Below the pieces are notes generated by a model. That model did not search any database. It was not told where the DNA came from and saw nothing but the letters and a program-made list of their open reading frames with translations. Below are positions 1-64,000 of a DNA stretch of 64,000 bases, piece after piece. The translations under genes and the position numbers were made by a program. Position 1 is the stretch's first letter, and the number at the start of each line of letters is the position of its first letter. This stretch comes from Misgurnus anguillicaudatus (taxonomy: Eukaryota > Chordata > Actinopteri > Cypriniformes > Cobitidae): assembly GCF_027580225.2 (NCBI RefSeq), contig NC_073341.2, forward strand, positions 11,442,001 to 11,506,000, written 5' to 3'.

Positions 1-1880
1 TTTGAGTCTGTTTAAATGATGATAGCCTACTTTGTCAAGTCCTCAAACTTTAAACTTCGCAAGTCCTCAAACTTCGCTTAGATTTGGGGTTAGTGTATAA
101 TATTTGGTATAATGTATGTAAGATCAAACAGTAATGAATTAATACTAACGACCGACTTGAAACTAAGGATTTGACTAGACTTCGCTCCGCATTAAGTTTT
201 AACGCATTTTTTTCTGTAGGATATTTTTTAAGAAGAATTTAATATATATATATATATATTTTTTTTTACAATGTTTTCAACTTAAAAATACATACATATA
301 TATATATATACATACAGAATATAAGTTTAGCTTGTTGTGGATATTTCCTAATTATAAGCCTTCTGTGAAATTATGACAAAATGAAAAATACAAAACACGC
401 ATGTCTTAATTAACATAATTTAAATAAACGAATATTCGTTCTTTAAGAGCTTAAATATTCGAAAAATTAAATATTAAAAGTAATAGCAAATTACTGGTAA
501 TAGTAAGTTACTGGAAAATGCCCATCCCTAATCTTGACATTGTTAGAATCTTGTCTTTTTACATGTTGTACATTTATCTTAAAATAATTAATTTTGTACA
601 AGAAAACAGCCCATGTTAATCATTTATTAGTAGCCTATTGTAGTGTCTCGGGAGATCGTGCTCATTGTTACATTGAGGCTATACTGCACTGAAGCGGCAG
701 ATCAGGATATAAACCCAGAATTCAGCAAACGTCAAGAACAAGAAAACGGGAACAACACTCCGACCGAAACGCGGGATTTACATACACAGACCATGTTTAA
801 ATTTCGATGTGTCTGGCCCTGTTCACTTTGTCTAGTTTTAATAAGCTGCGGATTGAGGTGCTGGCTGCTCCCCGCGGTGCTGAAGACCCGCTCTCTGACG
901 GAGTACTTGTGGCACATATGCACAGATATTTACGTGCAAAATTTGGAAAGCGCGGAGGAGTCGTTGGGTTAGTAAAATAACGAAATTATAGCTTTTAAAT
1001 AGAAAAAAATATTTATGTAAAGAGATTAAAAAGTGCTTAAAAGTGCACAACTCTTCTTCAGTGGATTAAAGCTACTTTTCCCCCTTATGTGCAACCTATA
1101 GGAAAGAGACATTAGTTGGGATAGTAAAATAACAAAATTATAGATTTTAAGTACAGAATAGTATTTATGTAAAATATATATTAAAATAAAAAGTGCAAAA
1201 CTCTTCTTAAGTGGAAGTAATAAAGTAAAATAACGAATAATAATGATATAATAACGAAAAATTAAAATACCCCCCCACCTAACGATATCATCGTCCATCG
1301 CGATGGTTTACGTAACCATCGTCAACTGCCAATTTATGGGGACATCGCCCAACCCTACTGTCAAGTCAGGATATTCTTTAAATAATAAATAACGTAACCA
1401 AACGCTGTCATATAGCCCCAGAACATTTGGAATATACATTATTTTTACCAAAGGACCACTATGTGATAATTTTGTATCTTTTTACAAGTGCTGCTCGCCA
1501 TACACTGCAATTATGTGCACAAGCACATGCAGGACTTTTTTTTAAATTTCATGTTGTGGTCTGGAAAAGAAAGAAATATATACAGCATTAAAGCAACACA
1601 AAAGGGTGAGTAAATAAAGATTTAGTTTTCATTTTCGGTAAATTATCCCTTGAATTAAGAAATTACTTTGAACCCATACCTGTGTTTTTGATATCATTAA
1701 ACTGCATTACTTTGTGTGTGTGTGTGTGTATATAGTGTAAATATATAGTGTAAATATATACTTGTACATATTAATCTCACCTGATCAAGGATTGGAGCCA
1801 ACAGGGTTAGTCACGTTTGTGACATGTGCAAATAACTTGTTTTCCTTTGGCTCCAAATCCTCAGTTGTTTTCTCTTTTAG
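1..1880. other. AT-rich upstream or intronic stretch with transposon ends
   Basis: No convincing exon was found here. Short TA-dinucleotide tracts lie near 243-259 and 297-310, and a GT tract near 1,713-1,728. The text near 480-530 (ending in a cccatcccta motif) and near 1,290-1,358 (ending in catcgcccaaccctac) resembles the right ends of hAT-type elements whose left ends are not visible. The 110-codon frame at 643-972 has no recognisable domain and is not treated as a gene. The missing first exon of the downstream gene may lie here or further left. Confidence 0.5.
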
Positions 1881-2505
1881 AGATATGCAGTAATTAACCC
1901 TTAAGAGTTCCTAGGGACATTTTGTGCCATTTTGATTTTGATTTTTAAACCATCTTGACTGTGATGATTAAATATTGCCCAAACTTGCCAAAGGTTAATC
2001 ATTTTTGATACAATTTAGAATATTGGTTTCAGTTTTTTAAATTAGCTTAAAATGGCTAAGCTACGCAAAAACCGACTAATGTGTTCCTTCGGACAAAAAC
2101 TGCCCCATTGAAAACCATTATAACTACCATTTTTGACCCCCCATTTATCTTAACATAAACTAATACATACCTTTATGTCAATATATCATTTTAAACTACT
2201 GGCCTTGAAGTTTTAATTTTTATACTTGTCCACCAGGTGGCGCTACTTTTTACCATTTCATGCATTCATCAAAATGTCAAAATTTTTGCTGTTTTCTGTG
2301 GACCGCATAGCTGCTGAAAAGATAAACCTTTAATGTTGAAAATTGGTGTGTGTTTAAAAAAAGTGTGTCTGAGTGGTAAGGGGGTGGGGTGATGTCGGGG
2401 TGGGGTCGGTGATGAGTGGGGCAGGGGGGCATATTCAACATATCCAAATTCTTCTCTTTTTGAAAGGCACATTCTGCGTTATAAACTAATTCAGTAATAA
2501 AAACG

Positions 2506-3220
2506 ATGAGAGGCCAGAACCGAAACAAAATCAATCTTCATTTTGGTTCTCGCTCATGTTGTTTATGCAAATACACTGCTATAAGTATGAACAGTATAGC
2601 AGAAGTAGTGAAAATGGCAAGGCATTACAGCACACATAAGGCTCCTGAAATAATCATGCACTTCAAGAGCGAGGATGGCTCCTCATCTTCCTCCGAGGAT
2701 TCTAAGGTCGACACGGAGGCCTCAGAGGTAGAGGTAGAAGTAGACCAGCTGGAGTCTAATTCATTAGAGAGATCTTCAGAAGACTTGTCAGAAGGTGAGA
2801 GCGGAGAGGAGATGGATGAAGTGGCGGCAGGATGGACGTCAAAAATTGAAAAATCTTCTGGTCTCCCACAAACATGGAGACGCTCCGCTACTTTCCAGCA
2901 GCCAGAGATTTGATCCCAGGGCTCACACACTATGCCACTGCCCGAATCAGTGCCCTGACTTCAAGCTTTTTATTGATGCTGATGCATGAAATCCTGCAGC
3001 ATATTGGGGCCATGACAAACCTACATGGGAGACAGTCACAGACTGGAGAGATCTTGAGACAGAGAAACTGCAGGCTTATGTGGGGCTGCTCATTCTGACC
3101 GGTGTTTACAGATAAAAAATTAATTAGCTCTCAGTCTCTGGAGTGAGAAATCAGGACAGGTCACTATTTGGGCTACGATGTCCCACAAAAGTTTTTACGA
3201 CATCAGCTGAACACTGTGGT
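2506..3220 (+). pseudogene. Degenerate piggyBac transposase, N-terminal part
   Basis: An open frame to 2,913 begins with a Ser/Glu/Asp-rich acidic segment (an SSSSSEDS stretch), usual for the N-terminus of PGBD-like transposases. In shifted frames the text continues with WETVTDW, KLQAYVGLLILTGVYR and LFGLRC/ATMSHKSFYDIS. These are the start of the DDE_Tnp_1_7 fold, which normally reads as lxxyiGlllllGvy then LW...fratMsrnRF. Frameshifts near 2,905 and 3,000, a stop after GVYR near 3,113 and loss of everything downstream make it non-functional. The catalytic Asp residues are not present. Confidence 0.7.
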
Positions 3221-3386
3221 TCGATTAACGTTAACATATTGGCATTTAAAGGGTTAAAATTTCCACAAATTTAATTAATATTTGACATGTATGTTTCAGG
3301 AAGAAGTAGTGTTAAAAGATTTAATAGTTTAAAGTGGAAAAAAATATTGATGTATGATATTTTTAGAGCAGGTTTTGGGAAGGTGT

Positions 3387-3959
3387 TAGCCTGGTTAGCC
3401 AGACCTACATCAAGATGTAAGGTCTGGCAACTCTTCACACAAACGGCTCAATGCAAGGGGCGGGATATAAGGTTGTCCCTCAAAATGCCTCTGTACGCAA
3501 TAGGATAGCGCTATGACCAATCAGAGCAACGAAGAAGGTGATGTATGAGTCCCATGCGTTTCCCCACCAGTGGAGCTAATTGGTATATCAAACTTTTACC
3601 GTAACCAGTCGGCAAAACTCCAAACACATCTTTCTTGCTTAAAAAGGGCTTCAGTAGGGTTATTTGCTCTTCACTCAAAGAAAAACATAAGTCTAAGTCC
3701 TCCAGAGTCGCGGCCAAAGCCGCTTCAAAAGAAAGCTGTTCGCCAGCAGCAGCAGCCATTCTTTGTTTTCAAGTAGGAACCGTCGCAGGCAGCTCTGTCG
3801 TCATCATGTTAAGCCCGCCCCACAGACGCTACACACGATGTGATTGGCCTGACCAAATTTTGGTTTTTGGAGCTGTTAAGTGTATTGTGAGTGCCTAGAC
3901 TAAACCCTGGCAGCAAATATATTTTGCGGCCGCTAGGGTGCGTCTAGATTTCTAGGCTA
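3387..3959 (-). mobile_element. 573-bp DNA element carrying a RecQ-like helicase start
   Basis: The element is flanked by a 9-bp direct repeat GGAAGGTGT at 3,378-3,386 and 3,960-3,968. Its ends are short inverted repeats: TAGCCTGG on the left against TAGCCTAG for the reverse complement of the right. It interrupts one unit of the piggyBac array, so it is younger than that array. It is richer in GC than its surroundings. A 9-bp duplication is usual for Mutator-like elements among others; the superfamily is not settled. It looks like an internal-deletion derivative keeping both ends and the 5' coding end of a helicase. Confidence 0.7.
3511..3759 (-). pseudogene. RecQ-type DNA helicase N-terminal fragment
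   Basis: The 82-codon minus-strand frame starts at an ATG at 3,759 with MAAAAGEQLSFEAAL. It continues with SLSEEQITLLKPFLSKKDVF and then VLPTGYGKSLIYQLAP, a classic superfamily-2 Walker A (motif I) preceded by the RecQ Q-motif-like region. Helicase motifs II to VI and the RecQ C-terminal domains are absent: after about residue 68 the frame leaves the family and ends. A full RecQ helicase would need at least 350 more residues. It lies wholly inside the small element at 3,387-3,959, so it is transposon cargo and not a host helicase. Expression is unlikely to give an active enzyme. Confidence 0.75.
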
Positions 3960-4982
3960 GGAAGGTGTCATTTTGGTGTCATTTTGGTCTTAGGATCACA
4001 AGTGTGAGTTTTGTATAAAATCTGACCCTGTTCAAAAAATAACAATGCATCAAAATCAATGTTGCTACCAATCTTTGACCCATCCCAGGGTATAATAATA
4101 ATTATAATCAAATGGTAGTTCAAATGTTTTTTTGTGGGAAAATTTTTAGTTTTTTGTTTTTTCTGTTAAAAAAACATGGACTAATGTAAACAAACAGGCA
4201 TATAAAGGGTTAAAATTTCCACAAATTATATTAATATTTGACATGTATGTTTCAGGCAGAAGTAGTTCTAAAAGACTGCATCGTTTAAAATGAAAAAAAA
4301 TTCACGTATGATATTTTTAGAGCCGTTTTTGGGAAGGTGTCATTTTGTGGCCTTAGGAACACTTAAGGAAGTTTTTTATAAAATCTGACCCTGTTCAAAA
4401 AATAACAATGCATGAAAATCAATGTTGCTACTAATCTTTGACCCATCTCAGGGTATAATAATAATAATAATCACATGGTGGTTCAAATGTGTTTTTTTGG
4501 AAAATATTTAGTTTTTTTGTTTTTTCTGTTAAAAAAAACATGGGCTAATGTAAACAAACAGGCATATAAAGGGTTAAAATTTTCACAAATTATATTAATA
4601 TTTGATATGTATGTTTCAGCCAGAAGTAGTTCTAAAAGATTGCATCGTTTAAAATGAAAGAAAATATTGACGTATGATATTTTTAGAGCAGTTTTGCGAA
4701 GGTGTCATTTTGTGGCCTTAGGAACACTTAAGGAAGTTTTTTAAAGGAACTCTTGAGGGTTAAGTTCCCCCAAGACAATACAGTTGATGTTGTTCCTTCC
4801 AACTGGCTTGAAACAACAAATGAGGTATTTTTTATAGAAAATTTGGTGATATTTATTGATGTCTGATTACTTGATCAATTCATCTCTGATTGCAAATGTG
4901 AATATAGTGTTGTGTGAATAATCTTCACTAAATCAACATTGTAAGCTAATGCCTGTTGACATGAAAATCTTTTTTTTAACAG

Positions 4983-5094
4983 GGTATATATTGCTATTGG
5001 CCTCGAAAAAACTTTACAGCCAAAGTTAAGCGCAGAGACGTTCCAGATCCTGCCATGTGGTCAAAACACTTGGCATCTGTTCTGGTTTATGCAG
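4983..5094 (+). CDS. DUF4806-like gene, exon 2
   Basis: The acceptor tttttttaacag ends at 4,982 and the donor gtattt follows 5,094. The exon is entered in phase 0 and left in phase 1 after 37 codons plus one base. It reads GIYCYWPRKNF and ends PAMWSKHLASVLVYA. The Cys-Tyr-Trp-Pro cluster is typical of the N-terminal block of the fish DUF4806 family. Confidence 0.7.
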
Positions 5095-5135
5095 GTATTT
5101 ATGATTTGATTTTTTTACATTATCATGTTTAATAC

Positions 5136-5967
5136 TGGAGATGCACCGATCGACCTTCCAGAGACCGAAATTGGCAGACACCGTTCTCACGACATTCCAA
5201 TTTTGAGCTCTTGACTCATTATCCAACAGCTGCATTAAGTTCATTCGGTACCAGTAAATGTGATCTGTTTTACATAAAGACGTAACCCGAACTCCTGTAC
5301 AGTCTGCCCATCCCTATATTGGTTCTTGGCCCACATCCGCAAAGGACACGTTGATATTTTTCCACCAGTTCACTTGCTCGTGTGCAGGACTCTGCTGGGG
5401 ATTCGTTTCCAGAACAACAACATAACTCGCTGCTGAACTACTATAGTACAATGTATAGTGTTGGGAGAAACTAACTAGCTTGTCATGACTGTTTCCTGAA
5501 AATATAGTAACTGTGCTGCACATCTGTTGTTTGAACCATGTTGATTCAACAATATAGTTGATGATGTCCAGACAAGTAGGAGGTGGAGTAACCTACTAAT
5601 TAATCTGTTCAGATCGATTTAATGTTGCTGAAATATATTTAGATTAACCGATATAGAATGCACTGCATGTCGCTTGCTTGTTTTTTTTTTCAAAACCTCA
5701 TACTAACTAGGAACTATGCTTCTAACCAGCTGACCAACTGATATTTGGACATCTAACATAATGTCAGTAAGCTTGACTAAGTTTGAGAGCACTTTATTTT
5801 GAGATCTTTTCAAATGAAAGAAGACCATCATAAAAAATATTTTCATGACAGAGAAGTGTAGTTCTTAGAAAGAAAATTGGAATTGGCAAAAAAATCAGTA
5901 TCGGCAGGCCACACCTACAGAAAAAAAAACGGAATCTGCCAAGATAATTGCAATCGGTGCATCTTTA
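5136..5967. mobile_element. Non-autonomous hAT-type element, 832 bp, intron 2
   Basis: The inverted ends contain AGATGCACCGAT on the left (from 5,139) and its complement ATCGGTGCATCT on the right (to 5,964). Flanking 8-bp repeats are TTTAATAC at 5,128-5,135 and TTTAATAA at 5,968-5,975 (7 of 8). The 8-bp target duplication suggests hAT. No transposase reading is visible. Confidence 0.65.
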
Positions 5968-6012
5968 TTTAATAATCATTCTGGTCAAAACAAGCTGCCA
6001 TGTTCTTTACAG

Positions 6013-6141
6013 AAAACTATGAGGAAGCCAGACTCAAGTCAAACCAGGCAACCGTTACTTCAAACCTGGAGAGTGATAAAGAACCTTCCCGAAGACCAGT
6101 ACGGCGGCCAGCCAGATACAGAAGACCACTGGAGGATAGTG
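6013..6141 (+). CDS. DUF4806-like gene, exon 3
   Basis: The acceptor gttctttacag ends at 6,012 and the donor gtaaat follows 6,141. The first two bases complete a Glu codon with exon 2. It reads NYEEARLKSNQATV and then a Ser/Arg/Pro-rich run (SRRPVRRPARYRRP). The YEEARLK motif with following acidic and basic residues is the expected continuation of the family's N-terminal block. Confidence 0.7.
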
Positions 6142-6174
6142 GTAAATACTGTTTAAAAAATTGGCAGAGGAGAA

Positions 6175-7177
6175 TATATGAAGAGTTTGGTTCCAAAACG
6201 CGATAAACGCCATTTTTGAAAAAAATAAGTTACTGCCAAAATCAGCATTATATCAGGTCAGTAGTTAAAAGTAAATTCTTAATTTTACGCAAAATCCAAT
6301 ATCCGCCGTGTTATTCTGTCATCTTTTCTCCCTTTTTTCCCAAAATGCGATAAACGCCACTTCCCCATTTTTTACAGAACGCAATAAATCCCACAGCGCA
6401 CCATTCACGCAATGTTAACAAACATGGCGGCGCGCTGAGTACATGGAGTCCTAGTTTTCCTCATCTACTTTGTGATCAACAAACAAAACAAAATAATACT
6501 TTAATTGCATTGATAAACCTGTGATGGTTTTCTGTGATGGGAAAGAAACGTAAGCCATCAACATCTAATAATTTCCCTGAAAGGCACTCGGGAGACGGGT
6601 GCTTGTTCTCCCGACAGCATCAAGCTTCTCATGGTAACACATTGACCCCAGAGGATCTTATGAAAAACTTTCCATAATTTTACTCAAAGTCAACGAAAAT
6701 CGAGCAGGACCAAAAACATTTTACAGCTGATCTCTGTGAAAGACGTTAAGCGAAGACGTCAAGTAACCGCAATGACAGTGATCTTATTATGACAAAGTAA
6801 GTGTTTTGATTAATGACATTAATGTTTATATTTTTAATTAGTGTGTACAACTAGTCAACTAAATGAATATAACATGGCAAAGATGAATGCACATTTATAT
6901 AGGCTATTGATTCAATAGATTTATAGCATTTTGAATAAAAACTTGTCATGGATTTATTGCATTTTGTGGAAAAAATTATCCGTTTTTATAATAAATCTTT
7001 GAAAATCAACTTATGGATTTGAATTTTTCATGTTTTTATAACCTAAAGATGCTATGTGAAAGTTTGTAACAGAAAATAGTTGTTTTCATCTTGCCACTTT
7101 CTTGGTATAGAAAACACGTTTTTACCAAAATTTGTCAAAATGGATTTATTGCGTTTTGGAACCAAACTCTTCATATA
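6175..7177. mobile_element. DNA element with about 30-bp inverted ends, intron 3
   Basis: The left end ATATATGAAGAGTTTGGTTC is matched by its exact complement ending near 7,178, and the match continues inward (ccaaaacgc.ataaa). Because the ends and flank are all ATAT, the target duplication (TA or ATAT) cannot be fixed. No coding region was recognised. An imperfect copy of the inner end motif (cccaaaatgcgataaacgcc) near 6,339-6,358 suggests subterminal repeats. Confidence 0.6.
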
Positions 7178-7493
7178 TTTGTTATTCAAATGTTGCAGTT
7201 AAATTGCCACTTTTGGGAGTACGGTCCCACAAATAAGATTTAAGAATGTATGAATGTAGAATGTTCATAACTGGCAGATTCAAATGTGCTTTGGCTTGTG
7301 CAAGCAGGGTTTGTGTAGTGTGTAATACATGCAGTTGGTTAACATTTGTTGGTCTTAAAACTTCCATAGAAGACATGTTTGTTTAAATCAGATTACTTTG
7401 ATCATGATTGCTATCAAGGTGTGAAGATACCTGTTACCCATTGTAAAACTTTACCTACCCTAGCTTTAAATGTAAATATTTTGTTACATTTAT

Positions 7494-8697
7494 CAGGGTT
7501 CCTGTGGGGTCTTAATTTCAAAATCAAAATGCAACGCCTCTAATGCTGGTTGTAATGCTCTGCCAGCATGTTAGAATAATTTTTTTTTTTTTTGATAATT
7601 TCTTTCGCTCATCTCCGCGTATGCCTTTAACCGCAGTGATAGTTGAGAAGCCATTTGGATTATCATTATTATAAACTTAAATTTACTGCTGCCAGCTAAT
7701 AGGTGACGACATGACAGTTTGCCAGTGCGCTCTCCCTCAAAATGCTTGTGTCACATGCAGACCCATCAAACACAAACCTGCACATTAACTACATAAAGCA
7801 TTTCCCGTTTGCAGAAAATATCATATATGATTTATAATTATGAATTAAATGATATATAAGAATTCATTGGTGCAGTCTCTCACTCTGCCATGCATTAAAG
7901 CCCACTGCTTGCGTGTCCTGTGCATAAGACGCCAATGTCTCTTCTCAATTGAATTATTTCTATTTTTGCCATAAAATATGTCACTTCTATTGTTTTGTCT
8001 CAAGATGCACACCAGTATTGTATTTAGAAGGTGTGTTCCTAAGAAACTCCTAAAATGTCCTAAAATAAACAAGACATAGTCCTGGAATAATCTAAACCCT
8101 GTCCGGGAAACCACCCCTATATATTTTAACATTGTTATTAACAAAAACAATGTATTTATTTAGATTTAGGGATCGTAAGATTCCCAGATTTGCTCTGTGC
8201 ATCGCATCGGTAGCTGGTTCATATGTATCTTTATGTATGTTGTAGGCTATGCAATACCATACATAATATGGATATGCGTATTGCATCGGACTGCACATCC
8301 CTATTAAGTTTCGTCTCATCATTATTGTCATTTTAAATGGTTTTGCCCACTTATGTCTATTTTATTACCAAAAATATCAGATTACTTGATAATCATCAAT
8401 TACCAAAATAATTGTGAGTTCCGTTAAATAAATGGCTGTTTTCTATTCATGTATTTTATTATTAAGGATTTCTTAAAACGTCCTCTTGAAGTGTAAAAGT
8501 CTTGTCTCTTATTCTCGTGAACCCAATCCTGTGTCTCGTTTTGATCTTGTTTTTTGTCATGAAAGATAAAAGGTCTTAAAAAATTAATGGACACATGCAC
8601 ACTGGTCTATAAAATTGGACTTCATTGAGATTTTAAATTTCATTCATAATAGTTGTAAAAAGTTACATTTGACTTTGTAAAACCTGCAGAAACCCTG
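7494..8697. mobile_element. Candidate hAT-type element, intron 3
   Basis: The left end cagggttcctgtgggg and the reverse complement of the right end (cagggtttctgcaggt) match at 12-13 of 16 positions. The right side contains aaggtcttaaaaaat, a feature of a common fish hAT family also seen at 19,390-22,188. Flanks (acatttat and ttcatgtg) do not form a clear duplication, so the pairing is tentative. The text at 8,080-8,310 inside it resembles yet another element end. Confidence 0.4.
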
Positions 8698-8752
8698 TTC
8701 ATGTGTAGTTGACTTATACAGTTATGTTGTATAATTGGAATTATATTTCTAG

Positions 8753-8806
8753 ATGAAGAGGACATGCCAGCACCAAAGATGTCACGCACTGTAAATACAT
8801 CCAGAT
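8753..8806 (+). CDS. DUF4806-like gene, exon 4
   Basis: The acceptor tatatttctag ends at 8,752 and the donor gtaagt follows 8,806. It enters and leaves in phase 1 and encodes DEEDMPAPKMSRTVNTSR. This is a short linker exon in the low-complexity middle of the protein. Confidence 0.65.
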
Positions 8807-8881
8807 GTAAGTTATTGTTTTAACAAGCTTGATTATCCCTGCATAACAAACATTTCCTTAAGCGCTCTTTTTACATGCTAG

Positions 8882-8950
8882 GTCATGAGGAAGATCAACC
8901 ATCATCAAAAAGACCCATTAACAAAGACAACATAATGAGCACACCAACGT
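8882..8950 (+). CDS. DUF4806-like gene, exon 5
   Basis: The acceptor ttacatgctag ends at 8,881 and the donor gtgagt begins at 8,951, at the start of a GT/TA microsatellite (8,951-8,986). Phase 1 is kept at both ends. It encodes CHEEDQPSSKRPINKDNIMS and a few more residues. It is a linker exon of similar size and style to its neighbours. Confidence 0.65.
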
Positions 8951-9034
8951 GTGAGTGTGTGTGTGTGTGTATATATATATATATTATATGTTTAGTGTTT
9001 CATTAATTTTAATTTATATTTAATTTCGTTTTAG

Positions 9035-9076
9035 TCACCCCAAGGAGAGAATTTTTTGGTGAACGAATGGCAAAGA
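9035..9076 (+). CDS. DUF4806-like gene, exon 6
   Basis: The acceptor tttcgttttag ends at 9,034 and the donor gtgagt follows 9,076. It encodes FTPRREFFGERMAK in phase 1-1. The run of four successive phase 1-1 mini-exons (4 to 7) lets single exons be skipped without a frame change. Confidence 0.65.
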
Positions 9077-9220
9077 GTGAGTTTCTTTGTTTTGGTATAT
9101 ACACATTTTTAATTGTTGTTATGTTTTTGTCATTTTTAATTAGCTTCTAAATAGATAGTATAAAAACAACTTAACTAAAATGATTGCTGACATTAAACCA
9201 TTATTTATTTTTTATAACAG

Positions 9221-9325
9221 AAAGCATTCCTGAAACGTTGCCAAGAAACACATTTTCCGAACCTTGTTCTTCAGGGCTTTTAATTCGTCAAGAACCTGAG
9301 TCTGACAGGGAACTTCTATTCGAAG
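9221..9325 (+). CDS. DUF4806-like gene, exon 7
   Basis: The acceptor ttttataacag ends at 9,220 and the donor gtaggaa follows 9,325. It encodes KSIPETLPRNTFSEP through SDRELLFE in phase 1-1. The intron that follows (9,326-16,506) is expanded by four nested hAT-type elements. Confidence 0.65.
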
Positions 9326-11366
9326 GTAGGAAATTATATTAAAATTATTATATTCGTTTTTTTGTGTGTATTAATGTGTCACAATTTGGATAGTTATCTA
9401 AAAATAGTTGGTTTATTCCTTTACATTATAATCATTCTTAACCATTTAAAGGTCATGAATCTCCTTTTTTTATCTTAGTGTTGTTCTGAAGAGTCATATG
9501 TGCATCTTTTGCAGAAGGGTTAGAAAAATTATGATTTTAATTTTAAATACCCTTTTTAAAGATTTGTGTTGCTGATCATAGAAGATAATGGTAGCATCTG
9601 TTCATTTTAATTTTAGGAGAGAATGGTTAATTTTCATCTTGTGGGTTTAAAGCTAACATCAGAGCAATGACTAACATAGATGGTTGATGTACATTGACAG
9701 TTCATCAGTTTATCGTCTCCCATAATTATTCATGAGTCAGAGGGTTAAGGTCTTACTTGCTCCATAAGCGCTCCACTATCATGAGTAAAATTTATGCCAA
9801 CGCATTCAAATGTTACATTTATAAAGCTAGTTTGATATAAATCAATGACTCAAATCAGAAAGAATGTGATGGTTATCAGAGGCGTCATGCCCATTCAAAC
9901 TGAGGGGGCTCGTGCCCCCTTGGTTTTTTTGAGCCAAATGGAATTTTCATGCAACCTCAAAATCAAAGAAGCGCCCTCGGTTACTTGTCTTTTAATCGGT
10001 TTAATATGCACAATATTACGGTATCAATTCTGTGCTGCGTCACTTTTCAGAGATGTTTGCCGTTTTGATAGTGTTTTTATCATGTTACATTACATATTCT
10101 GGCGCTGCAGTCAGCGCAGTCGCAGATGTCATCAGCGTCTGAGCGCGCTCACTAGCTCTTTACTGTTGCTGCTTCATTTGGCTATCTGAGGAATTAAAAC
10201 ATGTAAGAAACACTCACAACAAACCCCAGTACGGTAATGTGCAGTTAACATCCTCTGTGTAGAAAATGTATGGTTTAAAATGTGACCGTCTCAACGTTAT
10301 ATTAGTAGAGATTTCTAGATTCATCTTCTTGGTACTACGCCAAAGTTCGCCAGAGTTCACGGGGGCGCAGAATCACACATGCTCACATATGAGGTAAAAT
10401 TGAATGCACAAATCCGTTCCTCTAATAATTTTATCTAAACATATTTTATAAAATCATTATTGAACATTAAAATCAATCACGTGGCTATAGCTTATGTCAT
10501 TTTCGTTGTTTATATACTTTTTATTTAAAATTACATGCATTGTAGTGCTGCCACTAACGACTAATTTTCTAACGACTAATCTTTCGACTAATTTTTCGAA
10601 TAGTCGACTATTCTAAACGACTAATTAAAAAAAACTCAAGTGTTTGTTATTTCATTGTGTCCATTTTATTTTGAACCCACCGGTGTCATAAACAATATGA
10701 ATAACTTAAATGTTACCAAATAAAAAATTACAATGTAAACAATATAAATAATAATAAAAACTTCCAGTGCAAAGTAGATGCTTAACAGAAATATGAAATG
10801 TTTCACTTCTACTCTTTGATCTTATATTGCATTTTAACACAACTGAATGCTATTTTACATATTATCTGTTCTGTTGTAGCCTATAAAATAGTGACTAAAC
10901 ATGACCCATCACCTCGTTTTTTATCCAACCAGCTGTTCCTTTAACTGCTGCTAAAATCCTGATTTAGATATGCAAAAATCACCATACATTTACATTGTAG
11001 CTTTACTGCTGTTGCTCTTCTCATAATTGTTGTTGTGTTTTGAGCCATTTCTTGATTTTAAATGCGAGTGATATAGCGCAGACAATTCGGTGCAAATTCA
11101 GAAATATAAGAGAATACACTGTTGTTGTTACATAGACTACAGAACACGTCATACAGCATCATAGGGAGGGAGAAAGCTCGCACACAGACTCACACTACTG
11201 CTAATCTTTCTTCAAGTCATGTTAACTCGATCAGTCGTCTTTGTGAGAGACATCTGTGAATGTTGACGTTTACGCAAAAAAAGAAAGTACATTAAAAACA
11301 CTGCCACCTTTTCACTGTCACGTAAGAGAGAGGCGCGCGCGGTCGAGGCGCTGCAAGCAACATGAG

Positions 11367-11402
<36 letters not shown>

Positions 11403-11776
11403 GCTGAACACTCGCAACAATGAATTGAGCCGTTTAAAATAGTAAAATAAAAATGTAAATGGGAATCATGAAAAATCGATTTGTTGCGTCCAGTGTTGAT
11501 TCCGTTGCGGAATCACGAGCAAACACTGATAGCCTTTAACATCCAAAGACAGAGTCATTGTACTTCTCAAAAGAGTTAATAAAACAGTACTGACTAGCTC
11601 GCCGTTTCATTAATAATCATATAACAGTTACTTACGTTGTCCTAGTCTCTGTGGGTGTATCGTCAATAACTCCCGAGTGTTTTCGGTTGAGATGCTCGTG
11701 CATTGTCGTTGTGCTCCCGTGATAAGCCAGCGACGTTTGGCACGGTGTAACAGACCACTCTTTTATCACAACTTGG

Positions 11777-14700
11777 TAGGGCTGGGCGATTAATCAAAAA
11801 ATAACCGAAACCGAAATTCAGAACCTCTAACCGACATTATTTTATCATGTCGGTTATTTCGGTTTTTAATCCTGTTAATACTTTCCCTTTAAAAACAAAC
11901 TGCTGCATGTGATGTTGCGTAACTCCGCCCCGTCCTGTCAGTGGCACAGCGAAACATGGAGGAGAACTCAAACACTGTTTAACTGAGCAGCAGGATCATC
12001 TAGTGCCCAAAAGAAGCACAGTACTTTTTTTAAGAAGTACTCGCGAATGTGCAGGCACCTGTGACAAAAATACGGAATGCGCGATCGGGTTTTTACCGCA
12101 CACGCGCTCATTTTAATCTACCGATGGGTCTCTAAGCAGCCCGGGTAATGTCATCACATCTCACTCACTCAAAACCGTGAAAAGACGTGCCCGCGTGAGT
12201 TTAATTAGACACTTCAGAAATGACGGAGAGAGAGAACGGGAGAACTTCTAGTCTACATTAACACCAAAAGCATTACAGATGAGAATAAATGTCTTAGACA
12301 TCAGTGCCCAGTTAAGAAAAAATGGATTGAATACAAGAAACGTGTAAAGGATACAGTCCAAGTATGTATTTTGCCCTACTCATCTCATTACAATATGCTA
12401 TCTGGATACAACTTATTATGTATGTATCTGATGTCTATAATTAGTCATGGGGGTTGTATGATTCTTTGGTTCATAACTTCCCATTCTGAAAGTTTCATCA
12501 ATTGTACATAATGACATGGAACATCTGCATAGAGTTAAGTCTATTTAATATTTTTCAGTAATGCAGTTATTTTGGGAAAAATGTGAATAATTGCATTGCA
12601 GGCTGATTTAAAGGTGACATAGAATGGTTGAACGGAGTATTTATCCTTGTTCTGTGATGTGACATGTAGACAAAATTTTTTTTGTTTGGGTCTGTAATGC
12701 CTTAGAAGCTTCCTAAAAACTTCTCTCAGAAAGCTCTTTTAGGGTGGGGGATTTCAAACAAGTGGTTTAGCACCTTTTTGGCTCCCCCTACTGGCTTAAC
12801 TTGCAATCTCATTACTGATTGGCTGACTTTGCTGCCACTCTAAAAATGTAGCCAATTATTTTAAAGTGGATGGGCAGTTAGATGCATGTGATGTCATAAG
12901 CATCAGTTTTTCAGATTGGGCTGTTTTCTGGCTGATATTTCTAAAAGAGGATTTTCTATGAGACTGAGATGTTTAGCACTTTTTGTATGTTTGTGATTGT
13001 GGGTAGACTACCATTATTCAACAAAGACAAGGTAAAATGGTTTTTCCTTCTCTGTCCCCTTTAAGGTGTGCCCTAAACTTTCCAACCTTGTCAGTAGGGC
13101 TGGGACAACGCGTCGACGTAATCGACGACGTCGACGCAAAAAATACGTCGACGCAAAATATGCGCGTCGATTCGTCAGACCCAAAAAGGCGGCGCCGTAG
13201 AATACGTCAGACCCAAAAAGGCGGCACCGTAGAATAGTAGCAACGCGAGTGGCTTCAGTCCAAGCCGGTTTCACAAGTGTGAGCAGTACGTGCGGCGCGT
13301 GTTTTTTTTAGCGCCCATGTTAACAAGCATGCACCTCGCCGCATGAGCAGCGCGAGCTCGCGGCTCTGTAGCAAAAGTGCTGCAATCGTTTCTGCGTCGG
13401 TTCTGCTGCGCTGCTCATGCTCAATTAAAGTGAAAGTGCTTTGTTTATGGTTTAACTTCTTCCACCCTGAAGCTATTTTGGGGATTTTCGCCTGGATTTG
13501 GCCTACCCAATTTCAAAAGCTTCCCATACCCACATGCAGAGGTTTACATACAAATGTTTGGTATCATTTTACAGGAAACCCTTTGAAATTACATAAAACA
13601 CTGTTGAAAGTGCTAAACATGGTTGTATGTGATGTCAGTCCTCTAATAAACAAAAAAATAAATAGGCGCTTTTTGATGTTTTTTTTCTAAAGTTTTTATT
13701 TAAAAGTGTATAACTCTGGCCCTGAGTGCCTCAGCTCTCTGTTTGATTCCAGCAATTGCCAGCTTACAGAGGAAAAAAGATTTTTTTCTCTATCTTAATC
13801 TATGCAAAAGTTATTTTACTCCAACTGATGGGAGGAATAATACCCTTTTTGTATACAATTTCTGCCTAAAAACATTTGAAGTGCTCCCATAACCACATAC
13901 AGTGGAATAAATGCAAAATCTTTATATCATTTTAAAGAAAACCCTTTGAAGTTACATAAAAAGCTGCTGTTTGTGACAAATAGTGTTATTTATGTTGTTT
14001 TTCATATGATGAAACACCAAATTTTCTTTTTTATGTTGTAAATACTGTCTTTGATAGTGTATAACTCTGGTTCTGTGTGCTCTAGCAGACTGCAGACAGT
14101 TTTGGTTGTTAACAGTAAACACCCAAAAAAAGAATGATCTCTTTAGCATGTCGCATTCAAAAGTTATTTTCATTTTACTGAAGTGTCCGAAAATACATTT
14201 TTCATATAAATATTAATTTTTTGTTTTGGACATATAATAAATAACAAGGGATTATTCATGCACACAACCAAAGAAAATGCTGTGAATGGACTCATTTTTT
14301 AGAGTAGGACCTAAGAGAAAAGATGGTGTATTATTTGTGGCTATCTGTGCTATCTGAGCCAGTCCACACTAAATTTTCCCATATGTTTACAAAAGACGAT
14401 TTTTTACCTTATTATTCATTCAACTATTGTTGGATATGTGTTAATAATAGAACAAAAATAATAGCCTTATTCCTGAGAATGAGAGCTTTTCATTTGATAT
14501 AAGACTTGCCCATGTTTGTCATACTTGAAAAATATGAAATATGTGAATATTAAATCATATAAAAAATTATGGGGGGGTGATAGTGTAAATTAAGTGTAAA
14601 TAACTTTCTTACAGTAAAAGATTTCTCAAAGTGATGCATATCTGGAGAAAGTAGAGAGTCTAAGCTTTCAAACAGTATCTCATAAGTGTTACTGGGGTCC

Positions 14701-15610
14701 ATGATGGACCATTATCGATTAAATGAATATGTTATTTGTGTGTAAATACGAAATTTTGTACCCGGGACTGGGTCCTCAGGGTTTAAGAGGTTAAATGCTT
14801 GTGGATTGACGCAAAAAGTGTCATTTTAGCTTAAAATCATGAATGTGAAGTGTGTTTTAAACAGTCATGACTTTGAGCAATTTAACAGAAAGCAATGAAA
14901 TATGTCACTGTTGCCAGAAGACTGCGCTTTCATTCACTCTCTGTACAGCAGTAAATGAGTCCTAGTCTATCTTAACAAACTTAAGAGAAAGAGATTTAAT
15001 AATATATGTGCTTCTTAAGTCTATAATTGTGTTTATATCTGTCATTAAATGGACTAGAACAGCACGAAAACAATGTGGATTAAACAAATCAAGTTATAAA
15101 AGTTACACTGACCATCAAAAGGCACATTGAAGAGGTTTTGCTCATAAATGCATGTAAAATAAAGTAATTTGAACTTGAGAGTTTTATACTGTTACTAAAC
15201 TGCACAGTATGAGCTGCAAACGCTTTATTGAATGCTACCTCTGACTAAGAATGCAGTATTTTGCACTTGTATAGTCTTTTTTTATTTTGAAATTTTAAGA
15301 GCAATGAACATATATTGAAATGTTTACATTCAGATATGTAAATCAACATGTATAAATTGCTATTAGTTAATTAATGGGGAGATAATCGAGAATCGAATCG
15401 AAGTCGAATCGGACTGATAAAATGAATCGTTAGATTAATCGATGCATCGAAAAAATAATCGCTAGATTAATCGTTTAAAAAATAATCGTTTTTCCCAGCC
15501 CTACTTGTCAGTGAACTATGAGGCAAAAAAATAATCGTTTATTAATCGTAACCGATGTCAAATGTTAGATTAACCGAGGTTTTGATTTTAGGTCAAATCG
15601 CCCAGCCCTA
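11777..15610. mobile_element. hAT-type element, level 3 of the nest
   Basis: The ends are TAGGGCTGGGCGATT on the left and its complement ending AATCGCCCAGCCCTA, apart from small differences. A perfect 8-bp duplication CAACTTGG flanks it at 11,769-11,776 and 15,611-15,618. Inside, near 11,955-12,050, an ATG-led reading with PKRST resembles the N-terminus of BED-finger hAT transposases, but stops interrupt it. Its own sequence is about 1.43 kb. Confidence 0.85.
13095..15503. mobile_element. hAT-type element, level 4 (innermost) of the nest
   Basis: The ends TAGGGCTGGGA and TCCCAGCCCTA-like (tttcccagcccta) are inverted. A perfect 8-bp duplication CTTGTCAG flanks it at 13,087-13,094 and 15,504-15,511. 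The left subterminal region is rich in cgtcgacg words and the right in aatcg words. At 2.41 kb it is the largest single piece in the nest. No intact transposase frame was found. Confidence 0.85.
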
Positions 15611-16506
15611 CAACTTGGCTTAAAATACTTTCATACTTCGGAAGCTTTCCGACTCATAATTCCATAGACTCACCTGCCACCGCCAATTTTTCAAAATTAA
15701 AGCAGTGAAGGCAGGGGGAGATGGAAGAAAGATGATAGCGTTGCAGATTAACCAGCAGGGCGCGCACAGACTGGTGTGGAGGTGAATTACTTTGAGCCAT
15801 TTGAGACATGAGACAGAATTACAGTGGGCCGTTTGAGACGGAAAAAAATAAATATGCGACTCCTCGACTAAAAAAATTGCCGTCGACAAATTTTCATCGA
15901 CTATTCGCGGCAGCACTATGCATTTATTGTGCAAAATGAAAGCTCTATAATATTTTGTTTAATGTCTGTGTATGCACAAATTTCTGTGGTCTGTGCACAC
16001 TGTGCCCCCTTAAAAAAATTGGTCCATGACGCCCCTGATGGTTTTGACGACGATAGGGAAGTTATAGTTGTTGTAGCTGGATACTGAAAGCATGTTTTCA
16101 GCATGAAACAGACTGATTAACATACACAATAACTTAATGTATTTGAATAAATGCAATCTTAATGCTACGTTATCTGTCTGTGATTCGAATAAGCAGAAAT
16201 CTGTAAAAATTTTGTGATATGAAAATAACTGAAAATAACTTTCATCCTTCCAAAACAAAGTTGCACTGAAAAATTCAGCAATGACTTCTGTAAAAACTCG
16301 GGATCTAAAAAAAAACCTTTTTACACAACAGTGTTTAAATAAACATGCTGAAATATTGTCTCACAGTACACATCAGCAAAGCTTTTGTGATATTTCAAAG
16401 CATGCTGAGCTTTGAACATTGTCCTGTAACATTACATTTACATAAGCAAAGCTATTCAGTGTCCTTGTCTTGTTTGTTAGCTAGACATTGTTTTTCTCGT
16501 TTTCAG

Positions 16507-16554
16507 CTGATGTGTCCCAAGATGTTCCTTCATCAGCTGGGCAAACCAATTTGT
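16507..16554 (+). CDS. DUF4806-like gene, exon 8
   Basis: The acceptor ctcgttttcag ends at 16,506 and the donor gtaagt follows 16,554. Phase 1-1 is kept from exon 7 across the transposon-filled intron. It encodes ADVSQDVPSSAGQTNL. The kept phase is the main support for this 48-base exon. Confidence 0.6.
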
Positions 16555-17028
16555 GTAAGTCCAAACTTCTTAGTAGACTGGGATGTACACTAAAATTTAA
16601 GAGGGGTGGCACTGGGACTTCCAACTACATACAAACGTGTTTAGTGCATAATAATAATAATATATTTATTACAAATGAATACAGATAAATTTTTGTTTAT
16701 GGATAAACATCTCTTTCAGCATCTTTACAGTACTCCTAGTTAAATGTTTATCTTTTGTAAACAGTCAAACTTACTGTATGCTTCTTTTTAGTCATTATTT
16801 TCCATTTTACATCCATTAAGTAAGCATTTATTATCATTATGTAAATTATAATAAGTGTATATAATATAATGTTATGTCTTTGTTTTGAAATGTTGAGTTG
16901 AGTGCTGCTGGACCTCCAGTATCCCAAATTAGACATGTGCCACTCCATTGTCTTTATCAAGCAATTTAAATATTGTGCTGCAGATGTTTGACCTGCTTAT
17001 CTTTTGCATGTTAACATGCACATTTCAG

Positions 17029-17238
17029 GCAGTACTGAATTGAAGAAGCTGGAGCGAGCCATGTTTGTTAGGCTGGACAAACTGGAGCAAAAGATGTCAG
17101 CCATTGAAACTCTTTTAAGAAGTGTTGTCCAAACAAACGACACTTCTTGTGAGTTTCTGGTGAATCCTTGCCAGAGCTCTCAAGAATTGGATGATTTGTG
17201 TCTGAAGCTGCAAGACAATGACTTCCGAAAAAAAAACT
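17029..17238 (+). pseudogene. DUF4806-like gene, exon 9, one base too long
   Basis: The acceptor catttcag ends at 17,028 and the donor gtatgt starts at 17,239. It encodes a helical, heptad-like segment (LKKLERAMFVRLDKLEQKMS) and then QELDDLCLKLQDNDFRKK, which resembles the start of DUF4806. As read the exon has 210 bases and ends in phase 1, while exon 10 needs phase 0. A run of nine A at 17,228-17,236 is the likely site of one extra base; with eight A the join gives FRKKT followed by VHYLSLLGG. Confidence 0.68.
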
Positions 17239-18318
17239 GTATGTAAATTTCATCTTCTGTATTTTCCAAAATACAAGTTGGTGATTTTTCATCATCTAAA
17301 ATGTGCTGTGATGTATATAATGCTGTTATCTTCAAGCAAGCAAAGCATGCTCAAAGCACACAAATTGTCATGTGTTGTGCCATAGTTCATTGCAATCGAA
17401 CTTCATGTAGTCTTGGGTTCCGTACCAAAGTACAATTTACATTTGTTTTCATTTTATTATCATTGTATACCTGAGGCTTAATTATAATACTGTCTGACAA
17501 CTATCCCCACTGTGTAAAATTGTTTTCAATCCCACCTATCAGTTAGTAGGAGTTTCTGACATGGTTCATAATTGTATTATCTTTTAGGTAACAAGACAAT
17601 GATTAACACAATACATCATAATTTTTGGTTAACTATACGTTTGTGATGTTACATTATGCTCTTTTGCACCGATTGATAAGAAAACACAGACATTTGATGC
17701 AGTCGCAGTACTTCCCGTCTGTGGTTTCCGACTCATTACCAGGTCTTTTATCATCCATAAAACTATCTGCAAATTCAGCGTCAAACTCTGGGCCTTGTTT
17801 ATAAAACATTTGTCACCAAAATGACAGGAACATACAAACACACTTGCACAACTGCGTTGTTGCCCTGGAAAAACTAACTGTATCCACTGTTCCCTTAATG
17901 CTGGGTTCTATGGGAAGCTGAAAAATCTCCATCACAAAATTTCCCTCACAAACAGAAACACACTTCTTTGGTGACTATAGGCTTGTTGCGGTAGTTGGTA
18001 TAACCGGTGATACACGGTGCTTCAGCCTCTCACCGGTTAGATCGCTTACCCACCGCAACACCGACTTTCACCGTAGTTTTGATATTTTCTTGTAAATAAA
18101 TCATTTAGTTTCATAAGAGAGAGCAAACACTAACAACTGAATGTGTCTGCTGCCTGAATTCAGTGGAGCTGAACGCACGTCACATCACAGAGCATATTCC
18201 TGTCAACGTGTGCGAGGCAAGCTGACTGAGCAGACAATGGCAGAAGACACGTGCTTACTTGTTTTGTTATAATATACATATATAATGTTTAATATAAGCG
18301 AGATCGTTTTGTTGTTGT

Positions 18319-21300
18319 TAGGGCTGCACGATATATCGAAAGTGTATCGCCATCGCGATAATTGTGTGTGCGATATGCATATCGCATGGAGCTGCGATAA
18401 CTTGCATTTATTTTACGTGTCTATCATTTGAGTGTTGCATGCTTAGATCGTCCAAATTACACCGATCAGAAGGTGATTCCCACACACTTACTTTACTTGG
18501 GCGGCTCTCTCAAGTATATTAACAACTGTCCACGTATATTTAGCATCAAATTTTTTTTTTTTCTGGCCGTGATAATGACATTATGCGTGCGAGAGCAGGT
18601 CGTGTGTTTTCTGATGAGTTCGCTGTGCGTTCGGGTGCTTTCTGTTTCTCGATGGATTAGGTGCGACGCAAAGCTCAGTGTCACATTGTTTCCTTCCATG
18701 TTCCTGAACTTGATCATAGCTGTATCTGTTAGAGGTCTTCACGGAAGGACACGAGTCTATATTTTGAAAGGTCAGTCCCATTTTAATTACTTCAGGTACC
18801 GGGTCTGTTTAAACCCAAGTCGATCAGAGACGCCGTGAAGAATCAGTCAGCGCTAACGCACTATAGCGCATGTGCAGTGTCAAGCGTACCTCCGGTTTCT
18901 ATGGCGATGAAAACTCTTGTTTATATAAAGTCACGGCCACGCGCTGCACTTTCTTTCTCCCATATTTATAGTATTATTATCAATGAATTGTCTTTTTATA
19001 TGTTTGCTAAAAAGATGGTAGCAAATAACCAATGTTAATGCCAAGCCCATTGTACTGAACGAGCAGCTAAAATTGTCAAACAGTCATTATGTAAGCTGAA
19101 TCTACATACTTTATATAGAGTATACTTTTGAATCTAAAGTAATGACGGATTAAGCTCTTTTAATCTGCAACAGAGGAATAGAAAGAGAGGCAATTTTACT
19201 GCTTCTACACAAACCTATCAACTTTATAATCTTTAGACCTATTTATAATCCATATACCTGCATTGTCTATCATTAATATATTATACATTTTATTGTATAA
19301 AGTTAGTCTTTCTACACCTCTCACAATGTTAATAAATCCCTTTAAAGGGGGTCATATTCACAAGTTCATTCAGCTTTGTTCATGTCAAACAGGGTCCCCG
19401 CGGGTCCTTAAAAAGTCTTAAAACGTCTTAAATAAAATTTTCGATTTTTAAGGTCTAAAAATGTCTTAAAATATGGAATTTCCACCAAGAAGGTCTTAAA
19501 TTTCATGTCAGACTCATCATCCAGTGTTTCCCATACATTGTTATATTTCATACATTTTCTATATGTATTTGTAGTATTATAATTGTAATATTTTAGTATT
19601 AAAACTGCTTTATTCATTGTTTCGAGCGCTCAGCGGCGCCGCTCTCGTGTGCGCGTGCTTTCTCTCTCTCATTCTGCGTCGTGTAGCACCTCACACATGG
19701 CACGTGGGGGAAGGACTTAAGTTGGCAGTGTTTATTCTTTACGCGATCTACAATAATACTTTTACTTTTAAAAGCGCTTATAACACAACAAGACGAGAAG
19801 AGCAACGGTAAAGCTCTGCACTGCATGAGACACACAGGTAATGCCAAAATCACCTCGTAATGTTATATCAGCTCTTAAATGTAAATATATGGTGAAATTG
19901 CGAAGCGTTTAGCTATAAATCAGGATTTAAGCAGTAAGTAACGTGGTTGGATTAAACACGAGGGTCGTGTTATTGGGTCGTGTTTAGTCACTATTTTTTA
20001 GTCAGTAACCCTATTTATATACACAGGCTCTCAAGTCTCACGCATTGACCGTGAGACACTAGCATTTCAGTCAGTTCAAACGCCACACCTTGTATTTCTC
20101 ACGCTGAGAAGTAAGAAATAAATTGTCCTGCTATATTCAATAAATGGACGAGGCGCATGGCAGTTCTGTCGAGTTCAGCGGCTTCCTTCGAGTTTTTTAA
20201 GTGTGCTTTCAACTTTACGCAGCGACACAAAACCGACACGCAGATGACATCAGGGTACCGCGAGAAATCTTGCGAAGGAGGCTGATTTCAAATCGCTCTC
20301 GCGTTACTCTGATGTCATCCACTTGCCGTTTTTTTGCAGCGCCTAATGAAGTCGTTCACACAATGCATCCTACCAGGCAATCAAAAATAAACGAAAAGTT
20401 GTTTCTGGTGATGTTATCCCGCTGCTAGCACGTTCATTACTAACATGGATTTAACGGAGTGGAAGTTGGATGAGCAAGATCCGATGAATGCGGTAGATAT
20501 AACCCATTTTTTAAGCATTTTGATTTTACGATTCCTGGACGAAATCCTTGCCTTTGATCAAAGACATTGAAAGCTAATATTGGTGAATGAAGCCAAATTC
20601 GTGCTAAATTATTATTGATTCAGTCAAAAACTCCAACAGCTTTGCAACCTGAAGCTTTAGTTACCTGAAATTAAGAAAAGTACTAGAGGCTTCCTGAAAT
20701 ATATAAAATGTAATAGAGATGCATTTCATTATTATTGCCCTTTCATCATTAAATGTTCTGCAATACTGTATGTGTACAGTAAGCTCAAGTTAAAAGAGTA
20801 CAATTCCATAATCCACTTAATGTGCTCTATTTTCATGTACTAATGTTGTACTTAATATAGCCTTCATTTTTTTTTGTTCTTTAGTACATTAATATGAAAT
20901 ATGCTAAAATGTAATTTAAAAATGTATTTAGGTACCACTTAAAATAAATTTGAACCCATCTTTGTATGAAAGATGAGTACACGTTAACTTCAAGTGGTAT
21001 ACATTTTTGTAATACGAGATATGTTAAATGCATTTCAGTTCATATTAATGTAATCTCAAAATAACACTGATAATGACACTTAGATGTTTTTAAGATTATC
21101 TTAAGTACTAAAGTAGAAACTTTGTATTATGTACAAAACTATTTTGTGAAAATTGGGCACTTTAAAGGGATAGTTCAACCAAAAATAACAATACTGTCAT
21201 AATTTTCTCACTCACGTTTTTACAAACCTGTATACATTTTTTTGTTCTAAAAAACACAAAGGAAGATTTTTTGAGGAATGTTTGTAATCAAACCTTTAAT

Positions 21301-22490
21301 GAGCCCCATTCACTTTCATAGTAGGATAAAGTATAATATGAAATTCAATGGGGCCCATTAACGGTTTGTTTACTAAACATTAGGTAAAATTAACGAGTTA
21401 GCAAAAACTTGAGAATTGGGTTGGGCCGAGGGTCACTGTTGCAAATACCCCTCTCCTGACATCTCACTCCAAACTTTTGGTAAAACTTGAGAGCCCTAAT
21501 TTCCATGTCCGACAACAAAACAGATAATATGTAAAAATATAATTAAGTTGTGTTAAAATACAATATAACTCAATTAACCTACTTAAGTCTGTGTCATTAA
21601 TGTTAATCAAACAACCCAAGACAAAGAGAAAATCCCTTCTGTAGCTCTAAAAAATAATCATATTTAATTTATACAAAGACTTTACCTAATGTGCAACTTT
21701 GTCCTTTTTTATAAATGTTTGTAATTTCTTAATTTGTTACTAAATTTTTCCCACCCCTTTTTTGCTGATCTGAAAAATGAAAAGATCTATGCCTCAAAAA
21801 CTGTAATGTGATCTGAACCATGAGTTTTGTGATCCGTCACACCCCTATTTTGTAATGTTCTGGGCTGTCCTCCATGTCTTTTTCAAAATGCTAAGAGGGG
21901 CCAGAATTTATAAATTAACTGAAGTACCTTAAAGGCAGATTTTTACATACACAGTCAACCATGTCAGAATTGTTAGGCGAATTAGCACTTAGTATAAAAG
22001 TTGTTGTTTCCCTGTGATGTGTCCTCAGGCGTGCTGTGCCATGCTATGCTTCAACACACAATTCTGTGTCGTGTCGCGCTGAACATTTTCCTGTTTTTTA
22101 TGATAAAGTCTTACATTTTTATTTTAGAGGACTTAAAAAGGTCTTAAAAGTCATTAAATTTGCTGTTAAAAAATGTGCAGATACCCTGGTCAAAGAGAAA
22201 GGAAATAGAGTTTGGAGTAGTTGGATTTATGAAATTAATATAAATATTCAATAAATCAAAGTACTGCTTTATGGTCACACATTACTAGTTTTTTGACACA
22301 TGTATAGCATCGTTTAATTACATCTTTAGAATATGCATTACCTCTTTATTTCATTACATATCTAAATGCTAAAATAAAAGCAAATAAAAAATAATTTCTC
22401 TAAGTAAGACATATCGCAAGGCATATCGCCATCGCACCCACCAACAGAGCTATCGCATATCGCATATTTTCTCATTATCGTGCAGCCCTA
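18319..22490. mobile_element. hAT-type element, 4.2 kb with nested copy
   Basis: The ends TAGGGCTGCACGAT and ATCGTGCAGCCCTA are perfect inverted repeats. A perfect 8-bp duplication GTTGTTGT flanks it at 18,311-18,318 and 22,491-22,498. Subterminal regions at both ends carry many tatcgc/gcgata words. A second element (19,390-22,188) takes up most of the interior, leaving about 1.4 kb of its own sequence. Confidence 0.85.
19390..22188. mobile_element. hAT-type element nested inside 18,319-22,490
   Basis: The left end cagggtccccgcggg is followed by repeated cttaaaaagtcttaaaa words. The right end carries ttaaaaaggtcttaaaag and closes gataccctg. The flanks atgtcaaa and gtcaaaga share GTCAAA out of register, so the duplication is imperfect. 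Near 21,167-21,380 it contains one half of a common cyprinid MITE (aaagggatagttcaaccaaaaat). The ORF-like readings at 19,614-19,853 have no known domain. Confidence 0.6.
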
Positions 22491-23367
22491 GTTGTTGTGT
22501 TATTTATTAAGAATAATAATAAACCCTTTATTCAACCATTATAAATGGTCTTAAAAAGGTCTTAAAAACTTGAATAAACCTGTAGGAACCCTGACTCGCA
22601 TTGCACACGGATATGCGATTTAACGCAGCGTACGCAAGCGCTACATTTAAACCATTGCATCTAATTCAAAAGTGAAAGTAAAATGCGCATGTCCCCACCC
22701 GGGTTTGTCACGCGCTGATTAACCGGTGGGAAAATTCTGTCACCACAACAACCCCGGTGATATTGATTTTGTGATCTGAAAATAAAACAACAAATCTGTT
22801 TTGACCAATTCCTGTATAGCGCTGCTCGTGACATCTGTAACCCGAACGAAGTACGTTGATGGGCGTGCCTTTTGCTCTCGCTCTAGTTGATGTGTGCATG
22901 CTTTTTTCCATGAGAATTGCCTATACAAGGTGTTTCCTCATACTTTCATCCGCTGTGTCATGAAAACTTTCTGAGATTTGTGCAAATATTGACAAAGTGT
23001 ATTTGGAAAAGATGTCTGTCATACGTCTGTTTTTTTACCTAGCCCATCTTTAGCTTGAGAGTCCAACTATGGTAATATGTCAGAATACATGAATTGAATA
23101 CATGAATGAGCATTTAGTATATTTTATGCAGGTGCCCTGATTTACTAGTAAAGTAAAATTATACTTTCAGTTAGTATAGTTATAATTTATACTTTTATTT
23201 AGCACAAAACAATGTACTTGCTTGTATTTAAGTATATTTTTGGTACATTTAATACTTTTTTTACCTGGGTTACTTTTCAACATTTTTAATTTAACTATTC
23301 ACAGTACATGTATTATGAATGGAAGCAGCTATCTGTTCTAAAGTAATTCATTCTTTTTTTATTATAG

Positions 23368-24415
23368 GTCCATTACTTAAAGGTAGGGTAACACATTTTG
23401 AAAAATGCTAACGGTAGCCGCCTAGCAATGAAATCCCGATCCCACCCTCAAGTCAAACCGCCATCCAAAGTCACGCATCTTCCAAAACACATGAACACGG
23501 ACAGAACAGACGGTCAAATCTCATGTCTCATTCAGCAGTGAGACAACTGTGCAGTACAAAGTCGAATAACACTGCCAAAATAACCAACATAAACTACTGG
23601 TTTACATCAGAATTAGTTTAAGCACACGTTCGGTTGTGTAGACGTAGTAACTACGCTAATCCGTAAACGAACACAAATTTCATAAGCAACACAATGTTTC
23701 ATCAAAGTAGAATATCTGAATCCATCTCAATACAAACATATCGCGTACCTACCTTACCAAAATAAACAGTGCAACGACTCTTTCAGACCCTTTGCGTCCT
23801 GCAGCTGTTTGCATCTCGTGGTAAAGCAGTAAAGTTACCGATGTTCATTTGGGTTTTTGCTCTTGCTGATCCAGGCAGTTTTTGCTGTTGTTGTTATAAA
23901 AAATGCCTTTAGTTTTGTGCCTCCTGTGTAGGTTGTCAATTTAGCAAAAAAGTTTGCTGTTCTCACTTTTTACAGGCAGGAGGTGAGCGCACGTGAGCGC
24001 GCCGATGACGTGTGGTGTCTGCGTGGACTCGCTGCGCGGTGGGCATTTAAATTATGCTTACGTATGAGGGACAAAAATGGAAACGTCCGTTCGGACCGAG
24101 GTCTATGATTTGTTGAACATTTTTTGGTCCTGCGCCTTTCACGGATGACATAAATTTCTACAAATACATTTAGACAACTTGGCACGGTGATTGCTATCAG
24201 GATGTAAGGAGACTTTTAACCAGCATAACAAAAAATGTTTCAGGATCAAATCTGTTACCCTACCTTTAAGCCTCCTCGGAGGCAAAACACCTGGCGATGC
24301 CATCCGCAGGGTCTTGCGTACAATTGGAACTAATGGTCTATGGTCAAAATACAGCATGAGAGGAAGGAAGGGGAAAAAATTTTTGGAGAGCTGAACATTT
24401 GCAGCGTGATCATTC
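23368..24415 (+). pseudogene. DUF4806-like gene, exon 10, split by a MITE
   Basis: The acceptor ttattatag ends at 23,367 and the donor gtgagt follows 24,415. Coding bases are 23,368-23,380 and 24,270-24,415. With the MITE and one TTAA removed it reads VHYLSLLGGKTPGDAIRR, then GTNGLWSKYSMRGRKGKKF, the core of the DUF4806 domain. The frame then closes with a TGA unless one T is added to the five-T run near 24,380, which gives GELNICSVII and the right exit phase (1). Thus the exon holds both an insertion and a one-base deletion. Confidence 0.7.
23381..24265. mobile_element. TTAA-targeted MITE, 885 bp, in an exon
   Basis: TTAA flanks it at 23,377-23,380 and 24,266-24,269. The ends AGGTAGGGTAACAC and, on the other strand, AGGTAGGGTAACAG match at 13 of 14 positions. 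TTAA targeting is shared by piggyBac and Kolobok, so the superfamily is open. No coding capacity is seen. Confidence 0.85.
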
Positions 24416-24465
24416 GTGAGTATTAAATTCTTAAGACTCACAAAAGGAACACTTGATAATAAGAT

Positions 24466-25953
24466 CAGACCTGCCAACCTGTAGCCTACGCATTTTGCCT
24501 AGCAGGTACCCATTTTGACCTCAAAGTACGGTGGTACGATTTGTCACTCTAAACTATGCAAAAACCTGATGACGCCTCTGCCGCCCAAAGTACTCGAAAC
24601 AAGCAACAGAAAAAATAAAAATATGTCCAATCATAGCACTGGATTCAACGACCAAATAGAAAGCGGGGATGATTGACAAGTCGTATGGCCAATCAGTAAC
24701 AAGAGTCTGCTATCAACGGAACCTTAAAATCCAGTGTGATCTCTGTCCTCCACCCGCTGTTTCTGACAATCTTTTTCAACGGAGAGTCAAGACGTCTGAC
24801 CCCCTAAGGTTAACTGGTCAGGGTGAATGTGCAAAGTTGAAATAATTATTTAGCTTAATCCTATGAAGTCGATGGTCTCGCAGGCTCCGTTTCATAACGT
24901 GCACTTGACCGCAAGATGCGCTAACATTACTTCTGATTTGTAAATTAGCATATTTTATAATTGAGCGCTTACGAAAAAGTACCATGATTTTACCATGGGG
25001 CAGATCATCAAGTTTTAGTCAAATAAAAACGGAAAATTCACTCTCAGTGAAGGGAATCCACCTGACATCCGAGTGAAGCGGATTAAATGCGCTCTACAAT
25101 AATGCGCTCTTGATAATTGTCAATAAAATAAAACGTCATATACAAACCACATCAAATAAAGTTTTATACATGGAGAATATCTCGTGTCTCGAGCACCCAC
25201 GTGATAGGTGCCCATGCCGTACTGTACTGTAAACAAAGCTACAATAAATTAAAGACAGACATACAGTAAACAGCAGTACTGTCACAGTTATGGTTGAATT
25301 TAAAGCAGTGTTAAAATACTGTCTTAAAGGGGTAGTTAACTTAAAAAATGTAATTCAGTCATAGTTTACATAACAGTACAGACCGTCCAAACCTTTGAGT
25401 TTCTTTATTGTGTGGAACACAAGTTATTTTAAAAAGTGTTGGTAACCAAACAGTGTCTGGTTCCCACTGCTCTCCATTGTATTTTTTGCTAGTCAGGGAA
25501 AAACAATTTTTTTTGTTTCACTCAAGAACGAAATCATGACGGTTTGGAACAATATGAGTAAATGATAACAGAATTTCATTTATGGGTGAACTATCACCCA
25601 CTATTTAACAGAAATATCACTTTAACAGTGTTTGTGCAGACATGCTAAACTTTGGAGAATACAGTACTTAACATTATTAATGTTATTAATCACCATGTAT
25701 GGCAAATTTTGTTAAACATGATTTTATTCACATTTATAATTATTTTTAAAGCAGATTATGGCTGGATGGGAAAAAAGTGAGTGCAATGTGCAGTATGTTA
25801 CCTTGAAAGTTACCAAGAGGTGTGTGTGTGTGTGCGTGTTTGTGTGTGCGTGTGTCTGCGCGTGCATGTGTTAAATGATATGTTAAACACCCGTGTTCTG
25901 TCCTTTCGGCCGATGCTACTGTACTCAAAAAAATTCCAAGGTTGGCAGGTCTG
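24466..25953. mobile_element. DNA element with perfect ends and 6-bp duplication, intron 10
   Basis: CAGACCTGCCAACCT at the left is perfectly complemented at the right. The flank repeats TAAGAT at 24,460-24,465 and 25,954-25,959. A 6-bp duplication occurs in the hAT6 and Dada groups; no transposase remains to decide. It contains a MITE-like stretch at about 25,326-25,600 (aaaggggtagttaac and gggtgaactatcaccc) and a GT-rich tract at 25,819-25,872. Confidence 0.7.
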
Positions 25954-25979
25954 TAAGATGCATTTACAGTGATCATATC

Positions 25980-26459
25980 CAACCCAGGCTCACTTGCGAT
26001 ATGTACCTCTGCCTACAATTCTACATATCCTGAAATGCATTACTCCTGGTACAAATTGTTGCAGCTTTCAATGGAATGTTCACAAGAGGCATTTTGTTTC
26101 TGTTCATTTTGATGGGGGATTTGTAAAAGTTACAAAGCAGACACATACAGAAATTAACATCCACTCCTCTTTGGTAAGTAGATTTTTACTGTTTGGTACC
26201 TGTTTAGAATCGTATGCATGCAAATGTGCGAGATGCATAGCAACTTACACGGTCCTTGTGGTTTAATTTTAATGAAACACAGCTGACCAAAACAGACAGA
26301 TGCATGTGAAACATTCAATACCGTCCCTTTTGTTAGTCACCACTATGGTCCTGTACGCCTCTAGTGGCCATTCCATCGAAAGCTTCAATGATTTGTACCA
26401 GGAGTAATGGTTATGCAGAAATGTAGGCAGAGGTACGTATCACGAGTGAGACTGGGTTG
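25980..26459. mobile_element. Long-inverted-repeat MITE, 480 bp
   Basis: Inverted arms of about 85 bases begin caacccaggctcact and end agtgagactgggttg. Inner landmarks gtacctctgcctac and tactcctggtacaaat recur reversed on the right. No target duplication is certain. The element lies a few bases beyond the element at 24,466-25,953. Confidence 0.65.
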
Positions 26460-26705
26460 CACTTAGCATCACCTATTCTGCATTTTGTTGCCCTGTACTT
26501 TACATGTGCAATGACAATAAAGTTTAATCTAATCTATTCTTTTAAGAAATGGTTCTTTAAAGGGGTCATATGACAAATATTTTGTTACAGTTCACATAAA
26601 TGTTGCCTAAAAATTTAAGTTTTTGCAAAATAATGTGATTGTTAAAAATGCTAGTTTTTTATGCTTGTTACTTAAATGTTAATTATCTTATGCAAACCTT
26701 TTTAG

Positions 26706-26800
26706 AAGCCTGCCAAAAGATCCACCCAAAAGTGCCAGCTAAGGTGTTAGAGGACTGCATTGCAGACACTTTAAAATATGCTCCCCATCGTGAGTCAAGG
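26706..26800 (+). CDS. DUF4806-like gene, exon 11
   Basis: The acceptor aacctttttag ends at 26,705 and the donor gtgagt begins at 26,801. With the last base of exon 10 it encodes QACQKIHPKVPAKVLEDC and on to LKYAPHRESR, leaving in phase 0. The ending Ala-Pro-x-Arg is typical at the end of the DUF4806 region. Confidence 0.7.
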
Positions 26801-27031
26801 GTGAGTCACCCCAGAATTATGACAGACAAAAAAGAAACAAAACTGCAAGACAAAAATACACAATTTTATTTCATTTCTGCAACCATGCCTCAAGTTTACA
26901 AAAACGAGATGTCTGAAGGTGTATATTCATTATTTTGCAAAGGCACAATGTGTTTTTTTTATAGTGAGTGTAGTGTACACAGTGTTGGATATCTTACTCC
27001 TATCCGTGTGACTAATACTTTGTATTTTAAA

Positions 27032-27421
27032 CAGTGGCGGCCGTTGACTTCTCTTCCGAGGGGACCGAAAATCAAAATATGTGTATTGGAGTGTCATGTG
27101 TGTTGCTCGTCATTCCAAAATATGTGTTTGTTGCATCATGTGAACACACTCACGTTCACAAAATATTCCCAAGTCACTAAAACTAAACTATGATTACATA
27201 TAAGATTAAGGGAGTATCTGGCAAATTATATCTTTTATCATTTTCATAAACCCTTCAGACTTGTGTGCAGCAGGCACTTATTTTGACAAGAAGCATGATG
27301 CACATGGTTCACATGATGCACAGAACACATATTTTAAAATGATGAACCACACACATGACGGGCTAAATGCATGTTGTGACGTATTGTGCGCCCTTGAAAA
27401 AGAAATCACCGGCCGCCACTG
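27032..27421. mobile_element. hAT-type MITE, 390 bp, intron 11
   Basis: The ends CAGTGGCGGCCG and CGGCCGCCACTG are perfect inverted repeats. Flanking 8-bp repeats are ATTTTAAA (27,024-27,031) and ATTTTAAG (27,422-27,429), 7 of 8. Confidence 0.8.
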
Positions 27422-27647
27422 ATTTTAAGTAGTCTCTGCTGTTATAACGTCAAAATTAGTGAACGCGCTTGAGCCTCACATAAACACAATATCAGTTATA
27501 GTATTGACATTACAGTTTGTTAATCATAGAACGCATTGCAGTCACACACATTTAACGATCAGTTGTACATTCTGTGTTGGTTAGTGTGAGCATTAACTTA
27601 CCACGCTGACCAACACTTTTTTTGTGCATGTGATAAATTATGCTTAA

Positions 27648-28371
27648 AGGAACACGCCAACATTTTGAGATTTTAGCTTATTCACCGTTAGATAAGTCCA
27701 TACATACCTTTTTCATCTCTGTGAATTCCGTAACTCTGTCTGACGCAGACCCCTCTAGCTTAGCTTAGCACAAGGACTGGAAGTGAATGGCTCCAGCTAG
27801 CATACTGCTCCCAATAACATTTTCCTATTTCTGTGTTGTGATTTGTATCGTCACACCGTGTACAAATAACAAGGTCCTATGAGACACAACCATCTTTTAA
27901 GAGTATACATACTGGGAACTATATTCTTAGAAGGTGAAGCACTGCTACTTGGGTGGAGTGATTTGCTCGCAGCACCCAAGAAGCCCCCTGGTGAGGAGCA
28001 GAGAGTTTGGTCAAAGTTGTGCTAATCACTCCACACAAGTAGCAGTGCTTTGTCTTCTGAGAATAAAGTTCCCAGTATGTATACTGTTAAAAGATAGCTG
28101 TGTCTCTTTTAGGACCTTGTTATTTGTACACGGTGTGACTATATAAATCACAACACAGAAATAGGAAAATGTTGGCATTATTTTGTCATTTATTGGGAGC
28201 TGTATGCTAGCTGGAGCCATTCAATTCCAGACTTTGTGCTAAGATAAGCTAGCGGTGGGTACGTCAGACAGAGTTACAGCATGCACGGAGATGAGAAAGG
28301 TATGTATGGACTTATCTTACTTTGGGGGATACGGTGAAAAAGCTAAGATCCCAAAATGTCAGCGTGTTCCT
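27648..28371. mobile_element. Fold-back TTAA element, 724 bp
   Basis: TTAA flanks it at 27,644-27,647 and 28,372-28,375. Almost the whole element is two inverted arms of about 340-360 bases: aggaacacgccaacattttg at the left is mirrored by caaaatgtcagcgtgttcct at the right, and gggaactatattctta near the centre by gagaataaagttccc. Arms differ by scattered substitutions. RNA from it would fold into a long hairpin. Confidence 0.8.
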
Positions 28372-28752
28372 TTAACAAGGATACTGGAACCAGGAGCTAA
28401 CTATAAAACCTTGCTTACATAATCATCATAAAATGAAAACACTTGCATTTGTGATTAATGACAGATGTACGTTTTTTTTCTTGTTTTACGTAAATTCATT
28501 TTGGCTAGACGTTTATTTGTCATTTATAATGATTGTTGTAGAAATCTATTTTAATTTGTAATTATGTAAATTCAAAACTTTGTATTACAATTGTATAGCT
28601 ACATTTCCAAAATATCTTGTTTCTGAATACCAGAAAACTTTAAAGGATTAGCTTATAGTTTGTAGTTTATAATAGCAGTTTTGACTATTCATATTTAATA
28701 TTTGTACTTACTGCACAGGATCTAATCAATTTTATTCTATTTACTTTTACAG

Positions 28753-28779
28753 ATGGAGCATGAACAGCAGACGGACTAG
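28753..28779 (+). CDS. DUF4806-like gene, last exon
   Basis: The acceptor acttttacag ends at 28,752. The exon encodes MEHEQQTD and stops at TAG, 28,777-28,779, in the phase left by exon 11. It is very short, so it rests on the splice site and phase only. Confidence 0.55.
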   Translation: MEHEQQTD

Positions 28780-28838
28780 TTTTCAGCACCCACACAGACA
28801 TCCACATTTATTTAAGTTCTTACTGATTGTATGTTTTT

Positions 28839-28844
28839 ATTAAA
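28839..28844 (+). promoter_or_regulatory. Likely polyadenylation signal (ATTAAA)
   Basis: ATTAAA lies 60 bases after the stop codon of the DUF4806-like gene, with T-rich text downstream. It is the first standard variant signal after the stop. Confidence 0.45.
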
Positions 28845-28963
28845 GTACTTACATTTCCTGTCAATTTATAATTATTTTTCATTAGTGTTAACCTACATTT
28901 TAAACTTTGTTACATTTTATATAATTTTATCTGTTAACGAGTTAAGTTGTACATGTTGTTACA

Positions 28964-29137
28964 GTCTTGTTCAAAATAATAGCAGTACAATGTGACTAAC
29001 CAGAATAATCAAGGTTTTTAGTATATTTTTTATTGCTACGTGGCAAACAAGTTACCAGTAGGTTCAGTAGATTCTCAGAAAACAAACAAGACCCAGCATT
29101 CATGATATGCACGCTCTTAAGGCTGTGCAATTGGGCA
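28964..29137. mobile_element. Truncated Tc1-like element, one end
   Basis: The text cagtcttgttcaaaataatagcagtac at 28,964-28,990 is a familiar terminal inverted repeat of fish Tc1-like elements (only its first words are quoted from memory). The rest up to 29,137 reads as its subterminal part and then stops abruptly at a copy of the 29,968 repeat. No other end is present. Confidence 0.5.
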
Positions 29138-29400
29138 ATTAGCAGCAAACACACTGTGCGGTGATCATGCCGAATTTCTGACACTGCCAGAAAACTATCG
29201 TAGGCTATCTTTGGACGCAAGACCGGGAAAACGGACGTCTTTGAACCTCTCTCACTGTACGACATAGGACCACCGATGGAGAGCCACGATCACAGAAATC
29301 GCGACGATAGTTTCACGATGGCAATCTTTCGTCTGGGACAACCAATTATCGTGCAGTGTATTCCGGGCTTAAGATGTTTCTAATGGAATCCTATAAGATT
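29138..29400. repeat. Copy 1 of a 260-bp direct repeat (Harbinger right half)
   Basis: From cagcaaacacactgtgcgg to taatggaatcctataagatt this text recurs at 29,968-30,230 with only a few differences, and the match continues past the element end into the same flanking DNA. That indicates local segmental duplication, not two separate insertions. Confidence 0.8.
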
Positions 29401-29551
29401 TAAAATTTTTGTTTTGTCTTAAAATCCTTTAGAAATATCCTCTAATAGAATCCTTTAGGATTTTTCTAATGGAATCCTATAAGATTTTTCTAATGGAATC
29501 CTATTAGATTTTTCTAATGGAATCCTATAAGATTTTTCTAATAGAATCTAA

Positions 29552-30194
29552 AGCCCGGAATACACTGCACGATAGAAACCCGGCAGTATTACTGAATGAC
29601 CATGTTTCCCTCCCTCATTTCCCCCTGAGAGGAGAGATATCTGCATTTTGGTTCTGCAAAAAAGTCCTCCGATGATGTAATATGACGATTTTTGCATCAT
29701 CGGAGGACTTTTTTGCAGAACCAAAATGCAGATATCTCTCCTCTCAGGGGGAAATGAGGGAGGGAAACATGGTCATTCAGTAATACTGCCGGGTTTCTAC
29801 AGATACAAAGCTGAATGCTAAATCGGTGAAGTATCCCTTTAAACTCGGGTACGAGAGGCATGTAGACTGTACAATGATGACACGGGAGCTTCGGCGGCTG
29901 CGTCACACGTTGCGCAACGTCACCAGCATGCGCTCGTGGTAAACAAATACCGGCGCGCAGGTCGTAGCAGCAAACACACTGTGCGGTGATCATGCCGAAT
30001 TTCTGACACTGCCAGAAAACTATCGTAGGCTATCTTTGGACGCAAGACCGGGAAAACGGACGTCTTTGTACCTCTCTCACTGTACGACATAGGACCACTG
30101 ATGGAGAGCCACGATCACAGAAATCGCGACGATAGTTTCACGATGGCAATCTTTCGTCTGGGACAACCAATTATCGTGCAGTGTATTCCGGGCT
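29552..30194. mobile_element. PIF/Harbinger-type MITE with palindromic core
   Basis: The ends AGCCCGGAATACACTGCACG and its complement ending at 30,194 are perfect. TAA occurs at both flanks (29,549-29,551 and 30,195-30,197), the 3-bp TWA target usual for Harbinger. The left half contains a 105-base perfect palindrome (29,573-29,799). The flanks carry several copies of ttctaatggaatcctataaga. Confidence 0.7.
29573..29799. repeat. Perfect 105-base inverted repeat, 17-base spacer
   Basis: Bases 29,573-29,677 are the exact reverse complement of 29,695-29,799; I found no mismatch across 105 positions. The spacer is 29,678-29,694. Such arms extrude easily as a cruciform or fold as hairpin RNA. Confidence 0.9.
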
Positions 30195-30230
30195 TAAGAT
30201 GTTTCTAATGGAATCCTATAAGATTTTTCT

Positions 30231-30850
30231 AATGGAATCCTATAGGATTTTCTAATGGAACGGTTCCAAAATATGATAGAAATTCTAATTAGATTCCTGT
30301 ACAGGATTCTTATTAAAAATCCTATAGGATTTTTTTGACAAGAGATTGTAGTAAAACCAAGGTTAATTTTCGTGGTATTTGTAGTAACACTCTGGTCATA
30401 CAAATGACATTCATTTCACCAAAAAACATGGTTATTACACTTTTACTATAATAACATTTGGTTAATTTTCATAAGGATTTGCTAAAGTAATAGCTTGATC
30501 TGTGTTAATGCCCAAATCAAGTTATTTTCAATATTACTTTTTATTTTTAATTGCCACACTATGACCAAAAGCCTATAAATCTCTATCACCTCATGTAAAA
30601 TACTGTACAGTGGGGGAAATAAGTATCATTTAAATTTTCACCTGACTTTGTGCATTTATAATGTGTACACAGATATTCAAATTTGCTCACTGTGACTGTA
30701 AAACCCCTAACCTGAATCATGACCTTCTGTATTTGTCATGGTAATTTTTTATCATTATGATGATTATAACAGGCTGTTTCCTACAGGAAGAAGATAGATC
30801 CATTGCTGCCCAAGCTAAGCTTTTTTGACACAAGTGTGACATCCCGAAAA
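30231..30850. other. Non-coding stretch with a Tc1-like end motif
   Basis: Nothing coding is seen. Further degenerate copies of the aatcctataggattt word lie at 30,234-30,335. The motif tacagtgggggaaataagtat near 30,605 is a common terminal repeat of another fish Tc1-like family, here without a matching second end. Confidence 0.4.
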
Positions 30851-30857
30851 AAAAAAA

Positions 30858-31141
30858 AACATTAATGACCGGTGGGTGAAGGACCTCCTCCTGAGGTATG
30901 TGCAGCTGTTCGGTCTCCTGCTACCTCGAGGTGAACGTGGACAGGGCAATTCATGGGCAGGGCCGCCTCAGGTCGTTCACTTTCCTCGAGATGCGGCAGC
31001 CTGCACAAGCTGGGACCGGCCAAGAGAGGAAATGGCGCAGGAGACGCGTAAACCTCTACAAAGCAGTGGCTGGTGATGAAGGAGGAGGACATCACCACCA
31101 AGTCCCTGAAGTGCTTCAGGCGCTACATTCTCGATAGAGAG
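30858..31141 (+). pseudogene. Unassigned exon-like GC-rich fragment
   Basis: This stretch is more GC-rich than its surroundings. Reading back from a good donor (gag|gtaggt at 31,141/31,142), the frame gives QWLVMKEEDITTKSLKCFRR and YILDRE. Other frames upstream also look coding (for example MKDLLLRYVQLFGLLLPRGE), which suggests frameshifts. A second piece starts at 31,236 after the acceptor taattcacag ([11 protein letters not shown] and a Ser-rich run) and is cut by a BEL/Pao fragment near 31,298. I do not recognise the family; it may be a decayed mobile-element gene. Confidence 0.35.
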
Positions 31142-31297
31142 GTAGGTCACGGTGACTTTAAACAGCCTTGATTGTTACTAAACACATGCTATGTTAAGGC
31201 AAACCTCAAAGCTGAAACTTCCCTGTAATTCACAGAAGCCTCCACCAGATTCCACTCTTCCTGCTGTGACTTCCAGCTCTTCAAGAAGAGAACCAGG

Positions 31298-31595
31298 CCC
31301 AGTCAGTAGATGTTCATTCAGAGAAGTATTCTGAAATCTTGCAGAGCAATCAAAGACAATGCGAATCTTGCCTGGCTTCTGCGGGTTGTAAACCCCATGA
31401 TGAGGTATATATACCATGCTGGCTGATTGTTTAACTGCATCTCTGGGACCTTTTCAGCATTGCCTCTTGCTATTATGTCTTTCATGAAAGCCAGGTAGTC
31501 TTTGTGGTATTGCTCATCCCTCTTTAAACGCTTGTCTAAGGATTTGAGTCTATGCTCTGCACACGCTTTGTTGTTAAAAAATACATCCAACCTTA
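31298..31595 (-). pseudogene. BEL/Pao retrotransposon reverse transcriptase fragment
   Basis: Two minus-strand frames carry the stretch just before and at the start of a BEL/Pao reverse transcriptase: SLDKRLKRDEQYHKDYLAFM, then (after a frameshift near 31,410) [20 protein letters not shown] and LNEHLLTGP. These are strongly diagnostic for the Pao family. The YVDD catalytic region is absent, so only about 100 residues remain. It may belong to the same family as the pol remnant at 36,985-38,390. Confidence 0.75.
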
Positions 31596-31599
31596 TTGT

Positions 31600-32764
31600 A
31601 AAGTGTCACCATAGTAATAATGTGCCCATGCTTATGAAACTTAAAAGGGTTTCGGCCTTCAGCCTTCATCAAAAAATGTCCACGTACACACATGCACTCA
31701 CACTCCCTTGATGCAAATGGCAGGATTACAATAGTCTCTGAGTTCTGCTTGACTATTTTAATATTGTACCCATCTTGGGGATTATTTTCTCTTCACTAGA
31801 GAGACTAGTGCTTGAGTGGTGCAGTACTCACTGTATCTCCTGCTGCTCTCAACAAGATTAGAGACCCTGCACTTTGACTCCCAATCCTGCCCTCTTCATG
31901 GTGTCCAGGCACTCAGCGCTCATTCTGTACCAACAGCTAACATTAAAGTCACCTCACTGTTGGATGTACTGTACTGATGTGGCATAAGCATTCATTTAAA
32001 TGAGCTAGATACTATGTTTTGATTGGAGATTTCTGTTTGGCTTCATTGCAAAACGGAGAGCTACAGCTATTAACCCTGTTGCAACCAATACATTCAAAGA
32101 AACATATAAACTTCTTTTTATTCTCTAATAGCAGTTCAATGTGCTTCAAGATGACTTGTGCACTTTTTCTAACATGTCACGAGCAGGCAAATTGATATCA
32201 TGCCATGCAGGGCTTTTACAGTGATGAGTTCATCTGTTCCACATCCATCAAACTAAAGCAGCATGTCGGTTTACTTTCACCTCCATTTAGTTAAATTCTG
32301 TGAGTCTGAGGACAGACTGAAAAAAATTAATAGATCATTCTCAAAAGAAGTCCAATTCATACGAAGAGCAATATACAATTGAGTTGTTCACCCAATCTTT
32401 AAAAAGAATTTGTTTTAAACCTGTGTGACTTTACTTTTATCCGCATAACACAGAAAAAAAATGTAGGGAATGTTTATGATGTATTTTCCGTATGATGAAA
32501 TTGACTTTTTTCATGTACAACTATCAGAATTATTTTAGCTGAACTGTCACTTCAAGAATTTGCTTAAAATTACTGTAAGAAAACGGTCACAGTTTCATGT
32601 GAGTAAAAAACGAAAGTTCTGATTTGTATAGTTTTTAGTTTTGATTTGTTGTATTCTGGCTTAGAAGTCACTCCAACAGGCCCGACACAGCCCAGTGGAT
32701 CCCTGGAAAAGCATTCGTCACCATTGGCACTCAATATGACCATTCAACCGGTCTCTGATGAAGT
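31600..32764. other. Region downstream of stk33, no gene seen
   Basis: About 1.2 kb with no convincing exon or element end. Its right part should include the stk33 3' untranslated region (minus strand). No clear AATAAA was assigned. Confidence 0.4.
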
Positions 32765-36557
<3,793 letters not shown>

Positions 36558-36599
36558 TCATTGTGTGTGTGCGAGTATGAGAATGAAAAGAGGTGAGAT

Positions 36600-36935
36600 C
36601 TTCTTAACAACCCCTTGGACCCGAGAGCCTCAACTGATGTGTGAAGTTTTGTTTCAATTCACCATACGAGACAACACGATGTATCCAAACAGCGTCTTTA
36701 TTTAATACATCAGTGCGTCGACTTACGACACCCCACAGCACCGTGAAAACTATGCAAAAGATAAATTCATATTCAAACATCAAATTGCATAAATAGACAT
36801 CACAAACATTACACAAACATTCATTGATACGTTAATTTCATTTATCGATCAACATACCTTGCTACGCTCTCCAAGGAGTGCAAACCAGATATCATAATCC
36901 TGTCGTCAACATTAACCGTGCATCCAATTTCATTC
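36600..36935 (-). other. Possible LTR of the BEL/Pao element
   Basis: This stretch just left of the integrase fragment contains, on the minus strand, an AATAAA (near 36,692-36,697) and a TGTTGATCGAT-like start near 36,855. It is in the right place for a 3' LTR. No second LTR is in the window, so the call rests on position and signal only. Confidence 0.3.
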
Positions 36936-36984
36936 ACATGATACGAAGTGTATAAAATACACAATTAAATAGCAACTCAAACAA

Positions 36985-38390
36985 CTGGCGTCTACCATAC
37001 ATGTCCTCTCTTACAAATTCCCCTGGAGGAGGAAGAGCAATCTTTGATTTCATCTGAATCAAATGATTTGGTGTTAAGGGCTCAAGAGAATTGGGATCAT
37101 TTATTTCGTCAACTGTTAAAGGACGACTGTTTACAATGGACATAGCCTCATAAAAGAGTGTTCTGAGAGAAGCATCATTAAGTCTTCCCATACTTTGAGC
37201 CAAAGTAACATTCAATACATTTCGGATGGTACGTATTTGGCGGTCCCAAACACCGCCAGCATGACTTGCTGACGGAGAGTTGAAAACAAACTCACATTGC
37301 TTTTCAGCCATGAATGTCCGAAAGGCATGGTCATCACATTGTTTAAGTGCTTTCCTCAATTCATTTTTGGCTCCAATGAAATGTGTGCCTTGATCACAAT
37401 AGAGTTTACACACAGCTCCTCTCAGGCTAATCAAGCACCGCAGGGCATTAATGAATGAGTCTGTAGAAAGATCTTCCAACATTTCCAGGTGGACAGCTCG
37501 GGAGTAAAAGCATGTGAATATTAGGCCATATCTCTTGTACTCTTTACGATTCCTTTTATCAGTAAAAGGTCCAAAACAATCCATTCCACAATACGTAAAC
37601 GGAGCGGATGCTTCCACTTGCTCCTTAGGAAGCTCCGCCATACGTTGTTCTTCAACTGGACGTCTCACTCTTCTGCATTGCACACAGCTGTTTATTAACT
37701 TGGCAACCAACTTGCTACAGCCAATAATCCAAAAGCCATTTACTCTAAGCTCCATCTGAGTTTGACATTTTCCTTGATGGCATATTTGAGAATGGTAATG
37801 TAGCAAAATAAGTTGAGTGATAGGACTGTCCTTCGGCAGAATGAATGGGTACTTAAATTCTTCACTGAGAGATGAATACCCAAGTCTTCCTCCAACGCAA
37901 AGTATACACTATCTCAAAATTGGATCAAGATTGAAGAGTGGACTAGAACAAGGGAGACTTTCTTCAGCTTGAAGCATCTTCATCTCTTGACTAAATGGCC
38001 GCTGTTGAACAAGCTTTATTACCACCTTGGCAGCATTCTCACGCTCTTTGGCAGTTACAACATCAGGACTCTTTTCTTTAAACCCCAATGTATTAATTCA
38101 TGTGACTACTTTAAGAAGAGTTTTTCCAAGATGAAAATCTAGACAGACAATCAAGCATTTCTGTACCGTCATTACTTCTTATAACAAGAGCCGTAGCAGC
38201 TTTAACCTCTGGATCACCAACCAGTAGGTCAATTGTTGGAAAGAATTCCTCAGAAACTTCTGCCTTCCACAAGAATTCGGGACCCGAAAGCCAATTTGTT
38301 GACAGGATCTCAGAAGCACAAAGTCCCCTAAAGGCATAATCCGCTGGATTTTTTTATGTATCAACATAATGCCACTGGTTTAAATCAGTA
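36985..38390 (-). pseudogene. BEL/Pao pol remnant (RNase H end and integrase)
   Basis: From right to left the minus strand reads the end of the RNase H region (DLNQWHYVDT, then NPADYAFRG and LSGPEFLWK). An interrupted stretch follows, then an open integrase frame from 37,806: HYHSQICHQG, CVQC (HHCC zinc site), CGMDCFGPF (first Asp), YCDQGTHFIGA (second Asp) and NSPSASHAGGVWDRQIR. This is the Pao integrase order. The frame diverges after GRRQ near 36,990, so the C-terminus is lost. Stops at about 37,910 and 38,090 interrupt the region before the integrase. Gag, protease and most of the reverse transcriptase are missing here. Confidence 0.85.
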
Positions 38391-38436
38391 CAGGGTTTCC
38401 GCGGGGTTGTAAAAGGTAGTAAAAGGTAGTAAATTA

Positions 38437-41478
<3,042 letters not shown>

Positions 41479-42180
41479 AACTAGAAAATGCATTTCGGGA
41501 CGAACTGCAAAAGTGTGCTTGCTCTGGTGCCGCCGATTTAGTTTGTGCATCCTCACATTGGAGTCCCAAGTTCATGTACAAAGTTTGGTTTCAATACGTG
41601 AAAGCGTTCCTGAGATAAACTACTTCCTGTTTTGGCGGCGTCGACGCACATTTAGTTTTTGCGGTTAACTTATTTACTCACTTAAGTACACATAACCAAA
41701 AGTTTATAATATGGAATATAACATTGTTTTATGCAGTTTTTTGTCAATGCTAATTATTTCACGACCTCTATTTAAACTACAACCGCCATTTTAATAGCTG
41801 GCAAACATTAGGCTAGCTTCTAATAAGAGAAATTATACTTTTAGATTTCGTCAGGGCAGTAAAATCAGGTGTATGTTTGTCAGCGCGATACGCATGCAGT
41901 GGTGCAGGTGCTGGGCTGTGAGCGATGGGCGATTAACTTACTATCTGTCTGATTATTTAGGCTTCAACGTGGCAAACTCAGCCTAGATTCATGAAGATTT
42001 TAACAGAGGTGGAAAGAGTAGCCAAAAACTTTACTTAAGTTAAAGTAAAAGTAACTAAATAAATAATTACTCAAGTAGAAGTAAAAAGTATGCAATGAAA
42101 ATAATACTCAAGTAGCGAGTTACTAGTTACTCATGAAAAAATAAATCTAGATATATGCACACACACGCACACGCACACAC

Positions 42181-42218
<38 letters not shown>

Positions 42219-44590
42219 GCACACACACACACACACACGCAGTGCCCTCCATAAGTATCAGAACAATAAAGACAAGCTTTTTCTGTTTGATGTGGAGACC
42301 AGAAATTGGTAAGATAAATATCAGTATGCCAGAAGTTTAGAATGTCACATTTTATTAACCTTTGTTTATGTTTCAACACATACATGCTTTAACAACAAAG
42401 AACAACAGCATTAAATGCTGACTTATGTGTATTGTACACAAATGCACATAAGTGAATCAAACTGATCCTACATATTTTATGCTTTTCATGTGTAAACAGT
42501 CAGGACACAGCTCAGTGCCCATTAAAAAAAATAATGTGACAGATTCTGTACTTTTGTCTCATGTTCATCTTTTAATGTTTAGACATTTCTTGACTCCACA
42601 ACAAACAGAAGAATACTTATGAAGGGCACTTCTACAGTATGTGTAAAACTGCAACATACACCAACAGTACAGAAAAAGAATACAAGCACAGAATAGACAA
42701 GCATTTCAAATTAACAAATTAACTTTAGTCTCAATGTTGATGTAGCTTGTAGCTGAAACATCAGACAAGTAAACTGACAACAGTTTTGTATATGTATAAA
42801 GTTGGAATCTCCTAAGATGGTCTGAGGACATTGACAGTTTACACTATAACAAAACTCATGTTTTCTTACGTTGTCATGTCACGTGTGTTTTGTGAGAATC
42901 ACTTACATCATACAGTACATTAAACAGCGAATCAGACGTCAATCATCGAATTCATGGATCATGGATTTTCTTCAATCTGTGCTACAGTGTTTCTGGAGGT
43001 TGCACGCGTTTAACTGTGTCTGACGACGAACAGGTCGGCGGTCGCGCGTATGTAATGGCGGGTACATGTGTGAAGTTTTGCTTTTAGTTAAAAGATTGGT
43101 AAATTAATTTCCACGTCACCCAACACTGGTTATATTCTGCGTGTTTCTACATAGGTTACGAGTAAAACAGCTTCGGACGATTCCGTGTTTGAAGCGATCT
43201 GAACAATTCATTCAAACTGATTCGCGAACCACTTTAAAACATTTGGCCCATTCGCTTTGTAAAGAGTCGACTCAAAAGACTCATTTATTTGCAACACTTT
43301 GTAATGAAAACGACTCAAATGATTCATTAATCCGCGAATGCGCCAGAAACACAAGATAGCAATTTAAAAATAAAATACAAATTTCGTAATTAATTAAAAT
43401 ACCGATGCCAAACGATCACTGCTACGCGAGGACGCGAAACTGACGTCTTTACAAACTAATACGTTTACAATGTATTACATTGATGAAAAAGGGAATTAAA
43501 CTTGTCGTGCCATATATCATTGAAATAAAAGAAAGGGATTAAAATATGTCTGAATCATATAATTCCTACCTGTATGTGAAAATGCACGTTCTCCAGAGAG
43601 CTCGCGTTGATTCAAGCATTCAGAATATAAAATCCATTTGCAGTTTTGCGTCCGAAACCGCATACTGTATAGTGAATAAGATGAAGTTTACGATTCTAAA
43701 AATATGTATCCAGGAATCTGTCCATATACGATACGAAGATTGGGTGGCAGCCGAGGTTACTGAGTCGTCCACGGGCTCGCAGCAGAGTCTGAGGGTGTCG
43801 CCTCTTCTCCGGGCTGCTTTCTCTTCCTCAGCTCTTCGCTGTATTGTGGCTCTTAAAGGAACACCGATTCTCTGAAAAGCTCTTTTAAATTCCATTTTGC
43901 CATTTTAACATTAAAACTACATCCCGCCATTGTTATTCAAACTTGTCCACGGAGCAATAGCCTGTTAGCTTAGCTTCTAAAGATGGCTGCCGCTATCTTT
44001 ACATTCTGTCTAAAAAACACGTTTGAACGTAAAGGCTGCCCTCTACTGGTAAAGGCTAATGACATTTTTTATTTTTTACACAGGTTTTAATTGGACATTT
44101 TAAAGTGAAAATAACATAATATAGACATGTTACTGCAATGTTTTTTTATCTTAGGCATCTTCACATTGGAGTAAAGAGTTCATATAAAATTTTTGGTTAA
44201 TAAATGTTACAGACATATTGAGATTTGAACTACTTCCTGTTTTGGCGGCGTTGACGCACATTTAGTTTGGGCTGTGGCGCGCAAACGCTTCCGAAAATCA
44301 AAAATCCTTCTAGTAACTTTTGTGAGGCTCGGTCCAAGGATCGCGTACGTGGAATTTCATGAAGTTTGGACAAAATTTGTGACCTGTGAAACTTTTTTAA
44401 GGTTTTGTGTTCTTTCCAATATGGCGGCCGAACGACATGGATCTGTGACGTCATCCTCTCAAGCAACTTACACCGGTACTGCCCGAACATTTTAAAGTTT
44501 GAACGGTGTCTCTGCGTCAAACGGTCTGGTCGCTAGAGCTGACACAAAAAATCTACCCGGGAATAATAATAATAATAATAATAAGAATAA
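41479..44590. repeat. 3.04-kb tandem duplication, unit 2
   Basis: Same order of landmarks as unit 1: CA tract at about 42,155-42,239, the Tc1-like motif at 42,239, and the closing ctacccggg at 44,553 followed by an AAT microsatellite. It has some extra text near 42,680-42,740 and a shorter block near 43,815. The closing AAT tract is longer than at the unit 1/unit 2 junction (41,471-41,478). Confidence 0.85.
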
Positions 44591-44682
44591 TAAAACTTAA
44601 GAAGAACAATAAGTGTGCTTTTGCAAGCACACTTAATAAAACTTAAGAAGAACAATAAGTGTGCTTTTGCAAGCACACTTAA
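44591..44682. repeat. Two tandem 45-base repeats, each with a perfect hairpin
   Basis: The 45-base word aataaaacttaagaagaaca... occurs twice in a row. Each copy ends in AAGTGTGCTT-TTGC-AAGCACACTT, a 10-base perfect stem with a 4-base loop. A related word, gcaaaagtgtgcttgc, lies at 38,466 and 41,508 near the start of each 3-kb unit. Confidence 0.8.
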
Positions 44683-46592
44683 TTATGCCAAATTAAGGCC
44701 AGTAAAAACAAGTAAAAAGTAGTAAGCGTCATCTGTCGAGGTAGTAAATTTTCGATTGCTTTTTGTAACGTTATGATGCCTGGAAATTAGTTCAAATCAC
44801 CTGCATATCTGGGCAAATAATCAAAGATCTTTCGTCTCTGGGATGTGATCAAAGCCTGGAGTGGAGCCGAATCACGTTCCTCTCTCCGCTGTAAGCGTTC
44901 TGTAATCACTACGAACCGGATCCACTCCGGGTTTTCTGACTTTATCACGTTAAGCTGAGGTAAAAGTTTATTTCAGCTAGCATGGTCAAACTTATAATGC
45001 AGGAAGGCTCCGATGTTTTGAAGATTGATAAAGGTGTAAAAGACGATTGACTTGGCTTAGCGAAATGATGAAGATTGGCAAGCCTTTCAGTTCGTGGGAT
45101 AAGAAAACCAAACAGGTAATTGCGTGTCTTTGCACAGTATGACTAACGTAAAGGGTCCTGTATTTTGGGGGTAAATTATTTCTCACGTTACTGATCATCC
45201 GCGGCACGCTTTTTAATGCTATGCTGATATAGCCAGTGGCTGGTACAACGGGTTTGTTTAACTCGTGGGTAAACTTCATGTGGCGCCACAACAACCAAAA
45301 GGCTGATGACATCCAAATCCCTTGAGAGCGATTGACGAGGAATCATAAGAGGAGACTGCTTCCGAAATGCTCTCGCGGGACTTTGATGTCATCCACCTGT
45401 CGGTTCTTGCAGTTGCATTTGCGTGTGGTCACAAAAACGTAACATATATTTAAGCACAGCAGTTTAAAAACAAGTGATTTTAAGCCATTCAAATACAAAC
45501 AACAGTGCGTCCGCTGTTTCTGTGTCAGAGGAGCACGCTAGCCGCGCATTCGTTTCTCATTGAGCTTGTGTTGTACGTATTTTTGCCGCTTAATTGGCCT
45601 TAAATAACACATATGCGTCAAAAATCCCGTCTTTGCAAATATCCTTATATAAACACGACCATTTAGGTCTTAGGAGAAAATAAACAGCAGAAACATTGCG
45701 CATAAAATAGCACATCAGCGCTGCCTCTATTGTAACATAAAAATTTGTTGATAAAGGTACAGTCATTCAATTAACAACTTAACAACTGTCACTATGGTTA
45801 CAGACATCCTTCTACATGAGTTTGACTCAAGTTACTCGTTCAGGGTTTATATTCATACATAACATTACTGTATTAGAGCTGTGACTGTAAGCTGTTGTGT
45901 GAACAGAACAGACCCTGGATTATTCGTTTATGTGTACTGAATAATATGATATGAAAAAGTTGTATTTGTTCACATTAGTAAATGCATTATATAACATAAA
46001 CAAACAATGAAAAATATATGGTATATAATCATTAATTAATTCTTGTTTATGTCATTACAGTAATTGACGGTGGTTCACGGTGCATTCACTAATGTTAACA
46101 GTTTCAACTTTGATTAAAAAATGATTAGTAAATGCTAAAATAAATACATTTACAATTAATAAATAATTAATAAAAGATTCATTAAAGGTGGTGATATTCA
46201 TGTTTTCTTTTTATACAGTATAGTGAGTTATTTAGCTGTTTCGCCTTAATCTGAAATGCCCTGCAAACTACAGCTAGCTATATGCCACATGAGACTTCAA
46301 TATGGAATTTATGGCAAAAAAATCTCCCCTTAAAATGCTATTGGTCTCGCCTACATAAAGTGTTAGGTAAAGGAATATGACTTGGCCTGAAAAATATTTC
46401 AGTCAAAAGAATTTTTTTCACTTTAATTCTTTTTTGTATGTTATATATGTCAAAATCTGTGTAAATAATAGAAAGGTCGCTGATTAACACTTGCAATTCA
46501 GTGTCGTGATGGTTTTAAAAAATATTCTGAAGGTAGTAAAAAAGGTAGTAAAAAGTAGTAAATTTAACTTAAGGATTTCTGGATAAACCCTG

Positions 46593-47458
46593 TATTAAGA
46601 GCGACAAGACTCAAAAGCGATCCCCTCACGCTGACTGACTGATATCTGAAGCGCATGCACACAGACGCGCGAGTGCGCGACCCGGATATATAGACATCTA
46701 CACAAAATTACAGTTTTACAAATATCTGTTTTGATAAGAATTCACGCAGGTAGGCTCTATAATCTGTTATGTTTTAAGTAAATGTTTGGTTAACTGTTGG
46801 GTAAAACTATCTGATGTGTAACATTATATTAGATCACTTAGATTTTAAGCAGTCTGTCTCAATGTCAATCAAACAAAAGGAAAAAAAGTTGAACATACAT
46901 TGATGATGTTTTTGCTTTGTGTGTGCTAAATCTATTAGTTTTACCAGTGATTTTAAGGTATTGATGTGGTAATATAATGTATGGATGTGGAAATTTTTGT
47001 GGTAATTTGACTCTTTCAACTTCAAACACGTGTAGTTCTGTCCTATTTTGTTATATTTCAACAAATCATGCATTGTTCTATGTTTTAGTAGAGAATGTTA
47101 AAATATGAACAACTATTTTTTTTAAATTTGCTAATTCTGACTCAACTTGCCAGCACATGTCACAAATGATGCAGCAGCAAACAAAAATGGAGAAAGAAAA
47201 TCTTCTGAAAAGAAAATTCATATACAAAACAATGGCTGGTGATTCTGTTAAAATGTAAACAGGCTGTTGTTAACATACATTTGCATAAAGCATCTATATA
47301 TGTATATATGATTAGAATATTAAAAACCTGAAAAGTGTTAAATTAGGGTACATTTAGAATGGATAAAAATGTGCGATTAATTTGCGATTAATCGCAGTTA
47401 ACTCATGAAATCATGCAATTAATCTAGATTAATTTTTTTAATCTATTGACAGCCCTAA
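46593..47458. mobile_element. hAT-type element, right end only
   Basis: Near 47,363-47,457 the text gcgattaatttgcgattaatcgcag and attaattttttt leads to ctattgacagcccta, a well-known kind of hAT terminus. No matching tagggctgtcaa start lies in the window to its left, so it is truncated, or its left end was lost where it meets 46,592. A TA tract follows. Confidence 0.45.
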
Positions 47459-47699
47459 TATATATATATATATATAATGTGAATTTACCCAGTGTACTGA
47501 AACAGCGACAGGGAGAGAAACCCTGAAGGTTCAAAACAACCAACCAGTTAAACGCTGAAGTAAGCACACTGTAAACAAACAGAAGGTGGTGTTTAGAATT
47601 CCCCGGGGAAAGAAAAGTTGCAGAAATAGAAAAAAAAGAAAGAAATTGTTTAATTTTTGTTGTTGAATCTTTTGTTTTTATTTGAAGTGTTTGTGCTTA

Positions 47700-48482
47700 G
47701 AAAGATTTAGAAGGAGATGAGAAGTATATGTGTGGTAAAGAAAGTGAAAATGTGAAGTATGGTAAGAAATGGAAAAAGAAAAATCAGTGGTCAGGGAAAT
47801 TGAATGTAGATGAATGTAGGTCATTGGTGGAAATTTTAAAAATGAAAGCAGCTTTCAAAACAGGAAAGAGAAGAAAGGTAGAGAAAGAATAAGCAAGTGC
47901 AAAAGAATGGTATGATAAAAGTGTGAGAGGGCAACAAGGAAGGTAGAAAAGAGAGAAAAAGAAAGAAGGAGAGACTACCTATTTTTAAATCGAAGTTGAA
48001 AACTTATTTATATGACTAGTGACCTCATTGCCTTAGTAATATTTTATGTGTTTTTTGCGTATGTTTTACGACCTCAATTCCTTGGTAATGTGTTTTATCT
48101 GCTCTTAATTGTGATATTATGGTTATATGTCGTCCTATATTGGTTTTATGTTTGTTTTGTACAGCACATTGGTCAACGGCAGTTGTGTTTAATTGTGCTC
48201 TAGAAATAAATTGATTGATTGATTGATTGATAATGATAATGGCTATAATGAAACTACTCTAGGAGCAAGGCCAACCCCTCCCTTACCTACCCCTCCTTTC
48301 CTTTCCCTGCCACAAAACTAAAGCCCAGAATTAATTCCTGCAGTTCCCATAGCAGCCTCTAATGCCCCTGTAGCAGCCCCTGATATCAATGCCCATATCA
48401 CTCCCCAAACAGGTCCTCCCCCATATCATGGACTGTATGACCCTACCAGAGAAGCACTTAATGCAGCGATTTTGAGCCATTG
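47700..48482 (+). pseudogene. Retroviral gag-like remnant with PPPY, split by a LINE tail
   Basis: The text at 47,700-47,940 is Lys/Glu-rich with several frames. A LINE 3' end takes up about 47,965-48,235. From 48,240 a proline-rich reading contains PPPY (at about 48,420), the usual gag L-domain that recruits NEDD4-type ubiquitin ligases for budding, followed by an in-frame stop near 48,482. Capsid and nucleocapsid domains were not recognised. The gag call depends mainly on the PPPY context and on the integrase and env that follow. Confidence 0.5.
47965..48235 (+). mobile_element. 3' end of an L2-like LINE
   Basis: It begins with a coding end (PIFKSKLKTYLYD) typical of the last residues of L2-type reverse-transcriptase ORFs. 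A T-rich untranslated part follows, then gtgctctagaaataaattga and a (TTGA)n tail at 48,210-48,230. It is plus-strand and strongly 5'-truncated. Confidence 0.65.
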
Positions 48483-48489
48483 ACTTTGT

Positions 48490-49616
48490 CATATCTCAAC
48501 AGCGGGTATGGTTATGGTAAATTTAATTGAAGAACAAAAGTTAATTGAAGAACATTTCATTGCCTATGGATTCAATATTTATTTAAAAAATGTTTGTAGG
48601 GCATGTACCATTTGTATAAAACATATCCAGCTAAATTACTTGGTTTGTCTGAAGCAATTCCAAACAATCATGACTGTGACTGTATACAGTAGATATTATA
48701 CAAACATTAAGTGTTGATGAATACTTAGACAATGTGTCAATTAAAAATTCTAATACCTAAACAATCTGTCACTTAAAAATTCCAATTTGATTGTTCACAC
48801 AGATACGCAGTATTGGACGCTTAAACGTTTTTTCAAACGTGTTTATATTTTAATGTGGGAGAGGGGGTTTTAGGAATCATGCAAACAAAATTGTTTGCGG
48901 ATGCATAATTTCTCAAAAACACAATTCGGCACCCCAATCAGTTCTAAGCAGAACACCCCAGGGATGTTTGTGAATTGCAGTATGACTTTATAACCTTTCA
49001 TCTAAAACAAGGGTTATTAAGATGTTTAACTAATAGATTTTTTCATTTGGTGTAAAGTTTTTCCCCACAAAGAAAAGCTTTGCTTCCTTTATGGCTAATA
49101 TGACAACATAATATTGTGCCGGGGCAAATGGTTTTATATAAAAGTTATTTTTATAACACTATTTTATATAACATTTTATTTTTTAATTAACATTCATTCA
49201 TTCATTATACTCCCCAAAATAAGACAGGCGATGTGGGATTAGAGTCATGAGAAGATCTTTGTCTTTTAGTAACGAGGGGGCCACCTCATGATGAAGATAT
49301 GGGGTGGGGGGAAAATGTTTAGCTTGTGATGTTTTGGTCGCCTAATGGTTTCTATAGTTTCTATGGGAGTCAAAACTAGTTATTTTCTAGCAATAGTCAA
49401 AACTAGTTATTTTCTAGCAATAGTCAAAACAAGATATTTCCTAACAATTCTGTTTAAACAAAGTTGTTTTTTGGCCATGGAGCTCTTTTGTTTTCTTTTC
49501 TTTTGTTTTGTTTTGTTTTTATGTTTTCGCAGAAATATATGATGGCGGCCCTTCAAGAAATTTGCTGAAAAATTCAGGCCAATGGTCATTTTCATTTATT
49601 ACACTGAAGGGAAGCA
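48490..49616. other. Unassigned stretch between retroviral pieces
   Basis: No gene is seen. Three tandem copies of a 27-base word (agtcaaaactagttattttc...) lie at about 49,368-49,448; the third is diverged. A T-rich tract (ttttgttttgttttg) follows near 49,485-49,520. This is where the bulk of pol would be expected. Confidence 0.4.
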
Positions 49617-49815
49617 GCTGTGAAACCAGGTGATTACGTTTTCATCAAAGTCATCAAACAAAAAACCTGGTCCAGCCCGAAGTTGGACGGTCCCTATCAG
49701 GTCCTCATTACTACACCTACAGCAGTGAAGATTGCAAAAAGACCTTTGTGGATACATCTCAGCCACATCAAGAGACTGAAAGCTCTGGAAAGCTCACCCC
49801 TGGATGCGGACTAGT
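49617..49815 (+). pseudogene. Retroviral integrase C-terminal end
   Basis: The open reading begins at KPGDYVFIK and contains W, then DGPYQVL, then TAVKI and W-H-SH-K. This is the typical SH3-like C-terminal domain of gammaretroviral-type integrases, ending before an env start. The catalytic core is absent. Its stop is at 49,813-49,815, about 150 bases before the env ATG. Confidence 0.75.
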
Positions 49816-49964
49816 GGGGAAGACTAGGCTACAAAGGGGGGCAGCCTTTTTAGTAGGCTGTGTATCATATAGAGATACTCAGATTAGCTGGCCATCTCAA
49901 ACCTAGTGAAGAAACCAACTGATCCCTTTTCCGCCGTTTTAGGAGCCTACAGAGCAGAAGAAAA

Positions 49965-51308
49965 ATGGCTGACATTTTGAAGATGTTCATCGTAATCCTG
50001 GCAATCGTGCTGGTGTGTGAGGTAGACCCTGGTGGGACGAAGAGAAACAACGAAAGAATGAGGAGAAACAGAGAGGAATGGAGTAGTCAAGAAAGACGAA
50101 TGGATCAACAGAATGGAAACTACCAGAACACCTACGAGATCAACATGTGGTATCGTTATGTGAAGTACGTCGCAGTGGAAACCACACAAACTGCTACGTT
50201 TGTTCAAAGATGCCCAAGTCAGGAACGAATCCGCATGTGGAACCAGAACCGGTATTGAAACTATTTGTTTCCTGAGTGTTTGACATCTGCATATACACCA
50301 GTACTTCTGAATGCCACTTTAAAGTATCGCCTGCCACCTCCAGTGGATTTAAACACACTGACTTTTAAGAACCTTAAGAACCTGCCAGAAGATAGTTCCG
50401 GAGCAGAACTGTCACATCATGTACACCCCTTGTACAACGAACCACAAAGGAGATTTCAACAAGTCTGAGGCTAGGAAAGGAAGCACATGTACCGAATATT
50501 TCACTGCTCCCGATGCCATGGGGACTAATCCCCAAACCAACTTCGTCTGGCTATGTGGACTGACCATATACCATTATCTACCGGTCGGGTGGACAGGAAG
50601 ATGCGCCCCGGTACGGCCTACAGACCATTCATTTGTCATTACTGCTACAGAGGTACATCGTGGTAAGAGAGACATTTTCACAAAACATAATTCCATATGG
50701 GGAACGGATGTCCCCAATGACCACAAGCTATGGGCCAACGGACAGAAAGTGAGCCTCGCCTTGTTCCCTTGGCTGGGGACTCTCATGCTAAGGATGGAGA
50801 CTTTTGATTACAGGTTTGAACAGTTTGTTAATTCTACTCAAGCTGCATTGAAAGACATTCATGAGGAACTGACAGCCCTACGTATGATGGAACTTTAAGA
50901 CCGTATGGTGCTTGACCAGTTGACCGCCTCCCTCTGAGGTGTCTGCCGGATTATCGGAGCAAGTTGTTGCAGTTTCATTCCTGCGAATGATGCAGACGGA
51001 GCAATTATTGAACAGGCCATCAACAATCTCACAAAGTTGCGCGATGCCATGGAAAAAGACTATGTTACAACTGAGGATATGACGCAATGGTTGCTTGGAG
51101 GATCTTGGTGGGAGAAACTGTTGAAAATATTCATTCCAATATTATCTGCTCTTTTGCTGATATGCATATGCTTGATTTGTGTGATACAATGTGTGTCAAA
51201 AATGACAAAGAAAATGATTCAATCTGTACTTACTGATGCATATTTCTTGGGTAATATTGCAGATGGAGAAGACAATAAATTTGTTGTTCGAAAAACTACT
51301 AAAACCTA
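49965..51308 (+). pseudogene. Retroviral env remnant, broken
   Basis: The first ATG is at 49,965, followed by a hydrophobic signal-peptide-like segment of about 18 residues. A surface-subunit-like region follows with Cys and Trp residues, then a basic cleavage-like site near 50,665. The transmembrane subunit has a heptad-rich helix, a CX6CC motif at about 50,945-50,971 and a membrane span at about 51,140-51,200, then a cytoplasmic tail. The breaks are an in-frame stop at 50,256, a frame change between about 50,420 and 50,465, and two stops at 50,896 and 50,936. The 3' end is cut by a LINE at 51,308. The CX6CC and the span identify it as retroviral env; it cannot make a functional protein. Confidence 0.75.
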
Positions 51309-51614
51309 TCAATCAATCAATCAATCAATCAATCAACAAAATTTATTTCGGTCCTCACGCATAATTCCAAAACAAACAAAATGTATACATACATATCAAC
51401 CGAAAAAGGTTCAGGCTGAAGCTTATGCTTATTTTGCCTACCCTTTATACATAATTACGCAATAAGCAAAACTGGTATATTCAAAATAAACATACAGTTA
51501 CATAAGACAATTTATGAAGATATAAATACAAAGGTACACAAAGAGAAAACAAATAGAAAAAAAATAACATAAAAAAGTTATAATAAAAATATATATTAAT
51601 TATATCGTACTTAA

Positions 51615-52093
51615 TTATTCATATAGTTTTTTGTAGTTATTTATTACCTTATTCTTAAACATTTTCTTAAATGTAGTGAGTGATGTACACAATTTTAATT
51701 CCTTGTCACAATTATTCCATAGTTTAACTCCTTTAATATACATACATCTGTTTTTTGTATTGGTTCTTGCCCTTACTTTTATAAACATATGCATTCCTCT
51801 AAGATTATAATGACTTTCTCTTATTTTGAACATCCTCTGTACACAATTTGGAAGTAAATTCTTATAAACTTTATACATGACCTGTGCCGTATAAAGGTAA
51901 ACTAAATCAAAAAATTTTAAAGCTTGTAAATTTATAAATAATTTATTTGTTGGTTCATAATAGTCAGCCCGTTTTACAATTCTTATTGCTTTCTTTTGTA
52001 ACATATATATTGGTTTTGTATTAGTTTTATAAGCATGTCCCCACACCACCACACAATACTGTAAGTAATGTATGGAACTATGAGAGAACAATA
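51615..52093 (-). pseudogene. LINE-A ORF2, C-terminal part
   Basis: The frame includes VVVWGHAYKTNTKPIYMLQK and KKAIRI, then HNLRG/HYNLRG-like and KGVKLWNNCDKELK, and ends FKKMFKNKVINNYKKLYE. This is the thumb and tail region of L2/CR1-clade reverse-transcriptase ORFs. It continues the polypeptide of 56,126-56,677 (join at the LINE-B insertion site, in ...TLYTLYC). A frameshift lies close to the join near 52,050. Confidence 0.8.
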
Positions 52094-52195
52094 TCAATCA
52101 ATCAATCAATCAACTTTTTATTCAAGACACAAAGGTCCATAGAGACAACAAAATAAAACATACAAAACATTAAGAATGATGCAAATGAAGCATCA

Positions 52196-54564
52196 TTAAA
52201 ACATATACAGGCTACGGATCCAATGTTTCCAAAAGCAGGATGTATACCTTGTGTCACTCTTAGAAACATCAACTAAGGGCACAATGATCATATTCTTAGA
52301 TCCTGTTAGTCTGCACATGAATCTAAACATAAAATTTCTTAAGACAGCATTAAAAGTGGGCACATTATTAGACACAAACATTGCACTAGCACTACTCCAC
52401 CTAGGAATTTTAAGCACAATTCTTAGTGCATCATTATAAGCCACTTGGAGTTTTTTCATTTTTGACTCACTAAAATTACACCACAGGTGGGAAGTGTACA
52501 ATGGAGTGCATTAAGTTTTGAAGAGTGAGATTTTAACATCAGGAGTGCACATGTGAAATTTGCGTGCCAGCATGTTTGCCTGCCCATACAGTTTTCCACA
52601 CTGACGCTGCAAATCATCATCATCACAGAGGTCATCTCTTATCACATGTCCCAGATATTTAACTTTCTTTACAACCTTTAAAGGTTCACCTGCCAATGAA
52701 AAAGAGGGATAGGCACACTTCATATCCTCCTTAGTTCTGGCGATTAGTACCACACTCTTCAAAGAGTTAAATTCTTTATCAAACATAAGTCCATATTAAG
52801 AACATATTCTAAGAAGTTGCTGCAGACCAGCACTGGAAGGAGACAGTACCACCAAATCATCAGCATAAAGCATATGATTGATGAGACTATCCCCCACCAA
52901 GCAGCCAGTTCTACAACACTTCAACTCCCTTGATAGGTTATCCATATACAGATTAAACAGCAGCGGGGACAGAATTCCGCCCTGCCGCACTCCATTGGAG
53001 ACATAAAAGGGTGTTGACAAACTCATCCCCCACCTAACTTGCATAGTTTGGTGAGAGTACCAGAACTGCAGAATCCTGATTAAATAAGAGGGAACACCAC
53101 GATCATATAATTTACCAAACAGTTTCCCATGATTGATACGATCAAAAGCCTTTGAGGCATCCAGAAAACACATGAAGACTGTGCTATTGCGTGATCTGTA
53201 CCTATGGACAATTTCTTTAAGTGCATAAATACACAGATCAGTTCCATGCTTGTTCTTAAAACCAAATTGATAATCTGTCGACACTAAGTGTTCTGCAAGC
53301 CTATCCATAATAATCCCTTCTAGTACCTTGGAGAGTATACTTGCAATTGCAATAGGTCTATAGTTATCTATACTAGTTAATTTACCCATCTTGTTTTTAA
53401 CTACAGGTACTAACAAGACAGATAACATGGATCCAGGAAGTATGCCATGCTTCATTAACCCAGAAAAACATAAAGAAAGTAAAACTGAAATATTATGGCT
53501 AGCATATTTCAAATGTTCTGCTGTTATTTTATCCTGCCCACAGGCTTTATTTATTTTAAGATTGTCAATAGCATAAAATACTTCCTCCGGCCTGATGACT
53601 ACATCATCACAGTAAGGTATCTCACCCATGTTAAAAACATCACTCTTCACACAGTTAAAAATGTTCTCATAGTGTCTCCTCCAAAGCTCTGCAATGTTTC
53701 CAGGTTCAGTAATGCCATCAATACTAGAAGGCAGTGGCATTTTACTGTTGTTAACCACTTTCACCTCCTTCCAGAACTCATAAACATTATTAGTTTGCAA
53801 TTTTCTCGCCATAGAGTTCGCCCTCATAGTCTGCTCGTTTCTTTTTATAAAACGCACAGCATATTTGAACCTAGCATTAGACCTTACTTTGAGCTCACAG
53901 ACTGGGCCATGCCTAGGTTTGCCTGATAAAACCCAACTTCTAAATGCATCTCTTGCTTCCATATGAACATCATGGACATAGTCATTCCAACCTGGTCTTG
54001 CAATATGTTGTTTAACCCCTTTACTTCTTAGTGGTTCACTTCCATCAACTAAACCTTTTACAATTCTATCATACATTGCACATAGGTCATTATTATGACT
54101 TACATTCATACAGTTGCTATCCACACACATAATTGCATCAACAGGTACCTCAATATTTCTCAAGTGCAAATCAATCATTAACTTGTAATATTGCAGGTCA
54201 TCTTCTGTAAGCCTTGTCCAGTCCAATGTCTCACCTGGTTTATGGCTGTCACTACTACAGACAAGCTCAGGTAGACCCTTAACATTTATGAACATAGAGA
54301 CAGGAATATGGTCTGCTGTAGCCAAACCATATAGAATCTCAACCTTCTCTATGCAATCATGTGCATCAGCTGTAGATATACAATGGTCCAGCCAGGATGT
54401 AGTATGCCAAGCTTCACTCACATGTGTATAGCTATCAGCTGGCAGTAATTCCTTAGTGGATAGAATAACTTTGTTATCTTTGCAGAATTGTGTCAAATGT
54501 TGACCAAAAAGTGAATTAGCATCTGATATATCAGCATTGAAATCCCCCATAACAAATATGGATG
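52196..54564 (-). pseudogene. LINE-B endonuclease/reverse transcriptase ORF
   Basis: The main frame (to 52,796) has the endonuclease motif FVMGDFNAD, the SDH-like part (TADHIPVSM), then reverse transcriptase: YRPIAIASILSKVLEG, FLDASKAFDRINHGKLF (motif A), NGVRQGGILSPLLFNLYMDN (motif B) and HMLYADDLVVLSP (YADD, motif C). Two shifted frames continue the C-terminal part with KYLGHVIRDDL, LYGQANMLARKFHMC, LWCNFSES and RWSSASAMFV. Breaks lie near 52,790 and 52,505. The first residues of the open frame (before TSIFVM) come from the hAT element. The family is an APE-type LINE common in fish and invertebrates; I cannot name the clade safely. Confidence 0.85.
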
Positions 54565-56128
54565 TAGGCTTGTGCCGGTGTTCGGTAATACGGTAAACCA
54601 CGGTAGTAAAACTGCACGGTAGTGTTATTGCGGGGTCTTCAAATTACCGCGAAAAGACGTGCATTATTTTTTTCCTTTGACCGGTTCAAATTACACTGCA
54701 CGGATGCTGCGTAGGTGTCACTCATACGCAGGTGCACACCTTACCGGACTCTCGTGGAGAAGGATGACGGAAGGAGTGCTGCTGCTGCTTACTATTTTTA
54801 CACATTACAAAAAATAATGTATGGAGTAATGTATGGAGTAAAGTATGGAAGTTTTTTTGGCTTCGTGAAAAAACAAAGAGGGAGTGCTGGTGATAGACAA
54901 TTCCCCTATCTGTAGAATATGTGGACGGAACGGGTCAGCAAATTACGTGAACACTAGCTTTATGCATCTTCCAGACAATCATCCACAGTTCACGGAGATA
55001 AAGGTAAGATACATGGCATCATATTTCATATCTTGTGTCTAAATAATAACAGTTAAGTGTCCGCTTAGCAATGCTAATGTCCGCTAGCTAACGTTACGCT
55101 GTTTAGTTTGTCTAATATTATTACGTCTATTAAGCTAACGTTATATTAGCTATCCTACCGCTTGTAAATCTGGTAAAACACATATTATTAATTATAGCTG
55201 AAACTGAGCCTGACAGGTAACGTTAAGTTAATTACTTAATATTAAACAGACTACAATTAATGTTAGTGCAAAACGCAGCTGCTAGAGTTCTTACCAGGTC
55301 CCGCAAGTTTGATCATATAACCCAAATTTCAGTATATTTACACTGGTAAGTTATCTTTTTACAAAAAAAAATGTTTTAATCTTCTAAATTGTGTTTTATG
55401 TATATTTTAATTGTGTACATTATGTATATTTTCATTGACTGTTAAATGCGTTATGTGAATTAAGTGATGTGTCACTGTCTGACTTTCAGATAATAACTAT
55501 TTAAATATGTTACGTAATTTATTTGACTCTGTATGTTGAATAAACAGTAGTGTGAATACAAATATGCATATTTAGCTGTATGTGTTCTTTTACTAAAATG
55601 AAAGGAACACATATTTATGTATCATATTTAATCATACAAACAAGTAAAAAGACAAACTATCAGTAAGCTTTACCTTATTTTATTCTCTATAATTGTCTAA
55701 AATGCATCTTTAAGGCATGAAGTAATATTTTTCTTTGTTTTACAGAGTATCCAATCATCTAGCAGTGCTGCTGCTGGCTCATTTTCAGCTGAAGACATAC
55801 AGTCAACGGTCAAAGTGGCTTTCCAACGTCAGGCTGCATATGGACTGATGATATTTTGCAATTTAATCATTTAAACCACTAAAGTTGACTGCTTTTGCAG
55901 TTTGGACTTTATTCTGTTTGAATCTGATTGGTTCAGTTTACTGTGTATTGTTTTATTTATATCATTTTAACAAGTTATTAAATCTTTTATTTACACTATA
56001 ACAATGACATTTGCTCATCTTTTCAACTTATTTTTGTAATGCATTTCAACACCGTGGTAATACCGTCTACCGTAATAAAACCTTCATAAATCACCGCAAC
56101 ATGAAAATTTAACACCGGCACAAGCCTA
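54565..56128 (+). mobile_element. BED-finger hAT element, 1.56 kb, inside LINE-B
   Basis: The ends TAGGCTTGTGCCGGTGTT and the exact complement AACACCGGCACAAGCCTA are inverted. A perfect 8-bp duplication TATGGATG flanks it at 54,557-54,564 and 56,129-56,136. It splits the LINE-B endonuclease codons for TSI-FVMGDFN. It is a deletion derivative: only the start of a transposase-like reading remains. Confidence 0.9.
54890..55000 (+). pseudogene. BED zinc-finger remnant of a hAT transposase
   Basis: The plus strand near 54,903-55,000 reads SPICRICGRNGSANYVNTS then MHLPDNHPQF: Cys-x2-Cys, a spacer, then His-x5-His, the pattern of a BED finger in ZBED/hAT transposases. A stop in the ORF upstream breaks continuity. 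Nothing of the catalytic domain follows. Confidence 0.6.
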
Positions 56129-56311
56129 TATGGATGTATATTCACTTTCCCTTAAGTAAGACCCTATATAAGCAAGCTTATTCAAGTACTCATTTTCATT
56201 TTTGTGACATTCATATGGAGTGTATACATTTAAAATTATAAAAACATTCTTATTATGCACCACCTTAATTCCCATGCACCAGTCCACATCTAACCTAATC
56301 ACCATACAATA

Positions 56312-58176
56312 CAATGTATATAATGTTTTTTCATTTAAAATATGTTTTATTCTATTTAATATCGCAATGGATTTAGACATTTTTGTTTTTACACGGTTTA
56401 TATGTGATTTCCAGCTTAATTTATGGTCTATTGTAACACCCAAAAATTTATATTCATATACTCTTTCTATTTCCGTCTTACAAATCGTAATTTTAGCTTT
56501 GATATTACTTTGTCGATTGCTGAATATTATGAACTTTGTTTTAGTCAAATTCAATGAAAGTCGATTTTCATCAAACCAACTTTTTAAAGCCATCAATTCA
56601 ATTTTAACTGTTTTCAGGAGATGCTCCAAATTTTTCCCCGAACAGTATAAATTTGTGTCATCAGCAAACAATACCATTTTTTATTTTTTAGACACTTTAC
56701 AAATATCATCTATATACAATACAAACAATTTGGGACCTAACACCGAACCTTGTGGAACACCACATGTAACTTTCATTAGATCAGATTTAATATTCTTTAT
56801 TTGTACAAACTGATATCTATCCTCAAGGTAACTGCTTAACCAAGAAATGGCTTTTCCTCTTATACCATATCTCTCCAATTTCCTCATTAATAATCTGTGA
56901 TCAATAGTGTCGAAAGCTTTTTTTAAATCTAGGAATAACGCCACAGTATATTCATTGTTATCCATAGAAGTGGAAATCTCCTCTACCAGTTCCATCACTG
57001 CCATTGTGGTCGACTTATTTGCTCTAAAGCCATACTGATGTTCACTCAATATTTTATGTTTGTCTATAAAATTATCAAGCCTGCACACAAATAATTTCTC
57101 TAAGATTTTTGAAAATTGGGAGAGCAGAGAAATGGGTTTATAATTGGAAAAAAGATGTCTATCACCATTTTTAAAAATAGGGATTACCTTGGCTATTTTC
57201 ATGTTACTTGGAAATATCCCTGTTAAAAATGACTGATTGCAAATATATGTAAATGGTTTTACTATGTATAATATAATATTTTTTAATAATGACATGTCAA
57301 TATCATTACAATCAGTAGACGTTTTGTTTTTATAATTATTAACAATGTCTATTATTTCCATTTCATCAGTTCCCCTAAATCTTATAATGCTTATTAATTT
57401 ATTTTTATATGTCTTATATTTATCTTCAGCTTGTTTGGTTCTAGTTATTATAAATTTCCTATATAAAGCATTTTTCTTTTTACATGCCTTCTCTATTCCC
57501 TTAGTAATCCAAGGTTTATCATCATTTTTGCGCTTCTTTACAATTTTCTTAGACAAACAATGTTTTTCATATTGCCCAGTTAGTATGTTCATAAAAGCAT
57601 TATAGGCTCTATTAGGATCTTTATTCTCATAGACCTCACTCCAGTTTTGTTTCTGTAAGTCTTCCCCAAGGGCAGCAATGGATTCTGGCGTTCTATGTCT
57701 GATCATCATATAGTTATTAGTCCCATTTTCATTTATTTTTTTAAATAATTTTTGAAAGATCGCAAAAACCGGAAGATGATCTGTCATATCATTTATAAAT
57801 AATCCACCTACTATTTTCGCTTCAATTTCATTTGTATATATATTATCTATCAATGTAGCAGTATCTGTTGTTATTGGTTTTGTAATCACAGGAAAAAGAC
57901 CTGTACTATACATTTGTATTAATAAAATCTGTTGTCCTCTTGTGTCCTTTTGGATTCAACAAATCAATGTTAAAGTCTCCACATATAATTTGTATCTTGT
58001 TCTCATTCTTTTTCTCAAGAATATCAACTATTTTATTTATAAATGTATCTATACATGTTCCTGGTGTTCTATACACACAACTAATAATTATGTTTTTAGA
58101 TATTTCAATTTCTATGGTTAAGCATTCCAGGATATTTTCTATAGTCAATGACATACTTTTAATCAATTTGCATCTT
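56312..58176 (-). pseudogene. LINE-A ORF2, endonuclease end and reverse transcriptase
   Basis: From right to left: endonuclease motifs SCVYRTPG and ICGDFNIDLLNPKGH, then (after a one-base shift at about 57,910) YSTGLFPVITKPI and TLIDNIYTN. Reverse transcriptase follows: AKVIPIFKNGD, YKPISLLSQFSKILEKL, QYGFRANKSTTMA, FLDLKKAFDTIDHRLL (motif A), CGVPQGSVLGPKLFVLYIDD (motif B), an in-frame stop at 56,681, and VLFADDTNLYCSG (motif C, FADD). These are L2/CR1 features. One stop, one frameshift and two insertions make it inactive. Confidence 0.85.
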
Positions 58177-58544
58177 TTTTTTTTTCAATATTTTATTTAA
58201 AGTTTTCACATTATACAAAAGAACCCCCCCAAGCCAGCATAAAAAAAAGATCATAAATAAAACAATAAGTACATGTATACACCAGAAAACATACAGTTTG
58301 AGACCAACATTATATATATAAATATATATATATCTGTCTAACAACATGTATGCATGTAGAAACATACATCCACGTGTACATGTACAAAAAAAAAAAAGGG
58401 AAAATAATTAACAATTCTTCCATTTGTTTCCTTGTATGAATGCTTACCAACTTATGTAGAAACTAAAATTGTTGCGCTCTACTAAAAATGTTAAAGAAAA
58501 AGACAGGCAACCACTATATATGTAAGGCAGTCAAATAATAGGAT

Positions 58545-61500
58545 TCAGTGATCATTATTCAGGTATTCAAAAAATGGCTCCCAAACCTGTAAGAATTTCT
58601 TTGGTTTACCAGCTATTTCGTATCTAATTTTTTCCATATATAGCACACTACTAAACTCTGTGAGCCATATTTCAAATTTAGGTACAAATTGCTTGTTCCA
58701 TATCTGAAGAATGATCTTTTTTGCTATTGTCATCCCATACTGAACCGTCTGGATTTGATTACCACTGTAAGGCTCAAGAGAAGGGGCCCAACCAAATACA
58801 GCAACAAGTGGATCAGGGGGAAAATCTGTCTTAAGTATGCTGGAGTAGAAACTAAACACTTCGCACCAGAACTTACTTAATTTGGGGCAGAACCAAAATA
58901 AATGGGCCAGTGTGCCTTCGTTAGACTTGCATTTGATACACAGAGAAGATACAGATGGATATATAGAATGTAGCTTGGTACGGGAGTAATGCAATCTATG
59001 GACCACTTTATATTGGATCAGCTGTAAATTAGAGCTGATAGAGCAAGAACTAATGCCCTGGAGAACCTCGGCCCAGGTGTCTTCTGAAATATTTATACCT
59101 AGGTCATTTTCCCATGACATTTTCAAAAATTGTGTAGAAGGAGTCCTAGAATTAACAAAATATTCAACAAACCTAGAGATCAGGCCCTTAGTGTCCAGAT
59201 CAAAAGTTAAACAGAAATAGGGGTGTTCAGGGGGGTTGTAAGTTTCAAAATTAGAGATATTACTTTTAACATAATTCCGTACTTGTAAATATCTAAAGAA
59301 ATGAGAGGGAGGTAATCCATACTTTTGTCTCAGTTGGGCAAAAGAAGCAAATATATTATCAACATATAAATCTCCTACAGATCTAATTCCTTTTTCCTTC
59401 CATACTGAAAAGATTTTATCCATTTGGGAGGGGGGAAATGCGTGATTGCCAGTTATAGGAGTAAGGGGACATATCTGAGGGAGTTTAAAGAACTTTCTAA
59501 TTTGGTACCAAATCTTGAGGGAACCCATAACCATGGGGTTTAATTTCTTATGCCTTCCAATCGGTCTGGTATTCGCAAAAAGTAAAGCAGGAAGAGAGGA
59601 ATCTTGGATATCCTGTTCAATAGCAAGCCAGGCAGGCGTAGCGGCATTCAATTCACCAGGGTACGCGCTTCGCCAGTACATTAAGGCCCTCATATTAGCT
59701 GCCCAATAGTAATGTTGAAAACAGGGAAGGCCCAACCCTCCTACATCTTTTGTTTTACAGATATGAGTTTTAGATATACGATGGGTTCGGTATCCCCAAA
59801 TAAATGGCATGATCACACTATCGAGAGTTTTAAAAAATAACTGTGTTAGAAAAATAGGGACGTTTTGAAACAGATAAAGGAATCTAGGTAAAGTAACCAT
59901 TTTAATCGCGTTAATACGGCCTATCATTGTTAAAGGGAGTACTCGCCAAATCTCTATATTACTCTTTAGTTTATCTATCATAGGTTTGTAATTTGTTTCA
60001 TATAAATTTTTATAATGTATGGGCACTGTAATACCAAGATATTTTAATTCACTTACAGTTCTAAATGGGAGATTGTTAATAAAATTGGAGCCTGAAGTAT
60101 CGTATAATGGCATAAATTCACTTTTCTGCCAATTGACCATATATCCGGAAAGGGCTCCAAATTCTCTGATAAGGTCAAACAAAAAAGGCAAAGATGTTTT
60201 GGGGTCTGCAAGAAAAAGAAGGACATCATCCGCGTATAAAGAGATCTGGTGCTCTATACCACTCATCATTACAGGAGATATACGAGGGTGATTTCTGATA
60301 CTTATTGCCAATGGTTCCATTGCAAGAGCGAAAAGTAAAGGACTTAGTGGACATCCCTGGCGGGTACCACGGTGAAGAGAGAAAGAAGCCGATGTATTAT
60401 TGTTTGTAAGAACAGAAGCAGAGGGGCAAAGATACAGCATTTCAATCCACGAAGTAAAATTTTGGCCTAAACCGAATTCTTCTATAGTGCTTAATAAATA
60501 ATTCCATTCGACACTGTCGAATGCCTTATAGGCGTCCAGGGATAAAATAGCAATTTTGTCATGTTTTCCTTTGTTTTTATACACAATATTCATGAGTCTA
60601 CGCACATTATGAAAAGAAAATCTCCCAGGAATAAAACCTGTTTGATCCTCGTGTATTACGGAACCAATGCACTTGTTTAACCTATTTGCCAGAATTTTTG
60701 TAAATATTTTAAGATCATTATTAAGAAGGGAAATGGGTCTATAAGAGGAAGGGTCCGTACTATCTTTGTCTTTCTTTAAAATCAATGAAATATTTGCCAT
60801 GTACAGTGTTTCTGGTAACTTTTTGTTCTCAATAGAGTTGTTAAACATCCTTAACATTAAGGGGGCAATTTGATCTGAGAATGCTTTATAAAATTCAATG
60901 CAATAACCATCGGGGCCAGCTGCTTTCCCATTAGGGAAATTTTTGATAGCTGTGAGAACTTCCTCCAATGTAATGTCTGCATTTAAACTTTCTCTCGCCT
61001 CCTCACTAATTTTAGGGAGGCCAAGAGAACGAAGAAATTTGGTAATGTTCAGTGAGTTTCCATTACTTTGGGAGGAGTACAATTCTTGATAGAATTTCTG
61101 AAAAACATTATTTATTTCAATTGGCTTAGTGGTTAACACACCAGATTTTGACTTAATAGTATGTATGGCTCTGGTAGCTTGTGCACACCTAAGTTGACGT
61201 GAGAGTAGTCGATTAGGTTTATCCCCTAATTCAAAATGTTTCTGCCTGATTTTTAATAAGAGAGAGCGGATTTGAGTGGACAAAAGAGTATTGTATTCGT
61301 ATTTTAATTTCATAATACGTGTCAAAGTTGAATTAGATGCTGTAAGTTTAAACTGCTGTTCTAGAGTTGACAACTCTTTCTCAATCTCTGACAGCCTTTT
61401 GCCCCTCTGTTTTTTCAGATCAGCTTGAAATGCTATAACGTGGCCTCTAATGACAGCCTTAAGAGATTCCCATAAAGTTGAGTCTGATACATCCCCCTTA

Positions 61501-62339
61501 TCATTTAAAGAGATGAAATCCGCTAAATGAGCATTGCAAACCGTTTTAAAATTATCCTCATTTAACAGGTTGGGGTTAAAACGCCAAGCGTAAGGGGGTC
61601 TTTCTATACCAAAATCTACTGTTATAGAAACCGGGGAGTGATCAGATATTAGAATATTATGATATTTGGAGGATAAAATCTTAGAGGTTAATTTGAAATC
61701 AGTTAAAAAAAAATCTATTCTTGTATATGATTTGTGGACATTAGAAAAAAAAGAATAATCTTTGTCAGTGGGATGATGAAGTCTCCAAATGTCCATTAGA
61801 TTTAAAGAATGAATTAGATTGTTGAGAACAGTAGTTGAGTTGGACGGTTTGGGAGGGCTTTGTGAGTGCCTATCCAAGAAAGGGTCTAGGACACAATTAA
61901 AGTCCCCACCAATAATTAGGTGAGTGGATTGTATATCAGGTATAATGCTAAAAACAGATCGAAAAAAATTTGGGTCATCAAAATTTGGAGCGTATAAATT
62001 CACAAATGTGACATGTTTTTCCAAAATAGTACCAGACACAATGAGATAACGACCATTAATATCCTGTTTAGTAGTTAAGTGTTGAAAGGGAATGTTTTTG
62101 CGTATTAGTATTGACACCCCGCGGGCTTTTGAAGAAAATGTAGAGTGGTACATCTGGCCTATCCATCTACATTTAAGTCTGTGAGCTTTGGAATGTTTAA
62201 TATGAGTCTCCTGCAGAAACAAGATGTCTGCATGCAGCGTGTTTAAGTGGGTAAAAACTTTGGATATTTTAACTATATTATTTAAACCACGCACATTCCA
62301 GCTCAGAATATTCAAATGTTTCTTAGGGATGCTCATCAA
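58545..62339 (-). CDS. L1 ORF2 protein: endonuclease and reverse transcriptase
   Basis: An uninterrupted 1,264-residue protein that nicks target DNA and copies L1 RNA into it (target-primed reverse transcription). The APE endonuclease occupies about residues 8-240: NVRGLN (15-20), QETH (43-46), GGDFN (144-148) and the catalytic SDHSP (232-236). Reverse transcriptase spans about 460-760: YRPISLLNNDLKIFTKIL, FIPGR, LDAYKAFDSVEW (motif A), GTRQGCPLSPLLF (motif B), LYADDVLLF (YADD at 702-705). A C-terminal CCHC-like cluster (CIKC...H....C) lies near residue 1,140. The length agrees with fish and mammalian L1 ORF2 (about 1,250-1,280). The second codon is also Met. No stop or frameshift was seen, so it may be active. 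Confidence 0.95.
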   Translation of the reverse strand: MMSIPKKHLNILSWNVRGLNNIVKISKVFTHLNTLHADILFLQETHIKHSKAHRLKCRWIGQMYHSTFSSKARGVSILIRKNIPFQHLTTKQDINGRYLIVSGTILEKHVTFVNLYAPNFDDPNFFRSVFSIIPDIQSTHLIIGGDFNCVLDPFLDRHSQSPPKPSNSTTVLNNLIHSLNLMDIWRLHHPTDKDYSFFSNVHKSYTRIDFFLTDFKLTSKILSSKYHNILISDHSPVSITVDFGIERPPYAWRFNPNLLNEDNFKTVCNAHLADFISLNDKGDVSDSTLWESLKAVIRGHVIAFQADLKKQRGKRLSEIEKELSTLEQQFKLTASNSTLTRIMKLKYEYNTLLSTQIRSLLLKIRQKHFELGDKPNRLLSRQLRCAQATRAIHTIKSKSGVLTTKPIEINNVFQKFYQELYSSQSNGNSLNITKFLRSLGLPKISEEARESLNADITLEEVLTAIKNFPNGKAAGPDGYCIEFYKAFSDQIAPLMLRMFNNSIENKKLPETLYMANISLILKKDKDSTDPSSYRPISLLNNDLKIFTKILANRLNKCIGSVIHEDQTGFIPGRFSFHNVRRLMNIVYKNKGKHDKIAILSLDAYKAFDSVEWNYLLSTIEEFGLGQNFTSWIEMLYLCPSASVLTNNNTSASFSLHRGTRQGCPLSPLLFALAMEPLAISIRNHPRISPVMMSGIEHQISLYADDVLLFLADPKTSLPFLFDLIREFGALSGYMVNWQKSEFMPLYDTSGSNFINNLPFRTVSELKYLGITVPIHYKNLYETNYKPMIDKLKSNIEIWRVLPLTMIGRINAIKMVTLPRFLYLFQNVPIFLTQLFFKTLDSVIMPFIWGYRTHRISKTHICKTKDVGGLGLPCFQHYYWAANMRALMYWRSAYPGELNAATPAWLAIEQDIQDSSLPALLFANTRPIGRHKKLNPMVMGSLKIWYQIRKFFKLPQICPLTPITGNHAFPPSQMDKIFSVWKEKGIRSVGDLYVDNIFASFAQLRQKYGLPPSHFFRYLQVRNYVKSNISNFETYNPPEHPYFCLTFDLDTKGLISRFVEYFVNSRTPSTQFLKMSWENDLGINISEDTWAEVLQGISSCSISSNLQLIQYKVVHRLHYSRTKLHSIYPSVSSLCIKCKSNEGTLAHLFWFCPKLSKFWCEVFSFYSSILKTDFPPDPLVAVFGWAPSLEPYSGNQIQTVQYGMTIAKKIILQIWNKQFVPKFEIWLTEFSSVLYMEKIRYEIAGKPKKFLQVWEPFFEYLNNDH

Positions 62340-62852
62340 GGCCTGGTGTAAAGTAAAATGAGTGGTGAATTGAACACAACCATCTATATTGTTTCATAAA
62401 GAAAACAAAAAAGTAGGTAAACATATCTAATACAGAAATAAGCTGGCAAAAAAATAAACCCGTGACATCACTTTTTAAACATAAGCGATAGTCAAAAAGC
62501 CCCATTACAACGTGGGATCGCTGAACTGAACACAAAAGAATAGATGGAAAAAAAGAAAAATCTACAGTCACTCCGTAGCGAAATCAGTAAAGAACTAACT
62601 GTTCTTCAAAGCAATCACATGTCGCTCCGTCTCCACTCGATATTGACAGGAGATAATAACTTCGTATGTAATACAGTTGTTAGTGCTTAGGCATTCACAT
62701 ATACGAACATATAAATATGCAAGCCCATATGTATACAATAAACACGAACCTAACTATTTGTCCTGATAGACTTGTTATAGTAGTATATATTACACAAGGA
62801 TACCAACTTCAAGTCGTATTTACCACAACCGGACGTTACCAGCGTACATCCA
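62340..62852 (-). other. L1 inter-ORF spacer
   Basis: 513 bases between the ORF1 stop and the ORF2 start, without a coherent open frame. It is longer than the human L1 spacer (about 63 bases), so ORF2 translation here would need reinitiation or an internal entry over a greater distance. Nothing else is recognised. Confidence 0.6.
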
Positions 62853-63740
62853 TCACACTGCAAGGCTGTCAATGTAGGACTCAGCCTCTTGTGGTGACGA
62901 AAATATTTTCTTCGTCTTGTCGTGTGTAAGGATAAGGCGAGCAGGATAAAGGAGACCATATTTTATTCCTTTGGCTCTTAGCTTCTCTCGAACTCCGTCA
63001 AACTGCTTGCGCTGGGATGACACATCTGCTGGAAAGTCCTGAAAGATGCTGATGCGGCTCCCGTTAAAAGAGAGAGGGCTCCGGATCCGGGCAAGGCGCA
63101 GTATTTCAGTCTTAACCGAATCATGATGTATCCTGGCAATCATTACTCGCTGTCTGTTATTTACGACGGGACCGATGCGGTGAGCTCTATCAACTTTTAA
63201 ACCTTGCGGGAAGTTGGTTTCTCCAAGCAGAGTGGACAAAAGTTCCGTAACAAATCGTGTCGGGTTGCCTTTCTCAATATTCTCTGGAAGACCGGCTATC
63301 TTGATGTTCTGCCTGCGAGATCTGGCCTCTAGGTCCGTTAGCTTGGCTTTCAGAGAAATGTTGTCCTGTGTTAAATTAGAGCAAAGCTGCTCTAAATGAG
63401 AAACGCGGCGCTCGTAATCAGTGCTAGCCTCTTCCAGGTCCGCAATACGAGTGGTGTTAGCGGCTAATGCAGATTGCACTCCTGCCAGGGAAGCTTCCAA
63501 GTTATTAAACCGAGCATTCATTGAAAAGTCAATTTTTCGAATTGCTAAAAGAATAGCTCTGGGAGAGGCCTCTTCTTCACCGACCGAAAGTTGAGAAGCT
63601 TCGGTGTTGATGAGCTCATCAACCGACTCGCTTCGACCGCTACTAATAGGGTCAGCAGGCGCCAGCTTAACTGGTGAGTCTTCCGTCGTGTTGACAGCCG
63701 GGGAAGAAGCCTTTTTGACAGTCTTTTTAGACTTATTCAT
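62853..63740 (-). CDS. L1 ORF1 protein: coiled coil and RNA-binding domains
   Basis: A 295-residue, uninterrupted nucleic-acid chaperone that coats L1 RNA as a trimer. The first 75 residues are Ser/Glu-rich and disordered. A heptad-patterned coiled coil spans about residues 75-140 (NNLEASLAGVQSALAANTTR; LTDLEARSRRQN). The RRM-type domain starts at RQNIKIAGLPE and contains VDRAHRIG; a C-terminal domain follows with AKGIKYGLLYPARL. This is the Transposase_22 architecture. The ATG at 63,738-63,740 is the first good start in the frame and leaves a 131-base leader. Confidence 0.93.
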   Translation of the reverse strand: MNKSKKTVKKASSPAVNTTEDSPVKLAPADPISSGRSESVDELINTEASQLSVGEEEASPRAILLAIRKIDFSMNARFNNLEASLAGVQSALAANTTRIADLEEASTDYERRVSHLEQLCSNLTQDNISLKAKLTDLEARSRRQNIKIAGLPENIEKGNPTRFVTELLSTLLGETNFPQGLKVDRAHRIGPVVNNRQRVMIARIHHDSVKTEILRLARIRSPLSFNGSRISIFQDFPADVSSQRKQFDGVREKLRAKGIKYGLLYPARLILTHDKTKKIFSSPQEAESYIDSLAV

Positions 63741-63871
63741 CTTTAATGCATTAGCTTTGCTAAATTGTGAAATTAAACAGGAATTACGAAGTTTTTAGTA
63801 GTTTTATCAGATAAGTGTGACGGAGCTGAATTTAAATACGTCTTACTCCATGTGCTGCTCTCTAGCGCCCC

Positions 63872-64000
63872 ATCAATTTGCATCTTAACGCTGTGTCAAC
63901 ATACAAAGCAACACCGCCTCCTTTTTTATTCACTCTGTTAATTGTAAACAATTTGTATCCTTCCAATTCTACATCTTCTACTTTCTCATTATCAAGCCAA
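63872..64000 (-). pseudogene. LINE-A ORF2, endonuclease N-terminal piece at the edge
   Basis: The minus strand is open from the right edge through LDNEKVEDVELEGYKLF, then NRVNKKGGGVALYVDTALRC, and joins across the L1 duplication to IKSMSLTIENILECL at 58,166. The GGGVALYV motif is typical of L2/CR1 endonucleases. The rest lies outside the window. Confidence 0.85.

What the first reader, a model, noticed from the sequence alone, without database searches (positions are those of the whole stretch)
9877..16037. Four hAT-type elements nested one inside the other, with all eight borders readable
Seen directly: four pairs of inverted ends sharing one centre, with 8-bp flanks ATGGTTAT/ATGGTTTT, ATGCATTG/ATGCATTT, CAACTTGG (exact) and CTTGTCAG (exact). 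The outer two duplications have one mismatch each and the inner two none, which agrees with age falling inward. It is a clean relative clock for four hAT families in one intron.
Basis: seen in the sequence. Interest (0 to 1): 0.75.

Follow-up and report, generated by a model that had tools for sequence, protein, structure and literature searches.

The report
Six transposons nested five deep
Short jumping genes inserted one inside another at a single spot in what is probably a fish genome, and duplicate copies of the same spot elsewhere in that genome still show earlier stages of the pile-up; it is an unusually clean example of a well-known process.

Summary
The four nested hAT-type insertions are real. 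Tested against the window's own genome, copies elsewhere confirm the ends of all four families, and the targets of the inner three are seen uninterrupted.
Corrections:
(1) The nest has six elements and is five deep: a TTAA element lies in the innermost hAT (13456-14790), another in the third hAT (12612-13060).
(2) The second element is 10543-15918 (TAGTGCTGCC...GGCAGCACTA); its empty site gives the duplication as TGCATTTG, not ATGCATTG/ATGCATTT.
(3) "Age falls inward" holds as order of insertion, but TSD mismatches do not measure it. E2, E3 and E4 are 0.7-0.9% from consensus; E1's mismatch predates duplication of the locus.
(4) No host exon among 29 of 96 ORFs scanned: intron unsupported.
The locus is in four copies. 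C12 and C21 have E1 but not E2; a copy 230 kb away has E1, E2 and E3 with the E4 and E6 sites empty. These are intermediate stages of the nest. E1 has no empty site here. Ordinary process, unusually complete case.

The parts
9877..16037 (+). E1, outermost hAT-type element; three complete copies elsewhere are 965-1014 bp
   Evidence: Tips; 3 of 4 loci examined have both ends, all 3 with exact 8-bp TSDs; present in all four copies of the locus
9869..9876 (.). E1 left TSD ATGGTTAT
16038..16045 (.). E1 right TSD ATGGTTTT
10543..15918 (+). E2, hAT-type element inside E1; other complete copies 1518-1643 bp
   Evidence: 18 of 23 copies with both tips, 16 exact TSDs; empty sites in C12 and C21
10536..10542 (.). 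E2 left TSD, TGCATTG (TGCATTTG minus one T)
   Evidence: comparison with empty sites in L011 and L012
15919..15926 (.). E2 right TSD, TGCATTTA (TGCATTTG in the C5 copy; G-to-A at 15926 private to the window)
11777..15610 (+). E3, hAT-type element inside E2; other copies 962-969 bp
   Evidence: 19 of 19 copies with both tips, 18 exact TSDs; target uninterrupted in 19 of 23 E2 copies
11769..11776 (.). E3 left TSD CAACTTGG
15611..15618 (.). E3 right TSD CAACTTGG
13095..15503 (+). E4, hAT-type element inside E3; four other copies 1065-1084 bp
   Evidence: 4 of 4 fetched copies (of 40 scored) with exact 8-bp TSDs; empty site in the C5 copy; absent from 19 of 19 E3 copies
13087..13094 (.). E4 left TSD CTTGTCAG
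15504..15511 (.). E4 right TSD CTTGTCAG
13456..14790 (+).
   Evidence: TTAA at 13452-13455 and 14791-14794; absent from 4 of 4 E4 copies; 44 genome matches, 33 of them over 1-1335, the window's own included; tips recur in 3 of 3 copies read
12612..13060 (+).
   Evidence: TTAA at 12608-12611 and 13061-13064; absent from 19 of 19 E3 copies and from the C5 copy; 40 matches scored, 38 over 1-449, the window's own included; 3 of 3 copies read are flanked by TTAA
15937..15938 (.). Junction of a deletion of about 159 bp of E1 sequence, private to the window copy, TG microhomology
   Evidence: Sequence present in the C5, C12 and C21 copies

Best explanation
Six short DNA transposons, probably all non-autonomous (MITE-like, about 0.45-1.6 kb each), inserted one after another into one locus. 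E1 came first, E2 into E1, E3 into E2, E4 into E3, E5 into E4, and E6 into E3 beside E4. E1-E4 are hAT-type, with short TAG or CAG tips and 8-bp target duplications. E5 and E6 use TTAA targets, as piggyBac does (and Kolobok, recalled). Each was presumably moved by cut-and-paste by a transposase encoded elsewhere (inferred). The surrounding segment was duplicated while this went on: the C12 and C21 copies separated before E2, and the copy 230 kb away on C5 separated after E3 and before E4 and E6. Shown here: ends, duplications, uninterrupted targets for E2-E6, order, and shared inheritance of E2 by two copies of the locus. Inferred: the transposases, that E5 arrived after E4 and not with it, and any absolute date.
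For: Nesting and exact TSDs. Ends of each hAT family in other copies. E2 empty in C12 and C21 with the target once and no footprint. E4 empty in the C5 copy, CTTGTCAG once; E4 and E6 absent from 19 of 19 E3 copies. E3 target uninterrupted in 19 of 23 E2 copies. E5 absent from 4 of 4 E4 copies. E2 in the window and C5 shares three changes seen in none of 18 family copies, so it is one insertion. On chosen flank segments, two-state informative sites support (window, C5) | (C12, C21) by 15 to 1. Exact TSDs of E2 and E3 have T at position 2 in 23 of 34.
Against: E1 has no empty site: all four copies of its left flank carry it, and its TSD has one mismatch. The E3 target is seen uninterrupted only in other E2 copies, not at this locus. 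No transposase was linked to any of the six. E1 itself gives a small conflicting signal: 3 sites group window with C21, 1 groups window with C5. The left side of the empty E6 site in C5 is only about eight bases, and TTAA elements can excise without trace (PMC2874221, passages), so that site is weaker evidence of order than the hAT ones. One of 19 E3 copies (L025) and 2 of 18 E2 copies have no exact TSD.
Confidence: 0.95

Rival explanations
1. One reading: four hAT elements only, with a TSD-mismatch clock showing age falling inward.
For: Nesting order and two exact inner TSDs.
Against: Two more elements present. E2's frame is wrong. E2, E3 and E4 are about equally diverged from consensus. E1's TSD mismatch predates the duplications.
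Confidence: 0.03
2. Some layers arrived together: E4 was already carrying E5, or E3 already carrying E6, and the composite moved into the locus as one.
For: Nesting alone does not fix where E5 entered E4. E5 and E6 are 96% identical by alignment to their nearest scored relatives.
Against: E6 is missing from the E3 of the C5 copy of this same locus, so E6 was added here, short of precise excision. E4 is only 10/1070 from a four-copy consensus, so an old E5-in-E4 composite is unlikely; a young one is not excluded.
Confidence: 0.15
3. The copy 230 kb away on C5 is the other allele, misassembled as a second copy, not a segmental duplicate.
For: Same contig, flank divergence only 19/2985, similar in size to heterozygosity in outbred fish (recalled).
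Against: Copies at 1.4-2.3% flank divergence exist on two other contigs, so the segment does duplicate. Not decisive: the search meant to map the extent of the duplication did not complete.
Confidence: 0.25
4. The empty sites in C12, C21 and C5 come from excision of the elements, not from absence.
For: hAT and TTAA elements are cut-and-paste; TTAA elements can leave no trace (PMC2874221, passages).
Against: The E2 and E4 sites show one target copy and no footprint, which hAT excision rarely leaves (recalled). E2 is absent from both C12 and C21, which group together on the flanks.
Confidence: 0.04

Closest known systems
hAT MITEs (for example Mar in Drosophila, PMC3517528, passages read)
   Same: Short, short TIRs, 8-bp TSDs, no transposase found in the element
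   Different: Other tips; TSDs here favour T at position 2, not the nnnTAnnn of the Buster group given for Mar; no parent transposase was sought here
Nested-transposon chronologies: TinT (PMC3014933) and TRANScendence (PMC5657132), abstract and section list read of each
   Same: Use element-in-element insertion to order activity
   Different: Those work on nested insertions across whole genomes; this is one deep nest whose earlier stages survive as copies of the locus
TTAA-target DNA transposons (piggyBac: PMC2874221, passages; Kolobok: recalled)
   Same: E5 and E6 have TTAA on both sides and imperfect inverted tips
   Different: No transposase seen; superfamily of E5 and E6 not decided

Membership tests
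hAT superfamily (E1-E4) | 8-bp target site duplication | tested here: met
   Exact in E1 3 of 3, E2 16 of 18, E3 18 of 19, E4 4 of 4 copies with both tips; E2 and E4 empty sites show the target once
hAT superfamily (E1-E4) | Short TIRs (5 to 27 bp, PMC3517528 passage) | tested here: met
   10 (E2), 11 (E4), 13 with one mismatch (E1) and 15 bp (E3) at the tips
hAT superfamily (E1-E4) | hAT transposase, own or in an autonomous relative with the same ends | not tested
   Only one ORF of the nest (13283-13687) was scanned, no Pfam hit; no autonomous relative was sought
hAT superfamily, Ac-type against Buster-type target | Ac nTnnnnAn (recalled) or Buster nnnTAnnn (PMC3517528 passage) | tested here: inconclusive
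   34 exact E2 and E3 TSDs: T at position 2 in 23, A at position 7 in 15, TA at 4-5 in 5; leans to Ac
piggyBac / Kolobok (E5, E6) | TTAA target duplication | tested here: met
   TTAA on both sides in the window. Other copies read: E6 3 of 3 TTAA/TTAA; E5 one TTAA/TTAA, one CTAA/CTAA, one TAAA/TTAA of 3, so for E5 less strictly
piggyBac / Kolobok (E5, E6) | Transposase of the superfamily | not tested
   E5 and E6 are 1335 and 449 bp; no autonomous relative was sought

The most novel reading that the evidence does not exclude
Copies of this locus preserve successive stages of one nest (E1; E1+E2+E3; all six), so hAT and TTAA element families were moving within the time of about 0.6% flank divergence. 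E6, and less clearly E5, come from source lineages well apart from the nearest scored copies (96% alignment identity each; for E5 roughly half may be a 28-bp length difference), which would mean that little-copied divergent lineages were still mobile and that divergence from a family overstates insertion age.
Probability: 0.45. Interest if true: 0.45.

Novelty: new member of a known kind. Interest (0 to 1): 0.35.

Why it matters
Nested transposons are common; here copies of one locus also supply empty sites for E2, E4 and E6, so the order does not rest on nesting alone. It is also a worked case where divergence from consensus and TSD mismatches would mislead: E4 is later than the split from the C5 copy, yet no closer to its family consensus than E2 or E3, which are earlier. 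It corrects one border and adds two elements to the annotation.

Tried and rejected
TSD mismatches as a clock: rejected. E6 as an integral part of E3: rejected, absent in 19 of 19 copies. A general preference of these families for inserting into one another: no support; among the fetched loci over 500 bases, other than copies of this locus, only L020 held pieces (80 bp or more) of two of the six families, one of them a 106-bp stretch at 79%; the sample is biased to best matches. Intron: 29 of 96 ORFs of 80 aa or more scanned. Hits above cut-off were reverse transcriptase and endonuclease domains; below cut-off there were weak matches to trehalose-phosphatase (5317-5592), THAP (17632-17907), an integrase zinc-binding domain (36934-37905) and a zinc-binding domain of reverse transcriptases (58545-62390). 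Short exons could be missed. Extent of the segmental duplication: ten tries of one search did not complete. Papers: in four searches none of the rows listed was about this locus; the library is partial and only the top rows were seen. Passages of PMC9341512 and PMC6817897 were seen and not needed. Autonomous partners of E1-E6 were not sought. Two estimates of window-C5 flank divergence: 4/1573 on chosen segments and 19/2985 on all flank bins; I use the second.

Biases: the E1 to E6 searches each scored only 40 of 967 to 1599 candidates, the best ones, so copy numbers and family divergences are lower bounds. The E4 consensus rests on 4 copies. No E1 consensus was made; its figures are pairwise. 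E2 copies dropped before consensus: 5 of 23, no intact right tip within 2400 bases of the left one.

Full report
What is there. The window contains four nested pairs of inverted tips as described: E1 9877-16037, E2 10543-15918, E3 11777-15610, E4 13095-15503. E3 and E4 have exact 8-bp duplications (CAACTTGG, CTTGTCAG); E1 has ATGGTTAT/ATGGTTTT. Two elements were missed: E5 13456-14790, in E4, and E6 12612-13060, in E3, each with TTAA on both sides. So the nest is E1 > E2 > E3 > {E6; E4 > E5}: six elements, five layers deep.

Family ends. The genome of the window (1.12 Gb, 61 contigs, unnamed) was searched for each element. E1: of 4 loci examined, 3 have both ends and an exact 8-bp TSD; L006 had no intact tips. 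E2: of 23 copies fetched besides the two at this locus, 18 have both tips and 16 of those an exact 8-bp TSD. E3: 19 of 19 have both tips, 18 an exact TSD. E4: 4 copies fetched of 40 scored, 4 exact. E5: 44 matches, 33 over its whole length, the window's own included. E6: 40 scored matches, 38 over its whole length, the window's own included. The tips of three further copies each of E5 and E6 were read and recur at the expected bases; E6 has TTAA/TTAA in 3 of 3, E5 has TTAA/TTAA, CTAA/CTAA and TAAA/TTAA. Each search scored the best 40 of 967-1599 candidates, so copy numbers are lower bounds and divergences are biased low.

Empty sites. The left flank of E1 occurs four times in the genome at 99-100%: window, C5 about 230 kb away, C12 and C21; all four carry E1. 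C12 and C21 lack E2: E1 reads ACATGCATTTGTTGTGC without interruption. With insertion at TGCATTTG, the observed borders need one lost T on the left (shared by window and C5) and one G-to-A on the right at 15926 (window only; C5 has G). The C5 copy has E1, E2 and E3 but reads CCTTGTCAGTGAACT at the E4 site and GGCTGATTTAAGGTG at the E6 site. Part of its E3 (window 11870 to about 12600) is replaced by about 7.4 kb of other sequence, so the left side of its E6 site is only about eight bases. In 19 of 19 E3 copies elsewhere E4 and E6 are absent (the junction was printed for 18). The E3 target is uninterrupted in E2 copies: in 19 of 23 the two E2 blocks meet with the target once; the other four (L054, L067, L070, L076) are truncated or diverged near the junction. 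In 4 of 4 E4 copies E5 is absent. E1 has no empty site in this genome.

Order and time. Flank differences between window and C5: 19 of 2985. Window against C12 and C21: right flank 32 of 1412 and 29 of 1425; chosen segments of both flanks 22 of 1573 and 22 of 1570. On those segments 15 informative two-state sites group window with C5 and 1 does otherwise. Within E1, 3 sites group window with C21 and 1 window with C5, a small conflict that I cannot resolve. E2 in window and C5 shares 3 changes not seen in 18 family copies, with 8 private to the window and 6 to C5: one insertion, inherited by both, probably not long before they parted. Divergence from consensus is 11/1533 for E2, 8/964 for E3, 10/1070 for E4. 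These cannot be ranked, although E4 is later than the split from C5 and E2 and E3 are earlier. E1 is older by its place in the nest and its presence in all four copies; pairwise it differs by 7-9% from the three independent copies, which differ among themselves by 4-5%. E5 and E6 are 96% identical by alignment to their nearest scored relatives yet sit in the youngest layers. The E5 relatives are mostly about 1363 bp against 1335 here, so up to about half of that difference may be length; their full sequences could not be fetched. Either the sources were already divergent, or E5 came in with E4.

TSD clock. At 0.7% change per base, about 11% of 16-base TSD pairs would carry any change; at 7%, about 69%. 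One mismatch in the outer TSDs and none in the inner two therefore agrees with E1 being old but says nothing about E2, E3 and E4. E1's mismatch is present in all four copies of the locus (C21 has a further change), so it predates the duplications.

Mechanism. Known behaviour of hAT elements (8-bp TSD, short TIRs; PMC3517528, passages) and of TTAA elements (piggyBac, PMC2874221, passages) accounts for the twelve element borders, given the small changes named above. Exact TSDs of E2 and E3 have T at position 2 in 23 of 34 and TA at positions 4-5 in 5 of 34, leaning to the Ac type (nTnnnnAn, recalled) and away from Buster. The elements are short; the one ORF of the nest that I scanned had no Pfam hit, and other ORFs of the nest were not scanned. 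Helpers were not sought; that all six are non-autonomous is inferred from their size.

Surroundings. Of 96 ORFs of 80 aa or more 29 were scanned; hits above cut-off are reverse transcriptase and endonuclease domains, with a few weak matches below cut-off. 'Intron' is therefore unsupported, not disproved. Ordering transposon families by nesting is established (PMC3014933, PMC5657132; abstracts and section lists).

Verdict. A real, well-resolved nest of ordinary elements. What lifts it is that earlier stages of the same nest survive in other copies of the locus.

Noticed in passing
window 18319-22490: Another hAT-type insertion, tips TAGGGCTGCACGATA, 8-bp TSD GTTGTTGT on both sides; both the C12 and the C21 copy are empty here. 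Inside it, 19390-22188 has CAGGGT...ACCCTG ends with GTCAAA on both sides, a possible nested element.
   Followed up: partly
window 23381-24265: TTAA-flanked element with tips beginning AGGTAGGGTAACA; the C21 copy has an empty site ACTTAAGCC.
   Followed up: partly
L013 about 2372-4400 (C5 copy): About 2-kb insertion with TTA repeated at its ends and inverted tips containing GGGCGTACACGGTGCG, absent from the window: a further insertion private to the C5 copy.
   Followed up: partly
L009 3696 to L013 about 1097 (C5 copy): About 7.4 kb of other sequence replaces window 11870 to about 12600 of E3 in the C5 copy; origin unknown.
   Followed up: no
window 13522-13729 and 13885-14080: Two direct copies, 67% identical, within E5: perhaps an old internal duplication of that family.
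   Followed up: no
G000 C59:22527-25258 and C14:26257108-26259838: E5 copies flanked directly on both sides by inverted partial E5 copies.
   Followed up: no
window 19589-21568: Reverse-strand stretches of 48-93 bp, 73-89% similar to inner parts of E2, inside the 18319-22490 insertion.
   Followed up: no
window 58545-62390, 56681-57952, 52796-54640 and 33161-33517 (minus strand): Open frames with reverse transcriptase domains above cut-off, the first of 1281 codons with an endonuclease domain too: non-LTR retrotransposon-like.
   Followed up: no
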